From Craspedostauros australis (Eukaryota > Bacillariophyta > Bacillariophyceae > Mastogloiales > Achnanthaceae): a DNA stretch of 64,000 nt. A program made the position numbers and the translations under genes. Positions 1 through 64,000 of this stretch are shown here, one piece after another. The notes below the pieces were generated by a model. It saw only the letters and a list, made by a program, of their open reading frames with translations. It was not told where the DNA came from and searched no databases. Each line of letters begins with the position of its first letter. The stretch's first letter is position 1. The stretch lies in the NCBI GenBank assembly GCA_026770025.1, contig JAMXDE010000006.1:434001-498000 (forward strand). Direction: 5' to 3'.

Positions 1-1
1 C

Positions 2-796
2 CTAGATGAATGGACGCAACGCCAGATCGATTCCATGAGGCTGGGAGGAAATGCGAATGCTCGCCAGTACTTTCGCAAGCACGGCCATTCCAACATGAAC
101 CAAAAGATCGAAAAGAAGTACACCTCGAAGGCGGCCATTATGTACCGTTCGGAGCTGACGAAGATGCTGGATGCAGAGGCAGCAAAGCGCGGCGAAGGCG
201 TTGCGAATGGCTCTGCAGATGATGTCTCTGCCACTGGATCTCTCATGCAGAATCTGGAATTGCGGCAGAAGGCGGAGACGGACGCCGATGCACGAGCCAG
301 ACTGGCGGCTGCCAGAAGCGCGAACGTCTCATCCACCATCGCCAAACCAACGGCCAAGCTCGCATCGCAGAACACCTCTGCTCGGGGCAAGCTCGTTGTC
401 ACACCCCCAAACAGCGGAGGCGTTCCTGCTGCTGCCGTGCCGATGTTGCGAAAACCGGCGTCCAAGACCACATCATCGATGCTCTTCAAAAAGAAGTCAT
501 CGGGTGGACTCAAGCTGGGGGTTAACAAACTTTCCATGAACAAGCCAGCGACCACGAACGGGACAGCGTCAACCAACGGGAACAAAGATAGCACATTTGA
601 TTCGTTCGATAGCATGGCCGCGGAGCCTCCCAAGAAGGAACCAACCCCGGCACCAGCACCAGCCCCTGTGTCCGCACCAACCCCTGTCGTGACGGCCCCG
701 GTACAGAAGGCACCGTCACAGCCACTAAAGTCGAAGATGGAGCAAGGAGTGGCCAAATTGCAGTCGATGAACAACGATTTCTTCTCGGGATTTTAA
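2..796 (+). CDS. ArfGAP2/3-type Arf GTPase-activating protein, C-terminal part (5' partial)
   Basis: The frame is open from the first bases of the window, so the N-terminal zinc finger lies upstream. The visible start (DEWTQRQIDSMRLGGN, then ARQYFRKHG) is the conserved end of the ArfGAP domain, followed by IEKKYTSKAAIMYRSEL, a hallmark of this family. The rest is low-complexity, Ala/Pro/Lys-rich, and ends with a short conserved-looking segment (KLQSMNNDFFSGF). ArfGAP2/3 (yeast Glo3) proteins stimulate GTP hydrolysis on Arf1 during COPI vesicle cycling at the Golgi; this is family knowledge. Type 2/3 rather than type 1 is inferred from the long Lys/Ser/Pro tail and the SFDSF-like motif. About 264 residues are visible. 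It converges with the next gene. Confidence 0.85.
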   Translation, partial: LDEWTQRQIDSMRLGGNANARQYFRKHGHSNMNQKIEKKYTSKAAIMYRSELTKMLDAEAAKRGEGVANGSADDVSATGSLMQNLELRQKAETDADARARLAAARSANVSSTIAKPTAKLASQNTSARGKLVVTPPNSGGVPAAAVPMLRKPASKTTSSMLFKKKSSGGLKLGVNKLSMNKPATTNGTASTNGNKDSTFDSFDSMAAEPPKKEPTPAPAPAPVSAPTPVVTAPVQKAPSQPLKSKMEQGVAKLQSMNNDFFSGF

Positions 797-1115
797 GGAC
801 ATCAGATAGAGCACTATGAGCGCTGACAAGCTGGCATACTTGTGCATTTGGTACAACAGTTGCGGGCAATTCCTACAAGTGCAGTTGAGGACCGTGCGTT
901 GATGTGTGCCACACACTCACATGCTCTCTAGAGTAGAGTCTTTGTCTGATCCATTTCGACCAGTTTGATGGTGGATGCAGCTCGACGGCCACAAGTTTAT
1001 TGGGGTAGATACTCGTAATGCGATAGGACTGCACTCTATGTACGTAAGACGCTTGCGCTATGTCAAAATCGTCAGCCGTTCTACAATGAGTTTTCCACCA
1101 GCAATGGGGAAGTTC
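797..1115. other. Convergent intergenic spacer
   Basis: This is the 3' flank shared by two convergent genes. It holds the short AG/TA-rich element TCTAGAGTAGAGTC near 926-940, a motif that recurs in gene-end flanks across the window. No coding or RNA gene is seen. Confidence 0.4.
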
Positions 1116-2213
1116 TTATGTGAACGCCTCGCGGATGATGTCGGGTATCTCCTTCGACGTGATGAGGCTCTGGCGTCCCTGCAGCACCTGTTTGAGCTTC
1201 TCCTTCTTCTTTGACACCAAGCTTGCGACTTCCGCTTGTTTGGCGGGCGTCAGAGCCGACCAAACAGGGAAGTTCTTCGATATCGTTTGCATGAGGATGC
1301 GATTCAAGTGCTCATCCAACTCGTCGGGATTGAAGACGTAGATCTCGTTCTCCTCGACGCCTGCGGTTGTGCCGGATGCGTTGGCGTTGGAAGCAGCAGC
1401 TGCGGCGGCTGCGGACGTGCATCTGTAGTTGAGCTCCTGATCCTGCGCCACCAGCACATCGTGCGACACGAAGATGACCTCCTCGACAGATTCTTCGGGG
1501 AATCCGTAGTTCGGTAGAGCAGTGTAGTTGATGCGGTGGATCGGTATCCCGTTGTCATTGACCTTGTCGTCCCATTTCAGCAAGGATGCCGACCACCATA
1601 TCTTCTCCATCTTTGAATCGCTGGTCTCCACCTCCCATTGTACCTCCATTTTATCACCAGGCTGGTACCCCAGCATGATGGCAACGTCCTTGCTGGAAGG
1701 CGAGCATGGCGCCGCTTTTGATTTCGCGGGTGGCGATGGGGTGAATGGCGAGGAAGCTGCCCCATCGGCTCTATTCAACTTTTTTGGTTTGCTGGCCGCT
1801 TTCACCTTTTTGGCTCCTTTGGTCTCTTTGGATTCTCCGATTGCTTTGGTCTCCTTGGCTTCGTTGCTTTCACTGCCTTCGGCTTTGTCCTTGGCTGTGC
1901 CCTTTGGCTTCACATCATTTGCGCTTTTGGCTTTGGTGGAAGGCTCGGCAGTCACTGGTTTTGCAGCAGTGATACTAGCTGCCACTTTATTCGTCTTGGC
2001 TTTCTTCGCAGGTCGTTCCTCTGGTGGACCTGCTGATCGTGGCGCCGGAGCTTTCTTTACATCACGCGCAGAGTCACGTATGGATTGCTTCTTTTCTGCA
2101 TTCGTCTTCGGCTGGGCCATAGCGGGCCCATCTTGACCTCCTGCACTTCCAACGCCGGTGCGAACGCCGTCAACACCGCTGCCGCCGTTGCTGCTGCTTG
2201 ATGGAGTTGCCAT
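1116..2213 (-). CDS. Hypothetical protein, basic N-terminus plus small beta-rich domain
   Basis: A 365-residue single-exon frame with a real ATG start. Residues 1 to about 175 are Lys/Ala/Ser-rich and disordered, with several short basic clusters suggesting nuclear localisation. From about residue 180 a folded region begins (MLGYQPGDKMEVQWEV, then KIWWSASLLKWDD) whose pattern resembles Tudor/Agenet-type small barrels that read modified histones; this resemblance is by eye only. The C-terminal 80 residues look helical (YVFNPDELDEHLNRILMQ). A short Ala run lies between them. I do not recognise the family. It is divergent from the plastid-protein gene at 2911. Confidence 0.7.
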   Translation of the reverse strand: MATPSSSSNGGSGVDGVRTGVGSAGGQDGPAMAQPKTNAEKKQSIRDSARDVKKAPAPRSAGPPEERPAKKAKTNKVAASITAAKPVTAEPSTKAKSANDVKPKGTAKDKAEGSESNEAKETKAIGESKETKGAKKVKAASKPKKLNRADGAASSPFTPSPPAKSKAAPCSPSSKDVAIMLGYQPGDKMEVQWEVETSDSKMEKIWWSASLLKWDDKVNDNGIPIHRINYTALPNYGFPEESVEEVIFVSHDVLVAQDQELNYRCTSAAAAAAASNANASGTTAGVEENEIYVFNPDELDEHLNRILMQTISKNFPVWSALTPAKQAEVASLVSKKKEKLKQVLQGRQSLITSKEIPDIIREAFT

Positions 2214-2910
2214 CCTGCTCGTGCGTATCAGTGGGTATGGTATCTTTGCGTCGCGCCCCCGTCACGATTGTTCTTGTCGTCTCCGTCTTTGGATCTCGAT
2301 TGTCTTCGTCCTCTTGAGTCTCCGGTGCCTACTCTAATTGCTTCTGCCGCTGGAGCTGCCACTGGAACTGCCACTGCCAACGTGGAATGATCGAGATGCC
2401 GTCGGCAAACGTATTCGTATCAAATGAGCAGGGAGATCTTCAGTGGTGACTGTTCGAAATGTTGATTGTCCCAAGTTCCCTCCGCACATGTTTGAACATT
2501 CGCGCGTGTTTCTTGGTTTGGGTTCTTGTTTCCATCGTTTTCGAAAAGGAAACCGCAACCGTCATTTCAAGTCTACGCACTCTAATCAAGATATAGATCT
2601 TCAGACCAAAGTGGGAATGTTTTGGTCAGCTGAATCGAATCCATCAATTTCTCCGATGGATCCATGCGGGACACACGCACTCACGTCACACATCCGCGAC
2701 TGCGCATGACCACAAATTGAAACAAAAGCACAACAACATCAACAGCGCCAAACAACACGCAACGAAACTCTCTCTCCGGACACAGGAGGCAACCAACCGC
2801 ACAGAACGACCTTCACATCCGTCTCATTCCAACAACAAAGGAAAGCAAGAAAGCAGCAGCACAACAGGACAGAAAAGAAGACAACAAGCAACCGCGGTTG
2901 ATTTGCCACC
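2214..2910. promoter_or_regulatory. Divergent promoter region
   Basis: About 700 nt between two divergent genes, so both promoters should lie here. The last 200 nt are A/C-rich with CAACA and ACAACAAGCAACC stretches just before the ATG at 2911, the leader style seen in front of many genes in this window. No TATA box that I would defend. Confidence 0.4.
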
Positions 2911-3864
2911 ATGAAGTTCACAGCCATTGCCATCAGCCTCGTCGCCACCATGGAGGTGTTAAGCGCCTTCGTCGTCCAATCGTCAACGTCGCACTGCCAG
3001 GTTCGCAGCGACCGCGTCTCGCAGCTTCACATGAGCGATGATGGTGACAGCGGCATCCCCAAGCAGTCGAGAATCGAAGGAAACTCCCGCGAACCGACCG
3101 AAAGCGAATTGACCATCATGGATGAGATGGTGGAAAAGCTGGCCGATGCCAAGCCGTACGAGCTGCCCAACGCCGTGCGCCGTGCATTCCGCGTCATCTC
3201 CAGCCCGCGCTTCTTCATGCGCATTGCCGAGCTCGCCGATCAGGCTGAGGAAGGGTCACCACGCAAGGAGAAGCTGAACGCCTTGGCGTCCAACCTGGTG
3301 GCGACGCTGGAGGCCGTCGTGGAAACCACCGAGGAGCGTTTGGACGAGCGTGCTGTGGAGGTGGAGAGAATCGTGAAGGCCGCCGCCGAACCTGAATCCG
3401 GTGAATTCTTGGTGCCGTTGCTGCCGGCGCAGGTGGAATCCATGCGCGAGGAGGTTGAGAAGATGGACCCATCGTCGCTGGATGAGGGCTTCCTGTCCAC
3501 CGTCGACGCGTGGATGAACAAGAGCTACAAGGACGGCATGGATGGCATGGTCGGAATCCTGCAGAAGGTCCTTCAGATGTACAGCGGTGTGCAGATATCG
3601 CGTGCACGCAAGGCCCAGCAGTTGGAGGATTCCGACAGCGAGACCAACAAGGTGTTGGAGGAGCTTCTGAGGACTGATCCCGAACACTGGGACATGAGCA
3701 TCACCACAGCGCTGAAAAAGGAGGAAGTGCAGAAGACGGCGCTGGTCACTGAGGTCCAAAGGACCATGGAGACCGTCGTCCTCAGTCTGGAGAATGGCTC
3801 CACCGCCCAGCAGGTGCAGGCGGAATTCCTGAGGGAGCTGCTCACCCGCGTGGAATCCAAATAG
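2911..3864 (+). CDS. Predicted plastid-targeted conserved protein of unknown function
   Basis: A 317-residue single-exon protein. The start ATG follows GCCACC, a strong context. Residues 1-20 are a hydrophobic signal (MKFTAIAISLVATMEVLSAF) ending in S-AF, the cleavage-site pattern of plastid presequences in heterokont algae, followed by a Ser/Thr/Arg-rich stretch suited to a transit peptide. The mature part is soluble and largely helical, with the strongly patterned segments NAVRRAFRVISSPRFFMRIA and GFLSTVDAWMNKSYKDGMDG and a C-terminal coiled-coil-like region. I believe related chloroplast proteins of unknown role exist in green algae and plants, but cannot name a domain. Presumed location is the plastid stroma. 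Confidence 0.75.
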   Translation: MKFTAIAISLVATMEVLSAFVVQSSTSHCQVRSDRVSQLHMSDDGDSGIPKQSRIEGNSREPTESELTIMDEMVEKLADAKPYELPNAVRRAFRVISSPRFFMRIAELADQAEEGSPRKEKLNALASNLVATLEAVVETTEERLDERAVEVERIVKAAAEPESGEFLVPLLPAQVESMREEVEKMDPSSLDEGFLSTVDAWMNKSYKDGMDGMVGILQKVLQMYSGVQISRARKAQQLEDSDSETNKVLEELLRTDPEHWDMSITTALKKEEVQKTALVTEVQRTMETVVLSLENGSTAQQVQAEFLRELLTRVESK

Positions 3865-4802
3865 AGTCGGTTAGAATCGATTTGAGTCGAAATCAAACGC
3901 TGTGGTTGGGAATTGCCGTACTATGAGCGGAACAGACAGGATTACGACGCCATTGCAGAGCATGTGGACTCTCTTTTCCAACCATAATGAACCTCATACA
4001 GCAACATGAATTCTTCTTGTTCTCTCATAGCTCTCCAATAGTAGAGTGTACGTAGTCACAACAGTTTTCGCAAGTAGGTATGGGCAAGTGCTTTGCTATT
4101 GTCTGGTTACACGCCTTTTGCATCGAGTTGGAGTGATCCACTCTCCTCTACGAGGTATCAAACACTACTCTACAGTGGAGTACTCGTGCTCGTACTGTGT
4201 TGGTCAGCCAGATGGCTCAATTACTGTGCTGCGCTCCTTCTCGGACAAATCTAGTTTATATATGTAGCCTGTGGACGCCGTGTCCATGGAGCCGCTTTGA
4301 TTTACGTTGCGGACGTTATTTATCGTTACACGGACACTCCCAATTGATCGGAAATTGGCCAGTTTGTGTGTGGAAGTAGTACTGAAGTACACATTCTTGG
4401 TGACATCATCAGAACACCGGTGCGCTCGGCTCGCTCAATATAGCGCGTGTCAGTCCGCGCAAGCATAGCGCGAACCAACAGCGACAGCAAATCAAATGGC
4501 TCTGTGCCTCGTTCCGTTGTGCTGTGTTCGTCATGGCGCGTTGCGTTGCGCCACGTTGTGTCGTGTTATGTCGTGTTGTGTTGTATTGGCCGTTTTCGAG
4601 ACACAGAGAAGACCCAACACCGTTCGCGCCCTTTGATCGTCTTCATCGCCACCGCGGACAACAGAGAGGACACAACCAAAGCATCCTTGCTGATACCAAC
4701 ACCACAATCGTCGGAGGGTGAAAGAGAGATCGCCACAGGAGCATCACAACAAGCTACCGAGCAACAAACAACAAGCAACCGCAGCAAGCGAAGAACGCCA
4801 AG
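3865..4802. promoter_or_regulatory. Intergenic region and V-ATPase promoter/leader
   Basis: Nearly 940 nt without a supported gene. At 4160-4196 there are repeated short elements (ACTCTACAGTGGAGTACTCG) of the class found at other gene ends. From about 4505 to 4592 the top strand is a G/T-rich run built from GTTGTG/GTCGTG units. The last 80 nt before 4803 are an A/C-rich leader with CAACAA repeats. Confidence 0.4.
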
Positions 4803-7611
4803 ATGTCGAAATGGTTCCGTTCCGAGCCGATGGAGTACATCTCCATCATCATGAACGAGGATGCCGCACATGACTGTCTGGCAGACCTCGGAAAGAGCGG
4901 CGTTGTCCAGTTCACGGATGTGAGTGTGCCGAAATCGCGTTGTTGTGTGCCATTGGCAGCAAGAGCCAAGCACGATTTGATTCCAGTTCTGCGCTGCGAT
5001 TCCGCCATGCGATCCCATCTCACATCGACTCCTTCTCCACCCACCCATCTCCTTCGTTCGCGATCCGCAGCTCAACCCTGAGCTGACGCCGTTCCAGCGC
5101 CGCTACGTCTCGTACGTGAAGCGCTGCGATGAACTCGAGCGCAAGCTGCGTTTCTTCAACGGAGAGATCGACAAGTTCGAGCTTGACGTCCACTCCGCCG
5201 GAACCATCGATGAGTTCCTCAGCTCCCCAACCGTCGTCAGCGCTTCCGCCGACCAATCCAAGTCGTCCGGAGCCCAGCTGTTGGAGAGCCTGGAGGGCGA
5301 GCTCGATGGATACGAGTCCCAGCTCAAGGAGCTCAATTCGTACAGCGAGAAGCTCACCAGCGAGTACAACGAGAAGGTCGAGCTGCAGGAGGTGCTCGAG
5401 AAGGCCCGCCGCTTCTTCATGACCGACGCGCCACGCCTCGCCGTCTCCGAGCTCACCTCCGGAAACACCAGACCGGAGAACTCCGCCAACCTCCTCGAGT
5501 CCGAGGGCCTCGGTGCCCGCCCGGACCTCGACATGCGCTTCTCCTCCATCACGGGAGTTGTGGCCACCGAGGAGCGCGCCCGCTTCGAGCGCATGATCTT
5601 CCGTGCCACCCGCGGTAACTGCTACGTGCGCTTCGAGCCAATCAAGCAGCCCATCACCGACCCAGAGAACGGCCAGCTCGTCGAGAAGTGCGTCTTCATC
5701 ATCTTCTACAAGTCCGAGAGTATCGAGACCAAGCTCAAGAAGATCTGCGACGCCTTCCTGGCCCACCGATACAGCCTCCCGGACATGGACGACGCCGCGG
5801 CCGTTGACAAGATGCTCACCGAGAACGCGCAGGAGCTCGTCGACTCTCGCACCGTCCTCCTGAAGAACCAGGACACTCGCTACCGCCTGTGCCAGATGCT
5901 CGCCAAGCACACCGAGCGCTGGACGTGGATCGTCGTCCGCGAGAAGGCCATCTACCACTCCCTCAACCAGTTCAAGGCTGATGTCTCCGGAATGCTCCGT
6001 GGAGAGGGATGGGTCATCGCCGAGAACCTCAACGACGTGAAGGACTCCGTCGAGCGCGGTCACGCCAACATGGACATGGCCATGCCATCTCTCGTCGACC
6101 ACGTGCCGCAGCCGTGGCCGACACCACCAACGCACTTCTGCACCAACAAGTTCACATACGGATACCAGGAGTTCGTCAACACCTACGGTATCCCACGTTA
6201 TCGGGAGGCCAACCCAGCCCTCTTCACCGCCGCCACGTTCCCATTCCTCTTCGGAGTTATGTACGGAGATATCGGCCACGGTCTCTTCCTCTTCCTGTCC
6301 GGTTGCTACCTGATCTACAAGGAGAAGGAGCACGACAATGCCAAGCTCTCCGAAATGTTCGACGGTCTCCACTCCGGACGTTACATGATCGTCATGATGG
6401 GTTTCTTCGCCGTCTACGCTGGTCTCATCTACAACGACTGCTTCTCCCTTGGCCTCAACCTCTTCGGCACCCGATGGGAGTTCGAAGGACAGGGCGAGGA
6501 AGGCGGCGTCGAGGAAAACGCCATCGCGAGCTCCACGGCCCAGTACGGAACAGCCGAGTCTGTGTACCCATTCGGTCTCGACCCAATGTGGCACATCGCC
6601 TCCAACGAACTTCTCTTCTTCAACTCCTTCAAGATGAAGCTGTCCGTCATCTTCGGCATCATCCAGATGTTCGCCGGTACATGCCTCAAGGGTCTCAACG
6701 CCATCTACTTCGGTGAGAAGTTGGATCTCTACTACGAATTCGTGCCAATGGCCGTCTTCGCGTCATCCCTCTTCGTCTACATGGTCGTCCTCATCTTCAT
6801 GAAGTGGAGCATCGACTGGAACCACCGCATGCTTTCCGCCTCCTGCGTCGATCCAAACAGCGACACCTGGGGTAGCCCAGACTACAACGGCGATTGGGGC
6901 CAGTGCAGCGGTGACGGTGACGGAACCTGCCTCCCAACCGGAGAGACTTGCTACGGAAACGAAGACACCGCCGCAAAGTGCCCGCTCGACTACGGTGGCA
7001 GCGGAGATGGTTGCCAACCACCAAATCTTATCACCACTCTCATCAACATTGCCCTTCAGCCAGGCAACGTGGACGAGCCAATGTACGGAGGACAGGCAAC
7101 CATCCAGAACTTCCTTCTTCTTCTCGCCTTCGGTTCCGTCCCAATTCTTCTCCTTGCCAAGCCATACTTCATGAGCCAGCAGGGACACGACGAGGTCCAC
7201 CACCACAACGACGAAGAGAACGGTGAGGATGCCGAGGAAGGCGGCGAACATGGATTCGGAGAGATCCTTATCCACCAGGCCATCGAAACCATCGAGTTCG
7301 TCCTCGGTATGGTCTCCAACACTGCTTCTTACCTCCGTCTGTGGGCCCTGTCGCTTGCTCACTCCGAGCTCGCCACCGTGTTCTGGGAGAAGGCCATGCT
7401 TTCCACCCTCAACATCAACTTCTTCGCCTCCTACATTGGATTCGGCGTGTTCGCCGGTGTCACCTTCGGTGTGCTGTTGATGATGGATGTCCTCGAGTGC
7501 TTCCTTCACGCCCTCCGTCTTCACTGGGTCGAGTTCCAAAGCAAGTTCTTCAAGGCCGACGGTGTCCGCTTTGCCCCATACAGCTTCAAGCAGGTCATCA
7601 AGGACGCTTAA
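4803..7611 (+). CDS. V-type proton ATPase subunit a (Vo sector)
   Basis: Two exons, 4803-4919 and 5071-7611, joined in phase 0 across a 151-nt GTGAGT...CAG intron, giving 885 residues, the usual length. Exon 1 encodes MSKWFRSEPMEYISIIMNED, the conserved start of the family; exon 2 continues LNPELTPFQRRYV. The cytosolic N-terminal half precedes about eight membrane segments beginning near FPFLFGVMYGDIGHGLFLF. The essential membrane arginine lies in SYLRLWALSLAHSELATVFW, and the C-terminus ends FAPYSFKQVI, as in the family. Subunit a forms the proton half-channels of the rotary pump that acidifies vacuoles and Golgi-derived compartments. A Cys/Gly/Asp-rich lumenal loop near residues 680-735 looks longer than usual. 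Codon use is strongly biased (CTC, GGA, CCA, AAG), suggesting high expression. Confidence 0.97.
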
Positions 7612-8116
7612 AGTACTGTAGGTGTGTGTAGTAAACTAAATGGTGCTGTCCAGTACATGCAGAGACCTCCTATCCGAATGCATACGTGATTCATCTGGTA
7701 GTATGGACGGTGGGACAGTATTAGCATCCCACGATGGTATGTGGGTTGGGTACAAGCATGTTCACTCGAGGATGAATGGCAACGCCATTTCACGACGACG
7801 GTGTCAGAGTCCTCGTATAATTCAACGCTTTGGGACATGCCCTATTTTATGATTAGATGCTAGCGTGGTAGAGTCTAACCTCCGTCAGTCGCAGGTAGAT
7901 CCGTCTCACTTGGAGCATGTATGGTCTTGCCGACAGCGCAATGATCTTGACGTTGTTGCCCGTTCACGCTTCCGCTTTCGGTTCTGTGACGATCGACACC
8001 AGCCAAGACCGCAACTCCGAACCAGCCGCATAGAGCTGTGCTGCAAGCAAAGTGGAAGCGAGTCGAGTACAATACCCTGGAGAGAGATGTTTAGGCCTTA
8101 CTCGTAGATTGGTTCC
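7612..8116. other. Convergent intergenic spacer
   Basis: 3' flanks of the V-ATPase and Noc1 genes. Short open frames exist but none has a family signature. Nothing else is recognised. Confidence 0.4.
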
Positions 8117-11100
8117 CTACTTCTTGGACTTCTTTCGTTTCTTGTCTTTCGATTTGGATTTCTTGGGCTTGGTCTCCGCTGGTTCATCCTCGTCTTCGTC
8201 GCCAGCATCATCGTCACCGTCTGTCGGTCGCGACCGCTTAAGCGTGTTCCAACCCTTCGACACCATATCTTCGTATTCATCTGCGTCCGCAAACACGGGG
8301 CCTCCCTTGTTCAGATACCCGTCGTCATCGTCGTCATCATCTTCATCGGAGTTATTTAGGAACGGCAAATCATTGTCGTCGTCGTCGTCGTCGCTATCGT
8401 CACCATCATCCATGAAATCATCAGCGTCCTGGTTGTGAACGGGAGCTTCTTCATCGTCGTCACCATCACCGTCGCCGTCACCGTCGCCGTCATCATCCTC
8501 ATCGATGTCATCAGCAATCAATACATCATCGATATCAACGTCATCCTCTGTGTTGCTGTTTCGGAGGTCACCCCAGTCATCCATGTCGGGATCTTCGTCA
8601 TCGTAGTCGGCCTTGCCTGCTGCCGTATCTTCGATCAGCTGCAGAGCAAGCTGGTCGACGAAGGCTTCCTCCTCGTCGTCGCTTTCCCACGCAAGTTCAT
8701 ACTCCTCGAACTTGGCCTTGGCATCGAAACCACCCGCCTCTTCGGCAGCTTCGATGACGGCAGTTTTGGCATCGTCAATGTCATCGTCCGTTTGGTCATC
8801 CTTCCGACGCACGATGCCCTTGATCTCATCACGCCGGGCGCGTTCCGTGAAGAACTTGTGGAAGAATTCATCTTGTTCCGACACTGCGCCCTGCTGCAGG
8901 AACGCAGGATCGTTCACAGGGATGGCACCGGCGCCGCCATGCTCTCCGTCCAAGTCGGCCCCGAAGCGTTTCTGTGCGATGCTTCGCCGGCGCTTGCTCT
9001 GCTCTTGGGCGCTGAGGCCCGTCTTCGGGTTGCGGTAGGCAAACTTATCCAGGAACGGTACAATGCCGAAGTCTTTGATGGGATCTCCACCGTAGGAGAG
9101 ATCGCCGAATGTTTCAGCGAACTTGCTGACGGAGGGATGGTAGTGATGCATCAGCAAAGCCAGCTCCCAAGATGGAGATGTCTGTTCGTTCGGCTTCTTC
9201 ACGTCCTTGCTGTCTTTGTTCTCCAGCGAGGTGAGCGCGAAGCGGGGATCACGCTTGCTTGGATCCAGCACGAGCATGGAGTCTTCCGGTGATGGAAAGT
9301 CTTCGAAGCAACCTTTGACTTCGGCATGCGTTTTGGCTACTTCGTTGAGCAGAAAGACGGAGCCAGCCAGGACGGGTGGCGACGTGTGCAAGGCTGTCGC
9401 CATGATCCGCTTGGCAAACACGCAGGCACGGGCCACATCATTGTCGTACTTCATCGTCTTGTAGAGCAGATTGAAGTACATCGTCAGATGCTTTCCGTTC
9501 GTCAGCAGATTCTGCTGCGCCAATGTGCTGTACACGGTTCTGTAAAAGCGATCTCGCTTGCTCCTGATCTCATCTGACTTCTTGCCACGGATTGTGTTGG
9601 TTTGTCCGACGCACACCTGAAACAGCAACAGCAGCCCTTGCGTGCAGGTGGATGGCGCTGCCGTGTGCACTATTCTGTACAATGCGTCCACATGGTTCTC
9701 CATCTCTCTGCTCTTCTCGTGCAGGTACGGGTGTGCTCGATTCACGCCGGATCTGCATGTATTGGCATGATACCGTTTGGTGAAACAAGTTTGTGTGTAA
9801 GACGATATGGCATTGCATCGCATTGCACCAGTGCGATATTGTCGTATTGCAACACGTGGAAGTCAGTTTGGCGTGGATAGCGAATGTGCATGCATGTGTC
9901 GAAATTGTGAGTGAGCATTGAAGGAACGTGTTCTCATGGCCATTCAATCAATTCACCAATCAATTCACCAATCATTGACTTGCATGGATGGCACGTTGTG
10001 CGCTGAAGGCCACAGTCCGAACATGACAACCAGTTTGGGTGAAAGATGTTACGTACAGTAGAGCTGATAGGAGACGGCTCTTCATTCCGTCTTCGGCTTT
10101 TCCAGATTCGTTGGAATTTGCCTTGTTGACTGCGACCTCGAACAGTCGGAAATAGGTCTTAATGAGTGATGTCGGCAGTGAGATATGGGAGAGCCCACTG
10201 TTGCTGTTGCTGTTTGGCTGACCAGGCGCGTCACCCTCATCCTTGGATAGCTTCAGCTGGTTGAGGAAGGTGATGCAATTGTACAGCGCCCTTGGAGCCA
10301 GATTCGGACGATGGGCCAGCTGCTGTACTTCTCTTGCGATGATCAGCTGCATGTTCGGATGCTCCTGCAGCACCATGCCCAATTCATGACCGGCAGCAGA
10401 TGCGGTCTTCTTGACCGGATCTCCCAGCTTGTTCACAATCATCTCAAGGAAGCTGCTTTCGCCTTCCGGCACGTCGCGAAGGAACTTGGAGGCCGATCGG
10501 ATGATCGCGACCTTATGAATGTCCACACCATCACGCAGCGTTTCCACCATGTACTGGGAACGGTAGAGCGCAAACTTCTCCTGCACCATCTCCTCGAATC
10601 GCCACATGAGCAGAACGCGCGGCGACAGGGTCTTGGAGCTTTCTTCGTACAATTGCAGCGGCCGGTCCGCGAGGCCGTGCAGCTTGCGATCCGGCAGCAT
10701 GGATGTGAGGAAGAGGTCGTCCAAGGCTTCGGCCGCCATCTGCGCCACGCGCGAATTGGTCTTGCTGCCGGATGCCGAGCAACCCACCATCTGGAGCAGA
10801 CCGTCCAACGCGTAGAGCTTGTGAATGACGTCGGAACTAACCGTCACACTCATGGCGGCAATTCGATCCTTCAGCGTACCCTTCCGCATCGTGCTCTCCA
10901 CCCATTTTTCATCGGATCCCTTGTCCTCGCCCTGCCTGTAATTGCGCAGCTCATTCTGGTAGATGGAATCGCCCAGACGTCGGTACTTCGCCACCAACTC
11001 CATCGATGGACGGTGCTGGTAGTGCTTGGATTTGACACCGCTGCCGCCCGCTCCAGGAATCACGGCGTTGCATTCCTTGATGCTGGCTGAATAGTCAAAC

Positions 11101-11240
11101 CACGTTGGTGTATCCTCGTCCAACTGCACCAGGACGGACGAATGCCCTTTGTAATCGCTCGCATCGCGAGTGTCTCCTTCCTTCTCGGTGGACTTGCGAC
11201 CGCGTCGCCGACGCTTCTTGTCGCCTGCTTCGGCTGGCAT
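8117..11240 (-). CDS. Noc1/Mak21/CEBPZ-type ribosome biogenesis factor
   Basis: Two exons on the minus strand, 11240-10057 and 9752-8117, separated by a 304-nt intron (donor GTACGT, acceptor TGCAG). The junction in phase 2 restores SALLSGVNRAHPY, the conserved block of the CBF/Mak21 family. The product has 939 residues, close to yeast Mak21. The N-terminal half is a helical-repeat region; the CBF domain runs on through ALYRIVHTAAPSTCTQGLLL and LALLMHHYHPSVSKFAE. The C-terminal 250 residues are extremely Asp/Glu-rich and end in a Lys-rich tail, typical of nucleolar proteins. In yeast Noc1 works with Noc2 in early 60S ribosome assembly. The intron contains three near-copies of AATCAATTCACC (9945-9975). 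Confidence 0.93.
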
Positions 11241-11844
11241 GGTGCTGTTGCAAAGAGTTGTTCTTGTCCAGCTAGTTCTCCAAGAGCGGCAGAGTTGTAT
11301 GGCCTGTCTCTCTACTACTATACGAGAATGGCGCCGATGTTGATGTCCGAGATCGTCCTCCTTTTCTTGCTGCCGCTTCGACCATCACCATCAACGACAA
11401 CACGATTCTGGTCGGTGCTGTTGTCGCAGAACCAACTTTGGGGCCAGCAACGAGGTTTCTGCTCACTTTTTGGAATTGGTTGGAGACACACGATCGGCTC
11501 ATAACCGAATAGGAACGGGTCGTGGATACGAGAAACTCTCGGGCATTCATCTACTTTGGTCAAGTTAGACTTGATTCCGACAACCAAAACAGCGACAAAA
11601 CGAGGATTCTCTCATGGAGTTGCGTCGACACCACCTTCGATCACCGCCTTCGAATTCCTTCCCCACAAGAGAGCAACGAAGATGCTGTGTGTCGACTCCC
11701 TGTGAGACTTGCCACAATCCTGTCGTCGACGTTCACATACCATAGGTGCACTCATTGCGAGACGTTGCAAGCAAGAGGCGCACAGAGCCAAAGAGGCAGA
11801 CAAGCTACTCGTGCCCACACATCAACAGCGAAAGATCGATCACG
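11241..11844. promoter_or_regulatory. Divergent promoter region
   Basis: About 600 nt between the minus-strand Noc1 start and the plus-strand gene at 11845. No recognised element; the open frames here have no protein-family features. Confidence 0.35.
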
Positions 11845-12399
11845 ATGAACCTGAACGCGTTGCAAATACTGCGGCAAACGACAGCGGTGTCACTGGGTAG
11901 GGCGCGTGGGATGATACGGAAGCGGTTCCCATTCCATCGCTGCCACGAATTGAATGCCACAGCGCAGCTCTGTAGGTTGAGATCCAGCACAGCGTCGATC
12001 ATCACCACGAGGGACTTCTCTGAAGAAGGGGAGAAGCGATCGAAGGCGTATTCGTGGAGGAAGGATCAGCTCGGCGCAATTGAAAAGCGGTTCGGCGATG
12101 ATGACGATCAGCAACCGCGCGATATCGACAACGAAGAAGATCTGCAATCCATGTGGAAGCAGATGGAAAGCCGCGTGGTTGGCCGTCGTCCTAGAGGGAA
12201 GCTGGGGTCTGGCATGAAGACCGGGCGGAGCAATGTGAGGTCTACGGATGAAGAAATGTGGCTGAAGGAGGGGATGTACCAACAAGCCAGCGAGTGCGCC
12301 ACCGCAGCAAACGACGATGATGATGATGATGATCGTGATCGTGGTGGTGGTGGTGGTGGTGGTAGTAAAGATAAAGCAGACGCTGAGGCGAAAGAATGA
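11845..12399 (+). CDS. Small conserved protein, probable mitochondrial, function unknown
   Basis: The ATG at 11845 is preferred over the longer open frame because it begins a basic, amphipathic, acidic-residue-free stretch (MNLNALQILRQTTAVSLGRA) typical of mitochondrial presequences. The product has 184 residues. The centre holds a well-patterned segment, DLQSMWKQMESRVVGRRPRG followed by GRSNVRSTDEEMWLKEGMY; I recall similar W-x-x-MESRV segments in small plant proteins but cannot name the family. The C-terminus is a simple-sequence tail of Asp then Gly encoded by GAT and GGT repeats (12317-12365). Function unknown. Confidence 0.6.
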   Translation: MNLNALQILRQTTAVSLGRARGMIRKRFPFHRCHELNATAQLCRLRSSTASIITTRDFSEEGEKRSKAYSWRKDQLGAIEKRFGDDDDQQPRDIDNEEDLQSMWKQMESRVVGRRPRGKLGSGMKTGRSNVRSTDEEMWLKEGMYQQASECATAANDDDDDDDRDRGGGGGGGSKDKADAEAKE

Positions 12400-13338
12400 T
12401 CGACACGGCACCGGCCATGAGTATCGGTAGAGCTGTGCAGCGCCCGACCCTTCAATTGGAGCTTGCAAGGTCAGCCTCTGGCATGACTTGGTGCAAGATG
12501 GTTATGATGATGGTGATGGTGATGATGATGGTCCCGACGGCGATAGGCCAGATCATCAACGGAATCCAGACAGGTAAGCTATTCTTCTGCAGTGCAGGCT
12601 GTGCCTGCCGTGATACTTGAATGTTTGAACGATTACACACACACCCACACAAGACGGACAATCACGGCAGCAGCAACTCGGGTGTTTCCACTCCACAAGA
12701 CGGTTGTTGGCAAACCATCCACGCCATGACCGTCTTCCGCTGCTGCCATTCTCGCACCCGCGAGAGTCCAAGATTGATGCGAACGTACTGCTACTAGTAT
12801 GAAGCACGTGTCTTGATATACTATCTCGAAAAAGTAATCGTTGCTAGACAGTTACGGACACGACATCTAACGAGCACGGCACCGTTCTCTGAAAGCGCCC
12901 ATGGACGCTGCCCGTGCATGTGTGTGGTCGCGCTGTATGTGACAAGCGTACGTATGTCGTTAGTACTCGGCTCACACACTCGTTTCAGTTTCCTTCCCTT
13001 GCACTCCGAATGAAATGGTGCTCCTTCGTTTCAACTGCCATCCATCTGGTGGTGCAGAAGAGAATACCCTTTCTCCTTACATGCAAGTCATTTCTTTGCA
13101 CTTGGCGTACGCACGCTGTCTTGTCCACTCTGCGTAACATGTGCTGGAAGGTGCCTTCAACACCAGCCAACTAACAGTCAATCCAGTGCTTCATCATTCG
13201 CGTCAAATACGTGGCTCAATCATGGAATGCAAAAAAAGAACTAGGACCACTCTGTTATCCTCTGTGACAATGCCAAGTGGTGCAGTCTCTGATTGATCAC
13301 GCAGTCCTTGACCAACAATGCCGCAACGTGCCACCAGA
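12400..13338. other. Intergenic region between convergent genes
   Basis: About 940 nt. A short ATG- and GAT-rich stretch (12480-12545) gives Met-rich or Asp-rich translations that look like simple sequence. I see no frame with family features, no long AG-free intron tail and no RNA gene. Confidence 0.35.
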
Positions 13339-13883
13339 TCAACCTTGCCTTTTGTACTTCTGGTTGGCGCCATCCCCTGCATTGAAGTTGCGATAGAGAC
13401 TGTCATCCCGCATTCCTAATTGTTGCTTGATCGTGATGCGCTGTGCAGTCGACCAGAATGGAGTGTAGTAGAATATCGTCGATGTATGCATGATGTGATG
13501 TTTGAGAAGGAATGGCGTGAGATGCGGTAGAATGGTCCCCTCTATTCGACGAGCAATGGGCACTTGCGTTGAGGTTGCGTTGGCATTGCGCTGTTGCCGC
13601 CGTTGTTCAAACCATGCAGAGTAGAGTATTCAAATGACATGACTCGCAATTCGGTGTTCACAGAGCAGGCACCATAGACACCATAGACGCCACAGACACC
13701 ATGTCATTCCCGTATCAGCACAACATGAGTAGTCGTACGCACCTGCAGATTCAACCATCGTCGTGTCTTGGTCGGAAAGTCTCCTTTGCCTGTCGCGATC
13801 CACCATGTCAACACCAGCAACAGGATAATCACGGTGGGTGTCCAGGATCCCTCGGCAGCCTCTGTGGCAGAAGCGGTCGACAT
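13339..13883 (-). CDS. Candidate small single-pass membrane protein (two exons), unknown
   Basis: Model: exon 1 13883-13743 and exon 2 13590-13339, with a 152-nt intron (donor GTGCGT, acceptor CAACAG), both in phase 0, giving 130 residues. The upstream sequence is a CA-rich leader (ACAACCACACAGCACAGCAC) like those of other genes here, supporting the ATG. The N-terminus has one strong membrane segment (TPTVIILLLVLTWW, residues about 15-30) followed by a basic stretch; the C-terminus is soluble with aromatic residues (STIFYYTPFWSTAQR). I do not recognise a family. The splice choice is supported only by phase and open frames, and the acceptor tract is weak. Confidence 0.4.
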
Positions 13884-14452
13884 CGCTATCTCTGTCAATA
13901 TGCAGGTATCAGTTGTTCGTTCGTTTGTCTCGTGGTTTGTGATTCGTGTGCTGTGCTGTGTGGTTGTTTGCGATACTTGGCACGAGTATAGTACGATCTA
14001 AGGATGGATGTGTTGGAGATACGTCCGCTGCATCGATGATGGTGCGCTACACAGTCACGACACATGGCCGCGATGATTTTGGATTTTGAATGTTGGTGGG
14101 TGTTCGCATTTCTTGGTTACCGCGAAGTGTTGGCGTATTTGCCCTTACCCAGGTGGAAAGAGCGCAGATTCACCAACACCCAAAGTCGATGATCCATCGG
14201 TCTGCTCCTGCACCAATGAGGAGTGATCGTCTCTGTTCAGTCCGATCCGAAGATACTCTCCTCGAGTTAGACTCTAGTCAGACCACAAGAGCCATACTTG
14301 TTGTGATGCCATTCCAAATTAGCACCACGCCTCCACACCATGCCTTATCGAACTCTACTATTAGTATCTAACCAAACCCCTTTCAATCATTCACCTTTGA
14401 TCTCTTTCTCTCCAGAGATAGAGAGATAATATATAGATGCACAGATGCAGTG
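13884..14452. other. Spacer between two minus-strand genes
   Basis: Holds the leader of the gene starting at 13883 and the 3' flank of the metallopeptidase gene. A gene-end-like ACTCTACTATTAG lies near 14350. Nothing else is supported. Confidence 0.35.
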
Positions 14453-15910
14453 CTATTCGCAGTCGACCTCCCACAGCTTAGCGAAGAGCTTGTAGGCACG
14501 GGGATCATGGTTCTTGAGATCTGTGCGATTGAATGGAAACCATTTGTTGTACTCGACATCGCCATCCTTCCCACCCAGGAAAGCTGTTGACAACTCCGCA
14601 AAATACTCCATGGCGTTGCTGCAAGCATAGGCTCGTGTCTCAGGACCTTGCTTGCCATGGACCCGCACGCAATCATACAGCTGATCCTTCATCGCCGCAT
14701 CGAAACAATCGATGATCTCTTGGTTGCTGTATCCATTCTTGAGCATGCCATGGTGGTACGCGTGGCTCATTTCGTGCAGGATCAGCCCACCCGGCTGCCA
14801 CAGATCGACGTCCTTCCAGTAGTCCTGACTGTTGTTAATCTCGATGCACTTTGCTTTGTCACCGCTCAGCCCGTTGTCGACCAACCAGCACTGGTCTGGG
14901 TGATAACAGCAGCCGACTCCAACGATGGGGCACAGCTTGGGCCCGTAGCTGATGGATCGGTTGACCCAGATGGGACAGTTCTCACGAAGATATTCTCTGG
15001 CATGCTCTGGCAGCAGGTTGGCAGCAGCTTCGATATCCGACTCCAAGCGCGATCTCAGCTTTGGATTGCCATTGTGCCAGTTGTTCTCCAACCGCACCGG
15101 CCACCCACCCAGCACGGTCTCTTCGTACGCTTTGCAGGTCGTATCGAACGGAACACGATCGAAGATCGCCTTTCGCACGTCCACCACCCACTCTCCGTCT
15201 TCCTGCGAGTCGCTTTGGCCATCGACTTTGTGATTGCCATCATGCGTGCGCTTCCCAAACCCACGAAGACCGCCGAAGGCACCGCAGCACATAATCTCGC
15301 CTTGCGATTTCGCCGATCCATCCCATTTGATGGTGACCAGCAGCGTATCATCCTGATCGACGTTTTCCTCGTCAAAGCCGCCCGACGATCGTTGTGCTGT
15401 CGCCTTGCCTGGGCGAAACCCGGCCACAATCGGAGAGTCGGGGAGAAGAGCTTTGGATTCTCGGATCTGCTGAACCATTTGTTCGACGTCGTCGCCGTCA
15501 TCACTGCCATCCACGCACGCCAGACAGAAGGCGTGCCCAATCTGACTGCGTTCGATGTGATCGGTGTCGATCACCTTCGGTTTATCAAGGCCCGTCAGCT
15601 GTGCATCGCCTGCGCCGTTCATCGTGGACGGCAGATGGTAGAAGTGGCGCAGCTTGCCCGTTTCGCTGACCCAACACAGCATGAGCGAGAATGGGCACAG
15701 GTTGCGAAAGGCCAATCGCACGCTCATCCCATTCGCGTTGGTACGCAAGGTGCCCCTCTTGTGCGCCGCAGCTGCGTCATGGCCGCTCCAGGCATCGCCG
15801 AAGGCTTGGCCATCGCTGATGTTATCAAAGCCGCTCGCTCCGGAAATGCCGAAGGCGCTGCGCAGAAACGAGGACACGGTGTCCTGGGCAGCAGACAGTG
15901 GAGGCGCCAT
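14453..15910 (-). CDS. Zinc metallopeptidase (HExxH) with VHL-beta-like N-terminal domain
   Basis: The ATG at 15910 (context ACAATGG) is preferred; the open frame extends upstream only through non-ATG codons. The product has 485 residues. Near residue 379 lies LHEMSHAYHHG, an HExxH zinc site with catalytic Glu, and about 50 residues on SNAMEYFAE supplies a plausible third glutamate ligand as in gluzincins; the tail PFNRTDLKNHDP also fits a family of uncharacterised secreted or cytosolic peptidases I know from bacteria and fungi. The N-terminal part, near residues 65-140, carries FRNLCPFSLMLCWVSETGK and later IGHAFCLA, which resembles the beta domain of von Hippel-Lindau proteins. That domain call is by eye. 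No signal peptide is seen. Substrate unknown. Confidence 0.78.
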   Translation of the reverse strand: MAPPLSAAQDTVSSFLRSAFGISGASGFDNISDGQAFGDAWSGHDAAAAHKRGTLRTNANGMSVRLAFRNLCPFSLMLCWVSETGKLRHFYHLPSTMNGAGDAQLTGLDKPKVIDTDHIERSQIGHAFCLACVDGSDDGDDVEQMVQQIRESKALLPDSPIVAGFRPGKATAQRSSGGFDEENVDQDDTLLVTIKWDGSAKSQGEIMCCGAFGGLRGFGKRTHDGNHKVDGQSDSQEDGEWVVDVRKAIFDRVPFDTTCKAYEETVLGGWPVRLENNWHNGNPKLRSRLESDIEAAANLLPEHAREYLRENCPIWVNRSISYGPKLCPIVGVGCCYHPDQCWLVDNGLSGDKAKCIEINNSQDYWKDVDLWQPGGLILHEMSHAYHHGMLKNGYSNQEIIDCFDAAMKDQLYDCVRVHGKQGPETRAYACSNAMEYFAELSTAFLGGKDGDVEYNKWFPFNRTDLKNHDPRAYKLFAKLWEVDCE

Positions 15911-17474
<1,564 letters not shown>

Positions 17475-17706
17475 AGTAGATGGGACCATTTGTGAATGGC
17501 TTCCGCCGAAAGGCCTCCATTTGAAGATAGTACACGGTGCCCCCTCATGCTGCACTGTGGACGCGCATAAATCTACTCTACTCTAGTCTGAGCAATCATA
17601 AGAACGCGATTCTCAAGACGTCTCAAGATGTCTCAAGAGTAACATCAGCTGGATCATCAAGAAGATACGGATACCTGTACAGAGCGTTCGTGCATTGTGC
17701 ATTATT
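17475..17706. other. Short convergent spacer
   Basis: Contains TCTACTCTACTCTAGTC at 17573-17589, the reverse complement of the AGAGTAGAGT element seen at other gene ends. Confidence 0.4.
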
Positions 17707-18937
17707 TCAGTCCATCTTGTTGCACTTTGCGTCGCTGTTGCTGCTCTCATCGCCATTGGTGCTCCCGCTAACTGCCACGCTGTCGGTCGCCATTGAGAAT
17801 CCCATGCCCACATTCGTGACGGTGTTGCTCGGTACGAAGGGAATCCCGATGATGGTACGCTTGGCGTACTCCACATACTCGTCTTCGAAATGGCACAGCA
17901 AGGATTCCTCCTCGTACGGTATGCGGCGCGCAAAGAATATCGTCGATGCCAGCGCGCTCAAGCAGCCGGCGATGGGGTTGTTGAGGATCATCTGCATCCC
18001 GATGGACCAGAAGTAGAATCCAAAGTAACTGGGATGCCGCAGCACAGAGTAGATCCCATGCGTGACGAGCAAGTGGTTGTTCTTGCGACTCTTTTGGATC
18101 AAGTGGTTGAAGGAGGCACCGCACGTGATCATGGCCAACGATCGGACCAACTGCGCAATCAGGGCTATGATGAGGCCAATGATGGAGATCGCGGAACTTT
18201 GAATGTTCGGGAACAGGAACAGAAACCGCAAGCCAAATTCTGTCCACGAAAAGAGGGCCGCGAATGTGTACGTCGTGGAGTGGTTGATGAGGTAGGCATC
18301 GGCCGACGCCACGTCCGGTGCATTATACAGGACGGTGGTGAAGAACTCCAGCAGATGGAAGATGCACAAGAGGCACACGTACATGGACCATTTCCAGAGC
18401 AGGTCGAGTCGTTGCGCGTTCCAGAAGGATATGACATTGTCGCTGCCATTGCCATCGCCACCGCTGCTGATGTCCAGTTGTTGAGAGAACCCAAGTTGAC
18501 GATGGAACGACAGGAGAACGAAGATCGTGAAATGAATGCCAAGGAAGATGCCCAGCAGGCATCCCAGCAAACCCACTCTCCCAAGTCCCTGGATGTTTGT
18601 GTTCGTGAAATGTCGATGATCAGCGAAGGGAGATGATGGAGGCGAGGTGAGAATTTGATGGGACATCGCACTACTCGTGTGGTACTGGACGAAGGATTGT
18701 GTTCTGCCTCCATTCCACTGCAAGCCGTTTGTTCAGCTACCCATCCATCAATTCATTCGCAATTCCTCCAATCTGCTCCACATAACTCTACTCCGCTCTC
18801 TCCGTGTGACGAATTGCACTCACCTTCTTTGTCGCAAAGTGAGGATACTCGTGCCACCCATCAAAGCTGAGCACCGCCTGAATCCGCCTCAGCGCGCTGC
18901 CCACGAATGCAAATTTATCCAACATTGACAAGATCAT
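17707..18937 (-). CDS. Protein-S-isoprenylcysteine O-methyltransferase (ICMT/Ste14)
   Basis: Model: exon 1 18937-18824 (38 codons, donor GTGAGT) and exon 2 18588-17707, phase 0, 235-nt intron, 331 residues. The acceptor at 18589 was chosen because an 80-nt AG-free tract precedes it; the nearer CAG at 18718 lacks this. The protein is polytopic. The ICMT core is clear: NHLLVTHGIYSVLRHPSYFG binds S-adenosylmethionine, then FARRIPYEEESLLCHFEDEY, the conserved E-E and E-Y catalytic region. It methylates the C-terminal prenylated cysteine of CaaX proteins such as Ras and Rab GTPases at the ER membrane. The N-terminal exon (ALRRIQAVLSFDGWHEYPHF) is not conserved to my knowledge but reads as good coding sequence. 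Confidence 0.88.
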
Positions 18938-20097
18938 TGCTCAGAGCGTATGTCCTTGGACTTGTGCTTGAACCTGAGCTTGTATTTGTACACTTCGGTG
19001 TTGCACTAGTGCAATAGTCCGGAGAGAAGTTGCGATACCGTCGAGATGAGCAGCCTCGGTGATAGCGTCTCCAGCAACAACGCATGTGTGTTTTGGAATG
19101 GGAATGTATGAGAAACCGCCAAAACAACAACAACACGCACACACTTATGCACAAAGATGATGCATTCTTTGCGTGCGTCTTTGATCGCGACCTTTGCCAC
19201 AAAATTGCCCGCGAGACCCATGAATTGATCTCTACATCCATTTCTCTAGCGAGTCGCTTGAATCAATTCTAGCCTCGCTGTGCGCAACGGACAAAATCCA
19301 CACACACAATGTCGCACTACAAACGCCACAGAATCGAATGAGACGATGGGAAATTGAGCGAAGCGTCGCCACCTCCACCCTGGAAGGCGAAGAGCACAAC
19401 CGAAAGCAACACAGGGAGAGAGAGAGAACGTGGGCAGAATCGCGTGCGCGAGAGAGGCCAAACGCAACAACACGCACCGAAGCGACACGAATGCTTGACA
19501 CGATTGTGTGAAAGGAAAGCCACCGAAACAAGCTGCAATCACAGAGCGGAGGCAACACTCGCTCACACACGCGGACGACAAGGGAAAGGCCAACGCAGGA
19601 GGTTGATAGAGTCGAGTGTTCAGCCACAAGCGGATCGGACGAGCAGCCTTTCAACGAACAGAAGCGGAAGCGAGGTGATTCAGAATCAGAAGGAGCATCA
19701 TCGGGTGCTTTCTCTATCTCTCTGAACGAGTAGGCCATTCGTAGATCGTATTCGTCGAGCACGACACTCACCCCTCTCTCTCTAGAGTGCAACACATCAC
19801 ATCACATCGCATCGTGGAGAAACTGCAGCGCTCGCGCAGAGAGCTTGCAGAGAGAACCGAAGGAGTGGCGTCGATACGAAACGAGAGAAGCAGAAGCAGA
19901 AATAGAAGCTGTGCGCTGCCTGCTCCAGACAACCACAATTCAAAGAGTGCACTCGGAGTGTGGATTCACAGAAGCACATACTGGAGTAACACATTATCAA
20001 AGGAGAAGCAGGAGCAGACTACCCTGTCATACCATACCATACCACACCATATCATACCATATCATAGGAGTGCCATCACACAACCTCAAGAACGAAA
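18938..20097. promoter_or_regulatory. Divergent promoter region with A/C-rich importin leader
   Basis: About 1.16 kb between divergent genes. The stretch 19300-19720 is purine-rich (GAGAGAGAGA, GCGAGAGAGG) and the last 80 nt before 20098 contain repeated ATACCATACC/ATCATACC units (20030-20066). No gene is supported. Confidence 0.4.
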
Positions 20098-23000
20098 ATG
20101 GTGGCCGATAGGAACAATGGCGTATCGACATCGGGATCAACGTCATCCGTCAACAAAAAGAAGAATGGGAAATCGAATGGAAATGGGCGCCGGAATGGTA
20201 GTGCGTCGTCGTCGTCATCATCGGCGTCGTCGTCAGCAGTGACATCCACTGCCCAGGCAACGACGAGCGTCACCACGACAATTACGTTGAAGTCGATGAC
20301 GGGATCGACACCGCCCCAACCATCCTCGATGACGGCAACGCCCGATCTCAACTTCATGTTTGGAATGCCTGGGGGCGATGGGATGCCACCCACCTTCGAT
20401 GATCACAATTCGCTGTCCGCAATCACGCCCGAAGTTAAGGAAGCCACGCATCGGCTGGCGTGGGAGTTGGATGATTACCTACGGTCCAAGCATCACCAGC
20501 CATCGTCACGCGCGGATAGGAAGAGGCTGTCGGCGGGGGATTCCAGTTCTGCCAACAACTGGAGCAAATCGTCAGCGCAGGAGCTGTCGGACGAATCTAT
20601 CGCAGGTCTGCAGTTAGCCACAGCGAGGAAGCTTCGGGAGGTATGTTCTTCGTGCATTGCATGATCAGAGTCATGCTCATACGATGCTGTTCGCCAGCGT
20701 CGCATTGCCCTGAGCACATGTTGCCCAGAGTCTCAGCATGTCCATCATCGCGCTCGGACCATCGATCATCATTTCTCACTCCCATTCTCCCTGTTTGCAT
20801 CAACATCACGTCATCAATACCCCATGGCAAACATGCATACTCTGCTGTGCTCTGCTATCATGTATATGTCTGCGCAATGCAATACAGCTGCTCCCAACCA
20901 GCCGCGACTTGCTCCTCAAAGCCCAGGAATGCAAGTGGATACCTGTGCTGCTGCGCTGGCTCAACCTACACGACAACCCTGCCGTCCAAGTCGAGGCCCT
21001 GCTGGCGTTGACTAACATCGCAGAGCTCTGCGCCCAGCAATCCTACTATCAGCACTCCCAGGCACAATCCTCTGCCATGGCATCAGCCGCGCAAGCAGCG
21101 GCTGCAGCTGTGACGAACAATGCAGTTGCCAGCGACGGTGCCGCGACCAAGGGAATGCCTGCCATTCCGCCGCATTTTTGGGCCGACGGTATGGGTGGCG
21201 CAGCAGGATCATCACCCACCGCGCCGACGTATCCGTACCCATCCCTCGTCACCCCGGCGCCGGGGAGCGTGCCCTTTCCACCGTTATCATTTTCGCAGAC
21301 GTTGTCGGAAGACGCTGTGGCCGCGTTCGATGCCAGCCTCACTTCGACCATTCAGAACAGTCACGTGCTCGATGCCATCGACAAGAGCCAAGGCGGCTTC
21401 TCGCTCCCGCCAGCACCGCTCTTCCCTTCCTCCAGCCACATGTCGAACGGAAATGACAACCCTGCGCTGTGCCCTCCCACCGGTGGGATCAACTTCACCT
21501 CCCTCGCACCACCACCTGGCGGTGCGCACAACGCCGTGCCCAGCAACACCGTGCTCCTCCCACCCACGCCAGCCTCGGGCGCCTCGCTCGCATCATCGTA
21601 CTCATCATTCCCGCAGCAGCTGTCGCCATCCTCCCAGCATCTCCTGCTGCGGCATGCGGATGCCATCCCGACCCTGATATCCTTACTCTCCAGTCCGAAT
21701 CGAGAGATTTACGAACAGGCCATGTGGATCCTTGGCAGCATCGCCGTCGGAGATTCCCCAACCGGTTCCTCGTCTGGGACCGGTCCCTCCAACACGTCGT
21801 TGGATCGCGAGAAGCCCGTGTCTGCCAGAGATGTTATTCTGGCGGCCGGAATCATGAACCAGCTCATCCGATGTCTCGAGATGCACCCCTCCAACCTCTC
21901 TCTGCAGCGGATCGGGACATGGACGCTTTCCAACCTCGTGGAAGGAATCTTCCAGAAGGCCTCGTCGGGCGCAACCAAGATCAGTGGCAAAGGCGACTAC
22001 TCCAGCAGCGATGAGATCGACATGGCCTCGCTGCTGCCCGTCCTGCGTCGTTTGCTGCTGAACGGGGACGCGGAAGTGCTGAGCTACACCTGCTGGACGC
22101 TGTCGCATCTCTGCGATGGACCGTCTTCGCATATTGCGGCCGTCGTCACGACGCAAGATCCAAGATCTGGCAACAAGGGCGGGCTCGTGCCGCGCCTCGT
22201 GGATTTGCTGCTCCACCGCAGCTGGAGGGTGACGAAGCCAGCCTTGCGCACCATCGGCAATATCGTATGCGCCGAATGCAACGACGATGGCAACAATTAC
22301 GGCTCGACCGCGGACTACACAGAAGTCATATTGGAGTGCGGGGCGGTGCCTCGCTTGAAAGAGTTGGTGATGCACAGTAACCGGGAGATCCAAAAGGAGG
22401 CCTGCTGGACGTTGTCCAACATCGCCGCTGGCACCATCAACCAGATTCAAGCTGTTATTGATTCTGGCGCCATCCCCCCTCTCGTGGCACTTGTGCATGA
22501 CAAGAAGACGGATCAGGAGGTTTGCAGCGAGGCCTGTTGGGTCGTGCTGAATGCGACCAGCTGCGGGAGCAACGCACAAATCGAAGTGCTGGTGGATCAG
22601 GGCTGCGTTCAGGTGCTCGACGTTCTGCTGTCGGAGGCCAACCTCGTGATGATGGCTCTGGACGGGCTGGAGAGGATCCTGCACATCGAGGAAAGCCGCG
22701 AGATCATCCGACGTGGCCGCATCGAGAATGGCCTCGTGGAGGACAATGATCAGACCAGCACCCCGACACTGGTGCGCGCTTCAATGATCGAGACGGCGAG
22801 GGACAGCCACAGCAGCAGCACCATCACGAAGCGGGCCGACAAGATTTGGAAGAAGCACTTTGTGTCGTGCGCCTTGTGCAAGAATTCCTTCTCGAAGCAC
22901 CGCACAGGCGAGGCATCCTTCTGTGACGAATGCAAGTGTTACGTGTGCTTCAACTGCAACTGCCAGGTGTACCATCTGTCGTACCAGGAAGAGCTCTGGG

Positions 23001-23659
23001 CCGAAACGGAGGAGAAGACTCAGCAAAAGAAGTCGTCGAAGAAGAATAAGAACAAGAAGAAGAAGGAAAAGCAAAAGCAGAAAAAGGCGAAGGAATTGCA
23101 ACAACAGCAGCAGCAACAGCAGCAGCAGACAAACGATGCAACCACAAAGGGCGATGCCAATCCCAAGCAGAATGCAAAGGCCAAGACAGCGAATGGTGCC
23201 TTGGAGGCACGATCGAGCTCGTCTGGTGATGGAAGTGCAGCACCAACATCCACCACCACCACTACTACCGCTACCCAAAGCAAAAACATGATACCAGCGA
23301 AATTGGCAGCACCACCCAACAGTGCAAGCAGCAAGGACGCGACCGCAGCATCCACGAAGACGGATGGCCACAGCAGCAGCAACAAAGCTAGGGTGGAACA
23401 GCAGAACGACACGACTGACAACGACAGCAAAAAGCCAGACTCGCAGCCGCAGCAACAGCAGCAACCACAAGCTCAGCAGCCATCGATCGATTTCGTGCTG
23501 TACTTGCAACAAACGGGCAGCATCATTGCGTTGGCAAAACTTATGGATGCGTTGGAATACGGTGATGAACATGAATCATTGGACGACACCGAATTGCAGC
23601 TCATCAAGCAACAGCAGCAACAACAACAACAGCGCATCACGGAACAGACCACGACTTAA
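20098..23659 (+). CDS. Importin-alpha-like armadillo protein with long insert and Cys-rich tail
   Basis: Exons 20098-20640 and 20888-23659 join in phase 0 across a 247-nt intron (GTATGT...ATACAG), giving 1104 residues, twice the normal importin-alpha length. ARM repeats with the family's W-x-x-x-N helix are visible (GTWTLSNLVEG, ACWTLSNIAAG, ACWVVLNATS) at about residues 430-790, plus one repeat before a roughly 200-residue Pro/Ser-rich insert. At 839-880 a Cys-rich segment (SCALCKNSF, CDECKCYVCFNCNC) could bind zinc, followed by Lys-rich and Gln-rich tails. Importin-alpha carries nuclear-localisation-signal cargo with importin-beta. I do not see a convincing Arg-rich importin-beta-binding domain at the N-terminus, so the transport role is uncertain. 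Confidence 0.88.
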
Positions 23660-24355
23660 GAGTCGAGTAACTCAGCTTTATTACTCCTCGTACGTATAAT
23701 ACTATACCTATGGCGCAGGATGATACATTCTTGAAGGGGATGGTATCATTCTATTTTACCACATCATATTATACTTATGCATACTCTCGCGTATTGTATT
23801 GTATTAAAAATACTTGTGAGGCTATGGACTCAAGTCATTCTGAAGTGTAATGGATTGGAATGGAGTAGACTACTCCCCCTCACTGTAGGTAGCGGAATCG
23901 AAATGGGAAGATTGTGTGCACGTGTGTATTACCCATTCTGCTTCGAGTTTAGATGGACTGCTGAGGGATCCACGGTCATGGAGACCGTCTTGCACACGGG
24001 CATGGGCGGAGTTGCGAGAAACGGAGTTTTCGCCACCCCTTTCTTCGTTGGTCGTGGATGTGTCATGAGTTCGGTTGGGCCGTGGGAGGAAAGGAGGCGG
24101 AATGGTGGCGGCAAAGATCGAAACACGGAAACAGGAACAACAGGGATCCAACACCCCTGCTTCTCGCCTCATACCTTGCGCAGTGTGGGTAGTTGCACAC
24201 GCAGGTTGTCCATTTTGCGCCTGACAGGGACGGAAGCAGACACAAACAACACACCACGCCAACATCAAGACTCGCTGCACAACAAAACGCAGCGCAGACA
24301 CCAGCATCCGCATCGTACGGCAATCCACCAAGAGCAAAGTTGACAAGCAAGCACC
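23660..24355. promoter_or_regulatory. Intergenic region, importin 3' flank and CSN2 promoter
   Basis: About 700 nt. The 5' part is AT-rich with GAGTCGAGTAACTC and CTCCTCGTACGTATAATAC (23661-23700), again gene-end elements. The last 120 nt are an A/C-rich leader. No gene supported. Confidence 0.4.
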
Positions 24356-26375
24356 ATGTCGGACGACGAAGAATCCTACGAGTATGAGTACGATGAGGAC
24401 GCCATGGACGAGGACAATTTCGAGTACACGGACGAAGAAGAAGAGGCGGATGATGCGGAAGTCGCGCTAGGTGAGTTCTCTGGAGTCTTCGTGTGCGCGT
24501 CCATGCGCTGGGTACTGCTAGGCTGGAGGAGCTGCGGCGCAGTGAAGCGTATTGGCAGGGAACAGATCTCGCGGAGGGACGTGATTGCGTCTCTCTCGAA
24601 GGGAGCCCTCTGGAGAGATGCGGCGAATCATTGAGATCCCCGCAGATGATTTGCTTTTTTCATTTCGTTCTCGTGTTCTGTCTCCCTGGCTGTTTGTGTT
24701 TCGCCTCTGCTTCTGCTTCTACATCCTGCTGCTAAATCTACACGGAGATGGCAAGCTCGTTCACTAACGCATCGACGTGCTCACCCACATACGCAATCTA
24801 CTCTGTGTTATGCTCTACTGCATTGCGCGGCATCGAATGGAACGGAACGGAACTGCGCCTTTCATCTTCCGTATCCGCGCAGAGAACACATACTACAACG
24901 CAAAGGGGTTGAGAGACGAAGATCTGGCCGAGGCAGTCGCCACGTTTGAGCAAGTCATCGAGCAGGAAACGAAGGAGATGAGCGATAAGGGCTCGTCCGC
25001 AAAGTTCGGGCAATGGTCGTTCAAGGCCTTGAAGCAGCTGGTCAAGCTGCACCTGCGCACTGGGACTGCGGATCAGATCATGGACTATTACAAGCGGCTG
25101 CTGCAGTCCGTTTCGGAGGGTGATGTGTCGCCGAATGCGGTCGAGAAAGGTGTCAACGGGATGCTGGATCGCATCGCCACGCTCCTGCAGGGATCCTCCA
25201 ACTTTCGTTTTGCGGCGACAGATGCGGACGGCGATGTTGATGTTGACGTCGAAGCCGACGCGGAGGACGACACGTACAAAGCCTCGGATCCCCAGAAGCT
25301 GGCATTGGCCGTGTACGACTCCACGCTCAAGATCTTCCACCCTTCCACGGGGGCATGCCCCAGCGAACGTCTCTGGTTCAAGACGAACCTCAAGTACGGG
25401 CAGCTCCTTTACGAGATGCACGAGACGGCGAAGTTGCAGCTGGTGCTGCGGGATCTGAAGGCGACACAGAAATCATCCGACGATTCCAAGCCGTCTTCAG
25501 GTGGTTACGGATCTTCCACCCATGCCATGGAGATATACGCCCTGCAAATCCAATTGTACAGCCGGCAGAAGGATAACAAGAAGCTGCGGGAGGTCTTCAG
25601 AACTGCGATGCAGGTCAGAGGCGGCATTCCGCATCCACGAACCCTCGCCTTGATCCAGGAGCTCGGCGGGAAGATGCATATGGCGGCGAAGGAGTACGAG
25701 GATGCCGGCAAAACGTTCTTCCAGGCGTTCAAGAGCTACGACGAGGCTGGAGATGTCAGCCGTCTCCGATGTCTCAAGTACCTCGTGCTGGCCAGCATGC
25801 TGCATGCTTCCACCATCAACCCGTTCGACTCGCAGGAGGCCCGACCGTACAGAGACGATCCTGAGATCACAGCCATGACATCCCTCGTCCAGGCATTCCA
25901 CAACAATGACATTCATGATTTCGAAAAGATCCTGCGTCGCAACCGCGGTCGGATCATGAAGGACGAATTCATCAGAGAGCACATCGAGGACCTGCTCCGA
26001 ACTATCCGCACGCAGGTCCTGCGTCGGACCATCCGACCGTACACGCGGATATCACTGTCGGCCATCTCCAAGGAATTGAATGACATCCCCGTGGAAGACG
26101 TCGAAAGCCTGCTCATCAGTCTCATTCTCAATGGTTCCTTGAACGGCAAGTTGGATCAGGTCACCGGAGTGCTGATCAAGCAACCAGGCAGTGGTGATGT
26201 TCGCGGCGAGTCGGAAGAGAAGGTGGACGGCAGCGCGGTCGCAAGCCCGACGAATCCACTGCATGTCAAACACGAGGCTCTTCGTCAGCTCGCCAAGTCC
26301 ATCGAGACCATCTCCATCTCTCTCACGCAATCGAGAACGAAGGACGAACCATCGCTGAAGTCTATTTTTGATTGA
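24356..26375 (+). CDS. CSN2: COP9 signalosome complex subunit 2 (CSN2)
   Basis: Exons 24356-24470 and 24883-26375, phase 1, 412-nt intron (GTGAGT...CGCAG), 535 residues. Exon 1 gives the acidic start (SDDEESYEYEYDEDAMDEDN) and the junction restores ALGENTYYNAKGLRDED, equivalent to the NQYYNSKAL block of CSN2. Further family blocks are GQWSFKALKQLVKLHLRTG and the PCI region near the end (RNRGRIMKDEFIREHIEDLL). CSN2 is the scaffold PCI subunit that contacts cullin/Rbx1 for deneddylation. A CTAAC at 24764-24768, 115 nt before exon 2 and at the start of the AG-free tract, is a possible distant branch point. A short Asp/Val-repeat insertion lies near residue 165. Confidence 0.95.
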
Positions 26376-26952
26376 GGCATGAGCCAGATCAGATAATCAC
26401 GGATCACCGAAAGGGAAGATCACAACGCGGTATGCCACAGCACCACAATACCGAACTCTGTCAAGAGTACTGGTGGAGTACTCGTACGTATGTGACTGTA
26501 TTCCTTGGGTGGCACAGCCCAGCACAACAGAACTTCCCCCAGCGACTGGCAAGAACACAATACAAGAGCACCATACTAATAGAGACTCGCCATGTTGTAA
26601 ACCACGACACGAATGCATAGAGTACTCTACGTACTGTACTTATACCTGTGCATCTATACATACTATACGTTCTATGAACGTTACTTTGATCTGCACTTCA
26701 ATCAACAACCACATTCAAACATCTTTGTTGATGTCGATGTGGCACGCATGCACGTCCTTGATGTGATGCTGCTGAATCGTGCATTTCTTCTTGTGGGGAG
26801 AACTGTCCGTACTTAGCTCGTTCTCGTAGCCATCATCTTTCGTTCCACCCTCCTTCGCCATATGTCACATGTACCGAATGAGAATAGAATCGTACTCTCT
26901 CGAGTACTCCCTCCAGTCATGGTACATGCCGACGCTCGCATCGCACTTGATC
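26376..26952. other. Convergent intergenic spacer
   Basis: 3' flanks of CSN2 and the LRR gene. Dense in gene-end elements: GGAGTACTCGTACGTATG (26475-26492) and AGAGTACTCTACGTACTG (26619-26636), the latter partly palindromic. No gene. Confidence 0.45.
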
Positions 26953-29900
26953 TTATCTTCCGTACGGGTTGTAGTCCTCGCTGCCCGATGAATCGCTTTC
27001 GTCGTCCATGTCAAAGATCATGTCTGAATCGCGGTCTTCGAAATCATTATCGCCATCGCCATCGTCATCGCTCTCGTTGTCGTCATCGTCCTCCTCCTCC
27101 TCCTCATCTTCATTATCGTCATCGTACTCGTCATCGCTTGACCAATGATTGACATTGTCGTACGGCAAGTCGTTCGATGTGCCCCCCACCTGGTTTGGAG
27201 CCACCATCATGCCGTCCGCATCCTGGAAATGACTGGATCGGATGCACCGCAATTCAGGGAGAGCGCTTTGAAATCGTTCAACTGCGGACGATCCTCCTTG
27301 GATAGACTCGCAACCGTAGATGGAGATGCATTGCAAGTTCTTCAACCGTGACAGGGCATGCAAGCCATTCGAGTTCACCTGCGTGCTGCTGAGGTTGAGC
27401 GCTCTGAGGTTGGTCAGCCTGGCGAGAGATTCGGCACCGCGGTTTGTGATCCTCCCATTTTGCGCGAGGTTGAGGGTCTTGAGGTTCTTGAGTGTCGCCA
27501 GGATGGAGCATCCGAGGTCGCCCACGTCCCCGCCGCACAGCTCCAAGGTTTCGAGCGTCTTGATCTCAGCGATTTGATGACATCCCATATCGGAGATACA
27601 CCCGGAGAATATGTCAAGCGAGCGCAGCTTGGGCAGATTTTTTATGTGTATCACACAGTCGTCGCCAATCTCTCGACCATCCAGATTGAGGACCTCCAGA
27701 TTCTTGAGATCCGACAGGCAGCGAATGCCCTCGCTGGTGATGTTGCAAAAGAAGAGCGAGAGCTTCTTCAGTTTCTTCAGCTTGGCGATGTGCGTCATCC
27801 CGATATCTGAAATATCGGAATCTGCCAAGTTCAGAGCGCAGAGGTTCGGGAATGCACCGGCCTGCGCGAGATTCGCGAGCGCCCTGTCACCGACTGGGCA
27901 CGAGTCCAGATTCAGCTCCTCCAGCGCAGGGGCTGTGCAGAGACGTGAGATATGCGAGTCTTTAACTTCAGCGTAGCAGAGCTGCAGCGTCTTCAGCGAC
28001 CTGATCTTCCCTTGCCAAGACGTGCGCATGATTCCGGGGCAGTAGGAAACATCCAGCATCTCCAGGTTGGTGAGTTCTTTCAGGGTCTTTCCCATCGCAG
28101 CGCTCCCAATGCCAGAGCAGCCGTTCAGATCTAATCGCTGCAGCGCGCTCAGCGCCTTGAGATGATCCACGCCCTCGGCGGTGATAGGGCACCGGGACAG
28201 TCTCAGATTCTTCAGATTCGTGGCACGGTATGGCTGCGATACCAGGGTTTCGATGCCCAAGTCCGTGATGGACCTGCACCAACCCAGAGAGAGGCTCTCC
28301 AGCGTGTTCATCCCCTCGAGATACTGCACGGAGTTGTCAGTGAGGAGATCGCACTCCGACAGATCGAGCTCGACGAGGTCGACGAGATTGCTGATGGCGC
28401 AAATACCTCGGTCCGTCAAGCACCGGCACCCTTGCAGGATGAGACGCTCCAGGCTTGTCAGATGGGAGATGCTGCTGAGAGCATCATCCGTCAGCCTACG
28501 GCAGTTCACCAGAGACAGCGTCGTTAGCTGGGTTGAGAATTGCAAAGCCGTGAGGCCTGTGCCGAATAACGAATGGCATTCGTTGAACAATGCCACTTCC
28601 AGCTTGTCCAGACCTGCGAGCCTTGCGATCCCCCTGTCGGTGATGTCTTGTGAGTTGCTCAAGTCTAGAAACTTGAGGCATGTCGAGATGTCTTCCTCTC
28701 CCTCGTCGATGAGGCAGTCATGGAAAGCATCTCGGTCGCTGTGGTCGGTGTGCTGCATGGATGCGACGTCATGATCATGGCACTGTGGTGTATGCCGACC
28801 GCCAACGTGTGGGTGGTTGGGATTCGATGTTGCCGAAAGGAACGATTGCTCCGTGGAGGAGTTATCCTCGTCGTCGCTGCCGCGATGTTCGTGCCTGCCT
28901 TCGTTTTCATTCGTGTTCATTGGATGGTACCTGCTTCCATCCACGGTGCTCTTCATCTTCACATCCATGTCCATGTCTCCGTCATCGCCTTCATCGCCTT
29001 CATCGCCAGCGGTGTGGTTGCCAATGTGGCCAGGCATTTGGTTGCCAGCGTGACGATGAAGGAAGTATGCATCGTCGAGTGCCCCGTCTTCAGCACGGTC
29101 GTCATCACCTCCCGAAGCCACGGCTTTGCACACTTCGCCATCCTCGTCATCGTCATCGCTTTGCATCTCGAAGCTGACATCGTCGCCCGTCGCGTTGATG
29201 TGTCTGCTCTGCGGTAGATGCTCCAACCATGCATCCGTCACGCCACGGCACCCGGACAGGCGTATTTCCGGAAAGTCGCAGTTCTGCAAGGTCTTCAGAG
29301 TGGTGAGGTTGAGCGACGAATTCTTGACGAGAGAGGACATGATTCCGTCCATGATTTCCTGCGGCAGACCTTCGGGCAGCATCCCGTCAAGGTACGGGAG
29401 GGAACGGCAGATGGTGTCAATGCAGAGATCAGAAAGCGTTTTTGGATTGTAGAGCGTTTCTTTCCGCTTGGTCTTTCGACCAGTCGGAGTGAGTGCGCTG
29501 TCGCCTGGATCCATGCCGCGACCAACGAAGCTGATGTTGCCCCTGCGGCTGGTGGTGGTATCCGTGGTGGTACTGGTTGCCACGGTTGTCTCGCTACTGT
29601 AGCTGCTGCCAATGCTTCGGACTGATTTGACGGAGTGAGAATTGGCATAGAGCTTGTCGATGGACTCATCTGGGAACTGCAGAGCAAAGAAGTTGCGAAA
29701 TGCGGACATTAGAGCGAGAAGAGGGTGAGGCAAGGGTGATTAGCGTGGTGGATTTGTGGCCGTACGAGTATATCCATGAACATACGTGGGTGCCACACAA
29801 CTCGAAATACATATATGTATGATAAGTTCGCAAGCTCGCAAACATATGAGGCAAGGGCGCGCACACGCGCATCATGTGCTTGTGGCAGGAGTTGAGAATA

Positions 29901-30718
29901 AATCTTTCCTCACCAGGGCTTGAGCTTACCGGCATGACGACAGAATGGCGCAAAGTGCGGCGATGGAAGATATTCATATCGTCGTCGTCGTCGTCGTCAT
30001 GGTCCCCATGACCGCTATTCGTCTTCCACTGTAGTATGCGTACGAGTGCGTGATTGATACAAGAGATTCAGGTTGTGATGGTGGGAGAAGGGACTGGGTG
30101 AGATGACGACGGTGACGACGATGACATGGCGTGTGGTGGGGCGAATAGAGACGCCGGAGGGAATAAGGAATGAGGAAGGGAGGGGGAGAGCGAAGGTTTG
30201 CGACAATTGCATTGCGCAGTTGGAGAACAGCTTGCGCACGGCAGGATGGAGACGTTCGAACGGAACATGACCATTGTCTGTCGAAGTGCATTGTGTGTTG
30301 ATGTACGAAGATCACACTCTTGTGCACTTGTGCGCTTGATTGCTCTCGCATCCTTGCCATCCCAAGCGAAGCCATCTGCTGCTGCATCCACAACATGATG
30401 GTGGTGTTCGTTTTTGCTTGATTCTTCACATCCATGGAGTTGGCGCCATACACTCCGTTGTTTCTATTATAAGTCGCAAAGGCACAGGTGTGCGAGGAGC
30501 TGTTCTGTTCTGCTCTGCTCTGTTCTGGGCAGGCTAAGGCATAGCAAACCAGCATGCGTCAAGCGTAAAAATGAAATGCGATAACTTACTCCGTTGGCCG
30601 CAATGTACCTCCTGGCTCCTCGGGTGTTACTGCCGTTGCTGGCGTTGCTGTTGTTGCCGCTTTCGGTGCTGGCTGATCGTCGACGATGCATGGAGCACGT
30701 GCCTCCCATTCTGCTCAT
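26953..30718 (-). CDS. Leucine-rich-repeat protein (cysteine-containing/F-box-type LRRs) with acidic tail
   Basis: Model of three exons: 30718-30590, 30028-29930 and 29676-26953, introns 561 and 253 nt (donors GTAAGT and GTAAGC), all phase 0, 983 residues. The second acceptor (CTCTGCAG) follows a 122-nt AG-free tract. If only exon 3 were used, an ATG at 29709 would give 918 residues. The protein carries about 15 repeats of the type LTSLERLILQGCRCLTDRGI and LKTLNLAQNGRITNRGAESL, typical of F-box/LRR substrate adaptors. A weak F-box-like helical segment (LPQEIMDGIMSSLVKN) precedes the repeats, but I would not call it firmly. An acidic, disordered block splits the first repeat from the rest, and the C-terminus is Asp/Glu-rich. 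Likely a ubiquitin-ligase adaptor or scaffold, by inference. Confidence 0.78.
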
Positions 30719-31796
30719 TCCAGCAGCGGAGAATCGTGGCGATTGGCTAGCTGACTCAAGCTTGTTGGGTGGGTGCGTTGGTTGCCTCTCGGATGGCGGG
30801 TTGGTGGACTGTTTAATCAATCAATCTTAATCAATCTTCATCAATCTTAATCAATCAGCCAGTCAACCAGGCAATCAATCGATCAAACGATGGTCTCGAT
30901 TTGATGAATGAGAGAGAAGCGACCCTGCCTGTCACTGGCTTGGTCGATGCGGTGGCGTTGGAGGATGCGATTGTATGATGCTGCAGAGAGTGTGCAGAGT
31001 AATGGAGCATCTGTTGAGGCAGCTCCTGGATGTGGCTGTGGGCACTTCGTGGTTGTTCTGCGTTGGTGTGGTGACAACTCTCCTCTCTTGCCTCCTTTTG
31101 TTCTGTTGTGCACAGGAACCAAGTTCGGCTTTGCGCTTCCGTCGTTTCCTCTTTTTGTGATCGGTTGAAGCTGGAGTCGGAACTTGGCAGGGAAGCGAGT
31201 CTGAGCCATCCGAGGACGGGAGTAATAGTCGTACGGAGCAAACCCTTCTGCAGAGAGAGAGAGGGACCACGTGCAAGAGGCTGAATTCCTTTCCGGCTTC
31301 GGCTTTCCTCGTTGCAATTTTCGCTTGTGTTCTGATCTTCTGATTCTCAAACGCATCTGCGCGTACTCGTGTCGTGCACCCCACAAAAGAAGCCTCTTTC
31401 GTGAATCAACCACAGAGAGAGACAGAGAGGCAGAGAACGGGGCAAACACGTGAAACGGCGGAAGTAAAGGCAACGATGGGGAGAAAGGAGGCAAAAATAC
31501 AGTGAGAACCCACACACACAAAGTCAACCAAACACAAAAAAGATGGAGTTCCTGTTGTTGTCTCCCCCCTTGTTGTCGTTGACATCATCGCGTGTCATGA
31601 CATGATGTGTTGTCACTCGTTTCGCCAGGTAGCGCGAAGTTCCTCTGATTTGGTATCTTTGTTGAATCAATGGAGTACTGCATGAGCATAGTACCAACTA
31701 CAAGACAGGCCAGGATAGTGGTACTACTAATAAGGTATTACAAGGACTGCACGCAACAGTGCAACCAAGAGAAACAAGAATGAAAACACGTCTGAG

Positions 31797-31842
<46 letters not shown>

Positions 31843-32043
31843 ACAAGAGCAACAACGACAACAAGAGCAACAAGGGAAAGACACCAACAAACATCAAGGC
31901 GCTCTCACAAAACCTATGACCTGGCGCAGAGCATCTCTTGCGAAAGTAGGATCGAACTTCGAAACCGCAAGGAGGAAAGGCCGACACTCTCAAGCTACAA
32001 AGAGTGTAAGAGACAACTACACAACACAACTGGATTCATTATC
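30719..32043. promoter_or_regulatory. Divergent promoter region with simple repeats
   Basis: About 1.3 kb between the LRR gene (minus) and the first Arf fusion (plus). It contains AATCAATCTT-type tandem repeats at about 30818-30860 and a perfect (ACA)n tract at 31797-31840. The long minus-strand open frame here has no family features. In-frame codons without a stop extend upstream of 32044 to an ATG at 31780, but they translate to poly-Thr and low complexity. Confidence 0.4.
31797..31840 (+). repeat. (ACA)n microsatellite in leader
   Basis: About fourteen uninterrupted ACA triplets, within the likely 5' leader of the gene at 32044. Confidence 0.9.
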
Positions 32044-33642
32044 ATGGGTAACTCTTCGTCGTCGTCATCGCCGCCCTCACGGCCGCAGCTGCAATCTTCG
32101 ACAGAGGCATCGTCATCGGAAACACTGCAGCCGAAGCGATCTTCGGAATGGCCATGGCAGCGCTACCTCACGGGACGCAGCCCGCACGAGGCCAAGTTGC
32201 TCATCCACGGCCTGAATGGCGCAGGCAAAACCACTCTGCTGATGAAGTTCAAGCAACCATCGATGGAGATTGGCACAACAATTCCCACAATCGGATATAA
32301 CGTGGAGCAGCTCAACTACAACGGGTACACCCTGGATGCCTGGGACTTGGGTGGGAGATGCAAGATGCGGGCCTCGCACTATCACTTTTATCCACACACG
32401 GATGCCATGATCTTCGTCATCGATTCCGTCGATGGGGATTATCTCGAGGAGGCTACGTTTGAAATCAACAAAATCCTGGCGGAGGACGCGCTGGCGGAAC
32501 TGCCGATGTTGGTGTTTTGCAACAAGCAGGATCTGCCAAATGCTCTCTCCGTGGCCGAGATCGCCGCAGCAATCGGTATCAATGAGTCGGGCATGCACAA
32601 GGGCCACCCCATCATGATCACTGGTGGCTCGGCGCAAAAGGGAGTAGGAGTGACCGAAGCATTGATACAGCTGACGAACGTGATGAAGAAGTCGCAAATG
32701 AATCAGCGTTGGGAGATCGTCCAGAATATGGCGCAGCAGCAACGCACAGCATTGGTCGATGCTTCCGTTCCTGATCTGTTGGGATATCATCCTGTCACCA
32801 ACAACCTCGTCCTGCAACGGTTCAACATCATCAAGAAGCAGACAGAGTGCCCATTCGCACGAGTTGCCAAGCTCTGGGGCGCCAAACCGACACCACGCAG
32901 TCCCAACAGTGCGCCTGCCTCACTCGTAGAAAGCGCACAATCATCAGCGCCTGCGTTGGCAGAATTTGTGAAGCGCTCCAATGCTGGCAAGGATTTGGAC
33001 GGGTTCTGCGTGGAGCTAGACGATCCTTCGGCGCGAGAAGGTGGTCCGGATCAGTTGGGAAAGTGCGTGCGCATCTTCCTCACGGCCTTGGCCAAAAATG
33101 ATCCTTCTGACAAAGAGAACACCTGCATGAAGAATCCAAGGTTCATTGGACGAGCAGGATGGACCTTCCAGTTTTGCAAGGCCCGGTTCTTCCTCACAGT
33201 GTTTGCCCCATGCTACCCCGAAACATCTTCACGGTACGGGTTTGGATCATCCCACGCCTTCCTCCTCTTCCAGCCCGAAGAATCTTTCCTGCGACACGAT
33301 CTGCCACCGGATACGCCACACACCGCATGGGATCATCCCAAGACGGTGCGAGATCGAGCGCGGGTGAAGTACTCCCGGGCCGGTCGTAAGTACCACATTC
33401 CGGACTCGGTAAGCTATCCAGCCGCCGAGCATATTGTGAAGCCGTTGAATGAAGATGGAATGCAGGTGGTGAGGTGGTGGACGGATAACGAGAAAGACAA
33501 CGAGAGGGGAGATGCGGACACTTATGCTGAAAGCGAGGATGGCGCAACCGTCGCTTCGTCAGGAACCTCTCCATCTGATCGATCGACCATTATCGATGAC
33601 GGATCATTCAGCGATGGTGTTGGCGACGATGTCAGTGATTGA
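32044..33642 (+). CDS. Arf-like GTPase fused to YqcI/YcgG-like domain, copy 1
   Basis: 532 residues, single exon. MGNSSSS is a good N-myristoylation start, the lipid anchor used by Arf proteins, and decides the ATG. Arf motifs: P-loop GLNGAGKT (56-63), PTIGYNVE (81-88), DLGGR (101-105) and CNKQDLPNA (159-167). The catalytic glutamine of the Arf DVGGQ motif is replaced by Arg105. From about residue 245 a second domain begins: ECPFARVAKLWG, then GWTFQFCKARFFLTVFAPCY, SSHAFLLFQPEESF and VRDRARVKYSRAGRKYHIP. This order and pattern match the bacterial YqcI/YcgG family, to which the heme protein GntA belongs; my match is by memory, not search. The Asp/Ser-rich tail is disordered. A membrane-linked GTP-switched enzyme or binding protein is inference. 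Tandem paralogue at 34437. Confidence 0.82.
   Translation: MGNSSSSSSPPSRPQLQSSTEASSSETLQPKRSSEWPWQRYLTGRSPHEAKLLIHGLNGAGKTTLLMKFKQPSMEIGTTIPTIGYNVEQLNYNGYTLDAWDLGGRCKMRASHYHFYPHTDAMIFVIDSVDGDYLEEATFEINKILAEDALAELPMLVFCNKQDLPNALSVAEIAAAIGINESGMHKGHPIMITGGSAQKGVGVTEALIQLTNVMKKSQMNQRWEIVQNMAQQQRTALVDASVPDLLGYHPVTNNLVLQRFNIIKKQTECPFARVAKLWGAKPTPRSPNSAPASLVESAQSSAPALAEFVKRSNAGKDLDGFCVELDDPSAREGGPDQLGKCVRIFLTALAKNDPSDKENTCMKNPRFIGRAGWTFQFCKARFFLTVFAPCYPETSSRYGFGSSHAFLLFQPEESFLRHDLPPDTPHTAWDHPKTVRDRARVKYSRAGRKYHIPDSVSYPAAEHIVKPLNEDGMQVVRWWTDNEKDNERGDADTYAESEDGATVASSGTSPSDRSTIIDDGSFSDGVGDDVSD
32728..33503 (+). repeat. Near-identical paralogous tract, copy 1
   Basis: About 776 nt almost identical at base level to 35082-35854. 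It covers the end of the GTPase linker and the whole second domain. Flanking sequence on both sides is clearly diverged, so the boundary is abrupt. Confidence 0.85.
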
Positions 33643-34436
33643 CTGCTCCAGCATCACTGCGGTAGGAAGCAGGTGGTAGTTTGTTTGGACTAATACGATA
33701 GAATATCATGTGATATAAATTTGGTGCCTTTGGACTTGGTTGGCGTCGTTTCGACGAAGCCTTGAGTTAGAGACGATGATTTCGTTTGGATGAATTGGAG
33801 AACAATACACGAAGCAGGAGTGGTCACATGCTTCTCTACTATACTCTCCTCGTAGTTCAACATTGCCTGTGGGAGATACTTCCACGTGTCGATGTGATCG
33901 ACGACCGCTATTGTTTCCAAGAGAATGACCGTTCGCAATCATTGGATCCATACTGTCGGATCGTGTGTATGAAAGAATGAACGGCTTTCAATAAATAACG
34001 GACATACAATGTTCGATAAACGATTCCTATGTAGTGTGTCCGAGTGTCGTTTTCCAAGGATCCAGTCTGAGAACAGAAAATCGGCGCATGAAACACGAAT
34101 AAAACCACGTCTCAGAAAAGCAACAAACCACAAACACACCTCTGTTGTTTCTCATGAAGAACCTTGCACAATCATGGTCAAAGCCACGCCTCATCGCCAA
34201 GTTCGCCGATCTTGACACCAGCATCGATACCCTCGCACATCCACAATCTCTCTGGCGGATCGAGGGCAACTCAAAAAGAGAAAGGCAAGAGAGGTGGTCC
34301 ATTCGCCCAGTGGCTGTCGCTTCCAATCGAATTACTCTCATCGCACTCAAATCGCACTCATAATCCAACGTCAAACTCATCGCAAAGTCCCACCACAGTT
34401 GCGCCCATCATCATTATCATCATCATCATCATCATC
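33643..34436. promoter_or_regulatory. Spacer between tandem Arf fusion genes
   Basis: About 790 nt holding the 3' flank of copy 1 (with TTCAATAAATAACGG near 33988) and the promoter of copy 2. It ends in a run of ATC triplets (34408-34436) whose last unit runs into the ATG. The in-frame upstream codons are open but lack an ATG. Confidence 0.45.
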
Positions 34437-35921
34437 ATGGGTAACTCAGCGTCATCGCCATCGTCGGCATCATCCTTGGCATCTCCATTGTCGTCGTGGC
34501 ATCGATACTTCGCAAGGCACGAGAAAATCAAGGGCAAGATACTCATCCACGGCCTCAGTTGCTCAGGCAAGACCACTCTGCTGATCAAGCTCAAGGAACC
34601 ATCGGAGAAGATCAACTTCATGTATCCCACCGCGATGTTCAACCTCAAACAGCTCAACTACAACGGGTACGCTCTGAATGCATGGGACGTGGGCGGGAGA
34701 TGCAAGATGCGCGCATTGCACCGACACTTCTTCCACAGCACGGATGCGATGATCTTCGTCATCAATTCCGCCATCGATTCCGTCGGCGGTTTCTTCTTCC
34801 GTGAAGCCATCCATGAACTGAACTCCATCCTCGCCGAAGAGGACCTGGCAGGACTACCGATGCTGGTGTTTTGCAACAAGCAGGATCTGCCAAATGCTCT
34901 CTCCGTAGCCGAGATCGCAGCGAAGATCGGAATCGATGAATCCGGCATGTATATGGGCCACCCTATCATGGTCATGGGGGGCTCCGCACAGACGGGATCC
35001 GGTGTGACTGAAGCTTTGGCCAAGCTGACGAATATGGTAGATCAGACGCAGCAAACGCAACGTCATGCGTTAGCCAAGGCTATGGCGCAGCAACGCACAG
35101 CATTGGTGGATGCTTCCGTTCCTGATCTGTTGGGATATCATCCTGCCATCAACAATCTCGTCCTGCAACGGTTCAACATCATCAAGAAGCAGACAGAGTG
35201 CCCATTCGCACGAGTTGCCAAGCTCTGGGGCGCCAAACCGACACCACACAGTCCCAACAGTGCGCCTGCCTCACTCGTAGAAAGCGCACAATCATCAGCG
35301 CCTGCGTTGGCGGAATTCGTGAAGCGCTCCAATGCTGGCGAGGATTTGGACGGATTCTGCGTGGAGCTAGACGATCCTTCGGCGCGAGAAGGTGGTCCGG
35401 ATCAGTTGGGAAAGTGCGTGCGCATCTTCCTCACGGCCTTGGCCAAAAATGATCCTTCCGACAAGGAAAACACCTGCATGAAGAATTCAAGGTTCATTGG
35501 ACGAGCGGGATGGACCTTCCAGTTTTGCAAGGCCCGGTTCTTCCTCACAGTGTTTGCCCCATGCTACCCCGAAACATCTTCACGGTACGGGTTTGGATCA
35601 TCCCACGCCTTCCTCCTCTTCCAGCCCGAAGAGTCCTTCCTGCGACACGATCTGCCACCGGATACGCCACACACCACATGGGATCATCCCAAGACGGTGC
35701 GAGATCGAGCGCGGGTGAGGTACTCCCAGGCCGGTCGTAAGTACCACATTCCGGACTCGGTAAGCTATCCAGCCGCCGAGCATATTGTGAAGCCGTTGAA
35801 TGAAGATGGAATGCAGGTGGTGAGGTGGTGGACGGATAACGAGAAAGACAACGATGAAACAGATGGCGAGAGTGAAGGCGGCACGACAACCACTTCGTCA
35901 TCAACCGCCCCATCTGATTGA
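34437..35921 (+). CDS. Arf-like GTPase fused to YqcI/YcgG-like domain, copy 2
   Basis: 494 residues, single exon, the same architecture as the gene 800 nt upstream and the same MGNS start for myristoylation. The GTPase is more diverged: P-loop GLSCSGKT (39-46), switch I PTAMFNLKQ instead of PTIGYNVEQ, DVGGR with Arg88 where Arf has Gln, and an intact CNKQDLPNA. The second domain, from GYHPAINNLVLQ onward, is almost identical to copy 1 in protein and DNA. The C-terminal tail is shorter (ends STAPSD). Loss of the conserved switch I Ile-Gly suggests altered nucleotide-dependent switching; this is inference. The pair points to a local duplication with later sequence exchange. Confidence 0.82.
   Translation: MGNSASSPSSASSLASPLSSWHRYFARHEKIKGKILIHGLSCSGKTTLLIKLKEPSEKINFMYPTAMFNLKQLNYNGYALNAWDVGGRCKMRALHRHFFHSTDAMIFVINSAIDSVGGFFFREAIHELNSILAEEDLAGLPMLVFCNKQDLPNALSVAEIAAKIGIDESGMYMGHPIMVMGGSAQTGSGVTEALAKLTNMVDQTQQTQRHALAKAMAQQRTALVDASVPDLLGYHPAINNLVLQRFNIIKKQTECPFARVAKLWGAKPTPHSPNSAPASLVESAQSSAPALAEFVKRSNAGEDLDGFCVELDDPSAREGGPDQLGKCVRIFLTALAKNDPSDKENTCMKNSRFIGRAGWTFQFCKARFFLTVFAPCYPETSSRYGFGSSHAFLLFQPEESFLRHDLPPDTPHTTWDHPKTVRDRARVRYSQAGRKYHIPDSVSYPAAEHIVKPLNEDGMQVVRWWTDNEKDNDETDGESEGGTTTTSSSTAPSD
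35082..35854 (+). repeat. Near-identical paralogous tract, copy 2
   Basis: Counterpart of 32728-33503. Only scattered substitutions and one missing CAG triplet (near 35088) separate the two. Confidence 0.85.
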
Positions 35922-36548
35922 ATCTTCATCGTGGATGGAGAATTTTGGAGCGACAGTGTCAGCGACGTCGTTGGCGATGGCCATGACACTGGAGTATTGC
36001 TCGAGAGTCCGCCTACGGGCATGGCGGAAGAGACTGGATAAGGATGGATCAGAGAAGTCGAGTATGGCATAATAGTTCATTTTGTATTGTGTGGAGTAAA
36101 TATAATATCTGTATGGCAGGTTGCCGTTTGGCCATGGTCTCTACCATACTCGCAGGCGCACACCACATGCCGGTCGCACTCGTACTAGTCGGTCGTAGAG
36201 AGAGGCCAGAATGACAGAATTCGCGAAACATAGGAACGCGGATGCGTTGTGCCCAACGGAACAAACAACAACAACAACGACGACGACAACAAGAAAAAGA
36301 AAAAGAACGACAATGGAAATGGCCAAAACAGAACAGAACAGAACAAAACAAGCAACAGGACAAGGATCAGAACCTCCCACAAAGCAATCACCCAGGGTCC
36401 GCCAACGCCGCAGCATACCAGCGCGATCGAATACTCCAGAGCAACAACTATAATACGCTCGAACTGTTGGTGTCAACGCTCCACCAGTAATAGTACCAGT
36501 AATAGTACCAGTAATAGTACCAGTAACTGTACCTGCGCCAGCAATCAT
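35922..36548. promoter_or_regulatory. Intergenic region with A/C-rich leader and 12-bp tandem repeat
   Basis: About 630 nt. A 12-bp unit AGTAATAGTACC is repeated three times, with a degenerate fourth, at 36486-36532 just before the next start. CAACAA stretches precede it. No gene supported; the longer open frame starting upstream lacks an ATG. Confidence 0.5.
36486..36532 (+). repeat. 12-bp tandem repeat
   Basis: Three copies of AGTAATAGTACC plus a variant ending AACTGTACC, lying within 20 nt upstream of the ATG at 36549. Confidence 0.85.
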
Positions 36549-37787
36549 ATGACGGAAGGGATGGCCGAATACGAGGAATATCCACCACGCAAGGCAAGGC
36601 AACCGCAGCAACGGCGACGCACCAATCCTCGTCCAGCCGCAGCCGCAGCCACCAACAGCGGTGCGGGAGATCCTGGGGCACGGCCCAAGCCTCCCAACGC
36701 AGCCAAGAGGAGGGTTACTGCCGATGGGATCGCCAGAGTCAACGCGGAGGCGCTCCAGCTTCAGCTCAAGAGAAAGAAGCAGTCATCGACATGGTACCGC
36801 CCGCTCGGCAGCAGCATGGGTCCTGTCAAATGCGCCGCCTTCATCGTCGCCGACGAACTGCGGCAAGGCAACTGGCCTTCCAAGTACATGCAGGCCGACA
36901 TTGCGGACTCAGCCGAAAGGCAGGCCGAGCTGCGCAAGCTGCATCAGGAACACAGCGAGCACGCCGCCTCCAGCCTCGAGCATTTCGCTCTCAACGTCGT
37001 GTTCCCGCAGCTGCAGACCTGTCATGCCATCCCACCGACCTGGTCCATCAACCAACCGCCACGGGCATTCTACGCCACCTTGCTGGCGCTGCGGGAAGTC
37101 ATGGCGCAGAATGCCGTCAAGTTATTTGGACACGACTTCCTCCCGCACGAGCCGAGGAGGGGTGCCACAGACGCATCCTTGATGATGATGCGGGACGCGT
37201 TCGGCAAGCCAAAGAGGAAGAAACAGAAGAAGACCAAGGCGGCGGCGGTGGTAGCGGGAGCTGTAGCGGGGACGAATCAACCCGCGTCTGCGAATGTTGA
37301 CGGAAACGCAACCGACCCTCTCGATGCTTACGAAGACAAGCAGGTGGGGCATTTCCTGGCGCTCTCCTTTGCCACCTCCATCATCATCACCGCTGTGGAA
37401 TCGAATCTCCAAGCGTCGTCGGCGAAGACCATCGATCAGTTCCTCACTTTGGCCAAGGAGTACGACGAGGGAAATGATGAATTTGCGAACTGCTTGGAGA
37501 AACGGGACGGGCGATTTTGCGGTGTCCTGCCAAATGGCAGCCGCTTGAACCCGGAGGAGAACATCGCGGCAACCATATCGTACAATCGATCCTTGGAACA
37601 GCATCATCTGACGCAGCTCAAGCGGGCCCGGGCCCTCAAACTGCCACCCGCGAATCTCGTCGACCTTCCCACGCCCGATGCATGCCACATGGTCCTGCTC
37701 GAGAAGACAGACTTTGTCAGTGGCTCGCCGACTGCGAGGCTGATCAAGCTGCGAGACCAGGAGTACCTGAACGAGATCAAATCATAG
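36549..37787 (+). CDS. Hypothetical protein with Lys-rich insertion
   Basis: 412 residues from the first in-frame ATG (MTEGMAEYEEYPPRK). The N-terminal 60 residues are Gln/Arg/Pro/Ala-rich and disordered. A folded, Ala/Leu-rich helical core follows (MGPVKCAAFIVADELRQG, then NVVFPQLQTCHAIPPTW), interrupted near residues 215-240 by a basic KPKRKKQKKTK cluster that could be a nuclear localisation signal. The remainder (GHFLALSFATSIIITAVESN) is amphipathic rather than clearly membrane-spanning. I recognise no family and propose no function. Codon use is ordinary for this window and the frame is unbroken. Confidence 0.65.
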   Translation: MTEGMAEYEEYPPRKARQPQQRRRTNPRPAAAAATNSGAGDPGARPKPPNAAKRRVTADGIARVNAEALQLQLKRKKQSSTWYRPLGSSMGPVKCAAFIVADELRQGNWPSKYMQADIADSAERQAELRKLHQEHSEHAASSLEHFALNVVFPQLQTCHAIPPTWSINQPPRAFYATLLALREVMAQNAVKLFGHDFLPHEPRRGATDASLMMMRDAFGKPKRKKQKKTKAAAVVAGAVAGTNQPASANVDGNATDPLDAYEDKQVGHFLALSFATSIIITAVESNLQASSAKTIDQFLTLAKEYDEGNDEFANCLEKRDGRFCGVLPNGSRLNPEENIAATISYNRSLEQHHLTQLKRARALKLPPANLVDLPTPDACHMVLLEKTDFVSGSPTARLIKLRDQEYLNEIKS

Positions 37788-38331
37788 CCTGCGTTGGCGT
37801 ACCATACCATCGCGACACTTGCAACTGCAACTGCACCTTGATGCTGTCATGCTGCCAGGCAAAGGTAGTTCTGAAGGATATTCTGGTAAATGGGAGTAGA
37901 GTAATCTATTTGTGCGATAGTTCATTGGCGGAATTGCCCATGTGCTCTGCTCAGTTACAATGCACAGCTCTACCCTGATGTTGTAGCGTTGGCTCTTTCG
38001 CAAGAATCGTGATTCGTTATTCACGCATATGACATGAGTGACGTCAGTTGTGGTACTCGTCCCCATCCCAGCACGAAGACATGCGCGCACTTCTTGCTGG
38101 ATCTTCACATTCGAATCGGGAGGCGAGTACTCACCGACGAACAAAGATCTGCACCCGCGCAAACGTCAACCGTCCATGGCCGACGCCAATCCCTGTCACC
38201 ACCATCGTCATCGCCGCCGACATCGCACCTGATTCCATCACACAACAAAACAACAGCTACAACACAATTCATCACATTCTTGAAACAAACAAGCCAACAA
38301 ACAAACAAAAATAACCAAAGAAATAGCAACC
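37788..38331. promoter_or_regulatory. Intergenic region, FabD promoter and leader
   Basis: About 540 nt. GGGAGTAGAGTAATC at 37891-37905 is a gene-end element. The last 90 nt before 38332 are a strongly A/C-rich leader (AACAAACAAGCCAACAAACA). Confidence 0.4.
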
Positions 38332-39861
38332 ATGATGTTCCGCCTCGTCCTCACCTCGACGGTCCTTTCGACAGTCACCCGCTTCTCGAGCGCGTTCGCT
38401 CCGACCACCCGCAGGTTCGGACGCTCCGCTTCCGTTCTCGCCGCCAGCGACTCTGACTTTGATGACTTCACCTCCAAGGTGTCTTTCATGTTCCCCGGAC
38501 AGGGCGCACAGTTCGTGGGCATGTGCGGAGACGTCTGCAAGGAGGTCCCAGCCGCCAAGGCCCTCTTCGACGAGGCCAGCGAAATTCTGGGCTACGACCT
38601 CCTCGAGCTCTGCATGGAGGGACCCAAGGAGAAGCTCGATTCCACCGTCATCTCCCAGCCAGCCATCTTCGTCGCCAGCATGGCCGCCGTGGAGAAGCTC
38701 AAGCAGGAATCCGGACAGGAGGCTATCGATGCGGCCACCTGCGCCATGGGTCTCAGCTTGGGAGAATACTCCGCCCTGTGCTTTGCCGATGCCATCTCCT
38801 TTGCCGACGGCGTCAAGATCACCAAGGCCCGTGGTGAAGCCATGCAGGCCGCCTCCGATGCGCAGGATACCGGCATGGTCTCCGTCATTGGCCTGTCCAG
38901 CGACAAGGTCAAGGACCTCTGTGAGATGGCCACTGAAAAGACCGGGGAGAACATCCAGATCGCCAACTACCTGTGCAAGGGCAACTACGCCGTCAGCGGT
39001 ACTAGCACCGCCTGCGAATCCGTCGCCGCCCTGGCCAAGCCAGAGTTCAAGGCCCGCATGACCGTCAAGCTTGCCGTCGCAGGTGCATTCCACACAGGTG
39101 AGTATTTAGGGCGACGGTGTCATGTTTCATCCATACGCGCTGTTGTATCTACATTAGTACGATGCATGGGATGTGGATTGAAGTGAGATTGAGGTTGCAC
39201 CACAATCGAATGCAGGAATCGATTGGTTTGACTGTGTCGCACGCCATCAACCTGCATCATGAGTTGCAGTTTGATGACATCACTGGGTCTTGATAGGTGA
39301 CGGCGTTTGAAGCGCGAGCAAATGCTGTACACGTACTCTGTTGGTCTGGTGTTGCTCCACTAGTCCACTCTAATCTTTCCCCCTTTCCATACTTGCGATC
39401 AATGATGATGATGCTGACAACTGTTCGTCCACTTCTTCAATACACACACACACACACACAAACACACGTGCGCTCCACAATTTACTCGACACCGCACGCA
39501 TCATACATCACCAATCGTATCATTTCCGTGATTCATTTTCTTTGTCGTCGTCACCTCTCGCATCGCAGAATTCATGCAGCCCGCTGTCGCTGGTCTCGAG
39601 GAGGTCCTTGCCGGAGTCGAGGTCAAGAAGCCACGAATCCCCGTCATCAGCAACGTCGATGCCAAGCCGCATTCCGACCCAGATACAATCAAGCAGCTCC
39701 TTGCCACTCAGGTCACATCGCCGGTGCTTTGGGAGAACACAATGGACAGCATGCTCGGAAACGGATTCGAGGAGGCCTACGAACTGGGACCAGGCAAGGT
39801 CACCGCAGGAATCCTGAAGCGATTCGACAAGCAGGCCAAGTGCACCAACATCGATGTGTAA
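38332..39861 (+). CDS. fabD: Malonyl-CoA:acyl-carrier-protein transacylase, plastid (FabD)
   Basis: Exons 38332-39097 and 39569-39861, phase 1, 471-nt intron (GTGAGT...CGCAG), 352 residues. The N-terminus is a bipartite plastid presequence: a hydrophobic signal, then SSAFAPTTRRFGRSA (19-33), with the heterokont cleavage-site motif. The FabD fold shows FPGQGAQ (54-60), catalytic Ser142 in GLSLGEYSAL, and His254 in GAFHTEFM, a triad residue created exactly across the splice junction. It loads malonyl groups onto ACP to start type II fatty-acid synthesis in the plastid. The intron has 203 AG-free nt before the acceptor and a CTAAT at 39370-39374 on its upstream edge. Confidence 0.97.
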
Positions 39862-40147
39862 CGGTGAAACAAGAGCGAAACAAAGCAAAGCACTCGTAAG
39901 TTATCGAGTACATAAAATCAAAAGGCCCGTTTTAGTGCAGATTATCTGCGCTGCGCAGAAACAGGAAGCGGGGCTTCCTTCCCTAACTGCATTCTTAGTC
40001 TGTGTGTGCGTTTCTGTTCAGTTGCGCCATGTCGTGTAAAGACGTTAGTACGACTGTTCGTGTCATGACATACTACTGATCTAGTCTAGATGTTACGGTC
40101 GCCTCACAGACCGCTCACCACCAACCAAAAACGACCACAACAACACC
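39862..40147. other. FabD 3' flank
   Basis: Shorter than 300 nt. A small inverted repeat TCTGCG-CTG-CGCAGA lies near 39947-39961. It ends in an A/C-rich leader-like stretch before 40148. Confidence 0.35.
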
Positions 40148-40324
40148 ATGGCCTTTGCCTGTACCCACAAAACAAGAGAGGAACAAGGCATCAACCCAAA
40201 GCAACGAAGAGAGCCGATCGCCCCAAAGGAACGGACCAATCGACCAGAGGTCTCCCTTTCTGGCTCCATCTACGACGTGCAATACCTGGAGTTCTATTCG
40301 ATCTTCACCAACGAAGAGGAATAG
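40148..40324 (+). CDS. Small ORF (58 aa), possible uORF of SmD3 or short gene
   Basis: An ATG in the context CAACACCATGGCC, a strong initiation context, follows a CA-rich leader identical in style to those of real genes here. It encodes 58 residues (MAFACTHKTREEQGINPKQR ... FTNEEE) and stops 265 nt before the SmD3 start. I recognise no family. It may be an upstream ORF in the SmD3 mRNA or an independent short gene. Low confidence. Confidence 0.3.
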   Translation: MAFACTHKTREEQGINPKQRREPIAPKERTNRPEVSLSGSIYDVQYLEFYSIFTNEEE

Positions 40325-40465
40325 CTCGAGAGAGACCAGCTGAGAAGGATACATATCCCCTACACGATCACTGCATCGTACTCGAAGCACGCCCAAGAAG
40401 ACGTGACTGCGGCGATCGATCCTCCATCCAACAGCCGGATTGCCATTCCAAAACACAGAAGACAG

Positions 40466-40509
40466 TGCAACAGCAACAACAACAACAGCAACAACAACAG
40501 CAACAACAA
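40466..40509 (+). repeat. CAA/CAG microsatellite in SmD3 leader
   Basis: Mixed CAACAA and CAG triplets upstream of the SmD3 start codon. Confidence 0.8.
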
Positions 40510-40589
40510 TAGAGCAGAGCATAGAGCTTCGCAGTAACTGCCACACGAATAGTACGACTCGTGCATAGCACTCGAACGGTCACAACAAC

Positions 40590-42235
40590 ATGTCCGTCGT
40601 CGGAAACAACCGTGTCGGAATCCCGATCGTCGTGCTGCACGATGCCGAGGGTGCTGTGGTGGAGGTGGAGACCAAGAAGGGAGAGCTCATCCGTGGATTG
40701 CTCTTCGAAGCAGAGGATCAGATGAACCTGTACCTTCGGAATGCCATCGTGCGAGACCCTCATGGTGCCAAGCGCAAGATCAACCAAATCTACATCCGCG
40801 GACCTGAGATCGTCTTCATCGTCTTGCCGGACATGCTCAAGCATGCGCCGATGTTCAACAGGTGAGTTGCATACGAGCTACATGCAAGTATCTGCAATAC
40901 GCTGCCGTATGGTAGAATTACTCTGTGTTTTTTGGGTTGAAGATGTTGAGTCCATGAGGATGAGCATGAACATGAGATATGTACGTGTATCTACCTGTGG
41001 TTCTATTTATTGATGGTGAGATTACAGCGCTTGGTTGTTATGCGGTTCCAGGTGCTTCACATCGGTGCGGTTTCTATTGTTTAATGTGCGGATCGGTGAG
41101 AGCCTCGTCAATCCGTCGAGAGGCGAACAAACAGGTAACGATGGTTGGCTGAGTTCCAGCTTGCATCAGCATGCATGATAGTCATGAGCATGCCCTGATG
41201 GAAAGGCGAGTGTGATTGAAACAAGATCCAACCAAACTTGGGTGGGTATCGTGAGAGACTGGGAAGTTGAACGCTTGATGATCTGATATGATCATTCCAA
41301 GCGCCGCGTATTCAAGGACCACAAGGATGCAAGGGAATAGATCACCTTCAACGCCAACACACTCCACCATACGTTACCACCATAGAGAACGGAGCCAAGA
41401 ATGATGTAAAGAACAGAAGACAAGAAAAACCAGAACAAGTCAGAGAGCTACGGGACCGTCGCCTTTACCACCGAACCGACCGCAAATATCCAACAAACTT
41501 GACGAATATGACGGCATCTCGCATGAGGAACTTGAGAGATGGCATGTACATCAGCATCCTATTCATGAGGTGAGTGACCTCGTTGACAAAATGACGTGCA
41601 AACTCACATGCCTGTTCACTGTCTTTCTCTTGCTCTTCCATCGCCAACATTGCGAATGTCTCTGTCTGTCGCAAATCCGATGGCTTCATTGGATGGCTTC
41701 ATCCGATGGATGTGCCATACGGTAATCTGCGCTGTAAATCCGCGGTGCCAACAAATGGACGACAAACTAACGCCCGCATCCCACTTCATCCCATCACCTA
41801 CTTGACACACCTCTGCACATCTCTACGCACTTGTTCCATTGGTAACGACGATCACACATCACGGATACTATGTCATGTTGAATCACGAATGTCGAACGTT
41901 GAATGGAAAACTGTGCAATAACAACCGTCACGGCGGACAGAATAAAGCATTGGAGGAAGCATGGCGGAGCACCACCCGAGGGAGTCGGCCAAGCGGTCGG
42001 CCAAGCCGCAGCAATTCTGAGAAAAGCGACCGAACGACGCAGAGGCGGTTTCGGCGGGAGATTCGGTGGACGTGGCGGCGGCCGAGGCGATGGTAACGGA
42101 CCGGGAGGATCTGGCGGAAGAGGCAGAGGTGGTTTCGGTCGCGGTGGCAGAGGCGGCGGAGGTCGTGGCGGGATCCCTGGAGGTGGTCGCGGCATGTCTC
42201 CGTACCAGGCAGGACCGCGGTCGTATGGCCCTTGA
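40590..42235 (+). CDS. SMD3: Small nuclear ribonucleoprotein SmD3
   Basis: Exons 40590-40861 and 41941-42235 join in phase 2 across a 1079-nt intron, giving 188 residues. Exon 1 carries the Sm fold: Sm1 (VVEVETKKGELIRGLLFEAE, then DQMNLYL) and Sm2 (YIRGPEIVFIVLPDMLKHAP), closest to SmD3. Exon 2 continues APMFNRIKHWRKHGG and QAAAILRK, then an Arg-Gly-rich tail (GGRGGGRGDG) as in SmD3, where symmetric arginine methylation helps binding to SMN. SmD3 is part of the heptameric core of U1, U2, U4 and U5 snRNPs. The intron is the longest seen here and ends with 364 nt without an AG; it also contains a cryptic exon-like stretch at 41508-41569. Confidence 0.92.
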
Positions 42236-43331
42236 TCTGGAGATCGTATTCGATCGTATTGTACCAACACTTGCACCCGCATGATATTGCGGTGGTCGTC
42301 ATCCGCACCTCAGCACAAGGGTAGAGTGGCCTGCATTGGTGCCGGACGACCAACCAAATCGAGACCACGAGCAACATCCAGCACGCGTGCTACCATGTCA
42401 TACTGCTCTACAATCTTCTCATCCCTTAAGCACCAGACACGAAGGCAACAGCAAATCCATCTAACACGGCCAGTAGCAATGCTTCCATACTATTATGCAT
42501 GAGTACACAACTGTTATACTCTCCTATAATAATATATTATGTTGTGCGTTAATAGAATTGTCCTGCCTACTGGGATTGTGAGTCAAAGTGCAGCCTCTAT
42601 CACCAACGAAGGGGTCTGCCTTCACGCCGACGTCTGGTGGGTGGTCAGAACCGTTCCTTCCAAACTCGAGACGAAGGAAAGCGAAGAAAGTCCCGCGATC
42701 CGTTCGTTTCATCAATCGTGAATGGTGTCTGACCGTATGTCCGTGAATCCGTCATGTCGGGAATGGAAGAGAATCGAGTTCCGCGAGACCAACTGGCGAA
42801 ACGTGGATTTTGCTCACCCTGTTTCGGTTGGTAGGGTTTCTACATGGCTTTTACGGAGGTCCGAAACGAAATTGTTGAGCAGGTGGGTGAGTGGATGGAT
42901 GGATGAGCGGTGTCTCTCGAATGCGGATCTGAAAAGATCTCGATCGAACACGAAGGAGCAACATTTTTGGGTGGCTCCCGTCGCAGGGTCGTATCGTGGA
43001 GGGTCATCGTGGTGGTCGGCAAACACACGTGTCGACTCACGGGACACGATCAAAGCGCATTGCGTCACGCGAAGAAAACCACGCAACGATGCGAAAGGAG
43101 AAGAAAGGAGAGGAAACCAGAACCGAAAATCCAAACAAACCACCCACACAACACACCACAACGCAAAACCTCCAAAACATCCGTTTGGCAACACGACGCA
43201 ACGCGACATAACGTGACCCGAAACAAACAACAAAGCAATCCTTCGCCTCATAAATTGCTCATTTGCAACAAATCAATTGCGCAACTCAACTCAACCAACC
43301 AACCAACACATACACCAACAACAACGTCAAA
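42236..43331. promoter_or_regulatory. Intergenic region, HSP90 promoter and leader
   Basis: About 1.1 kb without a supported gene. GAA-containing repeats are present (GGAATGGAAGAGAATC at 42760-42775) but not in the alternating orientation of a classical heat-shock element. The last 200 nt are A/C-rich (CAACCAACCAACACATACAC). Confidence 0.4.
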
Positions 43332-46193
43332 ATGGTGAGTGATACTGGACCACAGGCACGACGGCCTGTTGACCTATCGTGCCGCGTCTCCCATGTCTCG
43401 TGATCAAGCACGTCGCGTCATTGCTGGATGGTGGTGCCGTCGATGTTGATCGCACGTGCATGCGACTGTCATTGTGGATCCAACAACACCAGCAACAGTA
43501 GCAACAGCACCGCCCAAAGACTTTGAGAAGTGGAGCCGGATCTGGCGCAAACGACCCTTCGGCTTTCGCTTTCCAGACATGAACACGTCGTCATCTCACA
43601 CACAATACATTCCATCCTCTCTCGCTCCCCTTCCCATTCAATCCTCTCTCGTCTCGCGTCCTCCATCCGACGTCCATCAATTGAATCAAACCATGAAAAA
43701 TGACAGGCCGAGTCATCTGAAAGCTACGCCTTCTCTGCTGATATCAACCAGCTCCTCTCGTTGAGTAAGTCCATTCCTTCGCAACCGAATGCGGGCGCCT
43801 CCATCCAACCGAATTTGGGATGGGAATCCATTCCGTGGTGACCCCGTTTGCGCTTGCTTCTGATTGCGATAAACGATTCGTATCAGTACGATCTACAATA
43901 CCAATTGCCGCCACGCCGCGTTGCTGGTGCTCTCCCTTGTGGCCTTTCTTGCTCGTGAAACAATCTCTCATCGTCGATTTCTTCTTTCTTGCTTGCTCAT
44001 CGCATGGCTAAACCCGGAATCCAAACCCAACGCGCATCGCGGACAACTTTGACGAACCTCGCTGAAACCAATTGCGAATGAATCAACACACAATTACGAA
44101 TACGACATTCCATGCAATGCACAGTCATCAACACTTTCTACTCCAACAAGGAAATCTTCCTCCGTGAATTGATCTCCAACTCCAGCGATGCCCTCGACAA
44201 GATCCGCTACCAGTCCCTCACCGACAGCTCGGTCCTCGAGGCCGAGCCAGAGCTCCAAATCAAGCTCGTCGCCGACAAGGCCAACAACACCCTCAGCATT
44301 GAGGATTCCGGAATCGGAATGACCAAGGCTGACCTCATCAACAACCTCGGAACCATCGCCAAGTCCGGAACCAAGGCCTTCATGGAGGCCCTCTCCGCCG
44401 GTGCCGACATCAGCATGATCGGACAGTTCGGTGTGGGTTTCTACTCCGCCTACCTCGTCGCAGACAAGGTCGAGGTCGTCTCCAAGAACAACGACGACGA
44501 CTGCTACATGTGGAGCTCCGAGGCCGGTGGATCCTTCACCGTCAACAAGATTGACGCAGGAGAGATTGGACGCGGAACACGCATCATCCTGCACCTGAAG
44601 GAGGACATGTCCGAGTACCTTGAGGAGAAGCGCATCAAGGACCTCGTCAAGAAGCACTCCGAATTCATCGGCTTCCCAATCAAGCTCTACACCGAGAAGA
44701 CCACCGAGAAGGAGGTCACCGATGACGATGATGATGAAGAGGAAGAGGAAGGCGACTCTGACAAGCCAAAGATCGAGGAGGTCGATGACGAGGAAGAGGC
44801 CAAGAAGGAGAAGAAGACCAAGAAGATCAAGGAGGTCAGCCACGAATGGGAGCACCTGAACAACATGAAGCCAATCTGGATGCGCAAGCCCGACGAGGTC
44901 ACCAACGACGAGTACGTCGCCTTCTACAAGTCCGTCTCGAACGACTGGGAGGAGCACGCCGCCGTTAAGCACTTCTCCGTCGAGGGTCAGCTCGAATTCA
45001 AGGCCATCCTCTTCACACCAAAGCGTGCCCCGTTCGACATGTTCGAGGGTGGAAACAAGAAGAAGTCCAACCACATCAAGCTCTACGTGCGACGTGTGTT
45101 CATCATGGACAACTGCGAGGACCTCATGCCAGAGTGGTTGCAGTTCGTGAAGGGAGTTGTCGACTCTGAGGATCTTCCCCTCAATATCTCCCGTGAGACT
45201 CTGCAACAGAACAAGATCCTCCGCGTCATCAAGAAGAACCTCGTCAAGAAGTGCATCGAAATGTTCAAGGACCTCACCGAGAACGAGGATGCCTACAAGA
45301 AGTTCTACGAGGCCTTCGCAAAGAACCTCAAGCTCGGTATCCACGAAGACTCCACCAACCGCGCCAAGATCGCCAAGCTCTTGCGTTACCACTCCACCAA
45401 GTCCGGAGACGACATGACCTCCCTCGAGGACTACGTCGCCCGCATGAGCGACGCCCAGCCAGGAATCTACTACGTCACCGGAGAATCCAAGCGCGCCGTC
45501 GAGACCTCCCCATTCCTTGAGAAGCTCAAGAAGAAGGGATACGAGGTCCTCTTCATGGTTGACCCAATTGACGAGTATGCCGTGCAGCAGCTGAAAGAAT
45601 TCGAGGGCAAGAAGCTCCTCTCCGCCACCAAGGAGGGACTTGACCTTGCCGACGATGAGGAGGAGAAGCAGGCATTCGAGGCCGCCAAGGCCAAGACCGA
45701 GTCCCTGTGCAAGCTCATGAAGGAGGTTCTCGATGACAAGGTCGAGAAGGTCGTCGTGTCCAACCGTCTCGCCGACTCCCCATGCGTCCTCGTCACCGGC
45801 GAGTACGGATGGTCCGCCAACATGGAGCGTATCATGAAGGCCCAGGCACTCCGTGATGCCAGCCAGTCCGCGTACATGTCGTCCAAGAAGACCATGGAGA
45901 TCAACCCACAGAACTCCATCATCGTTGCGCTCCGCGAGAAGGCCGAGGCTGACCAGAGCGACAAGACCGTCAAGGATCTCATCTGGTTGATGTACGACAC
46001 CTCCCTCCTCACCTCCGGATTCTCCCTCGACGAGCCATCCACCTTCGCCTCTCGCATCCACCGTCTCGTCAAGCTCGGTCTGTCCATCGACGACGACGAT
46101 GATGATGATGATGCCGATGGTGACATGGACGATCTCCCACCACTTGATGGGGATGATGACAACGAAGAATCCCAGATGGAGACCGTTGACTAA
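43332..46193 (+). CDS. HSP90: Cytosolic heat shock protein 90
   Basis: Three exons: 43332-43334 (the ATG alone), 43707-43764 and 44125-46193, introns 372 and 360 nt (GTGAGT, GTAAGT). The product is [20 protein letters not shown] followed by [20 protein letters not shown], 709 residues, the normal length. The GHKL ATPase site shows [24 protein letters not shown] and [13 protein letters not shown]. An acidic/basic linker lies near 215-245, then the middle and dimerisation domains. Hsp90 is the ATP-dependent chaperone for kinases and receptors. No signal peptide or ER retention signal is present, so it is cytosolic. The C-terminus reads METVD where TPR co-chaperones expect MEEVD. Codon bias is very strong, as in the V-ATPase gene. 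Confidence 0.97.
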
Positions 46194-46669
46194 ACAGCCC
46201 ATGCGAGTACCAGAAGTAGTACGAGCCAGAGGCGTCTGAATGCACAAAACATCACTCATCTTCCTTGCTCCTTAGCCAGTGATTAGATTAGACCAAAACA
46301 ATTCAATACGAATTCACTCTCCTCCCTTGTACGAGCACACACGCTTGTCGCATGATGTTGCATAGAGCACGAGAAGTAGTATCTGTGCTCGAGCCGAGTG
46401 CGGCCTTCGGCTTCTGCGTAGCGCGAGTATGCATCCGGATGCGACGAAGGAACAATGTGCAGTGTTTTCGTCTTACGCTAATTTGTTGGCGACTGATGGA
46501 TGAGTTGCCATCCGGTTGTGCATTTCACTGCCAAGAATGAGTCCATGTTGTTGAGTATGAGCTATGGTGCTCTTTGTATAATAGATACGAGTATTAGGAA
46601 AGTGCAGGACAGTAGAGTAATAGTGCATCTATCATGTCGTTCACGAGTAGTGTCTGTCTCTGTCTCTCT
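46194..46669. other. Convergent intergenic spacer
   Basis: 3' flanks of HSP90 and the ArfGAP1-type gene. Contains GACAGTAGAGTAATAG at 46609-46624, a gene-end element. Nothing else is supported. Confidence 0.4.
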
Positions 46670-48508
46670 CTAGGTTCCGAAGGAGGCAAAGAAGTCGTCC
46701 GAATTCAGAGACTCTTTTGACATCTTCCGAGCTGGAACACCGCCGCCAGCGCTGCTTCCTCCGAGGCTGAGATTGCCAGACGATGGAGCAGAACGTGGTT
46801 GGGAGGAGGTGGAGGAAGTGAGCTGCATCCCCTTGACCGGCTGCGGCGTCGGCATGCCGAAATTACCGGATGATGGCGCGGGAGTCGGTCTGGACTGTGG
46901 CATGCTGGAAGCACCACCACCACCACCACCGCCATACGTCGATCCAGCAGACGAGGCGGAACCCATGCCACCACCGCCGAACTTGGCCGCCATCCTGGCC
47001 TTTGCCTCCTCGCGGAGTCGGGTCTGCCTCATGACGTACTGCTCGTCGGTCTCGCCCGTGAGGCGTTCCATGCCGTTGCGATCCTCACCTGGCATGCCTG
47101 GCGCCTCCTGGAGCTGCGATGCGCCGCTGACAGGGGCGCTGTGCGATCGTTGCTGGTTCATGCCGCCGCCGCCCATGCCTTGGTTCATCGATGGTTGCTG
47201 GAACGAATTGCCGATGTTGGGTTGCGGGTTGCCAGAGCCGAAGCCGCCATACTTGGACGTGGTTGGGCGGCTGGTGGCAATCTCGCGTTGCAACGCGGAC
47301 AGACCATCGTCTTCATCCGGGCTGGTGACGGCGGATGCAACGTTCTGCACGCCCGTGCTGAGGCTGTTCCAAAAGCTGCCACCGACCTTGGTGACGGTGC
47401 TGCCGAGATTGTTGATCTTATTCGCCGTATTCGGATCCTGCACGAAGGAACTAGCGGTGGTCGCAGCCGTGCCGGCCAAGCTGCCGAGCGAACCGAGGGC
47501 GGATCCAAACCCAGAGACCAGGCCATCGACGTCAAGCCCCCCTCTTCCGCCACCGTATCCGCCGTTTGGGTTGTAGTTAGGATCGCTTCCGATGCCCTGC
47601 ATACTGCCTCTGTTGCTACCGACGCCTCCCATGGAACCGCCGTTGCCGAATTTGGACGCCATCCTCGCCCTGGCCTCCTCTCTCAACCGGGTCTGCCTTG
47701 CAACGTACTGCTGCTCCGATTCGCCAGGTAATCTCTCCATGCCGTTCGGATCTCTCGAGCCGCCGCCGTTGCTTCCCATGCCTCCCATCGGTTGGTTGAA
47801 CGAGGCCGGGGCAGACCGTGGTTTCTTCGGTGCGAGCTTGGTTGGCTCTGGCCGTCCTTCCACCCTGGCCTTGAGCACCTCTTTGTACAGTTGGGCTGCG
47901 TCACTTTCGTACTTTTGCTTGATGGGAGTCCTGGCATCGATACCCCTTTGTTTGAGGTAGGCGTTGCACTTGTCGTTGCCGCCGTTCTTCATGAGCGTCA
48001 GCTGCTTGTCGGACCATGAATCCATGGCGATCGATCGGACGAACGAGATGTGCACGCCCAACGATCTACAAATCGAACGTATTATATGGAGCAAGGTGGA
48101 TTAGAGTAGAGTTCATAGTATTGGGGGTTATTACGGTGAAAAAGAAAACAAACAGCGGATGGATGAGTGAATGGTGCATGATGCATAACCATGCGGCAAC
48201 ATGGGCGCATGAATGTAGTGGAATGCTCTTGAGAAGTATGGAGCCGATCGCAAGGGAAGAGCTCTTGGCAGCAAAAGTAGTCAAGGACTGCTTGCAGCAT
48301 GCATAAAGTACCATGCGATACTGCAAGCCCGCAACCATACCAGCAAGTCAACTAGCACTCACCTGTGTACACCGCTGCATTCAAGGCAAAAGACGTTGCC
48401 GAAGCTCACGCTTGCCCATTGCGGATTCTTCATCCCGCAATCGCAGCATTGATTGTTGCCAGGCAACGCCTTGACGACGGCCTGGTCTTTGGGTGTCATT
48501 TGCACCAT
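46670..48508 (-). CDS. ArfGAP1-type Arf GTPase-activating protein
   Basis: Exon 1 48508-48363 and exon 2 48065-46670, phase 2, 297-nt intron (GTGAGT...TTGTAG), 513 residues. The junction completes SGVHRSLGVHISFVRSIAMD. The ArfGAP zinc finger has Cys21, Cys24, Cys41 and Cys44 (QCCDCGMKNPQW, FCLECSG) and the catalytic arginine finger Arg49. The domain ends IKQKYESDAAQLYKEVL. The tail is Gly/Ser/Pro-rich and contains a motif twice: NGMERLPGESEQQYVARQTR and NGMERLTGETDEQYVMRQTR, each followed by LREEA-ARMA-KFG. ArfGAP1 turns off Arf1 on COPI vesicles; the tail usually senses curvature or binds coat. The repeated motif is not one I can name. Confidence 0.93.
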
Positions 48509-49817
48509 GATGTCGATGTGTGGTTGCTATCGATTCCGCTTTCGCTGTTGCCACGGCTGTTTGCTGCGCTTGTTTGCAACCAAATGCCGAGAATGGGAAT
48601 GCTGGGTGATGAGGATGCCAACGTCAATCAACAGCGCGCATACGCGTAACGCTGCGCCTTCTTCTCGCTCTTCCAAACACCCGCAGGCACGAGTAGCTCG
48701 TGTGCTCTGCTGCGGATCTGGCTCTTCGAGGAGAGGATGGAGAATACTCTGCGTTCAACTTCTCGAAGTCACAAACACCAGATTCTGCCTTGCCGTTGTC
48801 TTTGGTTGGTTCCGTCTCTCTTGCTCTCTTTGTTCTCGTCTGCCAAATTCAGCAGTGGTGATGGGGGATTGTGGACGAAAACCTCGGGTCTTTGTTCACA
48901 GTTGCGTGTTGCTTCGGGGCGAGCAATGCCCCTTGTCGCAGTTGTTGCGCTTGTTGTGCGTGTTGGCTTTTGCGTTTCCTGAACAAAGAGATGGAAAAAT
49001 GGAGCGGAGAGACACACTCGCCAAAATGACCTTTGCTGTTTGCCTTTTTTGGGGAGGTGGACATGGCTTGATTCGATCGACTTCATCATCAGAAACGACG
49101 ATCATTGAGTCCATTGGGTCATCTCGCAAAACAAATCGAAGAATGGCCAGTCGTCTCTTGCGAGCTATTCGTCCGAGTTAGGCTTTGCAATCAAGTAGAG
49201 TCGGTCGTACTAATAGAGAATTGCATTTTTGTGAGCATGTACCGTATCATTCTCGTCATCAAATCTCTGTCAGCATCATATAATACCTATTCTAGAATAC
49301 CAATATAATCGAATGTACTCCGCACACCCTCCAATGCTGCTCATCAGACGCAAACGCTCTGAAGTAGTGGCAAAGTCGCCATGGTCCGAGCAGTAGTTGG
49401 CGATTCGTGACATCTCAAACTCGAACGACGCAAGCTATTCGGATGCCACCGCCGCAAGATGTGCCATGGTCTCATCCAGCTTTCAGCATTCTCCAATACT
49501 AAAATTCCAACAACAACAACAACAACAGAAATTGAGAACGTTCAGGGTCAGGGTGAATTCATTTACTTTTGAGAGAGTACGTGCACGGGCACTCCAGATT
49601 GCGGTACGTATTATGGCGCGTATGGCGTGTAGTCCCGCCGTTACGTCATGCCGACACCCATCCGCTGATCGATGGATACATTCAGTGAAAGTTTGATTGG
49701 TACCCATAAGACCGACTCCTATCCATCGGTCAGCGAACCCAACGAAACTCAGCAAATCCAAAAGAGTGACAACCTGGTTGCAATGCGGATCATCTGTTCG
49801 TACCTCTCGCCGCGATG
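48509..49817. promoter_or_regulatory. Intergenic region upstream of the ArfGAP1-type gene
   Basis: About 1.3 kb between two minus-strand genes. A plus-strand frame (48453-49181) is open but Cys/Arg/Leu-rich with no family pattern and overlaps exon 1 on the other strand. A (CAA)n tract lies at 49509-49528. No gene supported. Confidence 0.4.
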
Positions 49818-52800
49818 CTAATAGCCGGTGTACGTCTTCCTTGTCTGCCTTCGGAGATTCTTCCGCGTGATCTTGCAGATGCAGTGGCTGATCACCAACC
49901 TCCCTTGATCGGTCTCATCCGTGGCAGGCAGTCGGACGCCCTCCTTCGCCAGCTGGCACGCCGGGTTGCAGCACATGAACACTGTTCCGTCCACATCGCC
50001 GGACTGCTGCAGCCTGGTGTACTTGTAGATATAGATGTCCCTTTGGTTGCCGGAGAACTGGTTCCACTTCACTGTGTCGCAGGCCTTGCCGAGCAGGATG
50101 CGGTCCACCTCGTAGAAGGAAGCGTCGTTGCTCTCGCTCAGACCGTGCTTCTTGCGTGTTTTGTTGGCCTCCGTTCGGGTGGGTCCCAGGCTGATGGGAT
50201 GCAAGCTGACAAGGATCGTCCCAGGCTTCATCAGCGCAAACAAACCTCCCACGAAGTCATCCAAAAAGTACTTGTCGCCGCCCTTGGCAGACCTCTCCGC
50301 GAACACTCCGTTGAAATTGTTCACGTAGGCCTTCGTGACGCCAGTTGTCAGGAATTCTCGATGGAATCGATCCTCCAACCGCCCATGGCGCAAGTGCACG
50401 GATCCGATCATGCGTTTCCTCCCGTCGTTGATGTTGTCTTCGTGCTGAAGGATCAGATTGTCACGGAACACCTCCGCCACCGACTGGCGTCCAAACACAA
50501 CCTCGATACCCCGTGATTCGCATCCCATTGTTAGCGCGGCCTGCAGGCATGTGTTACCGATTCCGTGCCCAATGTCCAAAAACACGTCATCGTTGTTCAA
50601 GCACATGATCTTTTGCATCAGTCGCTGTGGAGCAAGTTGATTTTTGGGTGGATGGGTGGATAGATGAATTCGGGAAATGCAAGCGCAGACACAAATGACA
50701 TTGACGATAGTACGAGTACAGACAGTGGTATTGAACAAAGAAGGTGGCAAAATCGAATGAGATGTGGCAGAGGGCACGCAAGGAGATGCGAATGTATGCT
50801 TGGGTGAGCGACACCTTCTTCGGTCATGCAGGAAGCACAAAATCATGATGATCATCATCGTCGTCTTCATGCCATGCTTTACAAATGTGATTCTTACCTT
50901 CATTGCTCTCGGCAACAGCCTGCCGTACTGCGCCTTCAGCTGCCCGTTCGAATCCTCCGGTGCAATCTTGCTGTTGGCACCCCTAACGCGTCTTGTGCTC
51001 TCGATCTCCTCAGTTCCTTCACCGCAATAGTGTTCGCATGTCTTCCACATGTTCAAAAACTCCTTGTGCGTGTAGGGCCGTTCCTCGTCATCCGAGTCGT
51101 CGTCTTCGTCTTCGTAACAGTATCGCGTGTCGTCGCCCGTTGCGCTATCGTACTGATCGTGTCTTTGCTCAGAATCGGAGGATATGTAATCATCCAACGT
51201 TTCCGACTGTGCGCCGGTGGCGGGGGTGTCTGGATTCTCCGCGGCGAATGCTAGCTCGTAAACGGCGGCCTGCTGACTCTCTCCCAAGTTTTCATGAAGG
51301 TGGCAGAAACAGCCTTCCGATGCGTTGAACGTGCATTGCTTGCCCTTGCGTGTAATGGCCATGCATCGAATTTGCGAATTCGGTCCCACCTTTCTCTGTT
51401 TAACCATGATCGACCCCGTCTTGGCACTTTTCTTGCCACCAGTCTTGCCGTTGGTGCCGCTGTTGCTGGACGCTGCAGTCCCTCTGCTCGTCGTGGACAC
51501 CTTGCGTGGAGGGTTGCTGCTACGGAGGCTGTTGGCCGGCGGAGCGGCTTTCGATGTCTTTGACGCCGCTTGCGATGGTCTAGCGGCGTTCTGTCGGGCC
51601 AACCGAATGGCAGGGTTCAACAAACCTCTGTGCCGATAGCAGTAGATCCCATTCCGTGCAGCGTTGGAGCACAGAGTTCCATGCTGTCCAATCGCGAGAC
51701 ATTTGCGTTGACCCAATTTGCCTGCGAACCATCGGTCATCCTCCTCTCTCTTTTCATCGTTGGCTTTGCTCTCATCCTTGTCTCCATCTTCATCTCTAGT
51801 TTTTCCTTTGCTCTTTCCCTTTGCTCTTGCTTTGCCTTCTTCCCTGGCCGCGACCTTCGCTTTGCCTCCTCCGCTGGCTCCGAATTTCGCTTTCTTTCCA
51901 TTCATGACTTTCTTGCCCTTCGTGGTAGCAGTGTTAGTCTTGGTGTTTGAAGTAGCAGTAGCAGTAGCAGATGCCGAAGTCGGAGAAGACTTCGCGGCAA
52001 CTTTGCTTTGCTGTCGTGTTTTCGTCTTGTTTGTCGGTGTCACAGCCGGTGCGGGTGAAGCTGGTGCTTTCCGTTGGCGTTTCCTCGTCTGCACGCTGGG
52101 AGCGGCCTTGCGTGTAGCCGCTGACCTCTTGCCCATGTCACGTATCGACGGCTGCTTTCGTCGGACCATGCGCGCACTCTTGGGCAGTGCCGAGTTGCTT
52201 TGGTTTTTTATTCTTTTTGTGGTGTTTCGCGTTGTGCTACTGGCGCGGGTACGTGAGTTGGCATTGATTGCACGTGATTGCGATTGCGAAGTGGTACTGG
52301 AGCGCGCCGTGGGCCTGGTCTTCTCCACGATCCTCTTTCCGCGAGTTGTAGGTGCTGTGCTCGTTCCGCTGTTGGATGATGTGGGCGAAGGCGTGGACGA
52401 CACCATAACAACCGTGTTAGTCTCCATAGTTTCTGCATCTTCGCTGAGATGATCGTCTTCATCGTGATCGACGATGCTCTCGGTTTCGTCTGACTTCATT
52501 GAGTCTGTTTCGTTGAGAACGATGTCATTCGCCGTGTTGCCCGTGTCTTCAGTCGCGTCGTCGTCGTCGTCCTCGATCTCCAAAACAATTGGCTCCTGTG
52601 AATCGTTTCGGGTGGTGCTTCTACCAGTGCTTCTCCGATCTGGAGTTGTGGTACCTCCAGTGACGACGCCATCAGTTTCAATGTGGCGGGACGACCGAGT
52701 AACCAGCACCACACAGTCATCATCGCTATCGCTGGAGTCTATCATGGCCTGGTTGACAACAGAGCCCAAAGACTTCATGACGGAACCGACAGGCGCGACC

Positions 52801-53063
52801 ACGGAGTCTATCCATCTACGAAGCGTCGGATCTTGTCCATTTGTTGCCGTTGCCGTTGCTGTTGGCGTTGATGTTGCTGCTGCTACAGTAGAGGTAGAGG
52901 AAGCAGCAACGGCAGCCGATGGTGCCGTTGACACAGCTGCCACTGCTGCTGTGGTTGGCGGCGTCGGGATCGGCAACGAAGTCGATGGTGCCGAATAAGG
53001 TTGCTGTGGTCCGGCGGCTGTGCTCCTTCGTTTCTGCAAGTACCTCCCCAATGTGCGAGCCAT
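49818..53063 (-). CDS. DOT1-type histone H3-K79 methyltransferase with Cys/His repeats
   Basis: Exon 1 53063-50898 and exon 2 50624-49818. The 273-nt intron (GTAAGA...CCACAG) happens to be open in frame, but it is removed because it breaks the domain and carries a 172-nt AG-free tail. The product has 990 residues. Residues 1-430 are disordered Ser/Thr/Lys-rich. Two copies of a Cys-Cys-Cys-His motif follow: CLAIGQHGTLCSNAARNG-YCYRH (about 454-478) and CMAITRKGKQCTFNASEG-CFCHLH (566-590), probably zinc-binding. The DOT1 core has DDVFLDIGHGIGNTCLQAAL for S-adenosylmethionine and AYVNNFNGVF. DOT1 methylates Lys79 in the histone H3 core. A Cys-rich end (CCNPAC, HCICK) may form another zinc site. 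Confidence 0.85.
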   Translation of the reverse strand: MARTLGRYLQKRRSTAAGPQQPYSAPSTSLPIPTPPTTAAVAAVSTAPSAAVAASSTSTVAAATSTPTATATATNGQDPTLRRWIDSVVAPVGSVMKSLGSVVNQAMIDSSDSDDDCVVLVTRSSRHIETDGVVTGGTTTPDRRSTGRSTTRNDSQEPIVLEIEDDDDDATEDTGNTANDIVLNETDSMKSDETESIVDHDEDDHLSEDAETMETNTVVMVSSTPSPTSSNSGTSTAPTTRGKRIVEKTRPTARSSTTSQSQSRAINANSRTRASSTTRNTTKRIKNQSNSALPKSARMVRRKQPSIRDMGKRSAATRKAAPSVQTRKRQRKAPASPAPAVTPTNKTKTRQQSKVAAKSSPTSASATATATSNTKTNTATTKGKKVMNGKKAKFGASGGGKAKVAAREEGKARAKGKSKGKTRDEDGDKDESKANDEKREEDDRWFAGKLGQRKCLAIGQHGTLCSNAARNGIYCYRHRGLLNPAIRLARQNAARPSQAASKTSKAAPPANSLRSSNPPRKVSTTSRGTAASSNSGTNGKTGGKKSAKTGSIMVKQRKVGPNSQIRCMAITRKGKQCTFNASEGCFCHLHENLGESQQAAVYELAFAAENPDTPATGAQSETLDDYISSDSEQRHDQYDSATGDDTRYCYEDEDDDSDDEERPYTHKEFLNMWKTCEHYCGEGTEEIESTRRVRGANSKIAPEDSNGQLKAQYGRLLPRAMKVRITFVKHGMKTTMMIIMILCFLHDRRRCRSPKHTFASPCVPSATSHSILPPSLFNTTVCTRTIVNVICVCACISRIHLSTHPPKNQLAPQRLMQKIMCLNNDDVFLDIGHGIGNTCLQAALTMGCESRGIEVVFGRQSVAEVFRDNLILQHEDNINDGRKRMIGSVHLRHGRLEDRFHREFLTTGVTKAYVNNFNGVFAERSAKGGDKYFLDDFVGGLFALMKPGTILVSLHPISLGPTRTEANKTRKKHGLSESNDASFYEVDRILLGKACDTVKWNQFSGNQRDIYIYKYTRLQQSGDVDGTVFMCCNPACQLAKEGVRLPATDETDQGRLVISHCICKITRKNLRRQTRKTYTGY

Positions 53064-53627
53064 GTTGACAGCAAATCTTCCTGGGCCTGCTGTCTTCTTC
53101 AGGTAATGTCTATCGCTTCTTGGTGCCGGTCGCTGCTGTCGTGTGTTGGGGGCATTCACGCACGCACACACTCACATACGCACTCACACACTCTGACTCT
53201 TGCGCTCTCTCTTGTCCTTGCTCTTGTTGTGTTGTCGCACAGAGAGGGTACTCGTCCTCGTGCTCGTACTCGTGCTCGTATTATTTTTTGGCGCCGTGAG
53301 GTGCTTTGGCAGGCGTAGCTCGTCGTTAGTCCAAGAGAGTCTGTTCCCACAATGTCCTTCTTTGTGGTGGGTGGTGCACGTGCGGTGGCGTGGACTTTGT
53401 GTGCACTGTTGGGAGTGACCGTCCCACGACCAACGCTTGGCCTCTGCGCTACTACTATGTAATCGAGCTCTTTTGCAGCCGCTCCGCTCTCTCTTGTTTG
53501 CAGTGTTTGTTTTGTGCGTGGGTGTTTTGTGCGTTGGATCTCTGTGGTTGCTGAGTCGTCACAAGAAGCAAGGTTCTTGCTCTCTCTGTTTGGTCGACAC
53601 GACATAGAGGACGTCGAGGCGAAACCA

Positions 53628-53652
53628 CTCTCTCTCTCTCTCTCTCTCTCTG
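53628..53652 (+). repeat. (TC)n microsatellite
   Basis: About twelve consecutive CT dinucleotides, followed by TGTGCATTTTTCC. Confidence 0.85.
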
Positions 53653-53720
53653 TGCATTTTTCCATTTCGCCGGTTCTTCCGTCTCAATGATCCACCGAAA
53701 AAAACAGTCACGAACAGAAA

Positions 53721-53855
53721 ATGCCGACCACGACAAGGGAGCAGATCGTGTTCAGAAATAACGACGTGGTTTGTTCTTGTGATCCGCCAAAAATCGCGAT
53801 CATGCGGATTGGCGAATGGTTCTCACCTCATGGGCAGACAGAGAGCAGGGTGTAG
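53721..53855 (+). CDS. Small ORF (44 aa), uncertain
   Basis: ATG after an A-rich stretch (CAGTCACGAACAGAAA), encoding MPTTTREQIVFRNNDVVCSC then DPPKIAIMRIGEWFSPHG. The composition looks protein-like, with four charged/hydrophobic alternations and two cysteines, but there is no family match and no clear splice donor. It may be chance. Confidence 0.2.
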   Translation: MPTTTREQIVFRNNDVVCSCDPPKIAIMRIGEWFSPHGQTESRV

Positions 53856-54718
53856 ACCACAATCGTGCGAGAAATGGTACGTTGGGGATCTACGATCATG
53901 CCACTATTGCGCTGCATACGACTACTCGTTGTACGGATGCTTGTGCTATGTCATCGATGTTGTCCAAACTAAAATATGTGATCTCGGAAATGTTCCGGTT
54001 CTGCGATCGCCTCTCTCCGGGCCACTTTCGCTGTTTCCAAAAGGGTTGGCTACCCTCCAGTTCGTAGAGTATAGCACAGACAACAAAATAGTCATAGAAT
54101 AGAATATTACATAATGATATAATAAGACTACACTTACACCATACTTGATCAAACACAAGAACAACTTTGTGCGGCGTTGTTATATAATGCAATACGCAGA
54201 GTACGAGCTATGGCGTTGCATGATGATGGTGTGAGAACCATTGTGCTGTGACCCCCATGCTCGTGTGGAGGGTACGAATACTATGAGACCCTTTGTGTGG
54301 CGGCAGTAATAGTGCCCGCAAACACATAATCATGGGGGGCCGAACAAATGACGCTGTTTTGTCGTGATATTTGTCGTGTGAACGAGGTGGGGCAGCGATG
54401 GTTGCATTGGCGTTGCAGGTGGGCTTTACTGTAGATCGTACGAGGAGCCAGAGGTTGTCTGTCTGGATCTGGACGTTTCTCCTCGTAGTCGTACGAGCTG
54501 CGTTGGTCGACCTGCCAACCGAGTGTGAAAGGTTCTCGGGAAACCTGCTGCCTGGTTGAATGCACTGCGCTGCTTTTGTCCCCTCCCTCGTCTTCTTGCT
54601 GCCTCTCTGATTTCCAACACAAGTGCGAATTCTTCAACTCGCATGCGAGCCACGACCGGCGCGGATGGTACTAGCTGCGCTGCTAAGATTCCGTCTGCGA
54701 GCTAAGTGAATCTTATGT

Positions 54719-56812
54719 TCACTCCCAGCAATGTCGACGATCAACATCCACAGCACCGTGGCAGGGGGGAACGGTTGTTCGGTCACCCTCACTTTGGGGT
54801 GCCCCAACGTTCTCCTCAGCTTGAGATGCGTTCGAAGTAGTCTCAGCATAGTGAGAGCTCCTGCTGTAATCACAAATTGCGGCTGCAACCACCGCAAAAC
54901 CATGGATGTATGTATTGCGCGTGTAACTCGGGAGCTCTGTTGATCGAGCATCTTTGTTCGAAGTCGATCTATTCCAGTCTTCAGGGCCCATCTGGAAGCC
55001 GGTGGCGCCAATCTCTCCATTGGCAAAAAAGCCACCGATGCAGCTCCGTTCGACCGATGACGACAGCGACAGCGGTAGCGACGATGATACTGCGTGGTTC
55101 TTGGAATTTGTGCCGTCTTCTTCAGTTGCATTTGAATCCAACGTGTGCTTCGCTGGTAACATGCCGGCAATGCTGTCATGATCCACATTCGCCACGCCAA
55201 ATAACGAAGTTCCTCTGGCAACTGATGAGATTTGGAGGATGCCCATGATGGAACCAGCATTCGCCTGACTGTCATGCATCATGCGCTGAACCTTGGCACG
55301 CTGGAACATCAGATGCACATCCTCTTTGGCGACGCTCTGGTTTCTGGCATGGAACTGCACCGAATCGCCGAGCTTGAAGTCGCCAGCAATCAAGAAAGAC
55401 CCAGAATAGGGACGGTATCCCGTCACCTGCCGGACGAGAACATCCGCATCATCGGTGATGTTGGAGTTCGAATGATTATCGCTGGCGCTGCCGCTGCTGG
55501 CATTGCTGCCACGAACGCTTTTGCTTCCATCATTATCAGTGGGATCGTCGGCAGTCACATCATCGTTGCCCACGTCACCATCTCGCTTCAGTATTCCACA
55601 AAGCATGCCAAAGTCACGAATTTCGTTGCGATCTTCATCGGAGGCGCACTCCGCCATGACCTTCTCCAGTTGATCCAGGGCCGGCCTGTTGTTCAGTTCC
55701 AGAATGGCGTTGCCACGGATGGACGTGATGCTGTATACCCCGCCCAACGCCCGGCTACCCTGCTGTGCCAACACCGTTTGGAGGCCGATCGTGCCACCCA
55801 GCCGCACACCAATGAGGGAGCCAGGTGTGAGCAGCTGACCACCAACTGCCAGTGTCGGTCTCGATCTGTTCTGCAAACGCGCAGAAATGCCGCCGGTGAC
55901 GATGGAGTCTGTTTCATCAAGCACCTGCAAAGTTTGGCTCAGTTTGCTGCAGTACGGATCCGAGAAGACCATGAAAGAATCCGGTCGAATCATTGAGTTT
56001 TCCACATCTGGCATTGGCGACATTGGCGGTGTTGGTTCTGATTTCGACGTTGACGATTGCTCTTCGGACGCGGTGATTCTTGAATGTGATTGCATGTTGA
56101 GTCTATCCTTCCAGTCATGCGCATCGCTAGATACCGTGAATGTTTCGATATTGGCCCCGTTCGGCAGCATCCCCATGAACAGCGACATCGATGGCCTGTT
56201 CGAATCGTCGTACTCATGCCCATCCCCGACGACACCTTCCGTGATCATTGCAACCAGTGTCGTCTTGCAATTGTGATTGCCGTTGCGATTCGACTTGTCG
56301 AGCTGTTGCGATGCCGCTTTCACAATCTGCTCAAAATGTTGTGTGTGAGACGGACTCACAAAGAGAAAGGCCAAATGTTGACTGGAATCTTGATTCCCTC
56401 GCTTCTTCTCTCCCTCGTCGTCGCTTGGTGGTGCTGATTTGTGCTGTTGTAGTACTTTGTCAAGCGCATGCTGCCAGTCTGCATCCTGCGATGTTGTGGA
56501 TTGGAACGCCGCCTGTAGCACTGTCTCTCGATGTCGCCAGTATCCAACATGATGGCCATGCCATCTGTGACGAATGCTGGTCCTATCGCTGGATTCCTGA
56601 TCTGAGAAACGATAGCGTTGGCCGTTGATGGATGAGGGTGGCTTGAATGGTGGTCGATTGGTCGAGGAGAAAGCCACTGCTGATCGGCATGCATGATGGA
56701 AGATGCACAATGCCGTCAAGATCTGAAGGGCAAAGTCGCGTTTCCTCTTCCCGGTTGGAGCAAGATGGTTCTGCAGCCGCAACGGCGTGCTCATTCCGGA
56801 GGATAATCCCAT
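54719..56812 (-). CDS. FIST-domain protein with plastid-type N-terminus
   Basis: Start chosen at 56812 (GCCATGG context); in-frame ATGs also exist at 56794 and 57064, but the upstream stretch reads as pyrimidine-rich leader. About 697 residues. The first 60 contain KRKRDFALQILTALCIFHHA followed by SAVAFSST, resembling a signal with an A-F plastid cleavage motif. The body fits the FIST N and C domains: MITEGVVGDG, then TGGISARLQN, VTGYRPYSGSFLIAGDFKLG, and near the end GGFFANGEIGATGFQ and YIHGFAVVAAA. FIST domains are proposed sensors of small ligands, perhaps amino acids, and in eukaryotes occur with F-boxes; no F-box is visible. An Asp/Ser/Asn-rich insertion sits between the domains. Function unknown. 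Confidence 0.75.
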   Translation of the reverse strand: MGLSSGMSTPLRLQNHLAPTGKRKRDFALQILTALCIFHHACRSAVAFSSTNRPPFKPPSSINGQRYRFSDQESSDRTSIRHRWHGHHVGYWRHRETVLQAAFQSTTSQDADWQHALDKVLQQHKSAPPSDDEGEKKRGNQDSSQHLAFLFVSPSHTQHFEQIVKAASQQLDKSNRNGNHNCKTTLVAMITEGVVGDGHEYDDSNRPSMSLFMGMLPNGANIETFTVSSDAHDWKDRLNMQSHSRITASEEQSSTSKSEPTPPMSPMPDVENSMIRPDSFMVFSDPYCSKLSQTLQVLDETDSIVTGGISARLQNRSRPTLAVGGQLLTPGSLIGVRLGGTIGLQTVLAQQGSRALGGVYSITSIRGNAILELNNRPALDQLEKVMAECASDEDRNEIRDFGMLCGILKRDGDVGNDDVTADDPTDNDGSKSVRGSNASSGSASDNHSNSNITDDADVLVRQVTGYRPYSGSFLIAGDFKLGDSVQFHARNQSVAKEDVHLMFQRAKVQRMMHDSQANAGSIMGILQISSVARGTSLFGVANVDHDSIAGMLPAKHTLDSNATEEDGTNSKNHAVSSSLPLSLSSSVERSCIGGFFANGEIGATGFQMGPEDWNRSTSNKDARSTELPSYTRNTYIHGFAVVAAAICDYSRSSHYAETTSNASQAEENVGAPQSEGDRTTVPPCHGAVDVDRRHCWE

Positions 56813-57544
56813 GGCCAGCTTTGGTGTTTGTGCAGCTGCTGTACCATACATGCACACAATTGAAAATGAACATGAGCCCAGAAATGAAGACTCGCGCAAC
56901 TTGGAGAGGTGTGGAGACAGAAGGAAAGAAGGAGAGAAAGATACAGATGGCCAACGTCCACAATGGAGCGACAGCGCTTCCACCAACTCGCATCCATCGC
57001 CCCATCCGCCTGTCAACCTGTCGACGTCACAAGAAGAACCGAAATTGATGGTGTTGGTTGGCATGTTGTGGTGAGAACACAGAACTTCCGAAGAATCCCA
57101 GAAATTTGAGAATTGTTCCGTCTTGACATCTGTTCCATGTCTCGGGCATGTCTCATCAACTTCAATTCACTTGTTTTCAGTCATGTATCGTGACTGTGAC
57201 GTACGAATGGCAGACGCAAATGGTATCCTTTTCAGTCAAACACAACCACCCACACAACACAACAAACACAAATCGGATGTGGTTGCGGACATCCAAAAGG
57301 CGAGACAGAGCAGAGAGAGGGAGAGGGGGAGAGACAGCAACATTACATGTCATACGACCTGTTATACCATACAAACCACAACACGTATCATCTGATAATC
57401 GATACATGCTATTTCCAGGGATGTGATACAACATAACACTTATAATAGCTCGTAGTTTGCTTCCTCACTTGTTGCCCGTACACATTGGAAAGGGACCATC
57501 ACTTCGCCGCCTCACAAAGACATCGAACATTGCCGAGCACAACC
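56813..57544. promoter_or_regulatory. Divergent promoter region
   Basis: About 730 nt between the FIST gene and the NUFIP1-like gene. It may include the leader or a missed 5' exon of the FIST gene (open frame to 57064). Contains AACACAACCACCCACACAAC at 57239-57258. Confidence 0.35.
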
Positions 57545-58786
57545 ATGACACCACCGCCACCACCGCCACCTCCTCCTCCACCACCGGCGTCATCGTCTAT
57601 CTCCGCACGGCCTACTGGGCAACGATATCCATTTGCGTATCAACCATCAACAAGAGTTTCATCACAGCTCAACAGAACTGGCCTTTCCCCAAGACACCCC
57701 TGGACCCACACTTCGCCTCCGCAAGTTCAACCTCCGGAAGGCGCATCGCAATCCACTCGGAAAAAGAAGAAGCAGAAGAACAAGACTTCCAAGAATTTGC
57801 AGCCAAAATCACAGTCGCAGACCCAATCGCAATCGCAAGAACAATCGCAGCTTCAACCACAAACACCAGCGCAAACTCAGGAGCAACCAAAGACGGAGTA
57901 CAATTGCGAGCCATGCAGTTTGACGTTCGAGAGCGAGAAGGCGATGCAGCAACATTGCAAGTCACATGTGCAATGCACCCAGTGCACCTTCAAGGCATCG
58001 CCCAAGATCGTCAAGGGACATTATGACACCAACCATGGGCGCTTGTCCGGAACAGGCTTCAAGACTGTCACGGTTGCAGTGCGTGGGTGTCGCGTGCAAC
58101 GCTTCAAGATCTGCGTCGGCAACCGGCCGGAGGATATACAGAAATGGATTGCCGACCGCCGCAAGCGATTCCCCCGGCAAAAGCCCAAGCCGGCGCAACA
58201 TCAACAGAACCAATCATCGATGGCGCCCCAAAAGAGAGGAATTTCGTCCATGTTGGACGGATATGGATCATCCTCCGATTCGGATCAAGACCAAGAAGCA
58301 GCGACGACATCCGAAAAGTCAGGGCATGGCACGGGCAGTTCAAACGCACAAGCCTCCACAGCTGATTTCACAAGGACTTTGAATGAGATCCAACCAAAAC
58401 GGAGCGCCAGAGTTTGCATATTCTTCTCGCGGAATGGAAGCTGCCGCAACGGCGATGCGTGCCGTTTCAGCCACGACGTGTCTCAGAAGCTTGGCTCGCC
58501 GTTGCAAATGCATCTGAAGAACAAGCGATTGGGGCCAGCGAAACATACGCCAATGGCGGCGCATTCATCGTTGCTTCGCAAGCTCGTGGCGAAAGATATG
58601 CGACGGGAAACAACGTTGACATTGCAACTGCTGAAGTACATCACGAAGTCGAACTTCATGCAGAAGCAACGCATGGAGCGATCGCAGAATGACACCTTGG
58701 CTGACGCAAAAGGCCCCGCCGCTGTGAAAACCGTTGTAGGCGTCGCCAATGACAAAAATGGATCAACGGCGATGGATATCGATTGA
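57545..58786 (+). CDS. NUFIP1-like zinc-finger protein (C2H2 plus CCCH)
   Basis: 413 residues, single exon; ATG at 57545 in the context CACAACCATGAC. The start is a poly-Pro run (residues 3-16), followed by a Lys- and Gln-rich stretch. A C2H2 finger begins at Cys121 (CEPCSLTFESEKAMQQHCKS) with a second Cys pair (CTQCTF). The NUFIP1 signature follows (NRPEDIQKWIADRRKRFP, about residues 195-215). Near 291 a CCCH finger appears (RVCIFFSRNGSCRNGDAC, then RFSH). Human NUFIP1 and yeast Rsa1 help assemble box C/D snoRNPs with the R2TP complex; NUFIP1 is also described as a receptor for ribosome autophagy. Location is presumably nuclear. Confidence 0.85.
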   Translation: MTPPPPPPPPPPPPASSSISARPTGQRYPFAYQPSTRVSSQLNRTGLSPRHPWTHTSPPQVQPPEGASQSTRKKKKQKNKTSKNLQPKSQSQTQSQSQEQSQLQPQTPAQTQEQPKTEYNCEPCSLTFESEKAMQQHCKSHVQCTQCTFKASPKIVKGHYDTNHGRLSGTGFKTVTVAVRGCRVQRFKICVGNRPEDIQKWIADRRKRFPRQKPKPAQHQQNQSSMAPQKRGISSMLDGYGSSSDSDQDQEAATTSEKSGHGTGSSNAQASTADFTRTLNEIQPKRSARVCIFFSRNGSCRNGDACRFSHDVSQKLGSPLQMHLKNKRLGPAKHTPMAAHSSLLRKLVAKDMRRETTLTLQLLKYITKSNFMQKQRMERSQNDTLADAKGPAAVKTVVGVANDKNGSTAMDID

Positions 58787-59542
58787 CTCAAACATTCAGC
58801 CTGCCTACTTTGTCCAATGATGCGCGAAGCACAGCATAACATGATAGAACAGAACAAAGTAGAGTAGACTAGAGTAGAGTGGAGCATAGTAATCTACTTG
58901 ACTGCGCTGGACTCTCGTGAGACTGATCCTGCGTCGAATTCATTGTTGGTGCCCATTTCATTTCCTGGCACAGTACTACTATGGCATGATGGGATGCGAT
59001 TGGTGCAATTGATGTGGTTGGTGCCTGCCCTTTTCATAACTCTATCCCGAATCAGCAGTTGCCTCGTGTACCATAAGTACTCGAATGAGTCGACCCCTAC
59101 AAAATGCGATCTCCCCAAACGCGAAATGATGGGTGGAGATTTCAAATTTGGCGGCAACCCGATGGAATCCCCACAATCACGCGACAACCAGCACCAATGA
59201 TCGTTTTGAATTCTGCGCCACAGACTGCATGTTTCACTGCTGTCATGGCAATTCATCCAATCATCTGTCCATCCACACACGCACTCACACCTTGCGAGCA
59301 AACACAACAATCGCAGCAATCGTAGCAACCGCCACAACACAAACCGCCCTTTGTGACAGACGAGCAAGATTGCACCAAAGAAGCAGGGACCATCCGCGTG
59401 TCCGCCACAAAGCCCGTCGTCAAGCGCAACAATCGTCCATTGAGCAACAAGACGGCGCGTACCCTGTGACTTCTCTCCGATCAAGGAAGCAATAGACCAA
59501 ACAGCAGAGCTGAGCCGAGCTGAGCAGAGCAGAACAGACAAT
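58787..59542. promoter_or_regulatory. Intergenic region, NUFIP1 3' flank and POLD2 promoter
   Basis: About 755 nt. GTAGAGTAGACTAGAGTAGA (58859-58878) is the longest run of the recurrent gene-end element. The end carries GAGCCGAGCTGAGCAGAGCA-type tandem units (59512-59535) just before the POLD2 start. No gene. Confidence 0.4.
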
Positions 59543-61039
59543 ATGGCAGAAACACAGTCCACTGCTGAAGGGCACCAGCAGCATGGCAAGCAGATACGCA
59601 CATTCTCGGATCTCAAACCGCAGTGGCAAAAGTTCCAGAGCACGCTGATCGTGCCATCCGAGAAGGTGGCGAAAGTCTCCAGCCAGTCCAACCAAACATT
59701 CGCATACAACCGCCAGTACTCCCAGGTGTATTCGCATCGTCTGGCTGCTCTCGCGCCCCGTTGCTGGGAGACTATCCTCAAGGACAAGACGATCAAATCA
59801 GCCAAGGGGACCAGCGGCGCGGCGGGCATCACCAGGGTCAAACGAGTGCTCGAGCTTCGGGAAGGCATCCAGACGCTAGTGGTGGGAACTATCGTTCGAG
59901 AGACGGTCAATCCAAAGGAGGGTCCTGTCGTGGAGGGCACTAAATGCCGCCCATCCGACAATCTCTACCTCGAAGACGAGAGCGGTCGGGTTGTCCTGGG
60001 TGTCGCCCAGGAACAGGTCTTCCGGTACTGCACTGGCATCGTCATGGGGTTGCTGGGAACTGTTATCGAAGATGGGACATTCAACGTCACTCAATTCTTC
60101 CCACCGACACAGCCAAAACTATCGACAATCTCCAAGGGCAGCGATGGTGCCGGTGACATGGCAGTGGATGCTGACGAGGGCCAAGATAACAACAACAATG
60201 GCACCACAAGTACAGACCCGCACGTTCTAATTCTCTCTGGCTTGGCATGCGGTGACGCAACTGTCCCGAGCGTTCCGCGAGAAATGCTTCTTTGCTACCT
60301 TCAGGGACAGTTCGGCGCCGATGCCGCCAAGATCAGCCGCATCATCGTTGTTGGGCCGTCATATGCCGCCAATGCAACCATGGACAGCATCAAGGAGTTC
60401 GACGATTTCATGCTGCAGATCGTGGCATCCGGAATTCCAGTTGAAGTAGTTCCGTCACAGACAGACCCCACCACCAGCAACTGGCCGCAACGTCCGCTCC
60501 ACAGCTCTCTCATGCCAAGGTCTGGCACCAGCGCACTCGTCACCTGCACTCCGAATCCGTATTCATCAAAGCACGATCAGAGGCTCATGGTCGGAACTGA
60601 CGGAAAGAACATCAAAGACATGTGCGAATCCATTGTGCTTCCTACGAGCAGTCACACACCCACAGCAGCAAGTGGTGACGATGGCGCGAGTGCAAATGGC
60701 AACAAAGAAGGAGATACACAAGAGACCCGAGAGTACACCAAACTCACAGAGACACAGGCATTGCAAAGATGCTTGGAGTGGTCACACATATGTCCCACCG
60801 GGCCAGATTCCGTTCCCACGGTGCCCCACGCAAAGATCGATCCCATGATTCTGATTGATGTTCCAGACATCTACTTCGCCGGCAATGGTGCCGAGTTCTC
60901 TTCCAACGTCGTCACGTCGCACGGAAGCGAAACGTTGGCAATCAACATTCCCGCTTTCTCTTCCACTGGCGAGGCGGCGCTGGTGAATCTGCGCAAGCTC
61001 ACTGCGGAACCCATCAAGTTTGACGATGCGTCAATGTGA
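59543..61039 (+). CDS. POLD2: DNA polymerase delta small subunit (POLD2/p50)
   Basis: 498 residues, single exon. The OB-fold region has YSQVYSHRLAALAP, then LREGIQTLVVGTIVRET and CRPSDNLYLEDESGRVVLG, all POLD2-like. The inactive calcineurin-like phosphoesterase domain follows: HVLILSGLACGDA, ISRIIVVGPSYA, IPVEVVPSQTDPTTSNWPQR, LMPRSGTSALVTCTPNPYSS and DGKNIKDMCE; the metal-binding residues of true phosphatases are not evident, as in all B subunits. The C-terminus contains PHAKIDPMILIDVPDIYFAG. The subunit holds the catalytic and Pol32-type subunits together for lagging-strand replication. Two acidic/Asn- and Gly-rich insertions (about residues 205-230 and 375-395) lengthen it. Confidence 0.94.
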   Translation: MAETQSTAEGHQQHGKQIRTFSDLKPQWQKFQSTLIVPSEKVAKVSSQSNQTFAYNRQYSQVYSHRLAALAPRCWETILKDKTIKSAKGTSGAAGITRVKRVLELREGIQTLVVGTIVRETVNPKEGPVVEGTKCRPSDNLYLEDESGRVVLGVAQEQVFRYCTGIVMGLLGTVIEDGTFNVTQFFPPTQPKLSTISKGSDGAGDMAVDADEGQDNNNNGTTSTDPHVLILSGLACGDATVPSVPREMLLCYLQGQFGADAAKISRIIVVGPSYAANATMDSIKEFDDFMLQIVASGIPVEVVPSQTDPTTSNWPQRPLHSSLMPRSGTSALVTCTPNPYSSKHDQRLMVGTDGKNIKDMCESIVLPTSSHTPTAASGDDGASANGNKEGDTQETREYTKLTETQALQRCLEWSHICPTGPDSVPTVPHAKIDPMILIDVPDIYFAGNGAEFSSNVVTSHGSETLAINIPAFSSTGEAALVNLRKLTAEPIKFDDASM

Positions 61040-61421
61040 GACACGGGAATCTGACGCAACACAAGGGGGTGGGGAGAAAACTGCTCTTATATTAATATTG
61101 CGATCTTGGCGTGCTAAGCAACATCGTACGGGAGTCTTTTATGATGCTGGAAATAGCATTGCATTAAAGCTGCCGCCCACTTGTTCCTTGTCTAGCTCGT
61201 ACTGGCAGCTATTTCCAATGCGACTCTACTTTCGATACTGTTAGACTGGTGCGCGCGCTTTCTGTGTGTGATGTGTCCACCTCATTTTTTCGTGTGTTTT
61301 TCTTTGGTTGATTGGGTGGTCGTGAGTCGGAAAAGGACTCCAAGATGGCGCCAACTTGCTGTCGCCGTCAAACTTCCACTCAGGAGAGATTCCTTGTGAT
61401 CAACGAGCCATCTTTTATGGT
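61040..61421. promoter_or_regulatory. Spacer and methyltransferase leader
   Basis: About 380 nt. It contains an ATG at 61345 in strong context (CCAAGATGGCG) that reads 25 codons to a GTATGA; this is either an upstream ORF or a first exon of the next gene. Confidence 0.4.
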
Positions 61422-62393
61422 ATGACTACCATACCATTGACGATGCATGAGCCAATCTACGAGTCGCAGACACCACGTGCAACCTTGCAGAGCCAAGAAG
61501 ACCAAAGCGATGATGACGCAGATCAAGGCGATGCGAGCAATGCTCCTCAAGGCGTACATGTTGAGAGCACAGAAGAAATGATCTGGTCGCTCACGTGGAC
61601 CAATGCATTCCCGACGCTGTTGCCACAGCAACTGTACAATCCATCGAGACCTGGCATGCATGGCAACGGGCAGATACAAGTACGCAGCCGCCAGCAAGCC
61701 TCAGCTCTCCATTTGCAAAAGCTTGCCTTTGATGCCATCTTTCGGTCATCGCGCAACCCCAGCGCCGATGCGCAACACTGGATGAATGATCGGGATCGGC
61801 AGAGCATGGAGAATTCGTTGGGGTACGGCGAAATCAGCCCCAAATCTGTGCTCATCATCATGGAGTTGCTCCAATCGATGGATGAATGCAACAGCCGTAG
61901 AGGCAGGGGCAAGCGCATGGATTTCAGGCAAGCGACAGTCATGGATTTGGGCAGCGGAAATGGACGTGTCTTGTTCGCTGCATGCCTTTGTCAGCCATTC
62001 CGGGAAGCGATCGGCCTCGAAATCTTACCAGAACTTCATGGAGAAGCAATGAAGAATTTGGAAGCTTGGGACGAGCAGGCACAGGGCACAGATGATGCTG
62101 CTCCTGCAACACATTTCGATTTTCGCTGCGACGACTTCACACATCATGTGGCCTTGTTGCAGTCGGCATCTGTGGTGTTCATTCATGCCACCGTGTTCCA
62201 AGCTGATCTCATGTCGAAGCTTCAGATTATGTGCGAAGGCTGCTCGCCTGGAACCTACTTCATCTGCGTCACCAATCCAGTCAACGGCGTCGCCAACATT
62301 CGAACTCTCACAACGGTGCAGCTCGACATGAACTGGGGACAGGCGACTGTCTATATCCAACAAATGGTTGGGGGCGATGTGTCCGTCCCATGA
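61422..62393 (+). CDS. SAM-dependent methyltransferase, DOT1-like fold
   Basis: 323 residues from the ATG at 61422. The first 60 residues are acidic and disordered. The class I methyltransferase motif I is VMDLGSGNGRVLFAACLC (about residues 172-189), followed by the acidic end of strand 2 (AIGLEILPELHGEAMKN) and a motif IV-like VVFIHATVFQADLMSKL; the order and the helix before motif I (SPKSVLIIMELLQSM) resemble DOT1-fold enzymes. Substrate unknown; lysine methylation is inference. Alternative model: exon 1 61345-61419 and exon 2 from 61491 with a 71-nt intron, also in phase, replacing the first 23 residues. No targeting signal is seen. Confidence 0.75.
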   Translation: MTTIPLTMHEPIYESQTPRATLQSQEDQSDDDADQGDASNAPQGVHVESTEEMIWSLTWTNAFPTLLPQQLYNPSRPGMHGNGQIQVRSRQQASALHLQKLAFDAIFRSSRNPSADAQHWMNDRDRQSMENSLGYGEISPKSVLIIMELLQSMDECNSRRGRGKRMDFRQATVMDLGSGNGRVLFAACLCQPFREAIGLEILPELHGEAMKNLEAWDEQAQGTDDAAPATHFDFRCDDFTHHVALLQSASVVFIHATVFQADLMSKLQIMCEGCSPGTYFICVTNPVNGVANIRTLTTVQLDMNWGQATVYIQQMVGGDVSVP

Positions 62394-62711
62394 TTGGTGC
62401 TTGGACATTCCAACGAAGCGTGTAACGCCATCGTGGATTTTGAATAAGCGAGTACTCGTATTAGTATTATGCATGGTAATAGAACCACAATCAAGAATGG
62501 AAAACTGACCACGCTTGCGATCGGGACTGATCCCATGCTTCAACAACGCTCCTCTGTCGTGTCTTGCAAGAACTTCGGTTGTCAACAGTTGCGTGCATCT
62601 CGGTGTGTCTCAACAAAATCACTTTCGTCATCATCTCTGTAGCTGCAATCGTTGTCTGAACCGCTGCTTTCGCTGTTTCTGTCGCTGGTGCAGTATCAGC
62701 GCGGTAGAATA
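62394..62711. other. Convergent intergenic spacer
   Basis: 3' flanks of the methyltransferase and TOR genes; includes GCGAGTACTCGTATTAG at 62448-62464, a partly palindromic gene-end element. No gene. Confidence 0.4.
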
Positions 62712-63727
62712 CTACCAAAAGGCACACCAACCAACATAGGATTGACACAGATTCTCGGTGGACGTAGATTGGACGATGAGGCGCTGAACCTGATCCACGA
62801 CGTCCAGCGGTTGGCCTGACTCTTCCGCATCGGGAAAGTCCGTGCCCACCAGCTTGTCCTGAACACGTCTCACCACCTTCAGAGCTTGCTGATTGAAGGC
62901 TTCGTCGTTCTTGTCGTCATTCTCGCCTTCCATCAGGCTCATGAGTTCACGTTGCAACAGACTTCGGCCTGTGCGAGAACGCGCGACCGAGTTGCTGGCA
63001 ACGACGCTGCCGACTCTATCTTCATCATCGCCAACGACGCTGGCGACTCTGGGGTCGATGTTCCGTTCTGCCGCCCATGACTGAATGCTTGAATGCAGCT
63101 TCAGTGACCGAGCCTGCATCGATTTTGCAGTATTCATCTTCGTCGCCGGTCCATCCGCCGTGACATCGTCGATGGCCGCGGATGCTGGCTGAGACGTGTC
63201 TGTATTCCGAGCTGATGCAACCAGATCAAGTGGACGATCGCGACCTTGCTCCTCTGTTGCGCCTTCCTCGCTTTCTTCCTGGATTGGTTGATGGACCAGC
63301 AAGGATTGTCCTGCATGATCCTTCCCAGCCTTGTTATGGTTAGCCAAACGATCCGAGAAGCTTAGGCTTCGGAAGCGGGGCTTGCGTTGCCTTTGTCGCA
63401 ATGAAGACGGTGCCGGTGCCGGCGATGTGATGGATGAAGCCACACCCCCGTCTGCTGGTTTGTCATCCGTCTGTGGCCTCTGAGCGTTCTTGATCGCCTC
63501 GAGCTCGATCAGACGGGAGCTGATCAGTGGATCGTAGAGGAACGCTTCCAGCATGGTCAGCAGTGAATCGCGATTCTCTCGCAGAATCACCATCGTTCGC
63601 TCGCACGTCGATCGGTAGGTGCCTTCGATCTTGGACACTCCCATTGCCTCCACGAGCATTCGTGTGAGACGGAAAGGCACCTTCTCCGGGAACTTGTCGC
63701 GCTTCATGGCAACTTCGAAACAATCGC
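62712..63727 (-). CDS. TOR: TOR (target of rapamycin) kinase, C-terminal exon (5' partial)
   Basis: The last exon runs from 63727 to the stop at 62712 and encodes about 338 residues; the rest of this very large gene lies beyond the window. It begins in phase with a split glycine codon (GGC) of the DFG motif: [16 protein letters not shown], then [15 protein letters not shown] and [12 protein letters not shown], the kinase C-lobe of TOR. The end is the FATC domain ([20 protein letters not shown], then [14 protein letters not shown]). TOR kinase controls growth in response to nutrients. About 190 residues of Ser/Arg/Asp-rich sequence separate kinase and FATC, longer than I recall for human mTOR. 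Confidence 0.95.
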
Positions 63728-64000
63728 CTGCAGCCGCATCCGGCGTTGGTTTGGGATCATCGTAATGGGAAGACATGAAATAGCACCGCCACGTGCGAAC
63801 GTCGAAATGTGGTGAGAAAAGGAAAGGAGGCATGGGTCAAGGTTATACCATACGAAGAACAGCAACAGAGTAGCGTCGGCAATATACAGCACTGAAACCA
63901 CTGTAGTCGTCACCAGCATTGTGGTTGTCATATCGATCACCACAAGGCATTGCGAAAGTCCTGGATGATCGCATCCAATCCACTCGCATTTTCGGTGGAA
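63728..64000 (-). other. Intron of TOR, continuing beyond the window
   Basis: The acceptor CTGCAG at 63728 is preceded by 162 nt without AG on the coding strand. No TOR-like sequence that would supply the preceding HIDFG block is found up to the window edge, so the intron is at least 273 nt long. Confidence 0.75.

Follow-up and report, generated by a model that had tools for sequence, protein, structure and literature searches.

Two tandem genes raise the question of whether an Arf-type GTPase, a family whose members are usually single-domain membrane switches, can be joined to a domain related to the YqcI/YcgG heme enzymes and, if so, what the product might do. In the stretch of Craspedostauros australis DNA that was analyzed (64,000 nucleotides; the window), gene A (32044..33642, + strand, 532 aa) and gene B (34437..35921, + strand, 494 aa) were assigned from open reading frames and Pfam matches. 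Each is one uninterrupted, single-exon frame from ATG through stop, which confirms, down to the exact coordinates, the fusion of two parts that had been read here in an earlier note. Both proteins also have the myristoylation-type start described there, MGNS. In gene B the Met of MGNS is the first ATG of the frame. Gene A has two further in-frame ATGs 5′ of MGNS (31780 and 31840), before and within an ACA/CAA repeat, and MGNS is favored as its start because the paralogue B supports it. The N-termini, MGNSSSS in A and MGNSASS in B, agree with the consensus for N-myristoylation, which is thus predicted for both. At the other end, gene B stops ∼20 residues earlier than A. Its TGA falls within the match to A, with a comparable acidic stretch lying 3′ of it; since the C-terminal end of A finds its counterpart beyond this stop, the tail of B is taken to be shorter, with both domains intact. 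This difference was absent from the earlier note, as were the Gln-to-Arg exchange in the GTPase and a homogenized tract coinciding with the second domain, both described below.

The first domain is clearly of the Arf type, as had been proposed. PF00025 matched aa 47–212 of A with 150.7 bits (E = 4e-44; domain at aa 47–216, 32182..32691, +) and aa 30–200 of B with 135.5 bits (E = 2e-39; domain at aa 30–201, 34524..35039, +), far above the cut-off of 22.3 bits. Alignment places the P-loop, WD-GG, and NKQD motifs in both proteins, and the interswitch aromatic triad is retained as Y/F, W, and F at what we take to be Arf F51, W66, and Y81. These features and the MG start are shared with Arf1-type proteins. 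Identity to the nearest Arf frame of the same genome is 41% (A) and 38% (B). A nearby frame at 46673–48100 is ArfGAP-like; no link to the fusion genes is argued. In contrast to the Arf1 type, the fusion proteins have a Ser-rich N-terminus in place of the usual amphipathic helix. Switch I of gene B is altered (YPTAMFNL), and this gene also has a four-residue insert. The fusion proteins also differ in carrying Arg at the site of the catalytic Gln, Arg105 in A (WDLGGR; 32356..32358, +) and Arg88 in B (WDVGGR; 34698..34700, +), as seen in the alignment. Among the 17 GTPase frames aligned, from 25 places in the genome, Gln occupies this site in 14 and His in one, which reads as Sar1-like, and Arg is found in the two fusion genes only. 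Gln after GG is usual in active Arfs; membership of the family does not require it.

These features suggest how the GTPase might work. Most confidently, N-myristoylation and GTP loading would bring the fusion protein to a membrane. ARFs are reported to have undetectable intrinsic GTPase activity and to depend on GAPs (PMC12554972). With the catalytic Gln replaced by Arg, GAP-driven hydrolysis would be weak, so that, instead of switching rapidly, the GTPase may remain GTP-bound for long periods and serve chiefly to anchor the protein at the membrane.

The second domain spans about aa 245–480 of A (32776..33483, +) and aa 231–466 of B (35127..35834, +), as delimited by profile and alignment tests. 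PF08892 matched aa 296–416 of A with 25.3 bits (E = 1.6e-5) and aa 282–402 of B with 23.5 bits (E = 5.4e-5), both under the curated cut-off of 27 bits; a profile scan of the genome gave 26.1 and 24.7 bits, likewise below it. Of the two profile searches that the earlier note had proposed, the one with PF00025 therefore cleared its cut-off and the one with PF08892 fell short. A profile from 11 prokaryotic relatives (11 of 12 fetched plasmid loci) scored the domain of A at 17.9 bits, compared with 5.4 for the best of 2000 composition shuffles and −1.1 for the reversed sequence. With a later alignment of 20 prokaryotic proteins, out of 53 matched records, plus residues 19–249 of AglA, scores of 24.3 (A) and 21.9 (B) bits were obtained; of 5000 shuffles, 3086 returned any score, and none exceeded 12.9 bits. 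Alignment with hhalign gave scores of 37.2 and 35.1, against at most 22.4 in 100 shuffles, with probabilities of 55% (A) and 43% (B) versus the larger family and 21% versus the 11 sequences. Residues are identical in 15 (A) and 14 (B) of 38 well-conserved family columns and in at most eight in 2000 shuffles, an easy control in that hmmalign leaves much of each shuffle unaligned; within the aligned core of A, the count is 15 of 24. Because the shuffled and reversed controls score far lower, the resemblance that had been proposed exceeds chance, although it lies under the Pfam cut-off, and the motifs on which it was based (ECPFARV, W-F-F-F, FQPE-SF, and VR-R-R-Y) were all found. Judged by these alignments, the domain is a diverged relative of the YqcI/YcgG heme enzymes, for which "YqcI/YcgG-like" is the appropriate term rather than certified member.

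Residue by residue, the comparison was made with AglA, an enzyme of solved structure (9ub3), using the roles given in PMC12866846. Four MAFFT settings agree in matching AglA C44, F152, R166, Q177, and F182 to C269, F383, R397, Q410, and F415 of A, and the same five positions map to the same residues in B under the one setting run. The heme-ligand Cys44 is thereby matched to Cys269 of A (32848..32850, +) and Cys255 of B (35199..35201, +). D125, F152, P158, and R166, invariant in 21 sequences, are kept as D353, F383, P389, and R397 of A. The context of Cys269 is T-E-C-P-F, without the Pro that precedes Cys in the family motif [FY]-P-C, and neither the Pfam match nor the profile's own alignment includes the Cys or the C-terminal motif. 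In a first control, 44 of 200 shuffles put a Cys on the C44 column. In a second, with both ends shuffled (n = 1000), the column was hit by Cys 244 times, by C-x-F 19 times, and by C-x-F-[AG] 10 times; Tyr fell on Y229 in 301 end-shuffles, Pro on P244 in 707, and both in 210. At these frequencies, chance would suffice to explain the Cys alone (22%–24%), as well as Tyr and Pro of the C-terminal motif, and C-x-F-[AG] stands at 1%.

The two copies were also compared with each other. The DNA of the second domain is 97.5% identical between them, whereas GTPase and tail have diverged. Breakpoint analysis, with breakpoints optimized and without null calibration, delimits a tract in A (aa 229–487, 32728..33502, +) with 19 differences from B in 772 aligned bases, compared with 212 in 698 outside, and its counterpart in B (35082..35853, +). 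By segment, dN/dS is 0.24/0.75 for the GTPase, 0.014/0.065 for the second domain (A aa 230–480), and 0.25/0.74 for the tail; both domains are thus below 1, and the 29-codon linker is near neutral (0.27/0.30). From this pattern, the tract reads as one of gene conversion or module swap. The two copies would place a single module at two sites under different regulation.

Continuous frames, an Arf domain, a homologous second-domain core, the Gln-to-Arg exchange, and tandem copies with a homogenized module can all be read from the sequence itself. Taken as a whole, they are best explained by a single protein from each gene, with a lipid-anchored Arf-type GTPase followed by a C-terminal, diverged YqcI/YcgG-type domain that works through the steps set out here, an account in which our confidence is about even. 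Heme binding, the substrate, and GTP gating of the fusion are what we infer beyond this. With less confidence than for the anchoring role of the GTPase, the second domain would keep heme binding via Cys269/Cys255; in the least confident step, it may carry out redox or oxygenase chemistry at the membrane or sense heme or gas there. The bacterial enzymes act on arginine derivatives, and any substrate here would be a different one, since the residues and loop that gate substrate in those enzymes have not been retained. A role in nitric oxide formation by arginine hydroxylation was dropped because only some of the residues that contact arginine are present and nitric oxide synthase genes have reportedly been found in diatoms already. 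In its fullest form, the proposal is that a thiolate-heme oxygenase (or a heme-based sensor) with the YqcI/YcgG fold is tethered to membranes in a eukaryote, and that the GTP-held Arf joined to it determines where it sits or how active it is. We regard this as rather unlikely; if true, P450-like chemistry would be brought to membranes by a GTPase anchor and not by a transmembrane helix, and duplication would let one enzyme module serve two GTPases under different regulation.

The same domain could instead have kept the fold and lost heme and catalysis, so that the Arf-type anchor holds a binding or scaffold module at the membrane. The residues that have changed point in this direction. Nine of the 24 well-conserved core columns differ, including W115 (R343), G148 (K379), and R179 (E412); outside the core, the family-invariant W23 and P43 have become Tyr and Glu, and AglA Q228-Y229 is K449-Y450, where 20 of 20 family sequences with a residue there have Q-Y. 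AglA Gln228 and Arg179 thus lack equivalents, and loop L2 is ∼15–21 residues shorter than in AglA, depending on register, with most of the substrate-gating loop gone. Together with the sub-cut-off score, these losses make the "full second domain" of the earlier note too strong a term for what is a homologous core. The alignment of the Cys, by itself at chance level, would also fit a scaffold, but a scaffold would have no need of the retained C-x-F-A and the equivalents of F152, R166, Q177, and F182, and the module has been homogenized between the copies at dN/dS below 1. Loss of heme and catalysis is therefore possible, though we lean against it.

An unrelated, lineage-specific domain that matches YqcI/YcgG by convergence of a few motifs appears improbable. 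Apart from the low PF08892 score, it would account for the 14%–22% identity to the 11 prokaryotic members (17% to each of three labeled GntA and 14%–22% to the eight others, so that the particular link to GntA suggested in the earlier note is not favored). A PDB search with the second domain as single sequence gave chance matches only, whereas the prokaryotic family profile finds AglA there, and the structure prediction that had been suggested, run with AlphaFold on two-sequence alignments, gave models too poor for use (mean pLDDT 39.9 and 29.7). However, convergence does not sit well with a Pfam E-value of 1.6e-5, with controls scoring far lower, or with matching residues at the functional positions. 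Transcription of the two parts as separate mRNAs, or an annotation accident without product, is very improbable given that two diverged tandem copies share the same uninterrupted junction, with dN/dS below 1 and gaps that are all multiples of three (12; 33, 18, 3, and 12; terminal 60).

For the fusion, several origins were considered. Scans of this genome found no further copies. No related stretch was found in viral contigs, queried with the fusion proteins and with prokaryotic YqcI proteins, or in phages, and a virus or phage origin was rejected. Recent transfer from bacteria with a close prokaryotic relative was also set aside: a protein search of plasmids gave one chance match (E = 0.7, a glycosyltransferase record), and two pattern-based scans of genome contigs, which reach close relatives only, gave none. 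These negatives are weak because the second of the two scans, run with a true YqcI pair, was also empty, despite the family being detected by profile scan in Bacillus subtilis and Haloferax volcanii.

Among known systems, the YqcI/YcgG family is described as guanidine N-hydroxylases of natural-product biosynthesis, and the PF08892 members named are DcsA, GntA, ChmN, AmbT, and Mhr24 (PMC12866846). AglA 78 to 200 aligns as the core, with C44, F152, R166, Q177, and F182 represented; the domain here differs in its sub-cut-off score, in the loss of W23, P43, R179, Q228, and most of L2, and in being joined to a GTPase. If the assignment is true, the newly solved heme fold would extend to a eukaryotic fusion protein, which would offer a natural test of how far the YqcI/YcgG active site can drift.

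As the earlier note had supposed, no Arf-YqcI/YcgG fusion is described in the literature searched; a survey of ARFs across eukaryotes mentions neither "YqcI" nor "heme" in its main text. The combination is thus new within that literature, whereas multidomain ARF proteins as such are already known, if rare, with 75 counted among >2,000 in that survey (PMC8358228). According to the same source, Arl17, whose GTPase is considered a derivative of Arf1, likewise carries an additional domain at its C-terminus that is also present in bacteria; that domain, likened here by description alone, is ∼100 residues long, occurs once to three times, and has no known homology, and stramenopiles yielded no Arl17 in the survey (PMC8358228). 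Closest is a fusion in Emiliania huxleyi of Arf with a 2OG-Fe(II) oxygenase domain, for which the authors suggest possible regulation of the enzyme by its GTPase (PMC8358228). Common to both is an Arf with an iron-oxygenase-type domain in an alga; the haptophyte enzyme belongs to another superfamily, with non-heme iron, and its Arf is C-terminal rather than N-terminal as here. If the present reading is true, it would be a further such case in an alga, and would suggest that algae place redox enzymes on membranes via Arf anchors.

Both fusion genes are open frames read from the sequence of the forward strand, copy A at 32044–33642 (532 aa) and its tandem neighbor, copy B, at 34437–35921 (494 aa). 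Each copy is a single uninterrupted frame, and the union of two parts in one protein that the earlier note proposed is real. The domain order is common to both: an MGNS start is followed by a Ser-rich stretch of some 30–45 residues, the Arf GTPase, a linker and the second domain. Every gap between the coding sequences of A and B has a length divisible by three, and B terminates about 20 residues before the end of A. In Pfam profile searches, PF00025 (Arf) matches with 150.7 bits in A and 135.5 bits in B; the Arf half of the fusion is certain. The matches to PF08892 (YqcI/YcgG), 25.3 bits (E 1.6e-5) in A and 23.5 bits (E 5.4e-5) in B, both lie slightly below the curated Pfam cut-off of 27. Scans of the 74.8-Mb assembly (90 contigs), at E up to 0.001 and E up to 1, revealed no second domain beyond A and B. 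The full fusion protein matches nine places in the genome, seven of which, those besides the fusion genes, are reached via the GTPase part only.

The best solved relatives of the GTPase are Arf1 chains (E 2.3e-35), and the closest gene in the same genome shows 41% identity to A and 38% to B. The P-loop, the NKQD box and the aromatic interswitch triad of Arf are all kept. The position after WD-GG, that of the catalytic Gln of Arf, is Arg in both copies. Across an alignment of 17 Arf/Ras-type frames, out of 25 places found in the genome, this site holds Gln in 14, His in one, read as Sar1-like, and Arg in two, which are the fusion genes only. Switch I is also altered in copy B, whose GTPase carries a 4-residue insert. 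ARFs have been described as having no detectable intrinsic hydrolysis and relying on GAPs (PMC12554972). This dependence, together with replacement of the catalytic Gln, suggests that the GTP state of the fusion proteins would be long-lived.

Divergence between the copies is distributed very unevenly. Within a tract at 32728–33502 in A and 35082–35853 in B, 19 of 772 aligned bases differ, as against 212 of 698 outside it, and a two-breakpoint model gains 2dlnL 243 with breakpoints optimised. In A it extends over aa 229–487, coinciding with the second domain. The synonymous divergence of this part (aa 230–480) is 0.065; that of the GTPase is 0.75, and that of the tail 0.74. One second domain has been maintained by gene conversion or a recent module swap, while the GTPases diverged. 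Two regulators for a single effector module would be consistent with the tract, which does not prove such an arrangement.

The gene content of the window is eukaryotic. ACA/CAA-rich simple repeats lie at 31796–31848, some 190 bases 5′ of gene A, and at 36259–36300, at the start of an open frame (36234–37784); they match each other over 35–42 bases. Downstream of the fusion genes, a frame at 38284–39183 (+) carries an acyl transferase domain (PF00698, E 1e-16). A frame at 46673–48100 (−), ∼11 kb from the fusion genes, matches ArfGAP in part (PF01412, profile positions 42–112 of 117, E 5.2e-14), and its C-terminal part is rich in Gly. DOT1-type histone methyltransferase matches occur in separate frames about 8 kb apart, 49821–53171 (−) and 61326–62390 (+). 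FIST_N (E 1.9e-9) and FIST_C (E 1.6e-7), a sensor pair known chiefly from bacteria, share one frame at 54722–57166 (−) of this eukaryotic genome. The silicon-transporter family PF03842 matches 88 places across the whole assembly; 32 of these, on many contigs, are almost complete (483 or more of the 513 positions), four with in-frame stops. The family looks much expanded, as in a silicifying alga. Together with the eukaryotic gene content, this wealth of transporter frames points to a diatom or some other silica-forming alga as host.

To place the second domain (about aa 245–480 of A and 231–466 of B), 20 prokaryotic YqcI/YcgG proteins from plasmids and AglA, a heme enzyme of the family with solved structures (9ub3 and others), were used for comparison. 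The profile of all 21 scored 24.3 bits for A and 21.9 bits for B (best of 5000 shuffles, 12.9), and an 11-sequence profile gave 17.9 bits vs at most 5.4 among 2000 shuffles. Aligned to the profile, A is identical at 15 of the 38 well-conserved family columns and B at 14; none of 2000 shuffles reached more than eight. The hhalign score was 37.2 (probability 55%, E 1.2e-4 for a single comparison), whereas 100 shuffles scored no higher than 22.4 and the reversed sequence scored 17.1; the probability was 21% when the 11-sequence alignment was used instead. Identity to the 11 members compared is 14%–22%. The hmmalign alignment covers AglA 78–200 only, where 15 of 24 well-conserved columns match the family and nine do not. 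AlphaFold models from two window sequences (mean pLDDT 39.9 for the second domain and 29.7 at full length) yield no fold evidence. Since the profile, conserved-column and hhalign scores exceed their shuffled controls, we conclude that the core of the second domain is homologous to YqcI/YcgG. The YqcI/YcgG-like half of the fusion is likely; as the curated score and an invariant motif both fail, the domain is classed as YqcI/YcgG-like and not as a family member.

Cys44 ligates the heme iron of AglA, and Arg166, Lys196 and Arg200 hold the propionates; Phe152, Arg179, Phe182, Gln177, Gln228 and loop L2 hold the substrate (PMC12866846). With four MAFFT settings, C44, F46, D125, F152, R166, Q177, F182 and Y229 align with C269, F271, D353, F383, R397, Q410, F415 and Y450 of A; R179 and Q228 fall on E412 and K449, and the family-invariant W23 and P43 on Tyr and Glu. 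Loop L2 of A is some 15–21 residues shorter than that of AglA. The K196/R200 region is basic in A (VRDRARVKY) in an uncertain register, R200 falling on R436, R440 or K442 and K196 on P432, R436 or R438. On its own the Cys match is weak evidence, since shuffling both ends places Cys in that column in 244 of 1000 trials; C-x-F arises in 19 and C-x-F-[AG] in ten, and the Tyr at Y229 and the final Pro in 301 and 707 of 1000. The heme pocket may have been kept while the bacterial substrate gate was lost. Heme binding by the second domain is plausible; the function of the fusion protein as a whole we infer.

No close relative was found in the viral, phage, plasmid and prokaryotic collections searched. 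The earlier note knew of no such protein; likewise, no description of an Arf-YqcI/YcgG fusion was found in the literature searched by titles and abstract openings, and neither 'YqcI' nor 'heme' occurs in the main text of a survey of ARF-family proteins across eukaryotes (PMC8358228). Interest in the fusion is moderate until heme binding or broader occurrence is established. Of >2,000 members in that survey, 75 are multidomain; one of these, from Emiliania huxleyi, couples an Arf to a 2OG-Fe(II) oxygenase-type domain, and the authors propose possible regulation of the enzyme by the GTPase (PMC8358228). The present fusion belongs among these multidomain ARF proteins, an already known kind.
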